Shown here piece after piece: positions 1-64,000 of a stretch of 64,000 nucleotides of DNA (the first letter of the stretch is position 1; every line of letters starts with the position of its first letter). Source of the stretch: an uncultured bacterium. GTDB lineage: Bacteria > DRYD01. The translations under genes and the position numbers were made by a program. The notes under the pieces are model-generated. The model saw only the letters and a program-made list of their open reading frames with translations, searched no databases and was not told the DNA's origin. The stretch spans positions 5,328-69,327 of the forward strand of contig CAKZQG010000028.1 of the NCBI GenBank assembly GCA_937139605.1, read 5' to 3'.

Positions 1-1089
1 AAATCTTACAAAGCTATTAAATCAAATTTATATAAAAATCTCCCTGTTAGTCCAAATTTAACTTATAATAGTATAAATTTAATTGGTTCTAAGTTATATT
101 TTATTGGGATAAAGCGAGAAAATTTAGATAATTTTTTACAATACCTTAATAAATTAAAAGTAAGTATAAAATATATTTTACCTCATAGTTTTGCAATAAA
201 AGAAGTATATAATTTTGATAAACCTAATTATATAGTTTTAAATTTAAGTCGGTATTATTTATCTATTTCTTCTTTTGAAAAGACAGGTTATTTCTTTTTT
301 AGTATCCTACCTTATAATATAGATAGTTTCAAGATAGATGTTAATGATTTACAAGCTAGTAAGATAGTAAATGAAATATATAGAATTATTTCTTCTTTTC
401 AAGCTCAAACGAAATTAAACATAGAAGGTATATACCTATTTTCTAATGCTGATTATCAAGAGCTTACTTTGTTAGATTTATTGAAAAGAAGTTTAGGGAA
501 TTTATCTTTTGTTTTAAAACAAGATAATCATTATCCTTTATATGAAAAGATACTAAATTATAAAAATTTTTCTATTAATCTAAATAAAGATGAATTGGAA
601 GAAAAAGTTAATATAGAAGAAAATAAAGAAATTTTTAATAAATTCTTAGTAGCTTATGTGGTATTATTAATTTTATTATCGTTTATTATTTATGCAGGAG
701 TTAATAAAAGGTATAATGCAGAAAAAATTATTTTAGCTAATTTAAATAGCACTTATAATTCACTAAAAACGAATATTTTATCAAATAGTACTAAAAATGA
801 TAGCTATAAAGAAAAAGCTTTTTTAATTATTTACAAAATAAATAATATTGATAAAAATGTATTAAAAGAGATTTATTTTAATTCTATTTCTTATAATAAT
901 GGTGTGTTTTTTTTAAAGTTTGTGTGTTTTAATTATGATCAAGCTTTAGCTTTTCAGAATTCTTTAAAAGCAAGTTTAAAAGATGTTGCTATAATTTCAA
1001 ATATTCAAAGCAATAAACGGATAATAACAATTGATAATGAAAATCAAACAGAAATAATTGATAATACTATTGAAATAAAAGTAAAATAA
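1..1089 (+). CDS. PilM/PilN or GspL-like pilus/secretion platform protein, 5' end outside the window
   Basis: The reading frame is open from base 1 with no stop codon until 1087-1089, so this is the C-terminal 362 residues of a longer protein and no start should be placed inside. A single membrane segment (around bases 645-705, hydrophobic run LVAYVVLLILLSFIIY) separates a cytoplasmic part, which resembles the actin-like PilM/GspL fold only weakly, from a small periplasmic domain. The downstream gene starts 17 bp later and has PilO-like architecture, which is the main support for a role in the inner-membrane platform of type IV pili or type II secretion. An extension ATPase of that machine (PilB/GspE type) lies near 54 kb. 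The family call rests on architecture and context, not on a clear motif. Confidence 0.55.
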   Translation, partial: KSYKAIKSNLYKNLPVSPNLTYNSINLIGSKLYFIGIKRENLDNFLQYLNKLKVSIKYILPHSFAIKEVYNFDKPNYIVLNLSRYYLSISSFEKTGYFFFSILPYNIDSFKIDVNDLQASKIVNEIYRIISSFQAQTKLNIEGIYLFSNADYQELTLLDLLKRSLGNLSFVLKQDNHYPLYEKILNYKNFSINLNKDELEEKVNIEENKEIFNKFLVAYVVLLILLSFIIYAGVNKRYNAEKIILANLNSTYNSLKTNILSNSTKNDSYKEKAFLIIYKINNIDKNVLKEIYFNSISYNNGVFFLKFVCFNYDQALAFQNSLKASLKDVAIISNIQSNKRIITIDNENQTEIIDNTIEIKVK

Positions 1090-1105
1090 TAAGGTAAATA
1101 AAATT

Positions 1106-1948
1106 ATGAAAAGAAGAGAATTATTTTTAATTATAATTATCTTAATACTTTTAGCTTTTAGTTGGTTTTACTTTATTTATAATATTAAAAGAAAGCAATT
1201 GATATCTATACAAAAAGAAAAAATAAAAATACAAGAAGAAATAAGGATTTTAAGTAATAATAAAATTGAATTACCTAAGGAAATTAATAATTCAAATTAT
1301 GAGAAATTATTAACTTTTATAAGAAGATATAATTTAGCTGAAATAAATCAAGTAAAAAATTTAGATAACAATATAACTATTAATTTAGTATTATCAAATG
1401 AAGAAAATTTATTAAATATTTTAGATTATATTTATAAAAACCAAGATTTTTTAAAAATAAATGCTTTAGATATAACACTTAATGAAGAACAAAATAATTT
1501 ATTGGTTAGTTTAGTTTTATCCAATTTATATTTACCTCCCAGTGTTGAAAATGTAAATAATTATTCTTTTAATCTGAAATTTTTTAATGAGAAGTATTAT
1601 TTAAATAAAATTAAAGAGCAATTAGAATTAGAAAAACAAATAAAAGAACAAGAGAAACAAAAAGAATTAGAATTAATTACTAAAAGAAATATTTATAATC
1701 AAAGTTTTGAAAGTAATATTAATAACAATGATATTCCTACTTTAAATATGACTTATAAGGGAACTATTTTTATAAATAATGAAAAATACGGCGTTTTAGC
1801 TATGGATGAAAAAGAATATTTCTTAAAAGAAAATCAAACTATAATAATCAACCAAAATAAAATTAAAATATTAAATATTCAAAAGCAAAGTATAAAAATA
1901 CTTTTAAATGATTCTAATATATTGGAACTAAAATTAAATATATTATAA
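1106..1948 (+). CDS. PilO/GspM-like protein with a C-terminal PilP-like domain
   Basis: 280 residues: an N-terminal membrane anchor (residues about 6-26), a coiled-coil stretch rich in Lys, Glu and Ile, a ferredoxin-like middle region, a second charged helix (about 170-195) and a small C-terminal beta domain beginning near residue 215 (YKGTIFINNEKYGVLAMDEK). The order anchor, coiled coil, alpha/beta domain is that of PilO, and the last 65 residues look like the beta-sandwich of PilP, which suggests a PilO-PilP fusion. An AAGGTAA ribosome site lies 9 bp before the ATG. It is probably co-transcribed with the preceding PilM/N-like gene. The sequence is too diverged to be certain of the family. 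Confidence 0.5.
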   Translation: MKRRELFLIIIILILLAFSWFYFIYNIKRKQLISIQKEKIKIQEEIRILSNNKIELPKEINNSNYEKLLTFIRRYNLAEINQVKNLDNNITINLVLSNEENLLNILDYIYKNQDFLKINALDITLNEEQNNLLVSLVLSNLYLPPSVENVNNYSFNLKFFNEKYYLNKIKEQLELEKQIKEQEKQKELELITKRNIYNQSFESNINNNDIPTLNMTYKGTIFINNEKYGVLAMDEKEYFLKENQTIIINQNKIKILNIQKQSIKILLNDSNILELKLNIL

Positions 1949-2060
1949 AATTTATAAATAAAAAGGGTTAAAGTAGAAAATGTAAAAATATAAAAATATA
2001 AAGTTAGTTATTACATAAAAAATAATAAAATTATTAAAATAATTTAAGGAGTTGATTAAG

Positions 2061-2414
2061 ATGATAACTTTAAAAGTAAAGGATAGAAAAAGAATATTAA
2101 AGGAAGTTTATAAATCTTATTTACCGGGAACTAAAGAGATAAATTTTAAAGTAGGTGATACTGTTAAGGTTTATCAAAAAATAAAAGAAGGAGATAAATC
2201 AAGAACCCAAGTTTTCGAAGGGATTGTTATAGAAATTCACGGACCAAAAGATGATAGGTATTTTACTGTTAGAAAAGTAGTCCAAGGGGTTGGAGTAGAA
2301 AAAACTTATAAAATCAATAGTCCTTTAGTTGAAAAAGTTGAATTTGTTAAAAAGCCTCTTAGAAAGCCTCGAAGAAAAAAATTATTCTACATCAGAGAAA
2401 AAAATTACGTTTAA
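2061..2414 (+). CDS. rplS: Ribosomal protein bL19
   Basis: 117-residue protein of the large ribosomal subunit, at the 30S-50S interface. It has the L19 core: FKVGDTVKVYQKIKEG, the segment RTQVFEGIVIEIHG, then YFTVRKVVQGVGVEKTYKINSP, and the basic tail ending KLFYIREK. An in-frame TTG at 2052 is too close to the AAGGAG at 2046-2051 to be used, whereas ATG 2061 is 9 bp from it, so I start there. The N-terminus lacks part of the usual leading helix. The usual neighbours rimM and trmD are not adjacent. Confidence 0.96.
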   Translation: MITLKVKDRKRILKEVYKSYLPGTKEINFKVGDTVKVYQKIKEGDKSRTQVFEGIVIEIHGPKDDRYFTVRKVVQGVGVEKTYKINSPLVEKVEFVKKPLRKPRRKKLFYIREKNYV

Positions 2415-2539
2415 TTCTATTTTTATTATTTTAAATTAAAACTTAATTAAATTAAAGAGTGCATTCAATTTTAATTTATCTATTATTATAAAAATAGTAA
2501 AATAACAATAATAAAAAACAATAAAGAAGGAGTTTAATA

Positions 2540-3460
2540 ATGTATAAAAAAGAATTAAAGAATAATGAATTAAAAAATAAGATAATATTATTAAAAGTTT
2601 TTATAATTACAAGTATAATTATTACTTTATTTTTTTCTTCATGTAATCAAAATAATGATAATAAAATAGTAGCAAAAGTTAATAACGAAAATATTACTCA
2701 AAATCAATTAAATGAAGAATTAAATAAGCAATATGGTTATGAAACTTTACAAAATTTAATAAACCAGGTATTAGTTTTACAAGAAGCTAAGAAAAAAAAT
2801 ATAACTGTAAGTGAAAAAGATATTCAAGAAGAAATATATAAAGTAGCTTTAAATATGGGGGGTATTGAGAAATTAAAAGATCAATTAAAGGCAAGAAATG
2901 TTAGTTTTGATGATTATAAAGAAAAAGTTAAATTAGATTTACTATTAAGAAAATTGGTTATTTCTGAATTAACGGAAGATGAATTAAAAGTGTTTTATGA
3001 TAATATAAAGAGCTCATTACCTATGGTAGAAGTTTCTTTTATAATGGTTCCGGATAAAGAGTTAGCTAATTCCATATTAGATAATTTGAAAAAAGGGGCT
3101 TCATTTGAAAAATTGTCAGAAACTTATTCTCAAGATCCATTAACTAAAGATACAAAAGGATATGCAGGTTTTCTTTTAAAAAATGATATTTCTAACGCAT
3201 CACCTACTTTTAAAGCTTTAGATGAAGCAATATTTAAAGCTCCCAAAAAAGGAGAAATTATTGGACCTATTGAAGTAAATTATAAAGGCCAAAAGTTATA
3301 TTACATTGTTAAATATATAAACGTATTACAATCCTATCAAGATGTTAAACCTAAATTACAAGAAATATTAGCTCAACAAAAATCTAATGAATATATTCAA
3401 AAATTACGAAAAAATGCTAACATTGAGATACTTTACAATAAAGATAATAAAAATAAATAA
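2540..3460 (+). CDS. SurA/PrsA-type peptidyl-prolyl isomerase lipoprotein
   Basis: 306 residues. A basic N-terminus and hydrophobic stretch end at a lipobox-like FFSSC (Cys near residue 35), so the mature protein should be lipid-anchored in the periplasm. Residues about 45-150 form the SurA N-terminal chaperone helices (VAKVNNENITQNQLNEELNK) and about 160-270 form a parvulin domain (VSFIMVPDKELANSILDNL, then a GxSFExLSxxYSxDP-like segment and FKAPKKGEIIGPIE). Its likely role is folding or delivery of outer-membrane proteins, fitting the LptD and TonB receptor genes in the same genome. A strong AAGAAGGAG site precedes the ATG. Confidence 0.85.
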   Translation: MYKKELKNNELKNKIILLKVFIITSIIITLFFSSCNQNNDNKIVAKVNNENITQNQLNEELNKQYGYETLQNLINQVLVLQEAKKKNITVSEKDIQEEIYKVALNMGGIEKLKDQLKARNVSFDDYKEKVKLDLLLRKLVISELTEDELKVFYDNIKSSLPMVEVSFIMVPDKELANSILDNLKKGASFEKLSETYSQDPLTKDTKGYAGFLLKNDISNASPTFKALDEAIFKAPKKGEIIGPIEVNYKGQKLYYIVKYINVLQSYQDVKPKLQEILAQQKSNEYIQKLRKNANIEILYNKDNKNK

Positions 3461-3481
3461 AAATAAGAAATTATAATCTTT

Positions 3482-4384
3482 ATGATAAAAAATAAAAACA
3501 AAAATAAAAAAGTAATTTTTAAATTATTGGTTTTTGTTTTTTTTATATTAATTTATTTTATAAAAAATGTAGTGTATTCTAATCAAGTTAATGAAGAAAA
3601 TCAAGAAGATTATAATGATAATAAACTAAAAGCTGTTCTTATTATAAATACTGTGCCTTCCAATTGTTCAGTGTATGTTGATAATGTTTTTATAGGTAAT
3701 ACTCCATTAAGAGCTGAGATTTCTCCTGGACAACATTTAATAAGAGTTTCATATGACGATAATTATGTATCTGAATTTATTAAGTTAATAGCTTTTGCTA
3801 AACACACTTATAAATATGATATTCAATTAAAATATACTTCTCTTGGAGCTTATAAAAAAGCTAAAAATTATTTAGAACAAGAAAATTACCTATACTCTAG
3901 AGAATATTTCTTATTATCTACTAAAAGTTATGGAAAACTTATACCTGAAGCTTATTTTTATGCAGGATATATAAGTTTTATTTTAAAGGAATTTGATAAG
4001 GCGGAAAAATATTTATTACAATATATCAGTTATAATAGTAGCAGTTTATCTAGTTGGTTTATGTTAGGAGAAAGTAGAAATACTTTAAATAAGATTTCTT
4101 TAGCAATTGCATCTTATAAAGAAGCCCTAAAAATTATATATCCTAAAACTAATAATATTTTTAATTCGACTTATGCTACTTACGAAGAACAACAAAAATT
4201 AGAAAAAGAGATTATTAAAAAGCCTACTTTAGATAATTACATAAAATTAGCAAGAATTTATGAGTTAAAAGGTGATTTAAAAAGTGCTTTATATTATTAC
4301 AGAAAAGCTGTTATGCTTTTTAATATCGATATATCAGATCCATATATGAAAAAAAATGATATAATAGAAGATGAAGAAAAATAA
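3482..4384 (+). CDS. Exported PEGA-domain and TPR protein
   Basis: 300 residues. An N-terminal hydrophobic segment (about 13-35) acts as signal or anchor. Residues about 55-105 are a PEGA domain (LIINTVPSNCSVYVDNVFIG, then NTPLRAEISPGQHLIRV), a beta-domain common in surface-layer and envelope proteins. The rest is TPR helices (AYFYAGYISFILKEFDKAEK; SWFMLGESRNTLNKISLAI; LARIYELKGDLKSALYYYRK). It lies 21 bp after the foldase gene and has no clear ribosome-binding site, so translation may depend on the upstream gene. A periplasmic scaffold role is inferred; no specific function can be read from it. Confidence 0.75.
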   Translation: MIKNKNKNKKVIFKLLVFVFFILIYFIKNVVYSNQVNEENQEDYNDNKLKAVLIINTVPSNCSVYVDNVFIGNTPLRAEISPGQHLIRVSYDDNYVSEFIKLIAFAKHTYKYDIQLKYTSLGAYKKAKNYLEQENYLYSREYFLLSTKSYGKLIPEAYFYAGYISFILKEFDKAEKYLLQYISYNSSSLSSWFMLGESRNTLNKISLAIASYKEALKIIYPKTNNIFNSTYATYEEQQKLEKEIIKKPTLDNYIKLARIYELKGDLKSALYYYRKAVMLFNIDISDPYMKKNDIIEDEEK

Positions 4385-4429
4385 TATTAATTATAATATA
4401 AAATAAAAATTTAACGGAGGTATTTTATT

Positions 4430-5242
4430 ATGACAGGTATTTTATCGATATTATTTTTTCTGATAATTATCTTTTTTGCTTTTATATTACCTTTAATAAC
4501 GAGTATTATAAAAATAGTTAATCAATATGAGAGGGGAATTATTTTAAGATTAGGTAGGTTTAATAGGGTAGTGGAACCAGGGCTTGTTATTTTAATACCA
4601 ATAATAGATAGAATTGTATTAATAGATATAAGAGAAGTACCATTAAATTTACCTTCTCAGGAGGTTATAACTGCTGATAATATAACTATAAAGGTTAGTG
4701 CAGTAGTTTATTTTCAAGTAATTAAACCTGAAGATGCTTTTTTAAAAATCCAGGATTATGTTAGCGCTACTTTTCAATTAGCACAAACTACTTTAAGGAA
4801 CGTTGTTGGACAATCTGAATTAGATGAAATATTACAACATAGAGAAAAAATAAATTTAAAAATAAGGGAAATAGTTGATGAAACTACTCAAAAATGGGGA
4901 ATTAAAATAACTTTAGTTGAAATAAAAGATATAGAATTACCAGAAGCAATGCAAAGAGCTATGGCAAAGCAAGCAGAAGCTGAAAGGGAAAGAAGAGCTA
5001 AAATTATACACGCTGAAGGTGAATATCAAGCAGCTCAAAAATTAACAGAAGCTGCTACTTTAATGGCTACTCAACCTGTAACTATCCAATTAAGATTATT
5101 ACAAGTATTAACTGAAATATCTCAAAATAAAGGTTCTATTATAGTTTTACCTATTCCAACTTCCTTAGTTGAAATTATATCTAAAATTGATAAAATCGAT
5201 AAAATTGAAAATATAACAAAAAATCTAAAAAATAATGAGTAA
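4430..5242 (+). CDS. Slipin / stomatin-like SPFH membrane protein
   Basis: 270 residues. One N-terminal membrane segment is followed by a band-7/SPFH domain (NQYERGIILRLGRFNRVVEP, then GLVILIPIIDRIVLIDIRE) and the helical region AMAKQAEAERERRAKIIHAE typical of prokaryotic slipins. Proteins of this family form oligomeric membrane microdomain scaffolds and are often paired with an NfeD protein, which is not seen here. A good GGAGG site lies about 10 bp before the ATG. The length is normal for the family. Confidence 0.9.
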   Translation: MTGILSILFFLIIIFFAFILPLITSIIKIVNQYERGIILRLGRFNRVVEPGLVILIPIIDRIVLIDIREVPLNLPSQEVITADNITIKVSAVVYFQVIKPEDAFLKIQDYVSATFQLAQTTLRNVVGQSELDEILQHREKINLKIREIVDETTQKWGIKITLVEIKDIELPEAMQRAMAKQAEAERERRAKIIHAEGEYQAAQKLTEAATLMATQPVTIQLRLLQVLTEISQNKGSIIVLPIPTSLVEIISKIDKIDKIENITKNLKNNE

Positions 5243-5296
5243 TATTATATTAAAATTATATAAATTAAAATAAAAAATAAGAGAGGTAAAATAATT

Positions 5297-7210
5297 ATGA
5301 AAGAGTTTTATTATCCTTATTTAAATAAATATTTACAATTTTATCAATTTAGTATAGAAAATTCAGAAGATTTTTGGTCTATACAAGCTAATATTTTACC
5401 TTGGTTTAAAAAATGGGATAAAGTTTTAGAAAGTAATGGTAATTTTCATAAATGGTTCATTGGAGGATTATTAAATGCTTCCTATGTTTGTTTAGATCAA
5501 CATGTTATTAATAATTTCAATAAAGATAAAATAGCTTATTATTATGAAAATGAATTAGGAGAAACAAAAAGTGTTAGTTATTATCAATTATATTTAATGG
5601 TCAATAATTTAGCAACGAGATTAAAAGATTTAGGGGTTAATAAAGGGGATGTTATTTTAATTTATATGCCGTTAAATATAGAAGCAATAGTTTCGATGTT
5701 AGCTGTAGCTAGGTTGGGTGCTATACATAATGTAGTCTTTTCAGGATTCTCTAAAAACTCCATATTAGACAGAATTATTGATAGTAAAGCTAAATATATT
5801 ATTACTACTACTCATACTTATAGAAAAGGAAAAATAATTGATCTTAAAAGCAATATTGACTTTATTATTAATGAATATAAAGATATAAAAAATGTTATAC
5901 TTTTTGATAGAAAAAAAGATTATAAAATAGATAATTTAGATCCTAAGTATATAGTTATAGATAATTTGGATGGATATAATTATATAGATCCAGTTATTGT
6001 AGAATCTAATGAACCATTATTTGTTTTATATACTTCTGGTACAACTGGTAAGCCTAAGGGGATAGTTCATTCTACTGGGGGGTATTTAGTTTATGTAGCT
6101 AATACTTTAAAATGGGGATTTAATTTGGGGTATGATAGTATTTGGTGGTGTACAGCTGATATAGGTTGGATTACGGGGCATTCCTATGTAGTTTATGCAC
6201 CACTTACTTTAGGAGTTAGTAGTTTTATTTATGAAGGTGCTCCGGATTATCCTGATCCTTCTAAATGGTGGGCATTAATAGAAAAATATAAAATTACAGA
6301 GTTTTATACATCTCCTACTGCATTAAGAATGTTTATGAGATACCCTTTAGAATATATTAAAAAACACAATTTAAGTAGCTTGAGGGTATTAGGTAGTGTA
6401 GGGGAGCCAATAAATCCTGAGGTTTGGGTTTGGTATTTTGAGAACATTGGAAATAGTGTATGTCCTATAATAGATACTTGGTGGCAAACAGAAACTGGAG
6501 GTTTTATGATTGCTCCGTTTATGGGGATAATTCCATTAAAGCCTGGGTTTGCTTCCTTACCTTTTCCTGGGGTAGTAGTAGATGTAGTTGATGAAAACGG
6601 TAGTAGTTTAAATGCAAACGAAAAGGGATTTTTAGTAATAAAGAAACCTTGGCCAGGATTAATGAAAACTATTCTAAATGATGAAGAAAAATATAATCAA
6701 ATTTATTGGTCTAAATTTAAAGGCTGGTATTGCCCTGGAGATTATGCTATTAAAGATGAAAATGGATATATTCAATTATTAGGTAGAGCAGATGAAGTTA
6801 TAAAAATAGCAGGACATAGAATCGGAACTTTTGAAGTAGAAAGTGCTATTTTAGAGAATCATAAAGTAGCAGAAGCTGCAGTAGTTGGAGTACCTGATGA
6901 AATCAAGGGAGAAGTTATTAATGCATTTGTTGTTCTTAAACAGGAATTTAATCATTTAAAAGACAATGTAAATATACATAATGAGATAAAACAAACAGTT
7001 AGAGATGTAATGGGGCCTGTTGTTATTATTGATAAAATATTTATAGTTGATAAATTACCTAAAACTAGAAGTGGAAAAATTATGAGAAGATTATTAAAAG
7101 CAGTATTATTAGGTAAAGAATTAGGAGATACTACTACTTTAGAAGATGAAGCTTCTATTGAGGAAGTTAAACATGCTTATCAAGAGCTAAAGCAAAGCCT
7201 CAATAAATAA
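5297..7210 (+). CDS. acsA: Acetyl-CoA synthetase (AMP-forming)
   Basis: 637 residues, the full length of bacterial Acs. The enzyme activates acetate to acetyl-AMP and then acetyl-CoA in the cytoplasm. Visible are the N-terminal ACAS region with WFxxGxLNxxYxCLDxH, the P-loop-like LYTSGTTGKPKGIVHSTGG, the DTWWQTETGG acetyl-pocket motif, the GRADEVIKIAGHRIGTFEVE hinge and the C-terminal LPKTRSGKIMRR carrying the catalytic, acetylatable lysine. It follows the slipin gene by 54 bp behind a GAGAGG site. No protein acetyltransferase of the AcuA/Pat type is linked to it. Confidence 0.96.
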   Translation: MKEFYYPYLNKYLQFYQFSIENSEDFWSIQANILPWFKKWDKVLESNGNFHKWFIGGLLNASYVCLDQHVINNFNKDKIAYYYENELGETKSVSYYQLYLMVNNLATRLKDLGVNKGDVILIYMPLNIEAIVSMLAVARLGAIHNVVFSGFSKNSILDRIIDSKAKYIITTTHTYRKGKIIDLKSNIDFIINEYKDIKNVILFDRKKDYKIDNLDPKYIVIDNLDGYNYIDPVIVESNEPLFVLYTSGTTGKPKGIVHSTGGYLVYVANTLKWGFNLGYDSIWWCTADIGWITGHSYVVYAPLTLGVSSFIYEGAPDYPDPSKWWALIEKYKITEFYTSPTALRMFMRYPLEYIKKHNLSSLRVLGSVGEPINPEVWVWYFENIGNSVCPIIDTWWQTETGGFMIAPFMGIIPLKPGFASLPFPGVVVDVVDENGSSLNANEKGFLVIKKPWPGLMKTILNDEEKYNQIYWSKFKGWYCPGDYAIKDENGYIQLLGRADEVIKIAGHRIGTFEVESAILENHKVAEAAVVGVPDEIKGEVINAFVVLKQEFNHLKDNVNIHNEIKQTVRDVMGPVVIIDKIFIVDKLPKTRSGKIMRRLLKAVLLGKELGDTTTLEDEASIEEVKHAYQELKQSLNK

Positions 7211-7301
7211 TTAAATTAAATTAAATTAAATTAATTTTTAAATTAAACTTAAAAATTAAACTTACAAAATAAAATTTTACCGTTTTTTTAGGAGGTTAAG
7301 A

Positions 7302-7823
7302 GTGTATATATTTGAAGGGAATTTATTAAAATTGAAAAAAGAAGACGGTTATGAACTAGTAGAGCATCCAGGAGCATGTGCTATTATTATACATTTTAAA
7401 GATAAAAATGATGAAAATGATGAAAAAATCTGTTTGGTAAAGCAATTTAGGAAAGCTGTAAAAAAATTCTTATGGGAAATCCCTGCAGGTAAAATTGATA
7501 AAGAGGATACTAATTTAATTGAAACTATAAAACGGGAAGCATTTGAAGAAACTGGAATAACTATTGATGAAAAAAATATAAAATACTTAGGATATATTTA
7601 CACTACTCCTGCTTTTTCTAATGAAGTTATCCATATTTTCTATTATTTTTTAGAATCTTTAGATAATATTTCTTTAAAACAAATTGATTTTCAAGAAATA
7701 AATGAAATAAAATTCTTCTCTATAAATGAAATAAAAAAAATGATATTAAATCATGAAATAACTGATACTAAAACCTTATCTGCTTTTACTTTTGCTAGTA
7801 TTAATAACTTAATAAAATTATAG
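7302..7823 (+). CDS. Nudix hydrolase, ADP-ribose pyrophosphatase type
   Basis: 173 residues. The start is GTG 7302, positioned 6 bp after GGAGG at 7291-7295. The Nudix helix is clear (WEIPAGKIDKED, then IKREAFEETGI), preceded by VKQFRKAVKKFLWEIPAG as in ADP-ribose pyrophosphatases (NudF/YqkG group), which hydrolyse ADP-ribose to AMP and ribose 5-phosphate. It may help recycle free ADP-ribose, and a DarTG ADP-ribosylation system lies 4 kb away, but that link is only suggestive. The spacing in the first part of the Nudix box is slightly atypical. Confidence 0.85.
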   Translation: MYIFEGNLLKLKKEDGYELVEHPGACAIIIHFKDKNDENDEKICLVKQFRKAVKKFLWEIPAGKIDKEDTNLIETIKREAFEETGITIDEKNIKYLGYIYTTPAFSNEVIHIFYYFLESLDNISLKQIDFQEINEIKFFSINEIKKMILNHEITDTKTLSAFTFASINNLIKL

Positions 7824-7854
7824 AATTTTATAAAATTATATTCTTTTACTAAAA

Positions 7855-8376
7855 GTGGTTTTATCTTTAATAAAAAAGGAAGAAGTAATAATAGGTATAG
7901 ATGCAGGAACTACGCGAGTAGGCTATTCTATTTTAAGTATTTATAAAGGTAAGTCTAAAAATCTTTCTCAAAATTCCAAAATTAAGTTAATTTCTTTTGG
8001 GTTATTAAATATTACTGAAACTGAGCATCACTTAAGATTAAAACAAATTTATAAGGAATTTATTAAACTTTTAAAAAAATATAAGCCTAAAAAAGTTATC
8101 ATAGAAAGGTTATATTTTAATCTAAATGCTAAAACTGCTATGGAAGTTAGCCAAGCTGTTGGGGTTATAACTTTAGCTTGTGTTTTAAATAATGTTTTTG
8201 TAGATTATTTAACTCCAACTCAAGTTAAATCTATAATAACTAGCAATGGAAAAGCTACAAAACAAGATATAGCCCAAAAAATAAAACAGTTCTTTAATAT
8301 CCAAGAAAAACTAATAGATGATATTACCGATGCAATTGCTATTTCCTTGGCTTTTGTTATAAAGGAATATACTTAA
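7855..8376 (+). CDS. ruvC: Holliday junction resolvase RuvC
   Basis: 173 residues, normal RuvC length. The RNase H fold signatures are present: GIDAGTTRVGYSI with the first catalytic Asp, VIIERLYFNLNAKTAMEVSQ with the second acidic residue, and DDITDAIAISLAF with the last two. RuvC resolves four-way junctions with RuvAB, whose genes are not in this window. The best start is GTG 7855, only 31 bp after the Nudix gene and without a good ribosome site, so the start is the uncertain part. It is probably co-transcribed with the Nudix gene. Confidence 0.93.
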   Translation: MVLSLIKKEEVIIGIDAGTTRVGYSILSIYKGKSKNLSQNSKIKLISFGLLNITETEHHLRLKQIYKEFIKLLKKYKPKKVIIERLYFNLNAKTAMEVSQAVGVITLACVLNNVFVDYLTPTQVKSIITSNGKATKQDIAQKIKQFFNIQEKLIDDITDAIAISLAFVIKEYT

Positions 8377-8475
8377 CTTTAAATCATATAAAACTATAAA
8401 AAAAGTTAATTTGACATACTTTGATAAAACTTAAAATTTATAATGAATTAGTATAGTAATGTTTATATAATCTTT

Positions 8476-9759
8476 TTAGTTTTCAGTAGGATTAGAAATT
8501 TTACCTATAAACAAGATTAAATTAGAATCTTTAGCTTTAATAAGAAATAAAAATGGCCTATTAGCTTTAAATATCTTTTGATTTTCTTTAATTGATGTAG
8601 TTCCTAATATAGCTCCAGTAGCGGCTGCTGCTTCAGTTCCTTCTTCATTTACTTCTATAAATGCTTTATGAAATACCCCTGTTATATAGAGTTTCTCTTT
8701 TTTAGTTATTCCTGAAAAGTTAGCTAATGATTCATTAAAAGCATCTTTTACCCCCATTTTTAATAGATATTCTTTTAAATCATATGAGGTTTCAAGTTTA
8801 AATTTGGGAATAATTACTTCGTCTAACTCCTCTTGCTTTAGTTTATTTATAAAATTAATTATATCTTTATAACTTAACTTTTGCAATAATTCATTAATAT
8901 CTATGTTTTCATTTGGTAGAATTATTATCATTGATAAATTATTTCCTTTATATGGCAATTCTATAATTTCAAGCTCATTAATTTTTAAATAGTTTAATTT
9001 TACTTTTTGTTTATGCATCATAGAAATCTCGACTGTTTTACCTTTTTTTACATAAAACATATCTTTTGCTGTTAAAGATTTATCAAACTCATATATCCAA
9101 GTACCTTTAAAATATATAGCGTTGGTTATAACAATTCTTGTTAGATAGTTAATAGATCCTTTTGGTAGAAAATCTTTTATTTTTTCTTCTGTATGTTTAT
9201 AAATGTAGTTATTAATTTCATTTCTAGCTTCTTCTGATTTATAGAAATCAAGATTTTTTACTTCTGAATTATAATAAATTTTGGCATTTTCTATATAGTT
9301 TTTAAGGATAGGGTAATTTTTTTGAATCCATAAAGCATTTACTACCTTTAAAATATAGCTTTCTTGGTTTTTATTAAAATATTTATATAATTCTTTTGAT
9401 TCTATTTTAATATTTTGAGTATCTTTGGGTAAATAAAGTACTTTCAATATTTGGTTAGCTGTATTTCCTTTTGAGCCCTCATATACTACTAAAAGAACAT
9501 TTAATAAACTATAAGGAGAATAAAAAATATTTTTTTCTTTATTATTATCTAATAATTCAAAATATAAATTAAAGCAAAATTTATTATTAATTTCAGATAT
9601 ATTTTTTAACATTTCCTTAGGATTATTAATTTTTTTTTGTATGAAATTATTATTATTGTGATCTTTTGAAAAAATTGTAAATATAAATAATATATTAAAA
9701 ATAGAAAAATAAATAATAAAACTATTTATATTTTTAAAATTCAGGATTTTTTTTATCAT
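8476..9759 (-). CDS. Exported serpin (serine protease inhibitor)
   Basis: 427 residues. An N-terminal hydrophobic stretch (about 14-32) predicts export. The serpin fold is complete: NIFYSPYSLLNVLLVVYEGS, ITNAIYFKGTWIYEFDKSLT, MIIILPNENIDINELL and the C-terminal NRPFLFLIKAKDSNLILFIG. The hinge EEGTEAAAAT at about residues 372-381 has the small side chains needed for loop insertion, so it should be inhibitory. Counting from the hinge puts P1-P1' at Thr388-Ser389, but the reactive loop is about three residues longer than in alpha-1-antitrypsin, so the scissile bond is unsure. It likely protects periplasmic or surface proteins from proteases. Confidence 0.93.
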   Translation of the reverse strand: MIKKILNFKNINSFIIYFSIFNILFIFTIFSKDHNNNNFIQKKINNPKEMLKNISEINNKFCFNLYFELLDNNKEKNIFYSPYSLLNVLLVVYEGSKGNTANQILKVLYLPKDTQNIKIESKELYKYFNKNQESYILKVVNALWIQKNYPILKNYIENAKIYYNSEVKNLDFYKSEEARNEINNYIYKHTEEKIKDFLPKGSINYLTRIVITNAIYFKGTWIYEFDKSLTAKDMFYVKKGKTVEISMMHKQKVKLNYLKINELEIIELPYKGNNLSMIIILPNENIDINELLQKLSYKDIINFINKLKQEELDEVIIPKFKLETSYDLKEYLLKMGVKDAFNESLANFSGITKKEKLYITGVFHKAFIEVNEEGTEAAAATGAILGTTSIKENQKIFKANRPFLFLIKAKDSNLILFIGKISNPTEN

Positions 9760-9789
9760 AAATTTATCTCCTTTAAATTTCTATTTTTT

Positions 9790-10190
9790 TTATTTTTTTC
9801 TTTTTATAATGAATCCATTTTCAATTTTGGAAAAACCTAATTTAGGGTAGTATTCTATTGTATTTGTTGCAGCTAATAAAATTAAAGAAGTTTCTTCAGG
9901 ATTTCTTTTAAAATTAGCTTTATTAATTTTCTTCCTATTCCTTTTTTTTGATATCTTTTTTTGACAGCTAAATCTGCTAAGTAGCAAGCATAACAAAAAT
10001 CTGTTAAAGCTCTTGCTATTGCTATTAAATTATCTCCATCCCAAACACTTATAATTAAATTAGAATTTAGGTACATTTTCTTTATTCTATTGTAATCAAT
10101 TATAGGTCTATTTAAACCTGAATCAGTATATAATTCTATTATTTTTTCTATTGGGGGAATTTCATTTACCTTAAAAATAAAATTATTCAT
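9790..10190 (-). pseudogene. GNAT N-acetyltransferase interrupted by a -1 frameshift
   Basis: The N-terminal part (start ATG 10190) reads to a stop near 9882: YLADLAVKKRYQKKGIGRKL is the acetyl-CoA pyrophosphate-binding loop of GNAT enzymes. The family's C-terminal part continues in another frame: PEETSLILLAATNTIEYYPK, ending at 9790. Adding one A/T to the TTTTAAAA tract at 9906-9913 restores a single protein of about 133 residues with a perfect family match across the junction. The coding-strand heptamer there is T TTA AAA in the zero frame, which also fits a -1 slippery site. The substrate is unknown. Decay, sequencing error and recoding are all possible. Confidence 0.8.
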
Positions 10191-10351
10191 ATTAATCTAC
10201 TTTTTATTTTTACTTAAATTTTAAAAATCCTTTTTATTTATTTTAATTCTTTTGTTATTTAAAAAGGAGAAAATAAAGGAAACTATAAATATAATAAAAA
10301 ATGTAAAAAAAATATAAAAAATGAAATATAAAGAATGATACAAAAATACTA

Positions 10352-11752
10352 ATGATGTTGGATTTTTTAGAATATAGAATAAAAAAACTAAATAACAAAG
10401 AAATAAATATTAATAAAAAGTTTATTATTTATGTAATGGAGGCTAGCCAAAGAGAAGATTATAATCATGCCCTAGAATTTTCTATATATCAATCAAATAT
10501 TTTAAAAAAACCTTTACTGGTTATTTTTTTTGTAACTGATAAGTTTAAATATTCTAATATAAGATATTATAAATTTATGTTAGAAGGTATAGTAAAGACT
10601 AAATATGAAATAGAGAGTAGGGGAGTAAAATTTTTGATAGTTAAGGATACTTTTGTAAATGGTACATTAAATTTATCTAAAGATGCTGCTTTAATAGTTT
10701 TTGATAAAAACTATCTTAGAACTCAAAGAATCTGGAGAAAAAAAGTTTCTGAATTACTTGATTGTGCATCTTTTGAAATAGAAAGTGATGTTGTAGTACC
10801 TGTTGAATTAATATCTAATAATTTAATACCTTATGCCTATATTTATAGGCAAAAATTAGAAAAAATAAGAGATATTTTTTTAAAGAAAGTACCTAAATTA
10901 GAACCTAAAATAAAATCTATTGATATTAAAATTCCTAATTACCAAAATGCTTTTGAATTGCCTTCTTTAAATAATAATTTTAATATATTAGTAAGTTATA
11001 TTTTAAATGAATTAAATATAGATAAAAGTTTAAGTACAGTAGAAAAATATTATATAGGTGGTTCTGATGAAGCTTATAAAAAATTAAATGATTTTATAAA
11101 TAACAAGCTTTTTAGATATAAGGAATTTAGGAGTCATCCTGATAAGGATTATACTTCTAATTTAAGTCCTTACTTACATTTTGGACAAATTTCTCCTATT
11201 AAAATAGTAATGGAAATATTAAAATATTATGAAATAAATGATGACAATGTTAAGAGTTTTTTTAATGAACTTATAATTTGGAGAGAGTTAGCAAGAAATT
11301 ATGTTTTATTTAACGAATTTTACAATCAATATGAAGGATTACCATTATGGGCTAAAAATACTCTATATGAGCATATTAATGATAAAAGGGAATATATATA
11401 TGATTTAAAAGATTTAGAAGAGGCGAATACCCATGATATTTATTGGAATGCAGCTCAAAAGGAGATGTTATTAACTGGTAAGATGCATAACTATATGAGG
11501 ATGTACTGGGCTAAAAAGATAATTGAATGGTCTAAAAGTCCAAAACAAGCTTTTGATATTGCATGCTATCTTAATGATAAGTACCTATTAGATGGCAGGG
11601 ATGCTAATGGATATGCTGGCATATCGTGGTGTTTTGGTGCTTTTGATAGACCTTTTAAAGAAAGAAATATTTTCGGAAAAATTAGATATATGTCAGATAA
11701 AGCTTTAAAAAATAAATTTGATATCCAAAAATATTTAGATAAATATTTATAA
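10352..11752 (+). CDS. phr: Class II CPD photolyase
   Basis: 466 residues. Repairs cyclobutane pyrimidine dimers with light using FADH-. The class II signatures are clear: EASQREDYNHALEFSIYQSN in the N-terminal domain, IIWRELARNYV, then MLLTGKMHNYMRMYWAKKI and DGRDANGYAGISWCFGAFDR followed by PFKERNIFGKIRYMS in the FAD-binding domain. Two ATGs stand at the start (10352 and 10355) and there is no strong ribosome site. A light-exposed phase of life or an uptake by transfer is implied; class II enzymes are patchily distributed in bacteria. Confidence 0.95.
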   Translation: MMLDFLEYRIKKLNNKEININKKFIIYVMEASQREDYNHALEFSIYQSNILKKPLLVIFFVTDKFKYSNIRYYKFMLEGIVKTKYEIESRGVKFLIVKDTFVNGTLNLSKDAALIVFDKNYLRTQRIWRKKVSELLDCASFEIESDVVVPVELISNNLIPYAYIYRQKLEKIRDIFLKKVPKLEPKIKSIDIKIPNYQNAFELPSLNNNFNILVSYILNELNIDKSLSTVEKYYIGGSDEAYKKLNDFINNKLFRYKEFRSHPDKDYTSNLSPYLHFGQISPIKIVMEILKYYEINDDNVKSFFNELIIWRELARNYVLFNEFYNQYEGLPLWAKNTLYEHINDKREYIYDLKDLEEANTHDIYWNAAQKEMLLTGKMHNYMRMYWAKKIIEWSKSPKQAFDIACYLNDKYLLDGRDANGYAGISWCFGAFDRPFKERNIFGKIRYMSDKALKNKFDIQKYLDKYL

Positions 11753-11814
11753 TAACTAAAAAAAATATAAAAATAGTAAAAAGAGCAGGGGAGTAGTAAA
11801 ATTTTATTTTAAAT

Positions 11815-12390
11815 TTAATTTTGCTTAATTTTTTTAGGTTTGTAGATAAGTACATATAAGTTGGTATCTTTTAAAATTTCCTTTATTAATTCTTCTATTT
11901 TAATAGGGTCTAGTTTTCCCGCTCCAGCTCCTAACAATGGTAGTATTATTTTTTTTACAGGCTTATTTAAGACATTACTTAGATAATCTAAATTATTTTT
12001 TATCCAGTTTAAAGCTGTTTTAATTATTTCATAATCGCTTGGGTATCTCCAATCTATTTTTGTAGGTAAATTTAAAATTAGAAAATCTTTTTCCTTATAT
12101 ATATGGGGACTATAAGATAATATTTTTTTTACTTGAAATTTATGAAAAATTAATTCCTTATTATAAGATATAAATTCTGATTCTATTAAAGCTTTTATAT
12201 GGATATCATTTTTGTAGCAAGCTTTTTTATAATCTTCAAACATTTTTGGGAATTTATTTTTAAACTCTTTAGCAATTCCTTTTCCCATAACTCCAACAGT
12301 ATTAACTGAATTAACCATAATATCAACTTTATAACTAAAAAAATCTCCACTAACTATTTCAAAAATTGCTGTTTCTTTTTTTTCTAGCAT
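11815..12390 (-). CDS. darG: DarG-type macrodomain antitoxin (DNA ADP-ribosyl glycohydrolase)
   Basis: 191 residues, start behind AGGAGGT. The macrodomain is clear: VDIMVNSVNTVGVMGKGIAK at residues about 23-42, and KKIILPLLGAGAGKLDPIKI for the second ligand loop. DarG removes ADP-ribose from thymidine in DNA and so reverses its partner DarT. It lies 59 bp downstream of the darT-like gene on the same strand, the usual DarTG order. Characterised DarG proteins have a C-terminal DarT-binding domain after the macrodomain; here only about 35 residues remain after it, so this antitoxin seems to be macrodomain-only. Confidence 0.85.
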   Translation of the reverse strand: MLEKKETAIFEIVSGDFFSYKVDIMVNSVNTVGVMGKGIAKEFKNKFPKMFEDYKKACYKNDIHIKALIESEFISYNKELIFHKFQVKKILSYSPHIYKEKDFLILNLPTKIDWRYPSDYEIIKTALNWIKNNLDYLSNVLNKPVKKIILPLLGAGAGKLDPIKIEELIKEILKDTNLYVLIYKPKKIKQN

Positions 12391-12449
12391 TGTACATACC
12401 TCCTTTTAGTTTTAATTATTTAAAACTAAATAAAAAATAAAATAAAAAA

Positions 12450-13037
12450 TTAATCTTTAAAAAAGAAATAAGAACTGATAATAATAGGTAAATTACAATT
12501 TAGGTAATTTAAGTTATTTTTAGTAGAAAAATTGGAGACGTATATTTCTTTTATATAGGAAATTTCAACTATATCAGGGACTAAACATTCTGCCATAAGT
12601 TCTATTTTAACTCTCCAATTATTATACCAAATTTTAGCTTTTGTATTTAATTTTATTTTATTTAAAGTATAATAATCTATATCAGAAATTGAGTAAAAAT
12701 TAGAATACGCGGATGCGGCATTTCCATCTGTAATAAAAACCCCATCTTTATAAATAACATTTCCATCTATTCCAAGAACAACTATATTATTTTCTCCAAA
12801 TTCCTTAATAACCCTATATAACATAGGGTTTCTAGGTTGAAAATATAAATTAACATAATCTAATAAATTCTTATTAGCTGGTGTTTTTATTAATTCTCTT
12901 CTTTTTATAATATAATTATCAAAAATTCTCGTATAATTTAATTGAGAATTTTTAATTCTATTATGGGAATAAATTCCAAATTTTAAAATAGATTCCAAAT
13001 TTAAAATATGAAGTATATAATAGAATCTATAAATCAT
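12450..13037 (-). CDS. darT: DarT-like DNA ADP-ribosyltransferase toxin (DUF4433)
   Basis: 195 residues. DarT modifies thymidine in single-stranded DNA with ADP-ribose from NAD+. Family features visible: the N-terminal FYYILHILNLESILKFGI, LDYVNLYFQPRNPMLYRVIK, the FITDGNAASAYSNF segment and the region MAECLVPDIVEISYIKEIYV, whose Glu matches the catalytic glutamate position. The position usually occupied by His in the first motif (FYHxT) reads YYILHI, a slight deviation. The next gene downstream encodes the macrodomain antitoxin. It can serve as a toxin-antitoxin module and as phage defence. Confidence 0.87.
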   Translation of the reverse strand: MIYRFYYILHILNLESILKFGIYSHNRIKNSQLNYTRIFDNYIIKRRELIKTPANKNLLDYVNLYFQPRNPMLYRVIKEFGENNIVVLGIDGNVIYKDGVFITDGNAASAYSNFYSISDIDYYTLNKIKLNTKAKIWYNNWRVKIELMAECLVPDIVEISYIKEIYVSNFSTKNNLNYLNCNLPIIISSYFFFKD

Positions 13038-13358
13038 AGGTTCCTATTTTTATTTTATAATTTTAAAATAATAACTCCTACTGTAATTTTATGATGCTAT
13101 GTTGCTTATAGATTTTAGTTATAGATTAAATTTTTTTTTCCTAATCTGGATTAACAAATTGATATTTTGATATTTTTAGGGATATAGTTTAGGTATTTAC
13201 AATTTCGTCAAATATACATTTGACGAAATTATATATACAATAACACCTAAATAATAATTATACAATAAACTAACTTAAAACTTTGATTACTAATAAAAAT
13301 TATTTTAATATAAATCTCTTTAAAAGGTTTTTATTTAATTCCACATAATTAATATAAT
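13038..13358. other. Intergenic region between darT and a membrane-protein gene
   Basis: 321 bp with no credible coding frame. It holds the divergent promoters for darT (leftward) and the membrane protein (rightward) and the nested palindrome described separately. The rest is plain AT-rich sequence with no recognisable RNA gene. Confidence 0.6.
13201..13230. promoter_or_regulatory. Perfect 13-bp inverted repeat upstream of darT
   Basis: AATTTCGTCAAAT at 13201-13213 and its exact complement at 13218-13230 flank the spacer ATAC. It is nested within a second imperfect pair, TTTAGGT (13188-13194) and ACCTAAA (13245-13251). It lies between the divergently transcribed darT (start 13037) and a membrane-protein gene (start 13359). 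It could be a dimeric repressor operator or a short mobile or palindromic element. No T-run follows directly, so a simple terminator is less likely. Confidence 0.6.
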
Positions 13359-14138
13359 ATGGATAAAAATGATATAAAAAAAATAAATGAGTTTTGGAAT
13401 AATTTCAAAAATATTGAATATTATATTTTTAGGTGGCCAGATTTTTTTGCTATACTCTCTTTTTTAATTTTATTTGGATTTCCATTTATCCAAAAAAATT
13501 ATCTTAGTTATCCAAGCTTTATCTCTGAAATTATAAAATATCCTCTATATTGGATTATTGGTGTATTTTCTTTAGTTTTTTATCTAATTTTTAAAATTTT
13601 ATATATTGATTATGTACATTATTTACTTAATTCATTTTATAAACATTTTGTTGAAAAAGAAGAAATCATTTTGGATTATAATATTTTGGAAACTATTTTT
13701 GATATAGAATTTTGGAAAAAATTCTTTATTATTTTTAAAGAAAAATTAATTTATTTTTTTTATTATTATATTTTTATTTTAATAATTGGTATAATTTCAT
13801 TATATTCTCTTAAATTAGCTATTATAATATTTAGAGATCCTAATTATTTTAGATTAATTATTTTAATCCTCTTTGTTATTGCTTTACCAATATGGAGCTC
13901 ATATAACTCAAGTATTTATTTTAACATATATAAAGAAATTATAAATCAAAATAATGATTATTTATTAGATAATTCTATAAATAATAATTTGTTAAAGAAA
14001 AGTATATATGAATTAATAATTAATTATATTTTCTCTGAAGAAAGTTTTTCTAATAAAATAAAAAAAATAATAGATTTTCTAATTTTTAATTCAAAATTTA
14101 ATTTACTACTTTTTCTATTTTATACCACTAAAAAATAA
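13359..14138 (+). CDS. Multi-pass membrane protein of unknown function
   Basis: 259 residues, very rich in Ile, Phe and Tyr. Five or so hydrophobic segments are visible: about 28-46, 63-83, 120-150, 163-180 and near the C-terminus. No motif or family is recognised. It stands alone on the + strand between the DarTG locus and the end of ftsZ, transcribed towards ftsZ, and lacks a clear ribosome-binding site. Its codon use matches the rest of the window, so the frame looks real. Confidence 0.55.
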   Translation: MDKNDIKKINEFWNNFKNIEYYIFRWPDFFAILSFLILFGFPFIQKNYLSYPSFISEIIKYPLYWIIGVFSLVFYLIFKILYIDYVHYLLNSFYKHFVEKEEIILDYNILETIFDIEFWKKFFIIFKEKLIYFFYYYIFILIIGIISLYSLKLAIIIFRDPNYFRLIILILFVIALPIWSSYNSSIYFNIYKEIINQNNDYLLDNSINNNLLKKSIYELIINYIFSEESFSNKIKKIIDFLIFNSKFNLLLFLFYTTKK

Positions 14139-14164
14139 CACTACTAAAATTGATTGTATTGAAT

Positions 14165-15460
14165 TTATTCAGTGAAAATGATTTTTCTTCTTCTAGCAAA
14201 AGGTGGGATTTCATCTACATTGAAACTAATAGATTGTTTTACAGTAGAAGTTCCGAATAATTCGCTTTTAGAATTAGAAAACATATTAGATATATTAGTA
14301 TTTTCGACAAAATCAGTAGCAATTAATATAACTTTTACTTCATTTTTAAGGTTTTCATCTATCGTAGCACCGAATATTATTTTAGCATCAGGATCTACAG
14401 ATTGGTATATTATATTAGCTGCTTTATTAACTTCACTTAAAGTCAAATCAGAACCACCCATAACATTAAATAATACTCTTTTAGCACCTTCTACTTTTAC
14501 TTCAAGTAATGGGCTATCAACTGCTTTAGCAGCAGCATCTTCTGCTTTGTTTTCACCTTTACCTACTCCTATACCCATCCAACAATTCCCGGAATCTTTT
14601 AAAATAGCTTGTATATCAGCAAAATCTATATTAATTAATCCAGGCTTTAATATAATTTCAGTTATTCCAACTACCCCTTGTTTTATAACATTATCTGCTA
14701 ATTTAAAAGAATCTAATAAAGTAGTAGCTTCATCTGCTATGGAAAATAGTTTGTCATTAGGTATAACAATCATAGCATCGACATTAGGTTTTAAATTAGT
14801 TATTCCTTCTTCAGCTATTATTTTTCTTATTTTTCCTTCAAAAGAGAATGGTTTAGTAACAATGGCAATAGTAAGGATTCCTAATTCTTTTGCTAAAGAA
14901 GCTATAATAGGACTTGCACCAGTGCCTGTGCCTCCTCCCATCCCTGCCGCAATAAATATCATATCTGAACCTTCTATAAGCTTTCTTATTTCATCTTTGC
15001 TTTCTTCTGCAGCTTTCCTACCTAACTCTAAATCACTACCTGCACCTAACCCTTTTGTTGTATTTTTACCAATATGAATTTTAATAACTTCATCAGGTAA
15101 GTTCAATAAGGCTTGCGCATCTGTATTTATTGCAATATAATCTACTCCTTTAACGCCATCCTTAACTAATCTATGAACAGCATTAGAACCTCCACCACCT
15201 ACTCCTATAACCTTTATATTAGTAAACCTTACTTCTGTTTTTTTCTTTAAAAACCCTACTTCTGGTTTTTCATTATTATATCTGTCATTATTAGAAATAT
15301 ACTTGTCATTATTAGAGAAATTAGGTGTAGAGCTATTTAAAGAATTAACTATAGAATTATTATCACTATTAGATTTCTGTTGATTATCATTGCTTTGAAT
15401 ATTTTTAAAATTATTATTGTCATTTATTTCTTTATTAAAATCTTTTTCTTGGTTTTCCAT
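14165..15460 (-). CDS. ftsZ: Cell division protein FtsZ
   Basis: 431 residues. Tubulin-like GTPase that forms the Z ring. The GTP-binding motifs GVGGGGSNAVHRL and AAGMGGGTGTGASP, and the T7 loop GLINIDFADIQAIL with the catalytic aspartates, are intact. The C-terminal peptide VDEIPPFARRRK matches the conserved tail that binds FtsA/ZipA-type anchors. Unusual is an Asn/Ser/Asp-rich N-terminal extension of nearly 80 residues before the fold begins. GGGAGG lies just before the ATG. It sits downstream of pdxS, not in a dcw cluster with ftsA. Confidence 0.97.
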   Translation of the reverse strand: MENQEKDFNKEINDNNNFKNIQSNDNQQKSNSDNNSIVNSLNSSTPNFSNNDKYISNNDRYNNEKPEVGFLKKKTEVRFTNIKVIGVGGGGSNAVHRLVKDGVKGVDYIAINTDAQALLNLPDEVIKIHIGKNTTKGLGAGSDLELGRKAAEESKDEIRKLIEGSDMIFIAAGMGGGTGTGASPIIASLAKELGILTIAIVTKPFSFEGKIRKIIAEEGITNLKPNVDAMIVIPNDKLFSIADEATTLLDSFKLADNVIKQGVVGITEIILKPGLINIDFADIQAILKDSGNCWMGIGVGKGENKAEDAAAKAVDSPLLEVKVEGAKRVLFNVMGGSDLTLSEVNKAANIIYQSVDPDAKIIFGATIDENLKNEVKVILIATDFVENTNISNMFSNSKSELFGTSTVKQSISFNVDEIPPFARRRKIIFTE

Positions 15461-15501
15461 AGATTACCTCCCATATTTTAGTTTTTATTTTAATTATTTT
15501 T

Positions 15502-16422
15502 TTATATTCCTCTTACTTGAAGTAGTTCTTGGATTTTATCTTGTCCTTTCATTAATTCACCTAAGTCTCTATAGTATTTAGAGATAGTATAAGGATCATT
15601 ATAATAAGTAGTAGCTTTAACAATTGCTTTAGCTACTTTTAATGGATTAGATGATTTAAATATCCCAGAACCTACGAAAATTCCATCTACTCCGAGTTGC
15701 ATAACTAATGAAGCATCAGCAGGTGTAGCTATACCCCCTGCTGCAAAATTAACCACTGGTAATCTCCCCAATTGAGAAACCATTTTAACGAATTCTAATG
15801 GTGCTCCTAACTCTTTTGCTTTAGTATATAATTCATCTTCTGAAAGGTTTTGAAGTTCTTTTATTTGTTTATTAATTGCTCTAATATGTTTAACAGCTTC
15901 TATGACGTTTCCAGTTCCCGCTTCTCCTTTAGTTCTAATCATAACAGCTCCTTCAGCAATTCTTCTAAGAGCTTCTCCTAAATCTCTTGCACCACAAACA
16001 AAAGGTACGTTAAATTTATGTTTATTAATATGATTTTCACTATCTGCAGGGGTTAGTACTTCACTTTCGTCAATAAAATCTACACCAATAGCTTCTAAAA
16101 TTTGAGCTTCAGCGAAATGTCCTATTCTTACTTTAGCCATAACAGGGATAGTAACTGCTTCCATAATCTTATAGATTAGTTCAGGATCTGTCATTCTAGC
16201 TACCCCTCCAGCTGCTCGAATATCAGCAGGAATCTTTTCTAAAGCCATTACAGCTACAGCCCCAGCTTCTTCCGCTATCTTTGCTTGCTCTACACTACTT
16301 ACATCCATTATAACTCCGCCTTTTAACATCTGTGCTAACCCTGATTTAACTAGCCATGTACCATATTCTTTCTTATTTATTTCATCTTTTTCATACGGTC
16401 TATCCCAGATAGGTAAGAACAT
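15502..16422 (-). CDS. pdxS: Pyridoxal 5'-phosphate synthase, synthase subunit PdxS
   Basis: 306 residues. It makes PLP from ribose 5-phosphate, glyceraldehyde 3-phosphate and ammonia supplied by PdxT. Conserved segments: [56 protein letters not shown] with the catalytic lysine, [19 protein letters not shown] and the phosphate-binding [19 protein letters not shown]. The start behind AAAGGAGG gives a short N-terminal extension before the usual first residues. The glutaminase partner pdxT is not in the window. Confidence 0.97.
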
Positions 16423-16480
16423 ATTTTTATAACCTCCTTTACCAATATAACACTTTATTATCTTTTTATTTTTATTATTT

Positions 16481-17308
16481 TTAAGAAGCCATTTTATTTT
16501 CTAATCTTTCTATTCTTATTAAAATATCTTCAATAATCTTTTTATCCCTTATGGCTCCTTCTATTTTAGATCTTAAATCAGCATATTTATCAAATATATA
16601 ATCTAATCTTTTTTCAATATTTTCTATGCTTTTTTTAATATTTTCTATTTTGCTTGAAACATCTAAAATTACTTTATCTACTTTATTACTTAATTCATTT
16701 ACTTTATTGTTTAGTTCATTAAATTTATTATCTATCTTATTGTTTAATTCATTTATTTTAGTATCTATCTTATTATTTAGTTCATTAAATTTATTTTCTA
16801 TTTCAATTAACCTGGTATCCATTTTACTATTTAACTCATCTATTCTTTTATTAGTTTCGTCTATCCTAGTACTAACATCATCAATTCTTTTATTAGTTTC
16901 ATCTATTCTTTTGTTAATATCATCTATCCTTTTGTTAGTATCATCTATTCTTTTATTTGTTTCATCTATTCTATTACTAACGTCATCAATTCTTTTATTA
17001 GTTTGGTCTATTCTATTACTAATATCATCCATTCTTTTACTATTCTCATCAATTCTTTTACTATTTTCATCAATTCTTTTATTAGTTTCATCTATTCTTT
17101 TATCAATATTTGAAATTTTTATTTCAATATTAGATATTCTATTTTCAATAGAGTTCATTCTATCATTGAGAGATTGAATAGCTAATTTAAAGCCTTCTAA
17201 TTGTCCTGTAACTTGGCTTTTAAAATCTTTGAAATCTTCTCTAATTTCAGAGATAATAGTATCTTTAATAAATTTGAATAATTCATCCTTAATAGAAAAA
17301 AAATCCAT
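16481..17308 (-). CDS. Heptad-repeat coiled-coil protein
   Basis: 275 residues behind a good AGGAGG site. From about residue 45 to 165 the protein is an almost uninterrupted array of 7-residue units of the type [14 protein letters not shown], continuing into [11 protein letters not shown]-type heptads, so it should form a long rod. No signal peptide or membrane segment is seen. The function is unknown; similar low-complexity coiled coils occur in cytoskeletal and phage proteins. It lies between mutL and pdxS on the same strand, 58 bp upstream of pdxS. Confidence 0.7.
16850..17120 (-). repeat. 21-bp tandem minisatellite encoding heptads
   Basis: The DNA coding the heptad array repeats every 21 bp (variants of TCTATTCTTTTATTAGTTTC on the + strand), about a dozen imperfect copies. 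Such arrays change copy number by slippage without shifting the frame. Confidence 0.7.
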
Positions 17309-17392
17309 AAAAAAGTCCTCCTATATTGAATATTATATATAACTCAATTAATATCCTTTTAATAAAAAAATTTTATAAATAACAATAGGAAT

Positions 17393-19228
17393 TTAGAGTT
17401 CAGGGTACATATTAAAAGCTTTAAACCAAGTGATTAATTTTTCTTTTCTTTTATCATTATCAGTAGGTAGATAAATAGGTCTTCCTCTACCGTCAAAAAT
17501 TATTCCCACTACCCCACCCCTAACTTTTTTACTAAAAGGTACTTTTTCATTATATAGTTTAAATTTTTTATTTAGAAAGGTAATATTAACAGTAGCTTCT
17601 CCATTGATTGGAATAACAATAATATCTCCAAAATTGAGGGTTATTTGATACTCTTTATTTTGAGAGTCAATAATATTAGCTTCTAAGATTTTAATGCCTT
17701 CTTTTTCTAAACCTACAGGAGCAATACAAGTACCTAAATAAACTAAGCAATCCTTTTCAAAAACCTGGGTAGCTGCTTCTTCATGAACTACTGATAAAAC
17801 CCCTAAATGAGGCATCATAAATATACTATCTACTGTTAATAAAGTGAAACCTTCTGGTTGGAATGCATCTATCATCATTAATGCTGATTGATTTCTTCTT
17901 GGAGCATGAGATAATACTCCCCCACTACCCACTATCATATCTAATTCCATCATATCTATTATTGTTTCTTTTTTAGCTTGATTAAATACATCAGATATAG
18001 TTCTTTCTTTTTGTACTCCTTTTAATCCTACGGCTAATTGTAGATGTTGTTCAAAGGATAATCTTAAGGCTTCTCTACAAATAGCTTGTTCTATTATTAA
18101 GTCTTGTAATAAGAATGGGATAGTAGTAGGTCTTATCATTTTATTTTTGATAGCGTTCCTTAATTTTACGATATCTATTTCAAATGGGATCCATTTTAAA
18201 ACATTATTAATGCCTGCATCTTTTAAAACTTGAGCTATGGAATAACTCATTCCGTAATTAGCACTAACGCTCCTATTAAATACCCATTGAATATTTTGGA
18301 GTTCATCATACTGTTTAATAACAGAGAATACGTCGGTAGTAGCTCCACCTATATCTACTCCAATTACATTTATATCATTTTTTTTAGCTATTTTTTGCAT
18401 AATAAGTCCTACAGCAGCTGGGGTTGGCATTATCTCTACATCTGTCATTTCCATTAGTTTTTTATATCCAGGAGCTTGTGCCATAACATGCTCTAAAAAT
18501 AAATCCTGGATTATTAACCGCGTTGGTTGTAAATTCTCTTCTTCTAAAGTTGGTCTTAAATTCTCAGTTATTTTTAATTCTACTACATTAGAGAGTATTC
18601 TATTTATTTCATCTCTTGCTAATTTATTACCTGCGTATATTACAGGAAGGTTATAAGTTATACCTAAGCGGGGTTTAGGTTTAGCTGCGGCTATTATTTG
18701 TGCCATTTCTACAACATGTTTGACAGTTCCACCGTCAGTTCCACCGGCTAATAAGATTATATCCGGTCTTAGTTCTCTTATTTTTTCAATTCTTTCGAAT
18801 GGTTTTCTGCCGTCATTAACTGCAAATGAATCTAGGACTATAGCGCCGCCTCCTAAAGCCGCTCGCTCTGCACTCTCTGTTGTCATTTCTCTTACTACTC
18901 CAGCTACTACCATTTGTAATCCTCCACCTGCTGATGACGTAGAAACATATAAATCTACTCCTTCTTCTCCTTTATGGGGTTTTATTAAATCTGTTTTGGA
19001 GTCGTTTAATATTTTTCTTTTTCTTAATTCTTCTACTTCTTTAAAAGCGTTAAGGACACCAATGGTAACGTCTTCTATAGGGGCTTCTACAGTTGTTGGA
19101 GCTTCTCCACGAGTTACTAATCTATATTCTCCGTTAGGTTGTTTTTCTATTAGAATAGCTTTTGTTGTAGTAGATCCACAGTCAGTTGCTATTATACTTT
19201 TTATTTCGTCTTTATTTATATTTTTCAT
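17393..19228 (-). CDS. glmL: MutL/GlmL family protein (glutamate mutase-associated, actin-like ATPase fold)
   Basis: 611 residues. The ASKHA phosphate loops are visible: IIATDCGSTTTKAILIEK at residues about 12-29 and VIGVDIGGATTDVFSVI near 290. The rest matches the MutL family found beside the coenzyme-B12-dependent glutamate mutase subunits GlmE/GlmS and related aminomutases, where it probably acts as a reactivating chaperone (EMTTESAERAALGGGAIVLD; GSGGVLSHAPRRNQSALMMI). No mutase subunit is in the window. hutI lies upstream on the same strand, hinting at glutamate catabolism. The ATG follows GGGGGAG. Confidence 0.88.
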   Translation of the reverse strand: MKNINKDEIKSIIATDCGSTTTKAILIEKQPNGEYRLVTRGEAPTTVEAPIEDVTIGVLNAFKEVEELRKRKILNDSKTDLIKPHKGEEGVDLYVSTSSAGGGLQMVVAGVVREMTTESAERAALGGGAIVLDSFAVNDGRKPFERIEKIRELRPDIILLAGGTDGGTVKHVVEMAQIIAAAKPKPRLGITYNLPVIYAGNKLARDEINRILSNVVELKITENLRPTLEEENLQPTRLIIQDLFLEHVMAQAPGYKKLMEMTDVEIMPTPAAVGLIMQKIAKKNDINVIGVDIGGATTDVFSVIKQYDELQNIQWVFNRSVSANYGMSYSIAQVLKDAGINNVLKWIPFEIDIVKLRNAIKNKMIRPTTIPFLLQDLIIEQAICREALRLSFEQHLQLAVGLKGVQKERTISDVFNQAKKETIIDMMELDMIVGSGGVLSHAPRRNQSALMMIDAFQPEGFTLLTVDSIFMMPHLGVLSVVHEEAATQVFEKDCLVYLGTCIAPVGLEKEGIKILEANIIDSQNKEYQITLNFGDIIVIPINGEATVNITFLNKKFKLYNEKVPFSKKVRGGVVGIIFDGRGRPIYLPTDNDKRKEKLITWFKAFNMYPEL

Positions 19229-19323
19229 TAATTTACTCCCCCTTTTTGATTTATTTTATATTCTTTTATTATATTTTTTCCTAAAACTATATGTTTTCCT
19301 TTTTAGTTTTAAAAAAGAATAAT

Positions 19324-21092
19324 TTATTTAAAAAAGTTATCTTTTAAAAAAGATTGTAGTTTTATTAATAATCTTGTGAATATTTTTTGTTTTGCTGTTT
19401 TTAGATCTATTCCTTTATTTTTAAAAAATTTAGCTTCATTAAGTTTAAATCCATTTTTTTTCCATTCTATTGCTTGGTTAGAATTAAACACAATTATTTT
19501 CCAATCTTTTGCTTCTGTTGGATTAAATCCGTTTTCCCTCCATTCCTTTGCCTCTGTTGAATTAAATTTATTTATTTTCCATTCTACTGCTTCTTCCAAA
19601 TTAAAACCATTCTCTTTCCAAGCCTCTGCTTCTTCTATATTAAATCCTTCTTTTATAAACTCTTTCAATTCTATTATTTCATCCAATTCTTTTACACCAA
19701 CATCATAAAACACTACATACTCTTTTAATGATATTTTCTTATTAATTATTTCCTCTATTTTATTTACATCTAATTTCATTTCTAAATAAGTTTTTAGATC
19801 TTCTAATTGTATTTTCAAATCATTGGTAAAATAAAGCACTTTTTTTAAAACTAAACCATTATCTTCAAAAAATACAGCATCTTTAAGATTAAATCCTGCA
19901 TTTTTCCAATTAGACGCCAATTCCCCTGATTTCATCCCTGCTTCTATCCACTCTTTTGCTTCACTTACACTAAATCCTTCTTCTTTAAATATAATTGCTA
20001 TCTTGGGATCATCTATAACTTTCATCCATTCCCTTGCTGACTTTTCTGTAAATCCTTCCCTTAACCAATCCTCTATTTTTACCTTCTTATATTGCTCTAT
20101 ATCTTCTTCTACATAATCTATTACTTCCTCATCATTTATCCATTTATTTACTTCCTCATAACCCCACCTTCTACTATAATCCCTATTTAATAAATTCCTT
20201 AACAATTTTCTTATCTTTTCATCTATGTTATCACTTATTAAAACTCCCTTTGTAAATATTTGATTCATTATTACTTGTTGAGATAAATTTTCAAAAGGAT
20301 GTCTCTTTTGTATAATTTCTAATAACACCATCCCTAATGCCCAATAATCTATTTCTTTTCCAAAATAGTTTGAAAATGTTTCCGGTGCTTATCTATAGTT
20401 CCCTTAAAATGAGTCGTTATTATCTTTGATACATCTTCTTCATTTAAACTTGATATCCCAAAATCCGTTAATAATAATTCTATTGGATTATCCTTCCTTA
20501 CTAAAATATTCTGCGGCTTTATATCCCTATGTATTATGTTCTTTTTATGTAATACATTTAAAGCTTCGTTTATATGTTTTAATATTAGTTTTAAGTCATC
20601 TATTGTTATATCTTTATTTTTATAAAATTCTAACAAATTGCCATGTTTTATATATTCTTGAATTTCATAGTATCTTTGAGTATTTTTATCATAGCCATAA
20701 GATATAATGTTTATAAAGTATTGTGGGAATTCTTGATAAAGTTCTTGTACTCTTTTAAGAATTTCTAATTTAGGTTTAAATCCTTTTCTATATAGCTTTA
20801 AAAAATATTGATTATTATTTTTATCTGAAATTAAATAATAATCAGCTTCTGCTCCTTTAAATTCTAACTCTTTTTCTATTTTATATGAATCTAAAAAATA
20901 ATCCAGTTTTAATGGATTTAAATTAATTAAATTAGTAGTATCCTTTAAATCAGAATATTTTTGAGCTTTATCTATTGTTTTATCTATTTGGGTTTTATCT
21001 ATTTCTGTTTTATCTAATTTTGTAGTATCGTTAATAAAATCAAAATTATAATTAGAGTTGTAATTAGAATTATAATTTTTATTATTATCCAT
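19324..21092 (-). pseudogene. Ser/Thr protein kinase with C-terminal W/GF repeats, split by a frameshift
   Basis: The N-terminal frame has a Lys/Asp/Thr-rich leader, the ATP lysine (FLKLYRKGF), HRDIKPQNILV and TDFGISS, then runs out of frame after FKGTIDK. The activation segment continues in another frame as APETFSNYFGKEIDYWALGM, ending at 19324. Adding one base at the AA of the TAAGCACC sequence (+ strand 20388-20393) rejoins them as a kinase of nearly 590 residues. The C-terminal half carries helical repeats of the form EAxxWxxxGFN. The start is ATG 21092, 9 bp inside an in-frame TTG. Possible outcomes are decay, error or a contingency switch. Confidence 0.82.
19395..19640 (-). repeat. 39-bp tandem repeats coding 13-residue EAxxWxxxGF units
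   Basis: Five to six consecutive 13-residue units (EAEAWKENGFNLE, EAVEWKINKFNST, EAKEWRENGFNPT, EAKDWKIIVFNSN, QAIEWKKNGFKLN) follow each other exactly. Looser copies occur earlier in the same protein (WLREGFTEKSA, WIEAGMKSGEL, WKNAGFNLKDA). They probably build a helical solenoid. Confidence 0.85.
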
Positions 21093-21144
21093 ATATCCCA
21101 ATTTTTATTTGTTAAAATTTTTTATTTATTAAGAAAGTATTTTT

Positions 21145-22401
21145 TTACAGTGTTGTTAAGCTAAAGAAAAATTCTCGATAGTCTTTAAAATTAATGAAAG
21201 AAAAAATAGGTAAAAAACCTTTTCTAATTTGTCCTGCTTTTAAATTCAAAAGGAAAGCTGGATTAATAGTTAAATAAGCAAAAATATCATCAATATCTAA
21301 TTTAAGGTAAATAGCTGCTAAATTAGATACAAACTGTAAAGATAAAGCATTACTGCTACCTGCATTATAATCAGTAGCTAAACAAATAGGGATTCCATTT
21401 TCCTGAAGTAATTTAGCATTAGCATAATTTTTAGCTAAAAACCAAGAAGTAGAAGGCATAATAACCCCAAAAACACTTCTCCTTTCATTCATTCTCCTTA
21501 AATTCTCTATATTCCTATCAGTTAATACCAAAAGATGATCAAAACTAACAATATTATAATCATTAAATAACTCAACAGCTTTATCAATAAATCCATCATC
21601 CTGAAACTCATTAACATGAAACCTAAATCTAAAATTGTAATCTTTAAGGATTTCTAAAATTTTTAAGGTTTGATTTAAATTAAAAGCAGTTTTATCCACA
21701 AAAATATCAAAATAATCAGTTAATTCCCTAATTTTTGAAGCATTATCAGATAATTTTTTTAAGTAATATTCAAAGTTATCATCAGGGATATGAGCTAAAA
21801 AAGTAGGAATAATAATAATATTTAATTGCTTTGAAACCTCTTTGATTAATTTTAAATGCTCTAATTCTTTATCTAAATCTATAGCATACCCATTCTTTAT
21901 CTCTACTATTTTAGTTTGATAATTTTTTAGCAATTGTAGTCTATGAATTAAAAGTTTTTTAAGGTTTTGAAGAGATTCATTAGTAGTTTGATTAACAGTA
22001 TATTTAATTCCCCCACCAGATTTAGCGATATCTTGATAAGAATAACCTTTTTGTCTTAAAATAAACTCATCTATCCTACTGCCAGCAAATAATAAATGCG
22101 TATGACAATCAATTAACCCCGGAAATACCCAATAATTATTTACATCAATAATATTATCAATATCTACAAGTCTTAAATTATATTTTTCCTTTAATTCCTT
22201 ATAAGTGCCAATATCTATAATTTCATTGTCGTTAAATAAAATAGAGTAATTTCTTAATTTTATTAAGTTAGAATTATTTTCTAAATTTTTAATAATTGGT
22301 TTATCACTAACATAAGTTAAAATATTAGCATTCACAATTAAGTTATATCTATTATTTTTATTATTTTTATTATCTTTATTATCTTTATTATGTTTATTCA
22401 T
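21145..22401 (-). CDS. hutI: Imidazolonepropionase HutI, probable C-terminal frameshift
   Basis: 418 residues as read. Hydrolyses 4-imidazolone-5-propionate to N-formimino-glutamate in histidine catabolism. Amidohydrolase motifs: VFPGLIDCHTHLLFAGSR with the metal-binding HxH, the SGGGIKYTV segment, IVEIKNGYAIDLDKELEHLK and ATDYNAGSSNALS with the late Asp. The last residues REFFFSLTTL break off early. One extra base near 21158-21165 would continue it as NNTVKKYFLNK to a stop at 21122, the usual YxxGxNxVxxVxxxGK ending. hutH and hutU are not in the window. Confidence 0.9.
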   Translation of the reverse strand: MNKHNKDNKDNKNNKNNRYNLIVNANILTYVSDKPIIKNLENNSNLIKLRNYSILFNDNEIIDIGTYKELKEKYNLRLVDIDNIIDVNNYWVFPGLIDCHTHLLFAGSRIDEFILRQKGYSYQDIAKSGGGIKYTVNQTTNESLQNLKKLLIHRLQLLKNYQTKIVEIKNGYAIDLDKELEHLKLIKEVSKQLNIIIIPTFLAHIPDDNFEYYLKKLSDNASKIRELTDYFDIFVDKTAFNLNQTLKILEILKDYNFRFRFHVNEFQDDGFIDKAVELFNDYNIVSFDHLLVLTDRNIENLRRMNERRSVFGVIMPSTSWFLAKNYANAKLLQENGIPICLATDYNAGSSNALSLQFVSNLAAIYLKLDIDDIFAYLTINPAFLLNLKAGQIRKGFLPIFSFINFKDYREFFFSLTTL

Positions 22402-22642
22402 AACTTCCTCCTAAAATGATTAAATAATTAAATATCCCTAAAATAAATTAAATGCCTTATATTATTAATATTATTAATTACTTATTTTTTTTTACCTTTT
22501 GTTAAAATATAAATTATTAAAATTATAGATATAAAAAATATTAAGAACTGATTTTATAAAATAAGGGGAATTGAAAAAAATGTTGAATAAAATCTATAGG
22601 ATACTATATTTAAAAAATAATAAAATAGTTTAAAATAAAATA

Positions 22643-23464
22643 ATGAAAAAGTTAATATTTTTAAGTAGTTTATTTTTATATATTTTATTAGGTTTAGGAT
22701 TAATAAAAATATTTTCAAGTAATTTAGAAAAGGTTTTAATAATAAAAGGGAAAGATATAGAGCCAGTAAATTTAACAGTTCAAGGTTTTTTATCTCAATA
22801 TCCTTCAGATTTATGTGATATATATAATTTAAAAGATATAAAAAAAATTGATATAAACAGATATCAAGTGATAATAGCTTTGACAAGTGAAGCCGCTTAT
22901 CAATTAAAGAATTATAATTTGAAAAATAAATTAGTAATATACGGATTAGTATTATCACCTGAAAAGTTAGGAGTATTAGGAAAATTCATTGGGTTTTCTA
23001 TATATCCTCCATTTGAACAAGTTTTTAAAGATTTAAAACAAAGATATCCTAATATAAAATCAGTAGGATTAGTTTTTAATCAGAAAAATTACGCAGTAGA
23101 AGAAGCATATAAAGCTGCAAAAAATTTAAACCTTAACTGTATTTTAATTCCAATAGACAACTATAATTACAGGGATGCTCTAAAACAAATAGAAAAAGTG
23201 GATATAGTATATTTATTTTCAGATTCAATAGTATTAGAAGAAAATAATCTTTTATTTTTAATTAACTCTATTAAATCATTAAATAAGATAATAGTTTCAG
23301 CACATAAGGTGTTATTAAAATATGGAGCAGATGCCGCCTACTCTATAGATTATTTTCAATTAGGTACTAATATAGCTAATATAATCAAAAAAAATGATTC
23401 ATTAGTATATGATAACACATATAAGGTATATTTCCCATATCCTTACGTTTATACAACCAAATAA
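22643..23464 (+). CDS. Exported ABC-type substrate-binding protein (PF04392-like)
   Basis: 273 residues. A signal or anchor segment (about 4-24) is followed by a two-lobed periplasmic-binding fold: VIIALTSEAAYQLKNYNLKN, FKDLKQRYPNIKSVGLVFNQ, DIVYLFSDSIVLEENNLLFL and KYGADAAYSIDYFQLGTNIA. This pattern matches the PF04392/TrpX group of solute-binding proteins. No permease or ATPase is next to it; instead a TonB-dependent receptor gene follows directly, so the two may work on the same substrate. The ligand is not predictable from sequence. No Shine-Dalgarno sequence is seen. Confidence 0.7.
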   Translation: MKKLIFLSSLFLYILLGLGLIKIFSSNLEKVLIIKGKDIEPVNLTVQGFLSQYPSDLCDIYNLKDIKKIDINRYQVIIALTSEAAYQLKNYNLKNKLVIYGLVLSPEKLGVLGKFIGFSIYPPFEQVFKDLKQRYPNIKSVGLVFNQKNYAVEEAYKAAKNLNLNCILIPIDNYNYRDALKQIEKVDIVYLFSDSIVLEENNLLFLINSIKSLNKIIVSAHKVLLKYGADAAYSIDYFQLGTNIANIIKKNDSLVYDNTYKVYFPYPYVYTTK

Positions 23465-23471
23465 AAAAAAT

Positions 23472-25601
23472 ATGAAAAATAAAATAAAAAATATAATAAA
23501 AAAAATATTAACTATATTAATTATATTAACTAGTTTAATAATATCATTAAATCAAATAGCATTCGCAGAATTAACTTTATCCAAAGTAGAATTATCAGAA
23601 GATAATTCAGATAATATAAAAAATAATACAGAAACAAGAGAATTAATAGAAGAAGAAGTGTTTTTAAAATCGGAGTTAAATTTTATAGATGAAATAGAAT
23701 CGCTAAATAAGTATAGTCAAAGCGTATTAACGTCAGCAGGTAGTATAAGTATAATTCAACCCCAAGAATTGAAATATTTTTATTACCCCGATATAAAAAG
23801 ATTACTTAATTTTAGCCCTGGTTTATATATAGTAGAAGATGGAGCATATTGGTACTTAGGAAGCAAAGGGGTTCAAATCCCTGGAAGCTACAACTCAAGA
23901 GCACTATTTTTACTAAACGGATTACCATTAAATGAACCCATTTTAGGAAGCCCAATATCAATTCCTACGTACTTTATTAACAATATAGAAATAGTTTTTG
24001 GATTTTCTAATGTATATTTTGGAAGCAATTCCCTACTTGCAACAATAAATATAATCCCTAATTACAAAAACCTAAATAATAACTTCTATATAAACAATTC
24101 ATTTAATTTTTATGATAATAAAATAAACACATTAACTAATTTAATTTTTAATAAAACAATAAATAAAAATGAAAATAATTATTTAAAATTATCTTTTGGA
24201 GCAAGCTTACTAAATTATAAAGGTTCAAAAGTATTTTTTAAAGAAAGACAAGAATTATCATTAGCTCCAATTGCATACCATATAGATAAATACTATGATA
24301 ATTATTTTTACATTTCTTTATTTACAGATGATAGTGAATTATATTTTAGCTTATATGAAAATAAATATCATTTTCCAACGGCAGCTTATAATACAACATT
24401 TAATAATTTTGAAACTAATATACTAGATAATTACTATAACTTTTTGTATAGAAAAAAAATAAAAATAGATAACAATAAAATAATCAATATTAATTTTTAT
24501 AGCCAAAAGTATAAAGAATTTGGAAACTATTTTTATGATACTTATCTAAATATAGATAATTTAAAGTCTAATATATTTTCTCTTGATAGTAATATAAACA
24601 TATCTAAAGATAGGTATAATTTTTTAATAGGAGCTGAACTAAAAAATCTTTCCTTTAAATTAAATAATTTTGACGTAAATTACGATATAAATAAAAACAA
24701 TAGATACTTATTAAATGAATATCTCAATTTAGAAAGAAAATCTGTATTCTTATATTCAATATATACTAATTTTGATTACTATCTAAAAGACGATCTAATA
24801 ATAAGCAGTAGTTTAAGATATGATAATTATTCAAACTTATATAATAATTTCAAATCTATATTATTACCAAAAATAGGGATAGTAAAATTAATAGACAATA
24901 ATAGTTCACTAAAATTAATTTATTCAAGTAATTATAGAGCTCCAAGTATAAGTGAAACATACTATAATGATGGTGGAATATCTACTCTCAATAATTTAGA
25001 TTTACTTCCTGAAAAACATAACACCTTTGAATTAATATATTATAAAGAATTCAAAGAAATTAATCAAAAAGGATACTTTAATATCTCTTTATATAATATG
25101 AAAATTTCTAATCTAATAAACAACGTTATTGTTGATAATATAAATAATATCAGTCAGTTTCAAAATATAGGAAATGTATATTCTAATGGAATTTTATTAG
25201 ATTACTTTAAACAAAATAATAATAAGAATTTGATTAGATTTAGTATATCATATAGCAATGCTAGAATAAAATCAAGTTTATTTGAGTTTTTACCTAATTC
25301 CCCCAAACTACTAATTTTATTTAAATATGGTTTTAACTTAAATGACAATATATTAGTAGGTTTTGAAACTAAATATACATCCAGCGCATTAACTGAAAAT
25401 AATATCAAAATCAAAGATTATATTTTATCTAATTTAACTGTTTCATACTATTTGTCTAAAGATAATTACCTTATTCTCAATATTGAGAACCTATTTAATA
25501 CAAAATATTATAATATTATCAGTTATCCTAATAATTTCCCGATTTATTCTTATCCGTCTAAAAAAAGGAATATCTATTTAGGAATAAACTATTCATTTTA
25601 A
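23472..25601 (+). CDS. TonB-dependent outer-membrane receptor
   Basis: 709 residues from ATG 23472, just after the previous gene's stop. An upstream in-frame start at 23409 would lie inside that gene and spoil the signal peptide. A signal peptide (IIKKILTILIILTSLIISLN) is followed by a plug domain (residues about 60-180: YPDIKRLLNFSPGLYIVEDG, then RALFLLNGLPLNEP) and a 22-strand-type barrel rich in Asn, Tyr and Phe. The C-terminus NIYLGINYSF ends in Phe, as needed for BAM insertion. The substrate is unknown; no cobalamin riboswitch or Fur box is visible. Confidence 0.87.
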   Translation: MKNKIKNIIKKILTILIILTSLIISLNQIAFAELTLSKVELSEDNSDNIKNNTETRELIEEEVFLKSELNFIDEIESLNKYSQSVLTSAGSISIIQPQELKYFYYPDIKRLLNFSPGLYIVEDGAYWYLGSKGVQIPGSYNSRALFLLNGLPLNEPILGSPISIPTYFINNIEIVFGFSNVYFGSNSLLATINIIPNYKNLNNNFYINNSFNFYDNKINTLTNLIFNKTINKNENNYLKLSFGASLLNYKGSKVFFKERQELSLAPIAYHIDKYYDNYFYISLFTDDSELYFSLYENKYHFPTAAYNTTFNNFETNILDNYYNFLYRKKIKIDNNKIININFYSQKYKEFGNYFYDTYLNIDNLKSNIFSLDSNINISKDRYNFLIGAELKNLSFKLNNFDVNYDINKNNRYLLNEYLNLERKSVFLYSIYTNFDYYLKDDLIISSSLRYDNYSNLYNNFKSILLPKIGIVKLIDNNSSLKLIYSSNYRAPSISETYYNDGGISTLNNLDLLPEKHNTFELIYYKEFKEINQKGYFNISLYNMKISNLINNVIVDNINNISQFQNIGNVYSNGILLDYFKQNNNKNLIRFSISYSNARIKSSLFEFLPNSPKLLILFKYGFNLNDNILVGFETKYTSSALTENNIKIKDYILSNLTVSYYLSKDNYLILNIENLFNTKYYNIISYPNNFPIYSYPSKKRNIYLGINYSF

Positions 25602-25620
25602 AAATAAATAAGAATAATTT

Positions 25621-26475
25621 ATGTTAATAAAAAGTGAAAAGGATATTGAAAAAATAAGAATAGCTTCGTATATAAATGATTTTACTTTAAAAATATTAAA
25701 AGATTTTATAGAAAATAATTATGAAAAGATAAATGCTAAAGTGGTAGATGATTTAGCTTTTGAAATAATAACGACTTTAGGGGGATATCCTGCGTTTAAA
25801 AATTATAAACCCCCTTTTACTGATGAAACATATATTTATAGCATAACGTTATCTTTAAATGAAGAAATAGTACATGGGTTACCAGTAGCTTCTAAAGTTT
25901 TTAAAAAAGGTGATATAGTAAGTATAGATTGCGGGACAATTTATAAAGGCTTTTATTCAGACAGTGCTATTAGCTTTTTATTAGATAGTAATAACAATAA
26001 TGATTTAAAATCAAGATTGATAAGGGTTTGTAAAGAAGCTTTAGATAATTGTTTAGATTTTGTTTATCATAATTCCTTTGTTAATTTAGTTTCAAAAGCT
26101 ATAGAAGATTACGTTTTAGATAATGGTTTTAGAGTTATAAAGGAGTTATCAGGACATGGTGTAGGCAAAAAATTACACGAAGAACCAGAAATCCCTAACT
26201 TTTATACCCCCAATTATAAACAAAAATTATATAATAAAATGACGATAGCAATAGAACCAATGATAACCTCAGGAAATGGTAAAATAAAGCTATTAAAAGA
26301 TAATTGGACAATAATAACAGAAGATCACTCCCCTGCTGCTCATTTTGAATATACTGTCTTAGTAACAAAATCCAAACCAGAAATCCTAACAAATATACCC
26401 ACTAACCTATTTAACGAATTCTATAAAAAAGTAAAAGATATCATATTAAAATATTTAAAAGTAAAATCAATATAG
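25621..26475 (+). CDS. map: Methionine aminopeptidase type I
   Basis: 284 residues. Removes the N-terminal Met from nascent proteins. The metal ligands are all visible: VSIDCGTIYKGFYSDSAIS (two Asp), ELSGHGVGKKLHEEPEIPN (His), MTIAIEPMITSG (Glu) and HFEYTVLVT (Glu), plus EEIVHGLP with the substrate-binding His. It is slightly longer than E. coli Map because of a C-terminal extension. Start ATG lies 19 bp after the TonB receptor gene, with no obvious ribosome-binding site. Confidence 0.92.
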   Translation: MLIKSEKDIEKIRIASYINDFTLKILKDFIENNYEKINAKVVDDLAFEIITTLGGYPAFKNYKPPFTDETYIYSITLSLNEEIVHGLPVASKVFKKGDIVSIDCGTIYKGFYSDSAISFLLDSNNNNDLKSRLIRVCKEALDNCLDFVYHNSFVNLVSKAIEDYVLDNGFRVIKELSGHGVGKKLHEEPEIPNFYTPNYKQKLYNKMTIAIEPMITSGNGKIKLLKDNWTIITEDHSPAAHFEYTVLVTKSKPEILTNIPTNLFNEFYKKVKDIILKYLKVKSI

Positions 26476-26489
26476 AACTAATTTCACTT

Positions 26490-27110
26490 TTATTCTCCTT
26501 TAATGATATCTTCTAAATTTTTGGAATATTCTTCAGGGATTATTTTATATATTTGAACAAAAAAGAAAGAACTAACTAATATGTTATCTAATATATTTTC
26601 TAGAATAGAATAATCTTGTTTAAGAATAAATTCTTTTATTTTTTCTAAAGCGTTATAATAATTTCTAAAAGCTTCTCCAAAAATAACATCTAAAAAATTT
26701 TTAAAAAACTCATCATCCTCTAAGGTAATAATATTAACAACTATTTCAGCATTCATAAATAGCTTTGACATTTCTGTTTCATAAAACTCTTTTAATTCTT
26801 CATTAGTTATTTTTTTAGATTTAATATTTTTAAGTAATTCTTCCCAAAAAAGATAAAGTGGATTATTTTTGGCTTCATTTATTAGTATCTTTAACTCCAA
26901 TGACTTTAATTTTAATAAATATTTATATATATTAGTATTATCTTGATTTTCAACAGCATCAATAAGATTAGAAAACAGATTTTCCATCTCTTCCATTGTA
27001 TTTCTTATTTCAAAATTCTCCGAATTCTTTAAACCTTCTTTTATATTGCTAATAAACGTATTAATATCTTTTAAAATATAATATAAAGTCTCAGAAGTTA
27101 AATTATCCAT
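26490..27110 (-). CDS. Acidic, mostly helical protein of unknown function next to a radical SAM enzyme
   Basis: 206 residues, rich in Glu, Asn and Leu, predicted to be nearly all alpha-helical (NTMEEMENLFSNLIDAVENQ; LKKITNEELKEFYETEM-like segments). No signal peptide, membrane segment or known motif. It lies 51 bp downstream of the radical SAM/SPASM gene on the same strand, so they are likely co-transcribed and may act together as enzyme and partner or substrate carrier. That is inference from position only. Confidence 0.5.
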   Translation of the reverse strand: MDNLTSETLYYILKDINTFISNIKEGLKNSENFEIRNTMEEMENLFSNLIDAVENQDNTNIYKYLLKLKSLELKILINEAKNNPLYLFWEELLKNIKSKKITNEELKEFYETEMSKLFMNAEIVVNIITLEDDEFFKNFLDVIFGEAFRNYYNALEKIKEFILKQDYSILENILDNILVSSFFFVQIYKIIPEEYSKNLEDIIKGE

Positions 27111-27161
27111 ATATTTTTTTTAAAATTATTTAATTTTCAAATTTTAAAAATTTAAGATGAT

Positions 27162-28475
27162 TTAGTTTTTGATATAACAGGTAGGATCCTTATAAAGTAA
27201 GGATTTAAATTCATTAAAGCTTCTAAATCTACACCCCCCTCTACAGTTATCAAAGTATTCACATTCTTTACATCTATTATCATATTCATCTATATTATTT
27301 ATTTCTTTAAGGTGAGTATTAAGCCAAATATCCTTAAATGAAGAGTTCTTAAGGTTTCCATAAGAAAATTGTTCTTTATAGTTTATAAACATTCCTGAAG
27401 GAAGGACATCACCATAAGGAGATATATAACAAACAGTTTTGCCACAACCACATCCAAAACCTGTATATAATCCTGTTTTTCCAACTTCTAATGGGACATT
27501 GAAAAATTCTATTTCTATTCTTGTTCTTTCTTTCATTGTATTTATAATATTATCAATTTTTTTAAGGATTTCATTAGATAGAGCTAAATCTTTACTTGCT
27601 CTACCTGTTATAAATATAGGGCTAAAAGAGAGTTTGTCTGCTTGATATTGTTCAGCAAAATTCAAAAATGCTGGTAAATCATTATAGTTTAACTTATTTA
27701 AAACAAAATGAAATCTAATAGTTAACTCTTTATTAATTTCTTTATAGTTTTGTAATAGTTTTAAATTATTTTTAAATTTATCAAAGTAACTTTTACCTTT
27801 TATATTTATGTAATCTCTTGAGCTAACTGCATCAATACTAACTTTAAACTCCTTTATTTTTATATTATTATTAATAATTTCTTCATAATATTTATCAAAA
27901 TTAACTAACGAAGTAGATATAAATATAACTAAATTAAGTTCATTAGCATATTTCAATATTTCAATAAAATTATTTTTATCGAAAGGTTCTCCACCACCAA
28001 AAGAAATATAATACACCCCTAACTCTTTTAATTCTTTTAAAATAGTTTTTATTTTATCTGTAGATAATTCTTGTTTTATAAGGGATTTTTCAATATCACC
28101 AGAATTAGAAAAACAGTGCTTACATTTTAAAGGGCAACTATATGTTAAAGCAAAATAAACTTTTAATGGAGCGCTTAATATTCTATACTCATTTAATAAC
28201 TCTATATTTTCATTTACTAAGAAATCCACATTTAATGTGTAATCCTCTTTGATTATATCTAAATACTGAGCCAATTGTATAAAACTTTTATAATTTAAAT
28301 AATTAAATTTTGTTGAAAAATATCTATAATATATTTCATCAATATCTTTAAAATTAGAGATATTAAATAGAATAGATGTCGCATCCTGATCAAAAGGAAT
28401 GTATTCTTTTCTTTCTGAATCAAATAATAAAGAACCGAAATATTCTAATCTTCCTATAAATCTCTTTTTATTCAT
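27162..28475 (-). CDS. Radical SAM/SPASM protein, peptide-maturase type
   Basis: 437 residues. The radical SAM cluster motif is CPLKCKHCFSNSGD (CxxxCxxC) near residue 117, with the GGEPF SAM-binding motif after it. The C-terminal SPASM region holds cysteines for auxiliary clusters: CGCGKTVCYISPYGDVLPSG and CKECEYFDNCRGGCRFRS, ending DPTC. The N-terminal 90 residues (GSLLFDSERKEYIPFDQDAT) resemble a PqqD/RRE-like peptide-recognition domain. The family includes PqqE, heme-modifying NirJ/AhbC/D and RiPP maturases; the exact reaction cannot be assigned, and no precursor peptide is obvious nearby. Confidence 0.88.
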   Translation of the reverse strand: MNKKRFIGRLEYFGSLLFDSERKEYIPFDQDATSILFNISNFKDIDEIYYRYFSTKFNYLNYKSFIQLAQYLDIIKEDYTLNVDFLVNENIELLNEYRILSAPLKVYFALTYSCPLKCKHCFSNSGDIEKSLIKQELSTDKIKTILKELKELGVYYISFGGGEPFDKNNFIEILKYANELNLVIFISTSLVNFDKYYEEIINNNIKIKEFKVSIDAVSSRDYINIKGKSYFDKFKNNLKLLQNYKEINKELTIRFHFVLNKLNYNDLPAFLNFAEQYQADKLSFSPIFITGRASKDLALSNEILKKIDNIINTMKERTRIEIEFFNVPLEVGKTGLYTGFGCGCGKTVCYISPYGDVLPSGMFINYKEQFSYGNLKNSSFKDIWLNTHLKEINNIDEYDNRCKECEYFDNCRGGCRFRSFNEFKSLLYKDPTCYIKN

Positions 28476-28697
28476 AACATAATCGCTTTTATATATTAAT
28501 TTTTCTTTTTTAGTTAAATAAAACCTTTTTAAATCCTTATATAAAATTTAAAAAATAACAAATTAAAAACAAAAGTATTTAAAATAAAATTTAAAAATAA
28601 AATTAGGATAGGAAAGGATAAAAAATAAAAATAAAAAATTCTATTAAAAATAAATCTATTAATAATAAATCTTCATGATAATTAAAATAATAAATTC

Positions 28698-29414
28698 ATG
28701 ATAATTGAAAAAATAAATAAAAATATAATTAATTTATTTGAAATAGAAAACAAGAAATATTTAGATATTTTTTTAGAAAATTACCTAGAATTTAATAATT
28801 TAAAAGAAATTGATAATAAAATTGACAATAAAAATGATAAAATTACTTACATTTATAATACATTAGTATTAGATAGTATAGTACAATTTTATATAATAAT
28901 AAAAACAATAGAAGCTAATATAAAACAAGAGAATAATATAATTAATGATAAAAGTAGGGATATAAATTTAGTAGATATTGGGACTGGTTTTGGGATCCCT
29001 GGAATTATATTAGCTATACTTTATAAAACCTATAAATCAAAAAAACAAAATTCATTTAATTTAAATTTTTATTTAATAGAAAGTAATAAAAGGAAATGTG
29101 AGTTTCTTAATAAATTAAAATCAGAATTAGATTTAGAAATAAATATTGTAAATATGGATTGTAAAGAGTATATAAGAAAAATTAATAAAAAATTTGAGTT
29201 AGTTATATCAAGAGCAGTTTTTAAAATGCCAACTATTATTGATATATACAAAAAATACAGTAATTTATTTGCTTTTTGGTTATATTCTCAAAATTACCAA
29301 GAATTATTAGAAAAATATAAAACTAAAATAGAATTATATTTTAATATTTTCAAGATTTATGAATATGAAATAAATAATAATATTTATTATACTGTTGTTT
29401 TTTTAAGGAAATAG
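28698..29414 (+). CDS. rsmG: 16S rRNA (guanine-N7) methyltransferase RsmG
   Basis: 238 residues. Methylates G527 of 16S rRNA. The SAM-binding loop DIGTGFGIPGIILAI, the acidic LIESNKRKCEFLNKL and VISRAVFKMPTII match RsmG/GidB. An extra stretch of charged residues (about 35-50 and 75-90) makes it a little longer than usual. The start ATG 28698 has no ribosome-binding site; the sequence TTCATGATAATT occurs twice just upstream (about 28673 and 28695). It is not next to gidA or parAB, its usual neighbours near oriC. Confidence 0.88.
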   Translation: MIIEKINKNIINLFEIENKKYLDIFLENYLEFNNLKEIDNKIDNKNDKITYIYNTLVLDSIVQFYIIIKTIEANIKQENNIINDKSRDINLVDIGTGFGIPGIILAILYKTYKSKKQNSFNLNFYLIESNKRKCEFLNKLKSELDLEINIVNMDCKEYIRKINKKFELVISRAVFKMPTIIDIYKKYSNLFAFWLYSQNYQELLEKYKTKIELYFNIFKIYEYEINNNIYYTVVFLRK

Positions 29415-29541
29415 TGTTTTTGAGAAAGTAATAATTTTAAGAAATTAGTATCTTTAAGAAGGTAATTTTGTGATTTTTAAAGAAAACAGATTTTTAAAGA
29501 GAGTAGATTTTTATCAACTAAGGGAAATATAAAAAACAAAA

Positions 29542-29660
29542 GGGTGGCACCGACCTACTCTCCCACAGGGTCGCCCCATTAGTACCATCGGCGCTGGTGG
29601 GCTTAACTTCCGGGTTCGGAATGGAAACCGGGTGTTTCCCCACCGCTATTGGCACCACCC
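29542..29660 (-). rRNA. rrf: 5S ribosomal RNA
   Basis: 119 nt on the minus strand, GC-rich against AT-rich flanks. The ends pair (GGGTGGTGCC with GGTGCCACCC), and the conserved internal segments CATTCCGAACCCGGAAGTTA, CCGATGGTACTA and GGGAGAGTAGGTC are present. A T-rich run follows the 3' end and can complete termination with the closing helix. No 16S, 23S or tRNA gene lies within reach on either side, so the 5S gene is unlinked. Confidence 0.97.
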
Positions 29661-29996
29661 ATTTATATATTTCTATATATTCCTTCTCTTCCCTCTTTTT
29701 TTATACTTTATAAAAAAATATCATCTTTCTTTTTTATTTTTTTATTGACTTTTGTCAATTTTTTTAACTTTTTATTTCATTTTACCTTCTCTTTATTTTT
29801 CTGTAAATTAGCATAAAAAATTTCATAAAAATAAAATAAATAAAATAATTAATAATTAATTTTTATTTGCTTTGATGAGTAATTAAATTCTGTATATTTT
29901 ATAAATTTTATAATCATAAATTTTATAATTAGTTTATTTATTTATCTTAATCTTATTTTTATAAGTAGTTTCTATTAATAAAATACTTTTAAATTT
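29661..29996. other. AT-rich non-coding stretch upstream of the 5S gene
   Basis: 336 bp without a credible gene. It holds the palindrome ATTGACTTTTGTCAAT at 29744-29759, which contains TTGACA reading towards the 5S gene, but no well-spaced -10 box follows. It must contain the 5S promoter, which I cannot place with confidence. The rest is T- and A-runs. Confidence 0.5.
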
Positions 29997-31460
29997 TTAT
30001 AATTTATAAAAGATTAATTTTTCTTTATCTTGAATTATTTTTTTTTTATTTGTATTTAAACCACTTAAACTATCTTCATTATTTAATTTATTATTATTCG
30101 TTACATTATTATTCATTACATTGTTATTCATTACATTTGGAGCAGGACTTAAACACCCTACAAACTTACTAACTGTTACTTCTGTTAATGTTGGAATACT
30201 GCCTTCTGCTATTGTTGCATTAGACAATGTTGGTATCGTTGTATTTAATGTATATGTATAATTATTCGCTGTTATCCCCGGATTAGATACATTAAATACA
30301 CAATTTGTACCTAAACTAAAATCACTTGGCATCTTTAATCCATATCCAACTACTCCAACATTAATATACTTACTAACAAAGAAACACCACTTATTGTTGG
30401 AAACATTGTAGGTAAAACCACTTGAGGATTCCCACCACCTTTTCACTCAATTTTATCTGATTCATTATACTTAAATCATCCTTATTTATTTTTAAAAATA
30501 TTAAATTATTTGGTGTTTCATTCGTTGTTATCCCTATTCCTATATTTCCATCACTTAAAGTTGTCCCTGAATTAAAACCTCCTAAACTACTCCAATTATA
30601 TACCTTTGAAACACTTACACTTAAACTACTTAAATTACTTATATCTATCTTCGATATCACTAAATTACCACTATTTTTATCTATTAAATATAAGTAATTA
30701 TCATCCATTATTGGAACTTGCCTTTGAGAATTACTGGTATTAACATTAACTGCTTGACTTAAATCCTTCTTTATTATTACTACACCATAAGGACCATTAT
30801 AACTATAAGTAGCTATATAATTACTATTTTGAGATATATTTACAAAATTATAGTTTATTTGTTTAGAATCTACTATACTTAAATTACTTAAATTTAACTT
30901 TATTATATATCCATTAGCAATTACTCTATATAAATTTGTATTATCCGTTATTAAGCAAATAAAATCACTATTAGAATATCTTTTAAGAATATTTAAATTT
31001 CCTGTATTTTTATCTATTTCTCCTATTATTCCATCATAATTTACACCACTAATATACCATCCACCAACATATAGCTTTGTATTATCATTTGGATTAAAAA
31101 AAGAATCAGTTAATCTAATGTCGCTTGCTCCTAAAGCAGTATAATATTTCGCATAATTTAAAGTTAAATCAGGATTTATCTTTATTATTGCATACTTCGT
31201 TGTTCCATCGTATTGATAACCAGTTATATAGTAATTATTTCCATCTAATAATGCTCCATTATACCAATCATTTCCACTTGAAGTATCAATATGAACAGCT
31301 CCGTTAGTTAATGTTATTTCTCCTCCTGATCCTCCCCCTATTGAACCACTACCTAATAGGTTTGTAAATTTATTATCACATGAACCACAGCTTGTTAAAA
31401 ACAACACTATAGCTGATAATATAATACCTACAAATATAAGTAATATTTTACTTTTCTCAT
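29997..31460 (-). pseudogene. Gly-tethered lipoprotein gene with frame breaks
   Basis: The natural start is ATG 31460, behind AAAGGAGG. It reads out of frame after a few codons; adding one A in the AAAA at 31452-31455 gives a perfect lipoprotein signal (SKILLIFVGIILSAIVLFLT then SCG). The body is a secreted repeat protein (NNYYITGYQYDGTTKYAIIK, KTGNLNILKRYSNSDFICLI). The frame breaks again near 30425-30440, where the readable protein continues in another frame (VGVVGYGLKMPSDFSLGTN) to 29997; one or two single-base losses would explain this. Its mature N-terminus CGSCDNKFTNLLGSGSIGGG is paralogous to the lipoprotein at 33.3-33.9 kb. Function unknown. Confidence 0.7.
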
Positions 31461-31511
31461 TTTTTTTACCTCCTTTTTTATTTATTATACTTTATTTTAT
31501 TATTTAATATT

Positions 31512-31550
31512 CTTATTAATAATATTATTCAAAAAAAAATCCTCTTTTTT
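31512..31550 (-). promoter_or_regulatory. Poly-T leader element, copy 1
   Basis: On the minus strand: AAAAAAGAGGA, a run of nine T, then GAATAATATTATTAATAAG, upstream of the lipoprotein gene starting at 31460. An almost identical element with 21 T stands before the paralogous lipoprotein. The AATAATATTATTAAT part offers a -10 box (TAATAT), putting the T-run in the promoter spacer. The A/T arms around GAGGA could also make a weak hairpin. Confidence 0.55.
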
Positions 31551-31561
31551 ATATAATAAAA

Positions 31562-33082
31562 CTATTTTATTTTTTCATACTCAAAATTAATAACATTCTT
31601 TTTTACTTTATCAAACTCTATCCCTATTATGTATATTTTTTCATAATTTAAATATTTCTTATGATACTCTTTTTCTTTAATTTGTTTTAATGCTTTCCCT
31701 TTTTCTTTTTGATTCTCTACTACCTTAAACTCCATTATATACACTACTTTTTTATCTACTACTACTGTTAAATCTATCCTCCCTTTTGATGTATTATCCT
31801 CTATTATTACATTATATCCTGTAGAATATATCAATCCATATATTGCTGCAGAATATACATACTCATTTTTTAATACTTCATAACTTATTGTATTTATAAA
31901 CACTTCTACTTGCTTTCTTATTTCCTCTAAATTCTCTTTTATTAATGCTAATTCTAATGGTTTTGTTATATATTGCTTATAATCTCTTGTTATATAAAAC
32001 AATAACTCATTGTTAAATGCTTCTCTTACTTCTCTATTTGGATAATCTAATGTATATACTTCCCTTGCACCTATTTTTTCTATCTCTTTTATTGTTAAGT
32101 ACCCTGTTTGAAACATTAATGCTTCTATACTTATATATTCTATGTCAAACTTCTCTAATATCTCTTCTGTATAATATCTCTTATACAAATAAGGTAAATC
32201 AAAGTTCTTTTGTTTTATTATTTTAAATAAAAACTCGGTCCTTCCTGTTTCATACCAATAATTCCTTATCTCCTTTTTATCTAAATATAACAACACATCA
32301 AATGGATTATACACTTTACTACCTAAAAAGTTATATCCGTTATACCACTCTTTTACCTCTTCTAAATTTACATCTTTTAAATACTCTTTAAAATAATATT
32401 CTAATTCGTCTTGGGTATATCCACATATATTTCCATACTTTTTATCTAATGATATATCCTTTAACTGATTTAACCCACTAAAAAGTGATACTTTTGCAAA
32501 TTTTGAAACCCCTGTTACTAATACAAATCTTATATATCTGTCTAATGCTTTCAATACTGAATAAAATGCTTTTAACATCTCTCTTATCTCATATACTTCT
32601 TCCTTATCTATTAAATCTAATATCGGTTTATCATATTCATCTACTAATATCACTACCTGCTTTTTAGTTTTTTCACTTATATGCTCTATTAATAATTTCC
32701 AATTTATATATACACTTAAATTCTCTTTTATTTCATAATCATATTTCTCTGAATACCTTAATATTACTGAATATATCTGTTCTTCTAATAAGTGTTTATT
32801 TAACGTCTGGATTTCCCCGAAATCTACCCTAATTACCGGATATTTTTCATTCCAATCCCATTTATCTTCTATATACAGTCCTTTAAATAATTCTCTTTGA
32901 CCTTCATATAGATACTCAATAGTAGATAAAAGTAGTGATTTTCCAAAGCGTCTTGGCCTACTTAAAAACACATACTTTGAATTACTTAACAACTCATATA
33001 TGTACTTTGTTTTATCAACATATACATAATTTCCCGTTATTATATTCTTAAAATCACTTATCCCTATTGGTAATTTTTTCAT
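31562..33082 (-). CDS. AAA-ATPase with C-terminal PD-(D/E)XK nuclease domain (PF09820/PF08011)
   Basis: 506 residues from ATG 33082, behind AAGGGG; a GTG three codons upstream is too close to that site. The N-terminal ATPase part has KLPIGISDFKNIITGNYVYV, the P-loop SRPRRFGKSLLLSTIEYLYE and Walker B VVILVDEYDKPILDLI. The C-terminal nuclease-like domain has GRIDLTVVVDKKVVYIMEFK, with the Asp and ExK of PD-(D/E)XK. Proteins of this group are multi-copy in many anaerobes; a role in DNA processing or defence is suspected but unproven. A second copy is cut by the right edge of the window. Confidence 0.9.
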   Translation of the reverse strand: MKKLPIGISDFKNIITGNYVYVDKTKYIYELLSNSKYVFLSRPRRFGKSLLLSTIEYLYEGQRELFKGLYIEDKWDWNEKYPVIRVDFGEIQTLNKHLLEEQIYSVILRYSEKYDYEIKENLSVYINWKLLIEHISEKTKKQVVILVDEYDKPILDLIDKEEVYEIREMLKAFYSVLKALDRYIRFVLVTGVSKFAKVSLFSGLNQLKDISLDKKYGNICGYTQDELEYYFKEYLKDVNLEEVKEWYNGYNFLGSKVYNPFDVLLYLDKKEIRNYWYETGRTEFLFKIIKQKNFDLPYLYKRYYTEEILEKFDIEYISIEALMFQTGYLTIKEIEKIGAREVYTLDYPNREVREAFNNELLFYITRDYKQYITKPLELALIKENLEEIRKQVEVFINTISYEVLKNEYVYSAAIYGLIYSTGYNVIIEDNTSKGRIDLTVVVDKKVVYIMEFKVVENQKEKGKALKQIKEKEYHKKYLNYEKIYIIGIEFDKVKKNVINFEYEKIK

Positions 33083-33290
33083 AAAAAGCACCCCTTTTTA
33101 AATAAACATTGTCTAATTAATATTTAAATTAATTTTAAATATAATCCTGTTATTTTTTAAGAATTTATTCAATATGAAAATCTAATTCTAAAAAAATTCA
33201 TTCAAAATAAAAAATTAATCTTAAACAAAGAAAGAAATTCTAAATAAAAAAATAACTCTAAAAATTTTTAGTTTAAATGGATAAATAAAA

Positions 33291-33311
33291 AAGGGAGCAA
33301 AAAGCCCCCTT
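33291..33311 (-). terminator. Intrinsic terminator of the lipoprotein gene
   Basis: On the minus strand an 8-bp stem AAGGGGGC / GCTCCCTT (one G-U pair) closes a TTTTT loop and is followed by a T-run. It lies about 32 bp downstream of the lipoprotein stop at 33343. Confidence 0.85.
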
Positions 33312-33342
33312 ATTTTTTACTTTATTTTCAATTTCTCTAACC

Positions 33343-33924
33343 CTACTCTATCTGTATTACATATATATCATCATTACTACCATTCCAGCTATAACCGGTG
33401 ACATAAACTTTACCATTGCTATCTACATATATGGAATTTCCAGAATCCCAACCATTCCCGCCAGCGATGTTATTAACAACTACCATCCCATTAGTTCCAA
33501 ATGTATTATCCATACTCCCATCACTGTTTAGCCTTATTACATACATATCATCATTACTACCATTCCAGCTATACCCGGTGACATAAACTTTACCACTGCT
33601 ATCTACATACAAAGATATTCCTGAATCACTACCATTCCCGCCAGCGATGTTATTAAAGACAGCGGCGGCATCGTTATCCCCATCGTTGTCTATATCCCTA
33701 CTTAATGGAGCTCCAAAAGTATTTGACACTTTTCCTGTAATGTTACCACCACTACCTCCGCCTCCTCCTCCGCTACCACCACTACCTCCACCTATTGAAG
33801 AACTTCCTAATAAATTACTAAACTTATTATCACAAGAAGTATTACACGATATCATGCTTATTATTATTGAAAATAATATAAAAACTAATACTGTTATATT
33901 TAGTTTTGATATTATTTTTAACAT
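33343..33924 (-). CDS. Gly-tethered surface lipoprotein with SBBP/delta-60-type repeats
   Basis: 193 residues. Signal peptide with lipobox ISMISC (Cys near residue 27), then CNTSCDNKFSNLLGSSSIGG and a Gly/Ser-rich tether. Two copies follow of a 60-residue beta unit (YVDSSGKVYVTGYSWNGSND, ending DDMYVIRLNSDG), as in SBBP and delta-60 beta-propeller repeats. Two units are too few for a closed propeller, so the gene may be a truncated or newly shrinking member. The ATG follows GGAGGTGA. The N-terminal half is paralogous to the lipoprotein at 30.0-31.5 kb. A role at the outer surface is inferred. Confidence 0.8.
   Translation of the reverse strand: MLKIISKLNITVLVFILFSIIISMISCNTSCDNKFSNLLGSSSIGGGSGGSGGGGGGSGGNITGKVSNTFGAPLSRDIDNDGDNDAAAVFNNIAGGNGSDSGISLYVDSSGKVYVTGYSWNGSNDDMYVIRLNSDGSMDNTFGTNGMVVVNNIAGGNGWDSGNSIYVDSNGKVYVTGYSWNGSNDDIYVIQIE
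33359..33615 (-). repeat. 180-bp direct repeat inside the lipoprotein gene
   Basis: The segments starting near 33361 and 33541 are nearly identical for about 70 bp (shared ATCATCATTACTACCATTCC and GGTGACATAAACTTTACCA on the + strand) and are offset by 180 bp, one 60-residue protein unit. Recombination between them would add or remove one unit in frame. Confidence 0.85.
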
Positions 33925-34482
33925 TCATTTTCACCTCCTTAACTTATTAATAATATTATTCAAAAAAAAAAAAAAAAAAAAATCCTCTTTTTTTTATTAT
34001 TAAAAATTTTTTATTTTATTGGGAAAAATCAATATAAAATAATTTAAAAATGAACAATTTTATTAATATATTTTTTTTGTTTTTGACTTATTTTTTGGCA
34101 TTTGAGTTGATTCTTTCTTTTATGGTTTTTCTTTTTCTGTTAGATTTAGTTGCTTTTGTCCGGGGATTAATTTCTTTCCTTGGAGTTATTCCTTAACATT
34201 AGAGTTATATTATTTTCTTATTGAAAAAATAAATATACTTTAAAATTATACTTTAAAAAATGTATCAATATATAGATTATTATTTAAGGAGCATATTTTA
34301 TGAAAGTCCTGATTTTGAATTAGTTTTTTAGCATAGGTTATTTCTTCAAGAATAATTTATTCTTTTTTTTGAGTTATTTTTTTATTTTGCATATTTTGAG
34401 TTTGTTTTTTTTCTTTTTGAATTATCTTTTTTATCAAATTTAATTTATTGTTTTTTGTTTTATTAAAAAGCGTGTATAAAAA
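33925..34482. other. Intergenic region with poly-A/T tract and no gene
   Basis: 558 bp. The left part is the leader element of the lipoprotein gene. The rest (34000-34480) is T-rich and has no sustained reading frame. One ATG at 34300 has an ideal AAGGAG site but a stop after seven codons (MKVLILN), so at most a remnant or leader peptide. Confidence 0.55.
33943..33995 (-). promoter_or_regulatory. Poly-T leader element, copy 2 (T21)
   Basis: The same element as before the other lipoprotein: AGAGGA, a run of 21 T (33962-33982 as A on the + strand), then GAATAATATTATTAATAAG, directly followed by AAGGAGGTG and the start codon. The tract length differs from copy 1 (9), as expected of a slippage-prone tract. 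It could change the -35 to -10 spacing and switch expression. Confidence 0.6.
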
Positions 34483-36066
34483 TTATTTTTTAACTGCGAT
34501 AGCGGAAGGGGTAGCGTATAAAGCGGGAACACTCTCTGCTACCATACTATTTTTATTTAAATCAACTACACAAACTGTCTTACTACCTTTACATGAAACA
34601 TATAACTTACTTCCTTGTGGATCAATCCCCATATACGTAGGCCCATCCTTAACTTGAATATTAACTAGTATTTTACTTGCTAATACATCAATAACACTTA
34701 TATAATTAGACCCTTCGTTAGATACATATACATACCTTAACGAAGGATGAATTAAAATTTTACAAGGCTTATACCCAGTTTTAAATCTACCTACTTCTAC
34801 ATTATTTTTAGCATCAATTAAAGAAACAGTATTATCATTGTAATTTGCTACATATATTCTTCTTCCATCAGGGGTAGCGACTCCTAAAGGCATTGCACCT
34901 ACTTTTATATAGCTTTCTACTTCTAGAGTCCTTGCATTTAGAATTAAAAGGTATCCTGTATTAGAATCTCCGAAAGTAGCAAATAACTTAGATTGATCAT
35001 AAGATAATGCTAACCCTTGTGGCTGAAGCATTCCTGTAGAAGAAAAAGCAATTTTAGATAACTTAGGATTTTTAGTTAAAATTATAGCATTAACTGGGAA
35101 GTCTTTATTAGCGTCTAACATAATGATTTTAGGTTCAGGTCCCATTAAAGATACATAAACAAAATTATCACCAACAACAATATCAGATGGTAAGTTCCCA
35201 GTAGATAATGAAAATTTATTCATAACTTTATTATTATTAGGAGAAATTACATAAAAATTAGCGCTAAAATCTAGTGCATATAATTTAGAATAATTTTTAT
35301 TAAAAGATAATAAATGAACCCGAGAACCAATATTAACATTTGCTTTTATTTTACCATCTGTTTGAGTACTCATAATAGCTAAACCGTTAATAGCGTTTCC
35401 CATAAATACCCCATCTTGTCCATACATTGTAAAATATTTTCTATCAGCATATTCTAAGGGGTTAGCACCATATTGAATAGCAGCTAAATCTTGCATATCT
35501 TCAGGGCCAGCACTTGATGGGATTCCCCCAGGAGTATCATAATCCGAAGGAACTGCTATATATACTTTATCATAATTCGGATCATAATTTAAGCCAACAG
35601 TAGTTGAATCTAAATCTCTTCTTTTTTCAGGATTTAAAACTACATTTACTATCTTTATATCGCCAGGATTAATATCTATTTCTAAGATTTGGGTTCTAAA
35701 TTGAGGTTTAGAAATAGTTAATTTATATTTTCCAGGAACTAAATTAATAAAAGCAAAAGAGGCAGAAGAGTTGGTAAGAGTTTGTTGAGGTAATCCAGGA
35801 GTAGGAGGAATTGGTTCTAAATAAACACTAACCCCTAACCCAGGCGCTGTCCCACTACCAATACCTGGAGAAACAGAATAATCTAACATAATAGTTCCCC
35901 TTATCTCCCCTAAAGCATTCGCTAAAATACCTATATAGATATTAAAAATAAAAACTATAAAAAATAAGGAAGCAAAAGATAAATAAAACTTATAAAATTT
36001 AAAGCAAAATTTAAAGAAGAAATTAGATAGATTTTTAAATGAGATTTGATTTTTTGTAATTTTCAT
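34483..36066 (-). CDS. Exported YVTN-type beta-propeller protein with a carboxypeptidase-regulatory-like domain
   Basis: 527 residues. An N-terminal signal or anchor (about 28-52) is followed by a beta-sandwich of the carboxypeptidase-regulatory type (residues about 53-150: NLVPGKYKLTISKPQFRTQI), then beta-propeller blades of the YVTN family (RRIYVANYNDNTVSLIDAKN; LRYVYVSNEGSNYISVIDVL; SKLYVSCKGSKTVCVVDLNK). Such proteins are usually on the surface or in the periplasm and bind other proteins or glycans. It is monocistronic as far as visible. No catalytic motif is seen. Confidence 0.85.
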   Translation of the reverse strand: MKITKNQISFKNLSNFFFKFCFKFYKFYLSFASLFFIVFIFNIYIGILANALGEIRGTIMLDYSVSPGIGSGTAPGLGVSVYLEPIPPTPGLPQQTLTNSSASFAFINLVPGKYKLTISKPQFRTQILEIDINPGDIKIVNVVLNPEKRRDLDSTTVGLNYDPNYDKVYIAVPSDYDTPGGIPSSAGPEDMQDLAAIQYGANPLEYADRKYFTMYGQDGVFMGNAINGLAIMSTQTDGKIKANVNIGSRVHLLSFNKNYSKLYALDFSANFYVISPNNNKVMNKFSLSTGNLPSDIVVGDNFVYVSLMGPEPKIIMLDANKDFPVNAIILTKNPKLSKIAFSSTGMLQPQGLALSYDQSKLFATFGDSNTGYLLILNARTLEVESYIKVGAMPLGVATPDGRRIYVANYNDNTVSLIDAKNNVEVGRFKTGYKPCKILIHPSLRYVYVSNEGSNYISVIDVLASKILVNIQVKDGPTYMGIDPQGSKLYVSCKGSKTVCVVDLNKNSMVAESVPALYATPSAIAVKK

Positions 36067-36212
36067 TTTAATTCACCTCGTTTTAAGCTTCCCTATTTAT
36101 ATATTATACATAAAATATAAAAAAACCTTAAAAATATAAAAAAATATAATCATTTAATAAAAAAATAATGATTTATGAAGGTAATCATAAAATATAATAA
36201 AAATAAAATAAT

Positions 36213-36785
36213 ATGGAAGGAATAATTGATTTTTTGAATTCTAAGGTAGTAGTTATAAGAGAGTATGTAAGGTATTATGAAGTAGATAAAATGGAGGTAG
36301 TTCATCATTCCAATTATTATAGATATTACGAATTAGCAAGATGCTTTTATTTTTCTAAAAACATACTACCATACAGTGTTTTAGAAAATGATTATAAAAT
36401 CTACAGTCCGTTATTAGAAAGTAGCTCAAAATATATAAAAAAATTAGAATTTGAAGATATTTTTTATATATCCTGCTTTATAGATGAAATTGATTTAAAT
36501 AAAATATACTTTAGATATTTTACTATAAAAGATATAGATATAAAAGAATTAAATGATTTCTTTAGCTTTATAGGAAATAATAAAAGTTTATTAGCAAAAA
36601 ATCCTTGGTACTACAATTACCTAAAAGTTAATTATAAAACTTTAATATTACAAAACATAATATCAGAAGGTATAACAGTACATACATTTGTAAATAAAGA
36701 TTTTAAACCAATAAATTTGAAAAGCATATATATAAAAGAAAAAGAAAATAATATTTATCAGTTACTATTAAATTTGAAAATTTAG
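36213..36785 (+). CDS. Hotdog-fold acyl-CoA thioesterase (YbgC/4HBT-like)
   Basis: 190 residues. The 4HBT signature is RYYEVDKMEVVHHSNYYRYY followed by ELAR, with the catalytic Asp in the YxEVDxMxVVHHxxY motif. It is longer than the typical 130-150 residues because of an insert near residues 110-150. It starts 15 bp before the LptD-like gene ends of the same strand begin (36801), so they are likely co-transcribed. Physiological substrate unknown. Confidence 0.78.
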   Translation: MEGIIDFLNSKVVVIREYVRYYEVDKMEVVHHSNYYRYYELARCFYFSKNILPYSVLENDYKIYSPLLESSSKYIKKLEFEDIFYISCFIDEIDLNKIYFRYFTIKDIDIKELNDFFSFIGNNKSLLAKNPWYYNYLKVNYKTLILQNIISEGITVHTFVNKDFKPINLKSIYIKEKENNIYQLLLNLKI

Positions 36786-36800
36786 ATAAAATAAAAATAC

Positions 36801-38990
36801 ATGATGAATTTTATTTTTTTCAAAAGAATTTGGGTAATATGTTTTTTGATATTTTTATGGTCTTTGGTATTATTTAAAAAAAACATAAAAGCACAAGACA
36901 GAAATTACATTAATTTTAGCAGTTTTATAATTTATACTCCTTACTTAATAGATACTCCAGAATATACTGAAATACATAATTTTACAGAAATTTATACAAA
37001 TGATTACTATATTAAAGCTAACAAAATAAAAATAGATAAAAAATCAAAAAAAATATTTCTTTATAATAATATTTTTATAAAAAATTTAAAAAGATTAGAT
37101 GAATTTATTAGTGATGATGTAATAATAGAATATGATGATAACAATGTAAAAAAGATAATAGCTAAAAGAGGTAAAGGGTATCTAGAAAAATATCAGGATT
37201 CTAGTATTAGCTTGCAAGATAAGCTATATTTTACTTATAAAGAGCTTTACTTAGAAAATAATTATTATACAATCCTAAATGCTAAAATATCTACATGTAA
37301 TTTATGTTCATATGATGATTTCAATTGTAAGCATTATGATATTACTTCAGAAAAAATAGAAGTATATCCAGAAGATAAAATGATATTAAATAAAAACAAA
37401 ATTTATTTTTATAATAAACAACTCTTTGGATATAAGAAACTAGTTATTCCATTAAGGAAAAAAAGGAGACAACAGTTTTTTGAACAAACAGATAACAGCG
37501 TATTCCCAAAATTTGGGTATAATAACATAGACGGTTTTTTTGCTACTAAAGATTTTGATTATTATTTTAATAGAAATAATTACGGAAAGATCTTAACTAA
37601 ATATGGCCAAAATACTGGACTATATTATGGAATAAATAATAACTCTAATTTTAATTTAAAATCCATAAATATTTCAATGAGAAATTATTTTTTTTTCAAT
37701 AACAACAACAACTTAGGTACTTCATTTAGAAACATAAATAATAATTTAAATCTCAATTGGCAAATAAACAGCAGGTTAATAAGATATTTTAATTTTTATG
37801 CAACTTATGTATCAAATCAATCTAACTTTAGGAACTTTACTACCCCATTAAATGAGAATATATCTTATGGTTTTAATACTAATATTTTAAATACAAATAT
37901 AACTTATAATAATAATACTTCATCTACTTCAGGGTTATTTAAAGGTGTTAGCCAAAATATAACAGCTAGCCATTCATCCAAAAATATTAATTTTAACTTA
38001 AATTACCAGCGTGTAGAAAATAATTATATTTCAAATGCAACATTAAACGAAAATTTTAAACTAAATCTAAATTACAATCTTTTTAATAATTTATATACTT
38101 TAAGTTTATTAATAGATAATACAAGGAATAATACCTCATTTTTTGGTGTAAATAAAATTCCAGAATTAACATTAAAACTAAATAAACCGATATATTATAA
38201 GGGTTTTAGTTTATTTAGAGATATTTATATAAGTCCAATGCTATTCTTTGGAAAATATAATGAACCTCAATTTAATAGAATAACTACTAAATACCAATTT
38301 TATTTTAATTATAATTTATCACATATAAATAAAGATGATATAACTTGGGTAAGTAATGGATATTTCAAACAAAATTTTTATAATACAGGGAATTATTATT
38401 TTGATAGGAATAATCATGCTAATTATGTTAATTCATTTATCTCTAATTTTTCATTAAATAAGAAATATTTAAATTTAAATATAAATTATTCATATTTATA
38501 TGGTAAAGGTTTCGCACCGATATTTGCAGATTTCACTGGTAAATATCAAAACCTTAATTTTAATTTAAAATTATTTAAAATAAATACATATGAATTATAT
38601 TTATCAAGTAATTATAATTTAAATATAGGTAGGATTAGTCCATTAAGCATTACTTTAAAATATACGAATCCTAAGACTTATTTACTAGTAAATACTTCCT
38701 ATGATTTTAATAGGAATCAATTTTCTAATGTAAGTATATCTCTTTCTTATTTACTAAGGAAAGATCTTCAATTAAATCTTTGGTTTAATTATAATTCATT
38801 TACTAACAAAATAGATTATATAGATATAGTTTTAATAAAGGATAATCATTGTTGGGGTAGCTATTTAGTATATAGAAGTACATTAAAACAATTATATGTA
38901 TATGCTTACTTAAAAGCTATCCCAGTAATTGGTATAAACATAGGAATAGATCAATCTAAACCATTTACTCCAATTATACCAAATAGATAA
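36801..38990 (+). CDS. lptD: LptD-like LPS-assembly outer-membrane protein
   Basis: 729 residues. After a signal peptide (about 8-30) comes an OstA/LptA-like jelly-roll (YTNDYYIKANKIKIDKKSKK; LYNNIFIKNL), a Cys-containing linker (STCNLCSYDDFNCKHYDIT, four cysteines, the LptD disulfide hallmark) and a long Asn/Tyr-rich beta-barrel (PKFGYNNIDGFFATKDFDYY). LptD inserts LPS into the outer leaflet together with LptE. lptE and other lpt genes are not seen here. The call implies an LPS-bearing outer membrane. Confidence 0.83.
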   Translation: MMNFIFFKRIWVICFLIFLWSLVLFKKNIKAQDRNYINFSSFIIYTPYLIDTPEYTEIHNFTEIYTNDYYIKANKIKIDKKSKKIFLYNNIFIKNLKRLDEFISDDVIIEYDDNNVKKIIAKRGKGYLEKYQDSSISLQDKLYFTYKELYLENNYYTILNAKISTCNLCSYDDFNCKHYDITSEKIEVYPEDKMILNKNKIYFYNKQLFGYKKLVIPLRKKRRQQFFEQTDNSVFPKFGYNNIDGFFATKDFDYYFNRNNYGKILTKYGQNTGLYYGINNNSNFNLKSINISMRNYFFFNNNNNLGTSFRNINNNLNLNWQINSRLIRYFNFYATYVSNQSNFRNFTTPLNENISYGFNTNILNTNITYNNNTSSTSGLFKGVSQNITASHSSKNINFNLNYQRVENNYISNATLNENFKLNLNYNLFNNLYTLSLLIDNTRNNTSFFGVNKIPELTLKLNKPIYYKGFSLFRDIYISPMLFFGKYNEPQFNRITTKYQFYFNYNLSHINKDDITWVSNGYFKQNFYNTGNYYFDRNNHANYVNSFISNFSLNKKYLNLNINYSYLYGKGFAPIFADFTGKYQNLNFNLKLFKINTYELYLSSNYNLNIGRISPLSITLKYTNPKTYLLVNTSYDFNRNQFSNVSISLSYLLRKDLQLNLWFNYNSFTNKIDYIDIVLIKDNHCWGSYLVYRSTLKQLYVYAYLKAIPVIGINIGIDQSKPFTPIIPNR

Positions 38991-39027
38991 ATATACTAAC
39001 TAAATAAATTAAATGTAAATATAAATT

Positions 39028-40227
39028 ATGAATACTGAAAATAATAATCCTAAAAATAATAATATAAATAATAATATAAATAATAACAGTTTAAACAATG
39101 CTGTAATTATATGTAATAAATGTAATAATGTTATCCAGCTGGAAAATCAATCTGAAAACCAAATTGAAAATAAAAACATTATATGTAATAATTGTGGAAA
39201 TGTTATAACGAATTTAAAAAAATTTGATATAAAAGAATTAGAAAATAAAACTAAAGAAGAAATTCAAAAAGATACCAAAGAAAAAATCCAAAATAATGAA
39301 AAAAATCAATTAATAGAAATAGATTCTGAAAATATTACAAACTTTTTTTATATATCTAATATTGTAATTAGTCAAAATTTAAAAGAAATAATACTAATTA
39401 ATTTTTTATTTAGTTTAAATACTTTCAATGTTATATTATTTTTGATTATAGGTGGGTATTTAACTTTTTGGGTTTATAAATATATAACTATAGGAGCATT
39501 CCTTAATCAATTAATATTTTTTTTATTAATATTATTAATTTTAGGAGGTGTTTTATATATTTTGGCTTTGTTATATAACGCAATTCTTTACAAATTTTCA
39601 GAAAAAATTTTTACTATTTTAACCAAAAATAATATAACTAAAAATGAAATAAAATTAATAAATAAACCGTTAATAAATTTTAATATAATAAATTTTGCTA
39701 ATTTTAAAAAACTTCTTTCTACTGGCTTTAAAATTTCTTATTTATCTTTTAGAATTAATTTAAAATATTTTTTAGTTTATCTTTTAATAACTACATTATT
39801 GTTTTTAATTATAGAAAACTTAATAAAAATATCAATAGATAATTATGATTATTTTGTTTGGGGGTTTTGTGGAGCTCTTATAATTTTTTATCTATTTTTT
39901 TTTGTTATGCTTTTGTTTTTGGTTTATAATAATTTATTAAAAATATTAACAATTGTATTCTATACAAAAAATATAATAAACAAAAAAGATACTGATTTTA
40001 AAGAGTTATCTAATTTTTTAAATACTTTCTTAAGAAAAAAGAGAGTTAAACTATTATTTTCTGTTTTTATTTTTTCAATGATATACTATCTAATAATCCC
40101 AATACTTCAGGTTTTACTTATACTAACAGGAATAGGATTACTTTTTATTTCATTACCTATTATTTTATTAGATATGTATTTTATTTCATTTGTAAGTATT
40201 TTGGTATTCTTAGAGGATAAAGCTTAA
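39028..40227 (+). CDS. Membrane protein with an N-terminal zinc-ribbon-like domain
   Basis: 399 residues. After an Asn-rich leader come two CxxC pairs (IICNKCNNVIQLE and IICNNCGNVITN), a zinc ribbon of the kind seen before DUF4013-like or Yip1-like membrane regions. Then at least five membrane helices follow (about 137-160, 168-190, 250-268, 280-305, 345-385), very rich in Leu, Ile and Phe. It lies 42 bp upstream of ftsH on the same strand. Function unknown; membrane quality control would fit the neighbour but is only a guess. Confidence 0.65.
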   Translation: MNTENNNPKNNNINNNINNNSLNNAVIICNKCNNVIQLENQSENQIENKNIICNNCGNVITNLKKFDIKELENKTKEEIQKDTKEKIQNNEKNQLIEIDSENITNFFYISNIVISQNLKEIILINFLFSLNTFNVILFLIIGGYLTFWVYKYITIGAFLNQLIFFLLILLILGGVLYILALLYNAILYKFSEKIFTILTKNNITKNEIKLINKPLINFNIINFANFKKLLSTGFKISYLSFRINLKYFLVYLLITTLLFLIIENLIKISIDNYDYFVWGFCGALIIFYLFFFVMLLFLVYNNLLKILTIVFYTKNIINKKDTDFKELSNFLNTFLRKKRVKLLFSVFIFSMIYYLIIPILQVLLILTGIGLLFISLPIILLDMYFISFVSILVFLEDKA

Positions 40228-40269
40228 AAATATTGAATATAAAAATAATAAAGGGAAAGGGAGAATTTT

Positions 40270-42051
40270 ATGAGAACTTTGCTTATATGGGTTTTTATAA
40301 TATTAGTTGCCTCTTACTTAGCTATTAAAGTAACAGAAAATTCCCTAAACATAAAAGAAACTACTTATTATGAAGTTTGGAAACAAATAGAATTAAATAA
40401 TGTAAAAAAAGCTGAACTTAAAGATAATGAAATAACTGTAGAATTATATAAACCTTATGATATAAAATATTATAAAATAAAAGCATATTATCCACAGGAT
40501 TTTGAATTAATTAAAACATTAAAAGATAAGAATATAAATTTTAAATATACGCCATCAGGTGATGCAACTATCTGGTTTTGGATCCTTAATTTAGTTCCTA
40601 TTTTGTTATTTATATTTTTAATATTAGCCTTTATAAGGCAAGCTCAAAGTGGGAATAGTCAGGCATTTAATTTTACTAAAAGTCGTGCAAAAATGTTTAG
40701 TCAAGATATGCCAAAAGTTACTTTTAATGATGTAGCAGGAATAGATGAAGTTAAAGAAGAACTAAAGGAAATAGTAGAATTCTTAAAAAACAGGCAAAAA
40801 TTTATAGAAATGGGAGCAAGGATCCCTAAGGGAGTTTTATTAGTAGGTCCCCCAGGTACAGGAAAGACTTTATTAGGTAGAGCTATAGCAGGAGAAGCTG
40901 GGGTTCCTTTTTTATATGTCAGTGGTTCTGAATTTGTAGAAATGTTTGTAGGAGTAGGAGCTGCAAGAGTTAGAGATCTATTTGAACAAGCTAAAAGAAA
41001 TGCACCATGTATCGTTTTTATTGACGAAATAGATGCTGTAGGAAGACATAGAGGCGCAGGATTAGGAGGAGGCCATGATGAAAGAGAGCAAACCTTAAAT
41101 CAACTACTCGTTGAAATGGATGGCTTTGAAATTAATTCCGGTATAATAGTTATAGCTGCAACTAATAGACCCGATATATTAGATCCTGCATTACAAAGAC
41201 CCGGGAGATTTGATAGGCAGATTTTTGTTGGGGTACCTGATGTTAAAGGTAGGGAAGAAATCTTAAAAATTCATGCTAAAAATAAAAAAATAGATCCTAA
41301 TTTAGATTTAAAAGAATTAGCTAAAAGAACTCCAGGATTTACAGGTGCCGATTTAGAAAATATGTTAAATGAAGCATCTTTAATTGCTGTAAGAAAAGGG
41401 AAAAAATATATAGAATTAGAAGATTGTGAGGAAGCAATAGAAAAAGTATTAATGGGACCTGCAAGGAAGAGTTTAGTTATGACAGAAGAAGAAAGAAAAA
41501 TAACAGCATACCATGAAGCAGGACACGCTATTGTCGCTAAATTTACTCCTTATACTGATCCTGTTAAAAAGATTTCAATAGTACCTAGGGGGCCAAGTTT
41601 AGGGCAAACCTGGCAAGCACCTGAAAAAGATAAATATAATTACAAAAAAGAAGAACTGTTATCTCAGATAAAAGTATTACTTGGTGGTCGTGCTGCTGAA
41701 GAAGTTATATTAAATATCTGTACCACAGGTGCAGAAAACGACTTAGAAAGAGCTACTAAAATAGCTAGAAGTATGGTAACTCAATTTGGGATGTCTAGCT
41801 TGGGATTAGTATCTTTCGAAGCATCTAAAGAAGTATTCTTAGGAAGAGATTTAGTTAAAGAAAAAAAATATAGTGAAGGAACCGCTAGATTAATCGATTT
41901 AGAAGTATCTAAAATTATTAACCAAGCATATAATGAAGTAATTGAATTAATAAATAAATACAAAGATAAATTGATAAAAGTTGCTGAAACTCTACTACAA
42001 CAAGAAACAATTAATGAAGAAGAATTTAATCAATTAGTTCAAGATAATTAA
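40270..42051 (+). CDS. ftsH: ATP-dependent zinc metalloprotease FtsH
   Basis: 593 residues. Membrane-anchored hexameric protease that extracts and degrades membrane and regulatory proteins. Two membrane segments (about 3-18 and 97-117) flank a short periplasmic domain. Then follow Walker [11 protein letters not shown], Walker [13 protein letters not shown], the second region of homology [20 protein letters not shown] and the zinc site HEAGHA with a later Glu ligand. A strong GGGAAAGGGAG site precedes the ATG. hpt follows 14 bp downstream, the order seen in many bacteria (tilS-hpt-ftsH neighbourhoods). Confidence 0.97.
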
Positions 42052-42064
42052 CTTTATTAAACCT

Positions 42065-42598
42065 ATGAAGATTTTATTAACTGAAAATCAAATACAATCT
42101 AAAATAAAGGAATTAGCTAAATCTATAGATGATTTTTTAATAAAAAATAAAAGAAATGAAAATGATATCCCAGTTTTTATATCTGTTTTAACAGGTAGTA
42201 TATTCTTTTTTTCAGATCTTATTAAAAATATTAAATCAGAGATAATAGTAGATTATTTAAAGGTATCAAGTTATTCAGGGGATACAACAACATATAATGT
42301 AAAAATATTAAAAGACATAGAAATTGATATAAAAGATAAGATAGTTTTTATAGTGGAGGATATAGTAGATACAGGGCTAACCTTAAAAAAAATAATAGAA
42401 TTCCTAAAAGATAGGGAGCCTAGGATTTTAAAAATATGTTCCTTATTAGATAAACCTTCTAAGAGATTAGTTAAAGTAAAAGTAGATTACAAGGGTTTTG
42501 AGATTCCCCCAGAATTTGTAGTTGGATATGGTTTAGATTATAATGAACTTTATAGAAATACTCCTTATATTTTTATCTATGAGCAACAAAATGAATAA
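42065..42598 (+). CDS. hpt: Hypoxanthine phosphoribosyltransferase
   Basis: 177 residues. Salvages hypoxanthine and guanine to IMP and GMP using PRPP. The PRPP-binding motif is FIVEDIVDTGLTLKKIIEFL, with DYLKVSSYSGDTTTYNVKIL as the flexible loop and the C-terminal VVGYGLDYNELYRNTPYIF typical of this enzyme. It starts 14 bp after ftsH and overlaps the next gene by 8 bp. Confidence 0.94.
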   Translation: MKILLTENQIQSKIKELAKSIDDFLIKNKRNENDIPVFISVLTGSIFFFSDLIKNIKSEIIVDYLKVSSYSGDTTTYNVKILKDIEIDIKDKIVFIVEDIVDTGLTLKKIIEFLKDREPRILKICSLLDKPSKRLVKVKVDYKGFEIPPEFVVGYGLDYNELYRNTPYIFIYEQQNE

Positions 42599-43538
42599 AT
42601 TATTAAATGAAAATATTCTATTTGAAGTAATCCCATACCCTATAAAATGGGATGATTATAAAAAAGAAAATTTCATAAAAAAAGTAGCAGAAATTATTTA
42701 TAAAAACAATATCAATGTTATAAATGTTCCGGAAGTAGTTATAGAAAATAGGAATTCTAATAGGAATATTGCTTATTTAAAAAAAGTCCCACCATTAGAA
42801 TTTGCTAATTATCTAAATAGTTATTATTATCAAAATTATAAAAGAAAATTGGATTTTATTATTAATGTGGTAGTTCCTATAAAAGAAAAAGATTATTTTT
42901 TAAAATATTGTGAGAATTTAGTTATAAATGGGATAAATAAGATAGTATTGGTAGGTAAAGATAGAAGCGATAGAGAGTATATAGGATATGAAGTTTTACA
43001 AGCTTCTGAATTACTTAAGAAAATATATAAAGATAACCTAATCTTAGGGGGCATAACTATCTTCCATAGGAAAAATGAGTATCTAAAAATAATTCAAAAA
43101 AAACAAACTAATATTGAGTTCTTTATATCTCAGATTATTTTTGATAAACAAAATTTTTATAATTTATTAAATGATCTTAAAAACAATAGTGTCTCTAATT
43201 TATTTAATTTAAAAATATATTTATCTTTAGCTACTATTAATTCATTTAAGGAATTTAATTTTATGAAATTCTTAGAAGTTTATTTTCCTGAAGATATTTT
43301 ATTAAATATTAGTAATATAACTAATGATAATGATTTAAGAATTTTCTTTAATAAAATTATCGATAATCTGATAGTAGAGTTAAGTGAGATAATATTTATT
43401 TTTAGGAAATATAATTTGGATATAGGGTTTAACATAGAACACATAATGTATGATAATTTAAACTTTTCTGAAGAATTATTAAAGAAAGTTAAAATAAAAT
43501 TAAAGAATATAGAATTCTTAAAAACCAAAAACTTCTAA
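42591..43538 (+). CDS. Methylenetetrahydrofolate reductase-like protein
   Basis: 315 residues from ATG 42591, which overlaps the hpt stop; upstream in-frame starts at 42543 and 42579 lie deeper in hpt and are less likely. The TIM-barrel pattern of the MTHFR family is visible: FEVIPYPIKWDD at the N-terminus, INVINVPEVVIENRNSNRNI, NKIVLVGKDRSD, GGITIFHRKNEYL and FFISQIIFDKQNFYNLL. It is closer to the MetF-like proteins of anaerobes than to E. coli MetF. No folate-pathway gene is adjacent, so the assignment to C1 metabolism is by fold only. Confidence 0.65.
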   Translation: MNKLLNENILFEVIPYPIKWDDYKKENFIKKVAEIIYKNNINVINVPEVVIENRNSNRNIAYLKKVPPLEFANYLNSYYYQNYKRKLDFIINVVVPIKEKDYFLKYCENLVINGINKIVLVGKDRSDREYIGYEVLQASELLKKIYKDNLILGGITIFHRKNEYLKIIQKKQTNIEFFISQIIFDKQNFYNLLNDLKNNSVSNLFNLKIYLSLATINSFKEFNFMKFLEVYFPEDILLNISNITNDNDLRIFFNKIIDNLIVELSEIIFIFRKYNLDIGFNIEHIMYDNLNFSEELLKKVKIKLKNIEFLKTKNF

Positions 43539-43600
43539 ACCTGATAAAAAAAGAGTTTGTATTCAGTTTTAAATTTTGTATAATATTTTGTAAAAAATTA

Positions 43601-44102
43601 TTAAAATTTCCATTTTTCTCTTTGAAATAATTCTTTCAAGTTAATACAATCAAGATTATATTGTTTAGAAACATAAGGTATTCTTTGTTGCTTAGTTTTT
43701 GATTCTTCCGTAAGAATTGTATATAGGTATTTTTTTGATGAAAATAACGATGGAGATAACCTACTCTTTTTAGTTTGTTCATGTCTTTTAGTTAATGCAA
43801 GTGCTATAATCCAATTTATTGGATGTTTTTCCTTCCTTAGCTAAGAATGGAAATTTTTCTATAATTTCTTTTTGTTTTTCAGTTTGATCTTTATCAGCTT
43901 TTATAAACATTTCTTTTTTGTTTTCTATCCATTTTTTTAGTTCTTTATCCATTAATTCATATTTTACTTCTTCAGGAGCTATTAATCTTTCTTGTTCAAA
44001 AAGCTCTTCCATTTTCTTCCAAATACTTGGAAAAATAATTTCAGGATATTTATCTTTCATTTCTATTAAAGAGCTTGTATCTATTATGTATATATATTTC
44101 AT
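43601..44102 (-). pseudogene. PIN-domain toxin of the DUF4411 family, frameshifted
   Basis: Start ATG 44102. The N-terminal part is a PIN nuclease (YIIDTSSLIEMKDKYPEIIF, with the first catalytic Asp; LIAPEEVKYEL). After KFPFLAKE the frame is lost within the run at 43824-43840; dropping one base there continues the family sequence as KHPINWIIALALTKRHEQTK to IPYVSKQYNLDCINLKELF and a stop at 43601. DUF4411 toxins pair with XRE-ImmA/IrrE antitoxins, and the antitoxin gene here overlaps the start by 4 bp. The reading frame as sequenced would give a truncated, inactive toxin. Confidence 0.82.
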
Positions 44103-45250
44103 CTTTTAGATAATAATTTTTCTAATTTATCCAGATTTTGATAATTAATAGATAAAAATTCAAGTAAATCTTGGGTAGTAATAAGGCCTTTTTCTTTACT
44201 TTCTAAAACAGTTAAGATAAATTTTTCTCCTTTTTCTTGAACACATTTTTTTGCTGGAGTTATAATAGATTTCCCTTGATTTTTTTTAGATTCAATTTTA
44301 GATTCAATTTTTGCTTTTTGTTCTTCATAATCTTCATAGCTTAGGACATTTAATAGCATTAATTTTGTAAGGATAGCTTTTTTGCTTACTTTAAATTCTC
44401 GTGATAAATTTTCTATTATTTTTGGCATTACTTTTTCTGTTTTAACTAATAATTCAAAGAGCTCATTTTTTTCAAGTTCTTTTGTAGGGATTAGGAATTC
44501 AGATGCGAAAGTATCACACCATTTTTCTATTTCTTTAGAAGTATCTGAATCTTGAATATATATTTCAGGGATCCCTAAAATTAGATGAGCATATTCATGG
44601 AATAAGGTAAATATTCTGGCAAGGATATTATCTTGCGAGTTTATTACTATCACATAGAGTAAGGTATCCATTAATGAAAAGCATCTTGCATCTTCTAATG
44701 GAAATTTGAATTGAAATACTAAAATATTTTTTTATTCAATAAATTTTCTCCAAGTATTAAAAGCTTCATAAGCATCTTTAAATTTATATTGTTTTTCGAT
44801 AGGAATTCTTGATTCATTACGTTCTTTGATAGCAACTTCTATTGGATTATCTTCAAGTTTAGTTTTTTCTATTTTAGGAGTAAAGCTAATATTTAAGTCT
44901 AAAATTATCTCATTTACAATAGATTGGTAATATTGTGCTTTTCTTATTGCAAGTAGTAGCTCTTTAGAGATTCGTTTTTCAGTTTTAGGTAATACTCTAA
45001 ACGCAGAAGAAATTGGGAGTTCTTTTGGGGCTTGTGGAAGGAAAAAAGCCGATGTTGGTCGTTGAAATAGTTTAGAAAGTTGTTTAATTTGTTGGAAAGT
45101 TAGGAATTCTCTACCAGCTTCTATTTCTTTATAATTTTCTATTGAGATTTTAAGTTTTTTAGCTATTTCTTCAATACTCCATCCTGAAGTTTCTCTTAAA
45201 TACTTTATAACCTCAGGATTTATCTCAACTTTAAATGACTTTTTAGGCAT
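44099..45250 (-). pseudogene. XRE-type regulator/ImmA-IrrE metallopeptidase with an in-frame stop
   Basis: Read as one frame this is 383 residues with a TAA at 44732-44734 (codon 173). The N-terminal part has a helix-turn-helix (WSIEEIAKKLKISIENYKEI). After the stop the same frame goes on without a gap: NILVFQFKFPLEDARCFSLM, then FTLFHEYAHLILG with the HExxH zinc site and WCDTFASEFLIPTKEL. This is the standard HTH plus DUF955 antitoxin architecture. An internal ATG at 44671 could start a separate protease fragment but has no ribosome site. With the toxin frameshifted too, the pair looks inactive. Confidence 0.85.
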
Positions 45251-45377
45251 AGTTTTCTCCTTAATTTATTATTGCTTAATTTATTGTTTTTCCTTAATTT
45301 ATAATTCATTAATTTATCATTGCTCATTATTTATTTATCCAAATTATTCTTAATATTCTTTAATAATTCTACTGAAT

Positions 45378-48300
45378 TTAGTTATAATTTTTTTCAATTA
45401 TTTGAATTTCTTCGGTTGTTAGGTTATATAGTTTATAAACGAGTGCGTTTATTTCATTTTCAAGGGTTTTAACCTCAGATTGCTTATTTAAATCACTCTC
45501 ATAATCTTTACAACTAGTTATATCAATAATCTTATTAACTAATATCTCTATTCTTTTAGCTATCTCCTCGTTTTCTAGTGTGATAATAGGAATCGGAATT
45601 CTCTCTACATATTGATTAGATAAAAGAAAACCAGTATCGGAAAGTTGATGAACATAAGTTTTTACATAAAAATCAATAACTTTTGAATTTAAAATCCCTA
45701 ATATAAACCTTAAATTTTCTCCTGTCATAAAAGCTATACTATCAAGAGTATATAATCCTTTTGGAACAAAGCAAAAAGAAAAATTTTTTGTAACTCTCTG
45801 CCAAACTATCTTCTCTTTTTCAAATTCAGAGTAATAATCACAATGTCGAAGTTCCCACCAATAATCGCCTTGATCATCCCTATTAAGTAATCCTTTGCCT
45901 TTACCTTTATAATCTTTGAATTGCAAAAAGTAATTATATAACGAAGAAAAAATATTTTTAAAAAATTCTTCTGGATTTTCTTTTTTACAATGCTTATTCG
46001 TCCAACCTGCTTCAATTTTTATAATCCAAAATCCTTCCCATTTATATCTCCATTTGTGAATATCTCTTCCCCTTAAAACTGGCTTTATTATCTCTTCTGT
46101 TCTTTTTCTTTCATCCTCTGTTCTACAGTTTGCTAAAATTCTGTTTCTTGTTTGTGTATCTATTATAAAAGCTTCATTAAAACCCGTTAAAACCCCACGA
46201 TAAATTTTTACATCCCACTCTTTTAAAGGTTTCCCTACCCTTTCTATCTTTTCTTTTAAAACCAATTCCTTATCATCAGCAAGTGTCCAAGCATCATCAG
46301 AAAGCTTATTCTGCTCCATAAACCTATAATTAGATCTTATATACTCTATAATTTCACTACAATCAGAAGGAACTATACAATAACTGAATTTCCAACCTTC
46401 TAACAATTCCTGACTTTTCAATTTTTTAAATAATACTATACAAGTATCTACAGTTTGCTCAAAAACCCTATACCCCCCAAAATCTACTAAAGTTATTAAA
46501 AAAGTATTTTTCTTTAAAAAACTTCTTAAATTTTTCCCATACTTAGCTCTCATCCATTTATTACTTGAAATATAACAAAGAACACCTTCCTCCTTTAAAA
46601 GCTTATAACCCCTTTCATAAAAATAAACATAAATATCAGCAGTTGAATCAAAAACTTTATAGCCTTGATCCTTTAATATAGGTTTAAATTCTTTAATTTT
46701 CTCTTGCCTTATATACGGAGGATTCCCGATAACTATATCAAAACCATCATCCACTCCAAACATCCATTCACTATCAAAAAAATCATTCCCCTTTAATTGT
46801 GAAAAAATATCAAAATCCACTATCTTTTGTATTGTTATATCAGGGAAACTATTTTTCTTTAATTCTTCTTTTATTTCATTTTTTATGTTTTGAGTTTTCT
46901 CTTTTAATCTTAATTTCTCTTTACGAGTCTTTATCCTAAAAAACTTTTTATAAATATTTTTTAATTCTTTTTTAAGATTCTTAAGTTTTTCAGTTGATAA
47001 AAGTAATTGCGGTTTTTCTAAAGCTACTAAGCTATTAGCTGTAATAAATTTTGTTTCTAAATGAGGAAGAGCTTTTATCCCAAAATTCTCTTTACTCCTA
47101 TCTACTTTTTGGTCTATTATAAGACTTAAAAAGAAACGCAATTTAGCTATCTGAATAGCTATATTCTGAATATCAACCCCATAAATAGAATTCTCTATTA
47201 TATACAACTTCCTAGAATAATCCGGATAATTAAAAGAATCATCAAAATTTTCATTTAATTCTCTTAATAAGCTTATCTTTTCTTCTTGATCTGATATTTT
47301 TAATACCTGTTCCAGTTCATTTATAGCTTTATTATATTGTAATTCATACCAATATTTATTTTCTGGATCTATTTTATTAAGGATATAAACTAATTTTTGA
47401 AGGATCCCCATAGGAAATGCCCCAGAACCCACCGCTAAATCAATCACTTTTAAGCTATCTATAGCTCTTATTAAATCCTGACGCTCATTCTCATTAAGCT
47501 TAAGATCTAATTCATTCTCCTGATAACTAATAATATTTCTAAGTTTCTTATCATCAATAGAAGTCTTAGTTTTAAAATATTGAAATAATGATTCTTCTAC
47601 CATAAAATCTACGATCTCTTTAGGGGTATAATAAGAGCCTGTAGCTTTCCTAGCAGTTGTTCGAGTTTCAGGGTTATAAGAAGCCAAAAGGTTTTCAAAA
47701 ATATGACCTAATAACTCTGGATCAAGCGAAACCTCTATATCAATAGGAGATGACTCATCCGCTGTAAAATTATAATCCTTTAATATATTAATAATCCCCC
47801 TAACATTAACCTCTTTTTTTTCTCCATAAAAAAAACTAAGATCTTCTTTTTTTTCATTTGAAAAAAATAAGAAATCAGGTAGTTTAGCTCTTTTATTTTC
47901 ATTTCTACTAAAACCATCTATATAATAGGAATCATCATCTAAGCATTCAAAAAGACCACCATTAACAAAAGGGACCTCATCAAAAATCTTAATAAAATCT
48001 TCTTCAGTAATTAAAATCTTATCTTTATACCTAAAAAGTGTTTTAACCCCAAAATCAGTTCTTTGATAAATAAAATCTCCGTCTTTAGCGAACCCCCTAT
48101 CCTTAGCATAAGTATTTAAAGTAGCAAAAAATAAATTTTGTAAAATAACATTATAATAAGAATCCCCAGTTTTAAAATTTTTAACTATATTAAATAACTC
48201 ATTTTCATCAAAAATTTTTTCAGGGATAAGTCCTTTTTGTTTTAAAAACCAAACAAAAATAAGCCTTGTTATTAATCTTATCAAGTTCTCTTCAATATTA

Positions 48301-48941
48301 CCCCCCGGGAAATAAACTTCTCCAGTATGAGATAACTTTAAAGCCCAAGCATACCAATTTTGGATTTCAATAAAGAATTCTTTAGTAAGTGGGATAACAG
48401 AGAAGGAATTAATTATAGAAGGAAGCGTAGAAAAATCTCCTTCAGATATAGATTTTAAAAAAGTTCTGTAAGGTTTTTTGTTTTCTACAAAATAAGTATA
48501 TCTTTTAAAATGACTAAAATTAGTTTTACTAGGTAGATAAACTTTATAAACTAAAGAGAGCCTAAAATTTTTATTATCATCATAAAATACAAATATCCCA
48601 GCATCTAAACCTATATCGTTCCTTAAAATTTTTTTAGCTAATTCAAATTGATTCTTTTTACTTGATCTATCAGATAATACATCATTAACCCTTACAGCAT
48701 AACACTTTAAAACATTATCATCTATAAGGTTAACTTTTAAAAACTCCTTAATTTCAACAAATCTATCATTTTCAAAACTAAATAATCTATTATCTAAAAT
48801 ATCATGATTTAAATTTTTGAACTTAAAATCAGAAAAAATACTTTGTAAAGTTTCTAAAGAAAAATCATTAATAAGCTCCTCTAAATATTTATAAATTCTT
48901 TCATTAATTATTTTAGGTTTATATACTTCATATCCATACAT
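45378..48941 (-). CDS. Large N6-adenine DNA methyltransferase (Eco57I-like) of a restriction-type system
   Basis: 1187 residues. Adenine methyltransferase motifs: the SAM loop DLAVGSGAFPMGILQKL near residue 500 and the catalytic IGNPPYIRQEKIKE near 735, with the conserved ATGSYYTPKEIVDFMVEESL upstream. The C-terminal part (TLDSIAFMTGENLRFILGIL; LLSNQYVERIPIPII) is a target-recognition domain like those of type IIG and type I S subunits. I see no clear PD-(D/E)XK motif in the N-terminal 350 residues, so cleavage may be supplied by the helicase protein encoded 46 bp upstream. Likely role: self-marking and defence against foreign DNA. Confidence 0.88.
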   Translation of the reverse strand: MYGYEVYKPKIINERIYKYLEELINDFSLETLQSIFSDFKFKNLNHDILDNRLFSFENDRFVEIKEFLKVNLIDDNVLKCYAVRVNDVLSDRSSKKNQFELAKKILRNDIGLDAGIFVFYDDNKNFRLSLVYKVYLPSKTNFSHFKRYTYFVENKKPYRTFLKSISEGDFSTLPSIINSFSVIPLTKEFFIEIQNWYAWALKLSHTGEVYFPGGNIEENLIRLITRLIFVWFLKQKGLIPEKIFDENELFNIVKNFKTGDSYYNVILQNLFFATLNTYAKDRGFAKDGDFIYQRTDFGVKTLFRYKDKILITEEDFIKIFDEVPFVNGGLFECLDDDSYYIDGFSRNENKRAKLPDFLFFSNEKKEDLSFFYGEKKEVNVRGIINILKDYNFTADESSPIDIEVSLDPELLGHIFENLLASYNPETRTTARKATGSYYTPKEIVDFMVEESLFQYFKTKTSIDDKKLRNIISYQENELDLKLNENERQDLIRAIDSLKVIDLAVGSGAFPMGILQKLVYILNKIDPENKYWYELQYNKAINELEQVLKISDQEEKISLLRELNENFDDSFNYPDYSRKLYIIENSIYGVDIQNIAIQIAKLRFFLSLIIDQKVDRSKENFGIKALPHLETKFITANSLVALEKPQLLLSTEKLKNLKKELKNIYKKFFRIKTRKEKLRLKEKTQNIKNEIKEELKKNSFPDITIQKIVDFDIFSQLKGNDFFDSEWMFGVDDGFDIVIGNPPYIRQEKIKEFKPILKDQGYKVFDSTADIYVYFYERGYKLLKEEGVLCYISSNKWMRAKYGKNLRSFLKKNTFLITLVDFGGYRVFEQTVDTCIVLFKKLKSQELLEGWKFSYCIVPSDCSEIIEYIRSNYRFMEQNKLSDDAWTLADDKELVLKEKIERVGKPLKEWDVKIYRGVLTGFNEAFIIDTQTRNRILANCRTEDERKRTEEIIKPVLRGRDIHKWRYKWEGFWIIKIEAGWTNKHCKKENPEEFFKNIFSSLYNYFLQFKDYKGKGKGLLNRDDQGDYWWELRHCDYYSEFEKEKIVWQRVTKNFSFCFVPKGLYTLDSIAFMTGENLRFILGILNSKVIDFYVKTYVHQLSDTGFLLSNQYVERIPIPIITLENEEIAKRIEILVNKIIDITSCKDYESDLNKQSEVKTLENEINALVYKLYNLTTEEIQIIEKNYN

Positions 48942-48987
48942 AATAACTTACCCCCATTATCGATTATATAATTAATTAGTTATATCA

Positions 48988-51900
48988 TTATATTTTTAAG
49001 TTTTCTATAGCGATAATAATTTCTTCATGATGTTCTTTAAGATATCTTTGGATTTTTAAGATAAAATCTTCTCCTATTTCATTTTTTATAGCTTCAAGCT
49101 TTTCTATAATTTTTAATAACATTTTATCAAAATTATTATCTTTTAAATTATTGATTTTATTAATTATTTCTTCAAGTTGAGCAATTTCTTCTAAAAGGTA
49201 CTCGGAAACTGTGTGATATTCTCTTATATCTTCCATTAAATTAGAAATAAAAGGATAATAAGGTTTTAATTTTTGATGTTGTAATTGAATAATCCCCTTT
49301 AAAGTTCTATAACTAATTTCATATAAAGTATTAGATGCTCTGATAGTTTGATATTGTTCAAAAAAAGTTCCTTCTAATATTTGATGATAATTCTTCCAGA
49401 AAAGATTACTCAAAGGTAAATTAATATCTGTAATGTCTGCTTTGATTTTTTCAAAAACTTGTTGAAAATTTAAATTCTCAGGATATTTGTTATTATAATT
49501 TTGATAACCAATAAATAGATCTTTATTCTTTTTTATAAAAACCATAAGCTCATTATCATTACCTTTCTTAGAGATTTTAATTCTAACAGGAAGGTTTTTA
49601 AGATTTTCTAATACTTTGGGGTTTTTAGAGATAATAGAATCGAATTCTTTTTTAACTTTAGTATAGAAGCTTTCTTCTTCTTCTTCTTGGGGGATAGTTA
49701 TAAGTCTTTTATATAGTTCAGATGGTTGAGGTTCTTCATCTGGGCTAAAAATTTTAGAATCTTCTCCTAATACGTTATGAATCATAAACATTTTAGATTC
49801 TGCGATTTCTCGAGATCTTACATGATCTGCACCTTTCTCAGTTGGAAAGAAATTTATAATATAAATTTCATCATAAACTTTCTTAGCGATCCTATTAATC
49901 CTTCCAACTCTTTGAATAACTCTAACAGGATTCCAAGGGATATCGTAATTAATAACAACACCTGCTCTATTTAAATTAAACCCTTCTGAAAGCTTATCAG
50001 TTGTAAGAAGAATATCATAATTATCTTCTTGTTCAGAATATTGAGCATCAAAATTAGTATAAATTTCTCTAATAGTTTTATTAGATAAATTTTCAACGGC
50101 AACAAGCACCCTATTACTAAAATGCTTTTGAAGAAATCTCTTTAAATGAAAAACCGTATCCCTATACTCAGTAAATATTACTACCTTCCGCTTATCTTTT
50201 AAAAAATTTTTAACAACTTCAATAAGTTTATTAGCTTTAGAATCATTTTCTAATAAAGAAAGAGAGTCCATCTTTGACATTAAATCCTCAAATAAAGCAA
50301 TATCTGATTCTATATCATTAAAAAACTCTTCCTTTAATTTAAATTTATTAATTTCATAAATTTTATAGAACTGGGAATTAATTTTTTCTTCTTGTAAAGT
50401 TTTTTTATAATTTAGTAATTCTTCTAAGATTGAATCTTCATCTTTATTATAGATATCTTCCATAAGTTTTTTATCGAGAATAAATTTTTGAGTTTTTTTA
50501 GCAAAATCGAGAGATAATTTATAGAATTCTATAAAATTTTTTAGGCTTTGATAAAAAGCGCCAAAACTACTCTCAAATCGCTTAACAAGCAACCTTCTCA
50601 TTAAATCATAAAGGTTCCTCTGATATAAAAAAATAAAAGAATCCTTATTAAGAGATTCTTCTTGTTCTTGAGAATTAAAATAATCAAAATTAATACCCTT
50701 TTCATATAAAATAGGTAAATAAACAGCACCTTTAAATTTTCCACCTTCTTGAACAAGATAAAAAGATTTAATGACTTCATCATAAAACTCCAATTGCTCT
50801 TTAGTTAATTCAAAAAAAACCTCAATAGGATCTTTGATTTCAGAAAACTCTATATTTTCATAATCTTTAAAATATTTTAGATCTAAGCGGTTTCGTCTTA
50901 TAACAATCACTTCAAGAATCCCCTTAATTTTTAAAGCTAATTTCTTTGCTCTATCATTTACTTTAGCTAAATCATTAAATGAAATATGAGAGATTTTTTC
51001 AGAAAAAATACTGTTATAATAGCTAACTGCTCTCCTCCTTTTAGTAGAATCTTGACTATTCCAATGCTTTTTTATATAAGCTAACTTTTGGAACTCAGAT
51101 TCATAAGCTCTAAACCTATCTTCAAGATTTTGATCATAAACTATAGTAGATCTTTTAGGAATAGTAAATAGCTTTAAAAGAGCAAAGATATCAGAAGGAC
51201 GATTATTAAAAGGAGTAGCTGAAAGAAGTAAAACAGTTTTACCCCTACATATTTCCCTAAGATAATGATAACTCTCAGTTCTCTGATTTCTGAATCTATG
51301 AGCTTCATCTACTATAATAATCTCTATTTCCGGATGATTCTTAACAAAATTCAAAGCTTCCTTAAGTTTCCCTAAGGACCATACCTCCCAATCCCATAGT
51401 TTAAAATCTTCTAAATATTTTTTCCATCCAGAGGTTTTATCCTGATTCCCAATAAGATGCGGAGGACATATAACTATCCCCCTCTTTCCAAGTGCTTTGG
51501 CAGTTAAACACGCAATAATACTTTTACCCAACCCAACTACATCAGCTAAAATACAACCTCCATGTACCTCGCAATTGGCTAACGCTTGGGAAACTGCTGT
51601 TAATTGATAATCAAACGCCTTATATCCCCTTTCTTTTAAAATTAGTTTTAAATCTTCTATTTGATAACTCCCTTGATGTAATTCTAAATAAGTTTTAAGT
51701 AAATAAACATAAGCTTCAAAAGGAGTAATCTTTCTAAAAAAAGTTTCTTTATCAAAAATCTGAATAACTTTTTGGATATCATCTTCATTTAATTCTATAG
51801 CTTTTTGCCAAAGATTATCAAAATATTCTTCTGCTTCTTTAAAACCATAATCTTTAATTTCTACATTAAACTCATCTTGCTCTCTAATTCCCGCTTTAGT

Positions 51901-52389
51901 TAAATTACTACTACCGGTAATAATTAATCCTGGCAAAATAACCCTTGAATTCTCATCCATTTTAAAAAGATATAATTTAGCATGATTAGGTTCCTTAGTT
52001 TTCCTAATAACAATGATTTTTTTCAAAAGAAGTTCCTTAAAGAAATCTATTTGCTCATAAATTAGTTGGTTATCAAGTTCAGTTGAAGTAAAAGCTTTCT
52101 TAATAGAATTAAAGAAATCCTGCTTTAAATTATTGATATTAAAATTTTTTAGTTTTTTAGCGTTTTCATATATTCCATATATTCCAACATCTACATTTAA
52201 GCCAACTAAAATTTTGAGGAATTCTTGTGAAAGCTTTCCATTTTGATAAAATTCTTTAAGAGTTTCATAAAATATATTTAATCCTGAAAAATAAAAGAAC
52301 CCTACTAAAAATTTTAATTGAGAGCTTTTAGCTATGAGTTCTTTGATACGTTTTTCAAGATTCTTTTCTGGGGTATTCGTTATAAACAT
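48988..52389 (-). CDS. SNF2-family helicase with an N-terminal phospholipase D-like nuclease domain
   Basis: 1133 residues. Residues 1-190 are a PLD-like domain (LKFLVGFFYFSGLNIFYETL; NHAKLYLFKMD with the HxK pair near 133; ITGSSNLTKAGI). Residues about 255-880 are a SNF2-type motor: ADVVGLGKSIIACLTAKALG (Walker A), IIIVDEAHRFRNQRT (DEAH), LLLSATPFNNRPSD, KVVIFTEYRDTVFHLKRFL and NPVRVIQRVGRINRI. Coiled-coil and helical regions fill the C-terminus. Similar PLD-helicase proteins occur in DISARM and other methyltransferase-linked defence systems. It is the first gene after tRNA-Ser and precedes the methyltransferase by 46 bp. Confidence 0.9.
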   Translation of the reverse strand: MFITNTPEKNLEKRIKELIAKSSQLKFLVGFFYFSGLNIFYETLKEFYQNGKLSQEFLKILVGLNVDVGIYGIYENAKKLKNFNINNLKQDFFNSIKKAFTSTELDNQLIYEQIDFFKELLLKKIIVIRKTKEPNHAKLYLFKMDENSRVILPGLIITGSSNLTKAGIREQDEFNVEIKDYGFKEAEEYFDNLWQKAIELNEDDIQKVIQIFDKETFFRKITPFEAYVYLLKTYLELHQGSYQIEDLKLILKERGYKAFDYQLTAVSQALANCEVHGGCILADVVGLGKSIIACLTAKALGKRGIVICPPHLIGNQDKTSGWKKYLEDFKLWDWEVWSLGKLKEALNFVKNHPEIEIIIVDEAHRFRNQRTESYHYLREICRGKTVLLLSATPFNNRPSDIFALLKLFTIPKRSTIVYDQNLEDRFRAYESEFQKLAYIKKHWNSQDSTKRRRAVSYYNSIFSEKISHISFNDLAKVNDRAKKLALKIKGILEVIVIRRNRLDLKYFKDYENIEFSEIKDPIEVFFELTKEQLEFYDEVIKSFYLVQEGGKFKGAVYLPILYEKGINFDYFNSQEQEESLNKDSFIFLYQRNLYDLMRRLLVKRFESSFGAFYQSLKNFIEFYKLSLDFAKKTQKFILDKKLMEDIYNKDEDSILEELLNYKKTLQEEKINSQFYKIYEINKFKLKEEFFNDIESDIALFEDLMSKMDSLSLLENDSKANKLIEVVKNFLKDKRKVVIFTEYRDTVFHLKRFLQKHFSNRVLVAVENLSNKTIREIYTNFDAQYSEQEDNYDILLTTDKLSEGFNLNRAGVVINYDIPWNPVRVIQRVGRINRIAKKVYDEIYIINFFPTEKGADHVRSREIAESKMFMIHNVLGEDSKIFSPDEEPQPSELYKRLITIPQEEEEESFYTKVKKEFDSIISKNPKVLENLKNLPVRIKISKKGNDNELMVFIKKNKDLFIGYQNYNNKYPENLNFQQVFEKIKADITDINLPLSNLFWKNYHQILEGTFFEQYQTIRASNTLYEISYRTLKGIIQLQHQKLKPYYPFISNLMEDIREYHTVSEYLLEEIAQLEEIINKINNLKDNNFDKMLLKIIEKLEAIKNEIGEDFILKIQRYLKEHHEEIIIAIENLKI

Positions 52390-52462
52390 AATTTAATAAG
52401 AAATTGAATAGCAATTGCTAAATTATAATGAATTATAAGATTAAGAATTTACAGAGGGAATA

Positions 52463-52552
52463 CGGAGGAGGCGGGATTCGAACCCGCGGTATCCCTTTTG
52501 GGGATACACTCGATTTCCAGTCGAGCGCCTTCGACCGCTCGGCCACCCCTCC
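52463..52552 (-). tRNA. tRNA-Ser (GGA)
   Basis: 90 nt. Acceptor stem GGAGGGG pairs with CTCCTCC with one G-U. The D-arm GGTGGCCGAGCGGTCGAAGG is of the long-variable-arm type, the anticodon loop CTGGAAA gives GGA, the long variable arm (TATCCCC-AAAA-GGGATA) marks a serine tRNA, and the T-arm GCGGGTTCGAATCCCGC follows. No CCA is encoded. Its 3' end faces the defence island. Confidence 0.97.
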
Positions 52553-52710
52553 AATACTATATTATAAATTTATTCAAAATAACTTAAACTCCTCTTTAAT
52601 ACCTATAAAAAATAATATAAAACTAATTAAAGAAAACTAATTAAAGAAAATTAATTTAAAGAAAATTAATGAACAAATAAATTTAATGATAAAATTAACA
52701 TAGATAATAA

Positions 52711-54465
52711 TTAGATAACTCTTTTAATTTCATCTAAAGTAGTTATCCCCGAAAGGATTTTAAAGATAGCATCATCTATTAAAAATAACTGCTTATTTTG
52801 TTCCCTTAGTATTTTTTTAATTTTATAAGAAGGCAAATTATTTTCAAATAATTCTCTTACTTGATTATCAAAGATCAATACTTCAGATATAGAAGTTCTT
52901 CCTAAATATCCGCTCCAACTACAAACAGGACAACCTACAGCTTCATAAACTTCTAAAAAATCTCTATCAGTATAAGATTTTAAATATACATCATTAATAA
53001 AATCATAATCTTCATTTATAACAGATACTATATTTAATAAATCCCCTTTATGGATTTTTGTTTTCTTTTTACAACTACTACATAAAACTCTAACTAATCT
53101 TTGATTAATTATACCAACTAAAGAAGAAAATAAGAACTCATTTTTAACAGTAGTCCCTAATACCATTTCTTTTATTCTAAGGATAGTAGAGATGGAGTCG
53201 TTAGCGTGAATAGTAGCTAATACTAAATGCCCTGTTAAAGAAGCTTGGATAGCAGTATGTAGGGTTTCATTATCCCGTATCTCTCCTATTAATATTACAT
53301 CAGGATCTTGTCTTAAAATATATTTTAATCCTTCATAAAATGTTAATCCTATTTTTTCATTAACTTGTACTTGAGTTATCCCAGGGATCTCATATTCTAT
53401 GGGATCTTCTATAGTTACAACATTCTTAGATTCTAAATCCAATTCTTTTAGCATAGAGAATAAAGTAGTAGTTTTACCGCCACCAGTTGGACCACTAACT
53501 AATATAAACCCATATGGATTAGATATTATCTTATAGACTTTTTCCAAATTAATATTATTAAACCCTAATTTATCTAAAGACAAAATAGTAGATCTTTTAT
53601 CTAAGATTCTTATAACGACTTTTTCACCGTATCTTGAAGGTAAAACAGATACTCTTAAATCGAAATCCCCATTTTTAGTTTTTATAATAACATGGCCATC
53701 TTGTGGTAATCTATGCTCAGTTATATTTAACGAAGCCAATAATTTTATTCTGCTAACTACTTCACTAAAGCTTTCATAACCAAACTCTAATCCTTTTTGT
53801 AAAACCCCATCTATCCTGTACCTAACTCTAATATTAAAAGGAAGAGGTTCAATGTGGATATCACTTGCTCTATTAGTTATAGCTTGTTTAAAGATAGCTT
53901 CAACTAATTTAATAACCCCTTCTTTATCAGGTAAATCATCTAAACTAATATAATTAAATATATCTTCTGCAAAAGATTCTGCTTTAATGCTGATTTCTTT
54001 TAATGCTTGATTAATTATGAATTTATTTTCAAAATCTGATAAGACTTTATTAAATGCATCAAAAGCTATAACCCCTATTTCTATATTAATAATATTTAAA
54101 GTACTCCTAGCTATATTAATAGCTTCATTATCTAAGGGATCAACTAATCCAACTATAACTATTCCTGCTTCGTCTTTTTTTATAGGAATCAATTTGTACT
54201 CTTTTAATACATCTAAATTAAACATTAACAATAAATTTTCATCTATATCTTCTTTAAGCAAATCAATATACGGGATATTAAGGGATTCAGCTAACGCTTT
54301 AGCTAATTGCTCATAAGTAATATAACCTAACTCAACCAATATTTCCCCTACTCTCTTAGTAGGGTTTTCTTTTTGATATCTTAAAGCTTCATTTAATTGT
54401 TCATTAGTTATTAATCCATTTTCTATTAATACTTGTCCGATTAATTTCTTTTTAACGTTTAACAT
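52711..54465 (-). CDS. pilB: Type IV pilus/type II secretion extension ATPase PilB (GspE)
   Basis: 584 residues. An N-terminal MshEN domain (KKLIGQVLIENGLITNEQLN, then a second copy RVGEILVELGYITYEQLAKA) binds c-di-GMP in relatives. The motor has Walker A GPTGGGKTTTLFSML, the Asp box IEDPIEYEIPGITQVQVNEK, Walker B LRQDPDVILIGEIRD and the His box TGHLVLATIHANDS. A four-cysteine zinc site (CSSCKKK ... CPVCSWSG) follows. It works with the inner-membrane platform genes at the left edge. It is the last gene of gmk-rpoZ-pilB. Confidence 0.95.
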   Translation of the reverse strand: MLNVKKKLIGQVLIENGLITNEQLNEALRYQKENPTKRVGEILVELGYITYEQLAKALAESLNIPYIDLLKEDIDENLLLMFNLDVLKEYKLIPIKKDEAGIVIVGLVDPLDNEAINIARSTLNIINIEIGVIAFDAFNKVLSDFENKFIINQALKEISIKAESFAEDIFNYISLDDLPDKEGVIKLVEAIFKQAITNRASDIHIEPLPFNIRVRYRIDGVLQKGLEFGYESFSEVVSRIKLLASLNITEHRLPQDGHVIIKTKNGDFDLRVSVLPSRYGEKVVIRILDKRSTILSLDKLGFNNINLEKVYKIISNPYGFILVSGPTGGGKTTTLFSMLKELDLESKNVVTIEDPIEYEIPGITQVQVNEKIGLTFYEGLKYILRQDPDVILIGEIRDNETLHTAIQASLTGHLVLATIHANDSISTILRIKEMVLGTTVKNEFLFSSLVGIINQRLVRVLCSSCKKKTKIHKGDLLNIVSVINEDYDFINDVYLKSYTDRDFLEVYEAVGCPVCSWSGYLGRTSISEVLIFDNQVRELFENNLPSYKIKKILREQNKQLFLIDDAIFKILSGITTLDEIKRVI

Positions 54466-54480
54466 AATTCTTATTAAGTA

Positions 54481-54750
54481 TTATAGATATTCTTCACTTA
54501 ATATTTTAAGGATATCTTGTTTTTCGATTTTATTTAATTTTATTTTGAGCTTATTATGATAAATTTCTTCTAGAGCTCTATCATAAAATTTATCTAATTT
54601 ATAATTAAAATGTAAGATATTACGTTTTTCTATCATATTTTTAGCGCGTTTAGCAGCAGCATTTATTAATACAAATCGAGAATTATAAGGTACTTTCTCT
54701 ATTAACACATCTAATGGTGGATATAATATATTCTGTAATAAATTATCCAT
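54481..54750 (-). CDS. rpoZ: RNA polymerase omega subunit
   Basis: 89 residues. The conserved segment SRFVLINAAAKRAKNMIEKR matches the omega core (RYxLVxxAAKRAR), and the protein's small size and position directly after gmk, the classic gmk-rpoZ pair, support it. A gap of 15 bp separates it from pilB. Confidence 0.85.
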   Translation of the reverse strand: MDNLLQNILYPPLDVLIEKVPYNSRFVLINAAAKRAKNMIEKRNILHFNYKLDKFYDRALEEIYHNKLKIKLNKIEKQDILKILSEEYL

Positions 54751-54771
54751 ATAAACTCTACCCCCTTATCC

Positions 54772-55428
54772 TTATTCTTTTAAAATCCTTTTTGATATAT
54801 ATAACGTACTCACTTTAGAGCTAAGTTTTTGAGTTTCTATTATTATTTGTACTTGTTTTATACATTCTTCTAAGTCATCATTTATTACAATATAATCATA
54901 AGCATTTATATAATTTATTTCAGTTAAAGAAGTAGTTATTCTCTTTAAAATTTGTTCTTCAGTTTCAGTTTTTCTATTTTTTAATCTATTAAGCAATTCC
55001 AAGCCAGTAGGAGGAATTATATAAATTAAAGTAGTAAAATTAGGTAATTTACTTTTCACTTGGATTGCTCCTTTAACATCTATATCTAATATAACATCTA
55101 TTTTATTTTCTATTTTTTCTAATACTTGGGTTTTAGAGGTACCATAGAATTCTTCATTAACTATAGCCCATTCTAAGAAATCATCATTTAGTATTTTTTC
55201 TTTGAATTCTTCTTTAGATATAAAAAAATAATCTTTGCCATGAATTTCGGTTGGTCTTTTTTGTCTGGTAGTATATGAAATAGAAAAGTATATATTAGGA
55301 TTATTTTGTAAGATTCTATTAATAATAGTCCCTTTACCTACCCCAGAAAACCCTGAAATTACAAAAATATGCCCTTTCTTTGATATATTAAACTCAAAAG
55401 TCTCAAAAAATTTTATAATATCAGACAT
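54772..55428 (-). CDS. gmk: Guanylate kinase
   Basis: 218 residues. Phosphorylates GMP to GDP. The P-loop is ISGFSGVGKGTIINRIL, the GMP-binding loop is ISYTTRQKRPTEIHGKDYFF, and LEWAIVNEEFYGTSKTQV and DVILDIDVKGAIQVKSK follow in family order. First gene of gmk-rpoZ-pilB, 21 bp before rpoZ. There is no strong Shine-Dalgarno sequence before the ATG. Confidence 0.96.
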   Translation of the reverse strand: MSDIIKFFETFEFNISKKGHIFVISGFSGVGKGTIINRILQNNPNIYFSISYTTRQKRPTEIHGKDYFFISKEEFKEKILNDDFLEWAIVNEEFYGTSKTQVLEKIENKIDVILDIDVKGAIQVKSKLPNFTTLIYIIPPTGLELLNRLKNRKTETEEQILKRITTSLTEINYINAYDYIVINDDLEECIKQVQIIIETQKLSSKVSTLYISKRILKE

Positions 55429-55653
55429 ACTTCAGATTTATAAAATTTATTTCCTATTTTTAAAAATTTTATTTAATTTCAAAAAATTTTATTTAACTAA
55501 ATATCTTGTTACCTTTAATTGCTTACATTTATTAGCTTTTATCCTCTAAAAAATCTTTCATTTTAAATATACTACAAATTGTATTTATCAAGGATAGGTA
55601 AGTAATCTAATCTTTTATGGAAGTACTAATTTTTAGGATAATAAAAAAAGGGA

Positions 55654-55726
55654 CTCCAGCGGCAGGACTCGAACCTGCGACCCGGTGCTTAACAGGCACC
55701 TGCTCTACCTCCTGAGCTACGCTGGA
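55654..55726 (-). tRNA. tRNA-Asn (GTT)
   Basis: 73 nt cloverleaf. The acceptor TCCAGCG pairs with CGCTGGA, the D-arm is GCTCAGGAGGTAGAGC, the anticodon stem GGTGC/GCACC encloses CTGTTAA with anticodon GTT, and the T-arm is GCAGGTTCGAGTCCTGC. No CCA is encoded. A run of seven T follows the 3' end and may terminate transcription. Confidence 0.97.
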
Positions 55727-55818
55727 CCACTTATACACCCCTACTATTTATTCTATTCTACCTAAACCCCTTATATCCTTCTTTATTTTTTTATTTTTTA
55801 TTTTATAAAAAATTTTTA

Positions 55819-57273
55819 TTACCTATAAACAACAATAAACCTTAAACTATTGTTAAAATCATCTTGTTTTATACTCCAAGGACCAGCAACTGTATCTACA
55901 AAATCATTAAATAACAAATTAACACTATTAACTAATATATTCCCATTAAATCCTGCATTCTTATATAAATAATAAGCAGAATATCTACTCATTGTAGAAG
56001 CAGCTCCCATACTTTGTAAAGTCCCATTATTCCATCCATTAAACCTATAAATCCCATTGTTAAAAGTAGCACTATTTAAATTAAGATCTATAAAATCATA
56101 AGTAGGGTTATTATCATTTGTATCTAATAATACTGCTATATTAAATTTATCTACTGTAGTTAAGAAATCTTCACTTCCATTTATATTTTCTATTAAATTA
56201 ATACCATCTAAATTAGAAGTAACCATATTGCTCCAAGCATTAGTAAATCTCTGATCTAATTGCTTTATAAATAAAAATGATTTCCCATAATTTGCAAAAC
56301 TGGGATCAGAAGTTATTAAAGGAGTAGTTTCAGGATTATTAAAGAAAGATATGATAGAATCAATTCTAACTTGTCCAGAGTATCCACATAAATCCTCTCC
56401 ATAAGTAGCTAATCCTTCTGCTATCCAACGCTCATGATTCCCTATAGTTGTTTTATTATATTCTAATAAATGAACAAATTCATGTGCTAAAGTTACATTA
56501 AACTCATTATAAGAACCATAATTTAAACTAAAAGTAAAAGGATGAACATTAACCCTTTGAGGATCTTGAAATCCCGCAAAATATCCTATTGTTGTAGGCT
56601 CACCAGTAGTTGTATCAATTTTTTCAGTTATTAAAATATCTACATAAAAATTTAATGCTCCTATATTAGCAGTTAAGGTATTATAATTGTTATTAAAATG
56701 AGATATAATCCCAGCACTATTATTATTATATAAATCTTCTTCGTTATAATTACCAGTATTAGCAGTATCTACCCAAATAGCGTATTTAGGATTATCATTA
56801 ACATGAACACATTTAGCATTAATAAAAGTTTCAACAGGCAGCGTAGCGGCGAAATTATAAACTGGAAAATTTTGAAAATCACCAACATTAGGGGGAGTAA
56901 TAGAGTAATATATATTTTGATTAGCTTGGTTTTTAGTGCTTGGGATAAATCCACATTTATATTCCCTATAGCTATTATTAATATTTCGATTAAATTCATT
57001 AGTATTAGCTAAAACATTAGGATTAACTGTTTGAAAATTAAAATTAACAGTATTAGTATTTATAGAATTAGCTTTAGTTTGAACAATAAGATAACCTTGA
57101 TTGTTAAAGGATATATTAGGAGATCCACTACCTCCACCACCACTACCTCCACTTCCACCGCCTCCAATAGGGATTATCCCACCACCTCCCCCACCTCCAC
57201 ATGAAATAACAATAATAAACATAACTAAACTAAATATTATTATTAATAAATTCAATTTAAAAATCCTATTCAT
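55819..57273 (-). CDS. Gly-tethered lipoprotein with an M30-like metalloprotease domain
   Basis: 484 residues. Signal peptide with lipobox and Cys near residue 25, followed by a long poly-Gly/Ser tether (CGGGGGGGIIPIGGGGSGG). A catalytic segment AHEFVHLLEYNKTTIGNHER followed by WIAEGLATYGEDLCGY has the HExxH zinc motif and a downstream Glu in the gluzincin spacing, as in the M30 hyicolysin group. The protein is probably a surface-anchored protease. It follows tRNA-Asn on the same strand; an AAGGAG-like site precedes the ATG. A secreted-protease inhibitor (serpin) is encoded near 9 kb. Confidence 0.83.
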   Translation of the reverse strand: MNRIFKLNLLIIIFSLVMFIIVISCGGGGGGGIIPIGGGGSGGSGGGGSGSPNISFNNQGYLIVQTKANSINTNTVNFNFQTVNPNVLANTNEFNRNINNSYREYKCGFIPSTKNQANQNIYYSITPPNVGDFQNFPVYNFAATLPVETFINAKCVHVNDNPKYAIWVDTANTGNYNEEDLYNNNSAGIISHFNNNYNTLTANIGALNFYVDILITEKIDTTTGEPTTIGYFAGFQDPQRVNVHPFTFSLNYGSYNEFNVTLAHEFVHLLEYNKTTIGNHERWIAEGLATYGEDLCGYSGQVRIDSIISFFNNPETTPLITSDPSFANYGKSFLFIKQLDQRFTNAWSNMVTSNLDGINLIENINGSEDFLTTVDKFNIAVLLDTNDNNPTYDFIDLNLNSATFNNGIYRFNGWNNGTLQSMGAASTMSRYSAYYLYKNAGFNGNILVNSVNLLFNDFVDTVAGPWSIKQDDFNNSLRFIVVYR

Positions 57274-57332
57274 TTTTTTTCTCCTTTTAATTTTCTATTT
57301 TTCAATACAAAAGAATCTTAAAATATTTATAG

Positions 57333-58352
57333 TTATAATTTAATTTTACCGATAGTTACAAGTCCTTTGAGTTTAAAGAGGATATCTCTTTGGGATTTAA
57401 TGATATCATCTTTAGTAGCACTGGAATTAACTAATTCTTTTTTAATTATTTTAGCTTGAGTTATTGGCATAATAGATAGGATTTTTTCAACTACTTCATT
57501 ATCAACTCCTTTAAGAGCGCTAATCCAATCGGAAGGGTTGGTTAATTTCATTAGTTGTTCCATATCTTGAGTTTTAAGGAAAGCGATATCAGAGAATTCG
57601 AATTTCCTATTAGATATAGTAATAGAAGCTAAAGTAGAGGAAGTTTTAGCAATGTTAGCAGTAGAAGCTTGGCTGACATTTGTAGTAGATACGTTAGTAT
57701 TTGAATCCATTACAGGAAAATCTATATTAACTTCATCTAATTCTTCTTTTAAAAATTTTGCTACAACTTCCAGAACCTTTGGATTAGTATTTTTTATATT
57801 AACAAGATGTTTATTTATTTCAGCTTGTTGAGAGGTAGGGAAAACGGATAGTATTCTTTGACTAACAGCAGGAGGTAATTGGTATAATATGAAAGCGATA
57901 ACGTTATTACTTTCATTTCTTAGAACCCAATAAACTTTTTTAGGATTAATAGCAGCTAAAAAATCTAAAGGTTTATTAGATTTAGTATAGCTAACATAAT
58001 TAGGATAAGTATTAGTAGGAGCTTGAGTAAAACTTTGGGAAGATGGGTTTTTATTTAATAGCTTATCTAAGTTTTGAGAAATAGAAGGGGTTTCCTCTTT
58101 TGAGGTTTGTTCTTCAAAAGCTTTAACATTACCTATGGCACTTAAACTCTTTATATTATTTTTTTCTAAGAATTCTTTAATAACTTGCTGTTTTAAAGAA
58201 TCTGGGAGATTCCTAACTTTAGCTATTTCCAAGTTTATAGTTCTTATTTCTTCCTTAGGGAACTTTTCTAAAATAGTACGAGAAACTTCTGGTGGCAAAG
58301 AAGCTAATAATATAGCAGTTTTTTGTTTAGGAGTTAGTTCACTTATATCCAT
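57333..58352 (-). CDS. FliG-like protein without linked flagellar genes
   Basis: 339 residues with the FliG domain order. N-terminal TPKQKTAILLASLPPEVSRT resembles FliG-N, the middle (FILYQLPPAVSQRILSVFPT) resembles an ARM-type FliG-M and the C-terminus (FEFSDIAFLKTQDMEQLMKL; DIIKSQRDILFKLKGL) resembles FliG-C. A linker of about 50 residues rich in Ser, Thr and Asn (STTNVSQASTANIAKTSST) breaks the C-terminal half, which is unusual. FliG forms the rotor switch and torque interface. No other flagellar gene is in the window, so it may be a divergent or non-flagellar paralogue. Confidence 0.75.
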   Translation of the reverse strand: MDISELTPKQKTAILLASLPPEVSRTILEKFPKEEIRTINLEIAKVRNLPDSLKQQVIKEFLEKNNIKSLSAIGNVKAFEEQTSKEETPSISQNLDKLLNKNPSSQSFTQAPTNTYPNYVSYTKSNKPLDFLAAINPKKVYWVLRNESNNVIAFILYQLPPAVSQRILSVFPTSQQAEINKHLVNIKNTNPKVLEVVAKFLKEELDEVNIDFPVMDSNTNVSTTNVSQASTANIAKTSSTLASITISNRKFEFSDIAFLKTQDMEQLMKLTNPSDWISALKGVDNEVVEKILSIMPITQAKIIKKELVNSSATKDDIIKSQRDILFKLKGLVTIGKIKL

Positions 58353-58438
58353 TTTTTATACTCCCCTATTTTATTTTTATAAATTTAATCTTAATTTCCC
58401 TACTCATAATTTAAAAAAAATACTAAAAAATATATATC

Positions 58439-59248
58439 TTAAAAGATAGATATTAATTGATTTTTTATTTTATATAATTCTGTATCATTTAAGTAATTAG
58501 ATATTTTATCATCTAAGAATTTATAGAATATATTTTTTTCTCTTAGAGAGTGGTGTTCCCATGTGTTTTTTAAATAAAAATATCTATCTAAATTATCTAT
58601 TAATAATTTATAATCAAAGTTAGTATTTAATGTTTCAATTAGTTTGTCTATATCATTTAACATTTTTTTCAACATTTTATGTTCATAAATAAATAAAGAA
58701 GGATCTCCACCTATATAGAAATTTTCTTTTGTCCCTATTTTAATGTAAATAGGTTCAAATATTGTATCTTCTATTATTGCATGATTATCTATTAAATTTT
58801 TTAATTTTTCATAATATTTTATAGAAGTATTTAAATCTGCTTTAAATAAACACTGTAAGTGTAGATAATAGTTCTCAAATATTTTAAAATGTACAAAATT
58901 ATTTAAATCCCTTAAACTCATTTCATTTAATAGATCAATATTAACAATATCTTTTATATCCAAAATATCTTTTAAAAAATTTATGATATTATCTAATTCA
59001 TTTAGAATTAAAAAATCAGTTTTTAAACCAATAGATTTATTATTAAAATATGATATTAATTTCTCAATAGATTCTAAGATAAGGTTTTTATAATTATTTT
59101 CTAGGGGTTTATTAATTACAAATTCTGCTAATTTTATTAAATATTTATAATTTAATTTTATTTTAAAATTAAGATAGCCGTATTGTTTATTATCAAATAA
59201 GTCTTTAATTATTTTTAGTTCTTGTAATAATTTTTGTTTAAAATCCAT
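58439..59248 (-). CDS. Hemerythrin-like (HHE) domain protein
   Basis: 269 residues. The first 170 residues are helical and unrecognised. The C-terminal part has the helical-bundle metal-ligand pattern of hemerythrin HHE domains (PSLFIYEHKMLKKMLNDIDK; TWEHHSLREKNIFYKFLDD), which bind a diiron site and sense or carry oxygen or respond to NO. The start overlaps the aminotransferase stop region (2 bp apart), so the two are translationally linked. Role in redox or nitrosative stress is inferred. Confidence 0.6.
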   Translation of the reverse strand: MDFKQKLLQELKIIKDLFDNKQYGYLNFKIKLNYKYLIKLAEFVINKPLENNYKNLILESIEKLISYFNNKSIGLKTDFLILNELDNIINFLKDILDIKDIVNIDLLNEMSLRDLNNFVHFKIFENYYLHLQCLFKADLNTSIKYYEKLKNLIDNHAIIEDTIFEPIYIKIGTKENFYIGGDPSLFIYEHKMLKKMLNDIDKLIETLNTNFDYKLLIDNLDRYFYLKNTWEHHSLREKNIFYKFLDDKISNYLNDTELYKIKNQLISIF

Positions 59249-59250
59249 TT

Positions 59251-60417
59251 TTAAGTTATAGAACTAACAAATTTTTCAATTCTATCAATTCCTTCTTTTA
59301 GGTTTTCTAAAGAAGTAGCATAGGATATCCTAATATATCCTTCTCCATATTTACCAAAAGCAGTACCACTTAACACTGCTACATTATATTCATTTAATAG
59401 TCTATTAAAAAATTCATTAGATTTTAAATTAGTTTGTTTAATATTAATGAAAGCATAAAAAGCACCTTTAGGTTTAATCATTGATAATTTATTTATATTA
59501 TTTATTCTATTAAAGATATAATCTCTTCGTTTTTTAAATTCATTAACCATAGCATCAACGCTGTCTTGTGGTCCTTCTAATGCTTCTATTGCTGCGTATT
59601 GAGAAAACGTAGGAGGACAAGAATATAAATTTATAGCTAACTTTTGGAAATTAGATAATAGATAATTAGGGATAATAGCCCAACCTAAACGCCAACCTGT
59701 CATAGCATAGGTCTTAGAAAACCCATTTATTATTATAGTATCATTTTGCTTTATATTTAAATAACTAACAAATTTTTCATCATATACTATTCTATCATAG
59801 ATTTCATCAGATAAAACAATGAAACCATATTTTTCAGATAAATTAGCTAATTCTTTTAAATCATTATAAGGGATGATTCCACCTGTAGGATTTTGAGGAT
59901 TATTTATTATAACTAATTTAGTTTTATCAGTTATTAAGGATTTCAATTCATCTAAATCAAAGCTAAAATTATTTTCTTCTTTAAGTGGAAGATATTTTAT
60001 ATTAGCTTTAACAAATTTTAGAACAGATTCATAAGCGGGATATGCTGGATTAGGGCAGATAACTTCATCCCCTTCATTAATTATTGACATAATAGATATA
60101 AGAATTAGGGATTTTCCTCCAACACCTATAACAACATTATCAGGATTAACATCTACATTATACATTTTTTTATAGTAATTAGCAATAGAAGTTCTAAGTT
60201 CATATATTCCTAGAGGTTGTGAGTAATGGGTTTTCCCCTCTTTTAGAGCTTTATAAGCAGCTTCTTTGATATTATCTGGGGTATCAAAATCAGGCTCCCC
60301 TATTTGTAAATGGATAATTTTTTTTCCCTGTCTTTCTAATTCTTTAACTTTAGCTAAGACTTCAAAAGCCCCTTCTGTTCCTAAATTATCTAATGATTTT
60401 GCCAATTCTTTTATCAT
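59251..60417 (-). CDS. aspC: Class I aminotransferase, aspartate aminotransferase type
   Basis: 388 residues. PLP enzyme. IIHLQIGEPDFDTPDNIKEA at the N-terminus, VIINNPQNPTGGIIPYNDLK, LSDEIYDRIVY and the PLP-lysine motif INGFSKTYAMTGWRLGWAI define the family I-gamma aspartate/aromatic aminotransferases. The substrate is likely Asp or aromatic amino acids with 2-oxoglutarate. It lies 60 bp downstream of gdhA on the same strand, so glutamate and 2-oxoglutarate are probably recycled between the two. Confidence 0.93.
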   Translation of the reverse strand: MIKELAKSLDNLGTEGAFEVLAKVKELERQGKKIIHLQIGEPDFDTPDNIKEAAYKALKEGKTHYSQPLGIYELRTSIANYYKKMYNVDVNPDNVVIGVGGKSLILISIMSIINEGDEVICPNPAYPAYESVLKFVKANIKYLPLKEENNFSFDLDELKSLITDKTKLVIINNPQNPTGGIIPYNDLKELANLSEKYGFIVLSDEIYDRIVYDEKFVSYLNIKQNDTIIINGFSKTYAMTGWRLGWAIIPNYLLSNFQKLAINLYSCPPTFSQYAAIEALEGPQDSVDAMVNEFKKRRDYIFNRINNINKLSMIKPKGAFYAFINIKQTNLKSNEFFNRLLNEYNVAVLSGTAFGKYGEGYIRISYATSLENLKEGIDRIEKFVSSIT

Positions 60418-60476
60418 ATTTTTCCTCCCCTTATTAAATATTATTTTTATAATTTATAATAATAAAATTATAGATA

Positions 60477-61745
60477 TTATGGGAAAATTCCTCTTAATTC
60501 TAAGGCTTTAGCTACTTTAGATACAGCATAAGCATAAGCAGCTAACCTTAAAGATACATTATGTTCATTAGCATAAGTCCAAACTTTTTCAAAAGCACGA
60601 GTTATTAATTTCTTTAATTTTTTATTAACTTCTTCTTCTTCCCAGAAGAATGATTGTAGATCTTGAACCCATTCAAAATAAGATACAGTAACCCCGCCAG
60701 CATTAGCTAATATATCTGGTACTACAATTTTATTTTTAGATAATAAGATTTTTTCAGCTTCAGGAGTTGTTGGGCCATTTGCTCCTTCTATTATTATATC
60801 TGCTTTAATATAATCAGCGTTATCTTCAGTTATAACTCCTTCTAAAGCTGCTGGAATTAAAACATCAATATCATCTAACTCCATTAGTTCTTTATTAGTT
60901 ATTTTAGAATAATGAGGATAATTAATAAGTTGTTTTCCTGGAGATGTATTAATAAAAGTAATTAGTTCTTCTATATTAAGTCCATTAGGGTCATATAAAG
61001 CTGTGCTAACATCAGAAACAGCTACTATCTTAGCTCCTAATCTATAGGCTTCTAATGCTGCATTACTACCAACATTTCCAAACCCTTGAATAGCTATTCT
61101 CATATTTTTTATATCCTTTTGTAATTTAGATAAAAGCTCAGTTAAAACAAAAATAACCCCTTTTCCAGTTGCCTCTACCCTACCTTTAGATCCTCCTACT
61201 TCTATAGGTTTTCCGGTAACTACTCCAGGCGAAGTATATCCAACAGCCATACTATAAGTATCCATAAACCAAGCCATGGTTTGTGGGTTAGTATTAACAT
61301 CAGGTGCGGGTATATCTTTTTCTGGCCCTATTATTGGAATTAATTCAAAAGCGTATCTTCTAGTTAATCTTTCTAATTCTGACAAAGATAATTTATTAGG
61401 ATCAACAGCAACGCCACCTTTAGCTCCACCATAAGGTAAATCCATAACTGCACATTTCCAAGTCATCCACATTGCTAAAGCTCTTACTTCATCTAAATTG
61501 ACATTAGGATGATATCTAAATCCGCCTTTAGTAGGTCCTAAAGCAAAATTATGTTGAACTCTATAACCTGTAAAAACTTTAACACTTCCATCATCCATCC
61601 TAACAGGAATTGAAACAATTAATTCCCTCTTAGGATGCTTCAAGTATTCTAATACACTACTTTTTAAGTTAATAAACTTAGCAACTTCTTCTAATTGTTT
61701 AACAGCCATTTCATAGGGGTTAATATCTTTTATTTTTGTTGTCAT
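60477..61745 (-). CDS. gdhA: Glutamate dehydrogenase
   Basis: 422 residues, the hexameric GDH size. Oxidatively deaminates glutamate or forms it from 2-oxoglutarate and ammonia. LGPTKGGFRYHPNVNLDEVR and KCAVMDLPYGGAKGGVAVDP carry the substrate lysines, then the Rossmann motif IAIQGFGNVGSNAALEA and PAALEGVITEDNADYIKADI. The segment IEGANGPTTPEAEKI fits the NAD+/dual-specificity enzymes of anaerobes and thermophiles. A GGAGG-type site precedes the ATG. Ends 60 bp before aspC. Confidence 0.96.
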   Translation of the reverse strand: MTTKIKDINPYEMAVKQLEEVAKFINLKSSVLEYLKHPKRELIVSIPVRMDDGSVKVFTGYRVQHNFALGPTKGGFRYHPNVNLDEVRALAMWMTWKCAVMDLPYGGAKGGVAVDPNKLSLSELERLTRRYAFELIPIIGPEKDIPAPDVNTNPQTMAWFMDTYSMAVGYTSPGVVTGKPIEVGGSKGRVEATGKGVIFVLTELLSKLQKDIKNMRIAIQGFGNVGSNAALEAYRLGAKIVAVSDVSTALYDPNGLNIEELITFINTSPGKQLINYPHYSKITNKELMELDDIDVLIPAALEGVITEDNADYIKADIIIEGANGPTTPEAEKILLSKNKIVVPDILANAGGVTVSYFEWVQDLQSFFWEEEEVNKKLKKLITRAFEKVWTYANEHNVSLRLAAYAYAVSKVAKALELRGIFP

Positions 61746-61893
61746 TTGTACTCCTCCTTTTTTATCTTAAAAATTTATTTATTTTATAATTTTTTATACT
61801 CTCTTTTCAATATATAATTTTTATTAAATAAAAATTAAACCTTTTATGGGAAAATAAAACGAATAAATTTTAAATAGTTTATTAATTTTTTAG

Positions 61894-62700
61894 TTACTTT
61901 TTTAAGCTGACGCCGGTAATATAGAAAACATAAGGTACCACAAGAGGTAAAGTACAAGGAGATAAAAATATAAAAAATCCAGCTAAAAACGCTATAAATA
62001 TACTAAACAAACTTAAACTACTTATATCATAGCTAAATTTTTCCAATAAATCACTACCGAATCCTAAGGATAAAAATATATTTAATTTAGATGTAATTAA
62101 AATAATTCCCAATAATATAAAGATTACTCCTAATATTTTTTCCATAATAACAGAAATTTTTGATAAATAATTCATTATTCCTTTAATAAGATAAATCAAA
62201 GCAGAAACTAATAAAAATCCAAACATTAATCCTAAGGACATAATAGCTACTAAAATAACTCCATCTAAGAATTTTTGTTGATTAGCTATAATAGATAATA
62301 CGCTAATCATAACGGGGCCAACACAGGGAGCCCAACCACTTGAAAAACTTATCCCAATTATAATAGAACTAACTAAAATTCCAATAACTCCTTTTTTAGT
62401 TTTATTTTCTGATTTAGTTTTAAAATCTAAAAATTTGAAATATTTCCTTAAAAATGGGATTTTCAGAAAATCTAATAAAACTAATCCAAAAAATATTAAA
62501 ATTATTCCTCCAATTATTCTAATATAATTTTTAATAAAATCAATTTGAGATAATCCTAGAAATGGTAGAGAAATCAAGAAAAACATAAAAGAGAATCCAA
62601 AACTAAACCCAACGGACGCTAAAAATAAATCCGCCAATTTTAAATTATTTCCTTTAGTTTCTAAATTATTTTTTTGATTTTCTTGGTTGTTTTTATCCAT
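61894..62700 (-). CDS. ccdA: CcdA-type thiol-reducing membrane protein
   Basis: 268 residues with six membrane segments. Two conserved Pro-Cys motifs, GWAPCVGPVMISVL and LSPCTLPLVVPYVFYITG, mark the CcdA/DsbD transmembrane family, which carries electrons from cytoplasmic thioredoxin across the membrane to reduce periplasmic disulfides, for cytochrome c maturation or other thiol targets. It lies 32 bp downstream of the CsoR-type regulator, so the two likely form one operon. No thioredoxin-like partner is adjacent. Confidence 0.88.
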   Translation of the reverse strand: MDKNNQENQKNNLETKGNNLKLADLFLASVGFSFGFSFMFFLISLPFLGLSQIDFIKNYIRIIGGIILIFFGLVLLDFLKIPFLRKYFKFLDFKTKSENKTKKGVIGILVSSIIIGISFSSGWAPCVGPVMISVLSIIANQQKFLDGVILVAIMSLGLMFGFLLVSALIYLIKGIMNYLSKISVIMEKILGVIFILLGIILITSKLNIFLSLGFGSDLLEKFSYDISSLSLFSIFIAFLAGFFIFLSPCTLPLVVPYVFYITGVSLKK

Positions 62701-62732
62701 TAAATTTCCCTCCTTATCAATTTAAATTTTAG

Positions 62733-63104
62733 CTAAACATTTTTTAATATTTTATCTATTAAATTAATAAAATTTTTCATAATATTGTAGTCATTAAAAG
62801 ATGGTTCAATACAAGATTTTATATGTTCATCTAATAATTTAACAGCAAGCGAGTTAAGAGCAGATTTTACTGCTATTATTTGTAAAATAATATCTTCACA
62901 ATCCCGTTTATCTTTTATCATCTTATAAATCCCCTTTATTTGTCCCTCTATTTTTTTTAATCTTATTTCTATATCATTTAAAGAACTTTTTTCTAAATTA
63001 CTTGTATATTTACTTTCTAAATTATTCATTTTATTTTCTAAATAATTTATTTCTTTATTAACTAATGTTTTTCTTTTTTTAATTTTGCTTTCTTTTGTTT
63101 TCAT
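62733..63104 (-). CDS. csoR: CsoR/RcnR-family transcriptional repressor
   Basis: 123 residues. After a basic N-terminal extension comes the three-helix CsoR fold (IEIRLKKIEGQIKGIYKMIK). The ligand residues follow the Cu(I)-type pattern: Cys in KRDCEDII, His and Cys in LDEHIKSCIEP, four residues apart (C-H-C). CstR persulfide sensors lack the His, so copper is the favoured signal, but the downstream gene is ccdA, not a copper pump. The start ATG 63104 sits just beside an operator-like palindrome, consistent with autoregulation. The ribosome-binding site is weak. Confidence 0.85.
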   Translation of the reverse strand: MKTKESKIKKRKTLVNKEINYLENKMNNLESKYTSNLEKSSLNDIEIRLKKIEGQIKGIYKMIKDKRDCEDIILQIIAVKSALNSLAVKLLDEHIKSCIEPSFNDYNIMKNFINLIDKILKNV

Positions 63105-63547
63105 TTAAATATACCTATACCCCCTATATGTATATTTAAAAACTAATCCCATTATTATATTACTTAAAAACAATAAAAAACCTTTTTAAATATTTTAAAT
63201 TTTAGAAATATTAAATTTATATGTGTATATTTACATACTTTAAAAAAATATAAAACAGAATTAGCTAATATACTTTATGTTTTTATTCTTTGACTTTAAT
63301 TATAAATTATTTTTTTGCTTTAAAATTAATATTTAGATTAAAATTAATATTTAGATTATCTTACTACACAGAAAAATCTATAAAAAAATAAAATCTTAAA
63401 ATCTAAAACAAAAAGAAAATTTTTAACTTAAAACCCAAACCTAAATAAAAAACTTAATTCAAAAAATTTAAATCTATAGACTAAGAGATTTATCTCTAAA
63501 TCTAAGAGATTTATCTTTAAATTATAAAGGTTTAACAATTAAAAAAC
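63105..63547. other. Intergenic region with two tandem repeats
   Basis: 443 bp with no gene. It holds the csoR operator, the 18-bp tandem AAAATTAATATTTAGATT (63322-63339 and 63340-63357) and a 21-bp tandem beginning CTAAGAGATTTATCT (63481-63501 and 63502-63522, one mismatch). Confidence 0.7.
63111..63133. promoter_or_regulatory. CsoR/CstR-type operator
   Basis: ATACCTATA (63111-63119) and TATATGTAT (63125-63133) are inverted repeats with one mismatch, separated by CCCCC. A G/C-run core flanked by an AT inverted repeat is the shape recognised by CsoR/RcnR/CstR-family regulators. It lies 6 bp upstream of the csoR start and would block the csoR-ccdA promoter. Confidence 0.75.
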
Positions 63548-64000
63548 TTAACCTATTAATATCTCATATTGAAAATTAAGTAAATTTTTATTGTGTTTAT
63601 CAAATTCTATCCCCACTAAATATATCTTTTGGTAATTTAAATATTTTTTAAAGTATTCTTTTTCTTTTATCTGTTTTAAAGCTTTACCTTTTCCCTCTTC
63701 TTTTTCTAACAACTTAAACTCTATTATAACGAAAGTTATATGAAATATATACACTACTTTTTTATCTACTACTATTGTTAAATCTATCCTCCCTTTTGAT
63801 GTGTTGTCTTCTATTATTACATTTAATCCCGTTGCATATATTAATCCATATATCGCTGCAGAATATACATACTCATTTTTTAATACTTCATAACTTATTG
63901 AATTTATAAATACCTCTATTTGTTTTTTTATCTCTTGTAGATCTTCTCTTTTAAATGCTATATTTATTAATGTTGTTTTATCTATTTGGTAATCTCCTGT
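63548..64000 (-). CDS. AAA-ATPase/PD-(D/E)XK nuclease-family protein, C-terminal part, cut by the right edge
   Basis: The frame is open from base 64000 down to the stop at 63548, so this is the C-terminal 150 residues of a longer gene; the GTG at 63754 is internal. It is a close paralogue of the protein at 31.6-33.1 kb (EVLKNEYVYSAAIYGLIYAT; GRIDLTIVVDKKVVYI; KGKALKQIKEKEYFKKYLN). It differs by a seven-residue insert between VVYI and the catalytic IEFK strand. Stretches of over 40 bp are identical at the DNA level to the other copy, indicating a fairly recent duplication. Confidence 0.88.
   Translation of the reverse strand, partial: TGDYQIDKTTLINIAFKREDLQEIKKQIEVFINSISYEVLKNEYVYSAAIYGLIYATGLNVIIEDNTSKGRIDLTIVVDKKVVYIFHITFVIIEFKLLEKEEGKGKALKQIKEKEYFKKYLNYQKIYLVGIEFDKHNKNLLNFQYEILIG
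63725..63749. repeat. 21-bp palindromic in-frame insertion in the nuclease gene
   Basis: TATAAC-GAAA-GTTATA (63725-63740) is a perfect 6-bp stem with a GAAA loop. Alignment with the paralogue at 31.7 kb shows that 21 bp (about 63729-63749) is present here and absent there. It leaves the frame intact. Confidence 0.7.

Follow-up and report, generated by a model that had tools for sequence, protein, structure and literature searches.

Type-2 BREX-related (BR) systems carry an HKD-endoDNase-Swi2/Snf2 helicase together with an N6-adenine methyltransferase, and are defined by a DUF499 ATPase and DUF3780 (PMC12839542). RosmerTA is a toxin-antitoxin family experimentally shown to act against phages, in which the protease-domain antitoxin RmrA is associated with many different toxins (PMC10440598), and operons of an XRE-Zn peptidase gene and a PIN gene had been predicted earlier to be toxin-antitoxin systems (PMC2701414). 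The DUF4411 proteins are PIN-domain proteins (PMC13273310), and DUF4411 chains with solved structures exist. Here we describe a cassette that contains a helicase-methyltransferase core and, next to it, an XRE-ImmA/IrrE and DUF4411 pair, in a 64,000-nucleotide stretch of DNA from an uncultured bacterium (the window). A literature search by name for the two-gene core of helicase and methyltransferase gave no paper on exactly that pair, and the closest was the account of the BR systems (PMC12839542).

The cassette comprises four genes on the same strand, lying at 43.6-52.4 kb between the 3' end of a tRNA-Ser and an MTHFR-like gene (Table 1). This layout had been proposed in a preliminary description of the window and is confirmed by the open reading frames and by Rfam and Pfam searches; the gene names given there are borne out by Pfam matches to PLDc_2, SNF2-rel_dom and Helicase_C for the helicase, Eco57I and TaqI_C for the methyltransferase, HTH and Peptidase_M78 for the XRE-ImmA/IrrE gene, and DUF4411 for the toxin gene. 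The label of the flanking MTHFR-like gene is weak, as its Pfam score of 22.4 bits lies below the cut-off of 24. The five ORFs of the cassette are all those of at least 70 aa within 43.6-52.4 kb. Because tRNA-Ser(GGA) lies on the minus strand, its 3' end is directed towards the start of the helicase gene, 73 bp away. The base composition of the cassette (GC and GC3) is ordinary for the window and carries no compositional sign of foreign origin. The genomes compared were G001, which is the sole available genome of the same genus, G002-G005 of the sister genus, and G006; the assemblies of the close relatives are all fragmented drafts.

Table 1. Features of the cassette and its flanks, with positions in the window.
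Feature	Position	Strand	Basis or remark
PLD(HKD)-Swi2/Snf2 helicase, intact, 1133 aa	48988..52389	-	ORF, Pfam, PADLOC, Foldseek
gamma-class N6-adenine DNA methyltransferase, Eco57I/type IIG-like, intact, 1187 aa	45378..48941	-	ORF, Pfam, structural matches
TaqI_C target-recognition domain (TRD), methyltransferase residues 953-1117	45591..46085	-	Pfam TaqI_C; exchanged relative to the G002 backbone
Methyltransferase core block near-identical to G002 DNA	46142..48141	-	Identity in 100-nt bins, dS
XRE (HTH) half of the RmrA-like XRE-ImmA/IrrE protein, ending at an in-frame TAA	44732..45250	-	ORF, Pfam
ImmA/IrrE metallopeptidase half, HEYAH kept	44099..44671	-	Peptidase_M78 1.4e-11; read-through alignment
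DUF4411 PIN toxin gene, frameshifted	43600..44102 (ORF 43788-44102, remainder open in another frame to ~43601)	-	DUF4411 1-93/159
tRNA-Ser(GGA), intact	52462..52553 (Rfam 52463-52552)	-	3' end towards the cassette
MTHFR-like gene, left flank, convergent with the cassette	42543..43538	+	Adjoins tRNA-Ser in the empty-site congener

The helicase matches the PADLOC 'HKD+Snf2' model C3a139 (2.4e-35), its Foldseek matches are RapA-like, and H136, K138, GSSN, Walker A and DEAH-type motifs are kept in 30 of 30 aligned homologues. The HKD aspartate is off the canonical HxK(x)4D spacing, and PLD nuclease activity is therefore only putative. The methyltransferase has an Eco57I Pfam match of 7.8e-43 and an invariant NPPY motif, and its structural matches are to CamA, BrxX, MmeI (residues 161-894, past the MmeI nuclease domain), LlaBIII and LlaGI. 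Its N-terminal block has conserved residues at Q98, R127, S129, R147 and T160; no D...ExK or PD-(D/E)XK pattern was seen in this conserved block, and the structure search barely reached residues 1-180. With no PD-(D/E)XK motif seen there, the PLD domain of the helicase is left as the likely nuclease. Across many phyla a same-strand Eco57I-type methyltransferase is found no more than four genes from the helicase in 60 of 80 loci (directly adjacent in 41), and in G002 the two are fused in one 2210-aa ORF that contains both domain sets.

Taken together, the conserved motifs of the two proteins, the structural matches and the N-terminal block with no D...ExK pattern seen suggest a split in which the methyltransferase marks and the helicase restricts. 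The core is likely a two-gene ATP-dependent restriction-modification-like system, with enzymatic activities and a division of labour that we read from its parts. The methyltransferase would read its target through the C-terminal TRD and methylate host DNA at adenine, and, with its TRD, would also sense unmarked sites on incoming DNA. At an unmethylated target the Swi2/Snf2 motor would move along the DNA and the N-terminal PLD domain would cut or nick it. The core is intact in the window genome.

There are both likenesses to and differences from the described systems. As in the Type-2 BR systems (PMC12839542), an HKD-Swi2/Snf2 helicase and an N6-adenine methyltransferase form a restriction-modification-like pair, but the cassette has a two-gene core with neither the DUF499 AAA+ ATPase nor a candidate DUF3780 gene: no ORF for a DUF499 ATPase or a standalone DUF3780 is present within 43.6-52.4 kb, and none of the five ORFs has a DUF499 Pfam match. 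A candidate DUF499-type ATPase upstream of a paralogous pair on contig C44 of G000 proved to be UvrA. The type ISP enzymes LlaGI and LlaBIII similarly bring together a nuclease, an ATPase motor, an N6-methyltransferase and a TRD, and the G002 fusion has the type ISP order, although the cassette has a PLD instead of an Mrr-type nuclease, is divided into two genes, and matches LlaBIII and LlaGI in the methyltransferase-TRD part only. With the type IIG/IIL enzymes (Eco57I, MmeI) and PglX/BrxX it shares the Eco57I methylase with a TaqI_C/TRD and the structural similarity to MmeI and BrxX; a difference from these enzymes is that no PD-(D/E)XK motif was seen in the conserved N-terminal block of the methyltransferase, the nuclease being likely supplied by the helicase partner.

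Comparison with G002, which belongs to another genus, reveals a mosaic. Over the methyltransferase core block the two are 94-100% identical at the DNA level, save for one 100-nt bin at 85%, and for methyltransferase residues 268-930 dS is 0.084 and dN/dS is 0.13, whereas dS for FtsH between the window genome and G002 is 1.41. In the next 500 bp, corresponding to the TaqI_C TRD, DNA identity is only about 43-62% over most of the length and dS is 1.7. Past the TRD, the remainder of the methyltransferase gene and the XRE half are again 87-98% identical, and within the ImmA half identity falls to about 52%. The helicase and the methyltransferase regions that flank the low-dS block are old relative to G002. 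On these sequence comparisons, the block is the product of recent cross-genus recombination with exchange of the specificity domain. Specificity-domain exchange by recombination has been described for other restriction-modification systems (PMC3983042, PMC3077401).

At the tRNA-Ser locus itself, for which the preliminary description had proposed a search for an empty site, the cassette is absent from G001, the sole congener available. Contig C13 of G001 has FtsH, HPRT, MTHFR and then tRNA-Ser(GGA), the same left neighbourhood as in the window, with the MTHFR stop at 8148 and the tRNA 3' end about 127 bp further on, all on one contig. A total of 8.9 kb of the window is absent from G001 at this MTHFR/tRNA-Ser junction, and the non-coding DNA outside the cassette in the window (62 + 72 bp) adds up to approximately the length of the 127-bp intergenic region. 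Contig C13 ends within the tRNA-Ser, leaving the far flank unseen, and a PilB orthologue was not found in the G001 assembly. A shared position of these genes across the whole clade, which the preliminary description had regarded as speaking against transfer, is thus not what is observed.

The helicase has a history different from that of its host. The two congeners share 95% identity in FtsH, whereas the G001 helicase copy is about 50% identical to that of the window and lies in a separate, fully supported clade of the tree. The window helicase groups not with this same-genus copy but with thermophiles of other phyla, with 59% identity to the Thermodesulfobacterium protein and 56-60% to those of Thermocrinis, Desulfonauticus and Sulfurihydrogenibium. 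The family is sporadic (54 of 386 genomes), and neither in G005 nor in G006 did we find a helicase of the window type. Cassettes of similar type are located elsewhere in the relatives, on contigs C16 and C17 of G001 and on C22 of G002 beside a tRNA-Val, with fragments in G003. No helicase homologue was found among 50,697 phage records, and matches in IMG/VR have 45% identity at most; the plasmid homologues, which are about 40% identical and occur in Thermus and Allomeiothermus, show only that relatives of the helicase travel on plasmids.

We therefore put the probability at roughly three in four that the locus between the MTHFR-like gene and tRNA-Ser is a horizontally acquired mosaic defence cassette with a restriction-modification-like core and a RosmerTA-like pair attached. 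The view of it as a transferred defence cassette, already advanced in the preliminary description, is upheld by the empty site in G001, the incongruent helicase tree and the contrast in dS of 0.084 versus 1.41, and we infer that the cassette was inserted at tRNA-Ser rather than deleted in G001. It could alternatively have been ancestral at tRNA-Ser and cleanly deleted in G001, with only the methyltransferase core replaced later from another genus. Consistent with such a history, the low-dS block is just part of the cassette, the helicase and the adjoining methyltransferase regions being old relative to G002 as noted above, and the MTHFR/tRNA-Ser neighbourhood is found in no outgroup: in the sister genus (G002-G005) tRNA-Ser is in a different, conserved context, and MTHFR, where found (G002, G005), adjoins tRNA-Arg, so that there is no outgroup for the older state, gain versus loss. 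Nor did either flank of the tRNA-Val site of G002 match an empty arrangement in G003-G005. We nevertheless consider ancestry followed by deletion unlikely, as helicases from other phyla are nearer to that of the window than the copy in G001 is, similar cassettes are at different places in the relatives, and the family is so sporadically distributed.

Horizontal acquisition could also have involved a tRNA-targeting integrative element, whose integrase, since lost, placed the cassette at the 3' end of tRNA-Ser. The tRNA-Ser 3' end does face the cassette at 73 bp, the G002 cassette is also at a tRNA 3' end, that of tRNA-Val, and of the 79 loci examined first, six had a 3'-facing tRNA within 1.1 kb, versus 1.4 expected (p=0.0008). 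This proximity was not replicated in an independent set of 37 loci with the test fixed beforehand (1 versus 0.6 expected, p=0.48), and the proposal of a family-wide tRNA linkage was dropped. As a separate and only suggestive observation, all six of six tRNAs in the second set point their 3' end at the cassette. The preliminary description had noted neither an integrase nor a second copy of the tRNA end near 43.5 kb. No integrase ORF is present within 43.6-52.4 kb, and the 21-mer at the tRNA 3' end is found just once in the window, so that there is no second copy of the tRNA end; we further found no terminal repeats and no 11-mer common to the two ends of the cassette. Integration into the tRNA 3' end, the mechanism to which the preliminary description had pointed, is not supported by an integrase, an att-like duplication or an 11-mer common to the ends, and the family-wide link was not replicated; we regard an element of this kind as a rather improbable source. 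Homologous recombination in flanking or internal sequence accounts better for the mosaic.

The second pair of genes is damaged, and the damage is confined to this module, the helicase and methyltransferase genes being open, in agreement with the broken toxin-antitoxin pair and partial decay noted in the preliminary description. The XRE and ImmA parts share one reading register, which is interrupted by a single in-frame TAA (GAATAAAAA, compared with GAATCAAAA in the G002 relative, a TCA to TAA change), and the XRE half is 96-97% identical in amino acid sequence to the intact G002 gene. Intact single-gene forms encode 390 aa in G001 and 370 aa in G002. The DUF4411 frameshift is at the segment that reads NADPYLIALAL in the intact 173-aa homologue of G001; what remains of the domain continues as an open stretch in a different frame, and the frameshift removes the C-terminal part of the domain including a catalytic Asp. 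In G002 XRE-ImmA is intact and DUF4411 is in fragments, through lesions other than those of the window. Judging from these lesions, the DUF4411 toxin has been lost at least twice, independently in the window genome and in G002, which argues against sequencing error.

The intact XRE-ImmA protein of G001 matches the PADLOC RmrA model (1.3e-22) over residues 8-384, the window copy matches it as two halves, and XRE-ImmA directly precedes DUF4411 in 19 of 21 DUF4411 loci. As in RosmerTA (PMC10440598), the XRE-ImmA gene is directly before the toxin gene, and the match to RmrA covers most of the intact relative; the differences are that the toxin is a DUF4411 PIN protein and that both genes are damaged in the window genome. 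The arrangement also resembles the three-component COG2856-Xre and PIN toxin-antitoxin prediction, in which an Xre-Zn peptidase fusion is in an operon with a PIN toxin, but here the pair is linked to a helicase-methyltransferase core (PMC2701414). The pair is a RosmerTA-like operon with both genes damaged and the toxin dead in the window genome, and we infer that it is functional in G001. In an intact pair the XRE-ImmA/IrrE protein would repress or neutralise the PIN RNase, and the RNase would arrest the infected cell.

Could the mosaic and the lesions be artefacts of assembly, either chimeric contigs built from two related cassettes of the same sample or erroneous bases? The close genomes are all fragmented, and two contigs of G001 have ends that are 97-98% identical and different contents. 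We find such an origin very doubtful, however, since the common blocks are 94-100% identical rather than fully so, their differences are mostly synonymous in proportion to the sites available (dN/dS 0.13), the two large genes stay open across 7 kb and the lesions both lie in the toxin-antitoxin module, and the DUF4411 gene of G002 has decayed through different lesions. It is highly improbable that nothing is broken and that the XRE and ImmA frames encode two working proteins (ImmR/ImmA-like) with the short DUF4411 product as a regulator, for although XRE and COG2856 genes often occur separately (PMC2701414) and both halves are open, the gene is single and intact in G001 and G002, the frames are in register with just one TCA-to-TAA change, the first ATG of the ImmA frame is already inside the domain, and the DUF4411 product lacks the C-terminal domain part with the catalytic Asp.

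Cassettes of this type also occur with other contents. In two contigs of G001 the methyltransferase ends and helicase starts are 97-98% identical, while the TRD and the intervening genes differ; the gap contains XRE-ImmA and DUF4411 on one contig, and on the other a protein of 461 aa that weakly matches ApeA-HEPN. Genes in or adjoining the gap across the 80 loci include those for AbiEii, Schlafen/AlbA, SIR2, Fic, RhuM, GajA-like and Abi_2 proteins. A sequence search did not find the XRE-ImmA/DUF4411 pair in these 80 helicase loci, and the pair is therefore one among many optional passengers. We tentatively suggest, as a conjecture of which we are far from confident, that a conserved backbone and two swappable slots make the cassette a modular immune unit, one slot for the TRD, which would set what is marked and attacked, and one beside it for an accessory effector (XRE-ImmA with PIN, HEPN, SIR2, AbiE, Schlafen or others), that these are exchanged by recombination between co-resident genera, and that the accessory serves as a back-up killer if the restriction core is defeated.

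The cassette is a new, partly decayed, mosaic combination of known defence types, and no new mechanism is needed to account for it. Intact and broken forms are both available in related bacteria, so that the idea of a disposable back-up effector is testable. The locus presents a restriction-type system caught in modular evolution, in which the backbone is near-unchanged across genera, the specificity domain has been exchanged, and the toxin pair is decaying separately in two lineages.

Two versions of the cassette are present in the same-genus genome G001 (loci L062 and L063). The methyltransferase ends and helicase starts are 97-98% identical between them, and the methyltransferase target-recognition domain differs, as does the accessory gene (XRE-ImmA + DUF4411 versus a 461-aa HEPN-like protein); the two versions are either strain variants or two loci. 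Genes of the AAA-ATPase_like/PDDEXK_9 type are repeated in the window's genome and in G001. The G001 cassettes are flanked by two of these, ~68% identical in DNA and in opposite orientation relative to the cassettes, and they could act as recombination sites. Within the window, the 5S rRNA gene stands alone, with no 16S or 23S rRNA across the entire 64 kb at Rfam gathering thresholds.

Coordinates of the cassette-related and other features
Feature	Locus	Coordinates	Remark
5S rRNA gene	window	29542-29659	Rfam
AAA-ATPase_like/PDDEXK_9 gene	window	31562-33091	
AAA-ATPase_like/PDDEXK_9 gene	window	63548-64000	
AAA-ATPase_like/PDDEXK_9 gene	L062	8361-9956	
AAA-ATPase_like/PDDEXK_9 gene	L063	5460-6986	
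Cassette version	L062 (G001:C16)	10220-16603	
Cassette version	L063 (G001:C17)	1-5283	
Fused helicase-methyltransferase	L064 (G002:C22)	12887-19519	one 2210-aa open frame
Shorter methyltransferase homologue	L072 (G002:C12)	9283-14404	~52% identical; adjoins AAA/OLD-like ATPase gene
Helicase-methyltransferase pair	L078 (G000:C44)	30651-36594	distant clade
Helicase-methyltransferase pair	L079 (G000:C11)	45173-50834	distant clade
SIR2-domain protein	L083 (G017:C71)	9389-11797	after helicase-methyltransferase pair

The window's own genome (G000) encodes two more helicase-methyltransferase pairs, with a helicase identity of ~33%. Around the shorter methyltransferase homologue of G002, a genome from another genus, no helicase is present in the stretch read. 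The helicase-methyltransferase fusion of G002 resembles the architecture of a single-chain ATP-dependent restriction enzyme, and the SIR2-domain protein of L083 is another candidate back-up effector.
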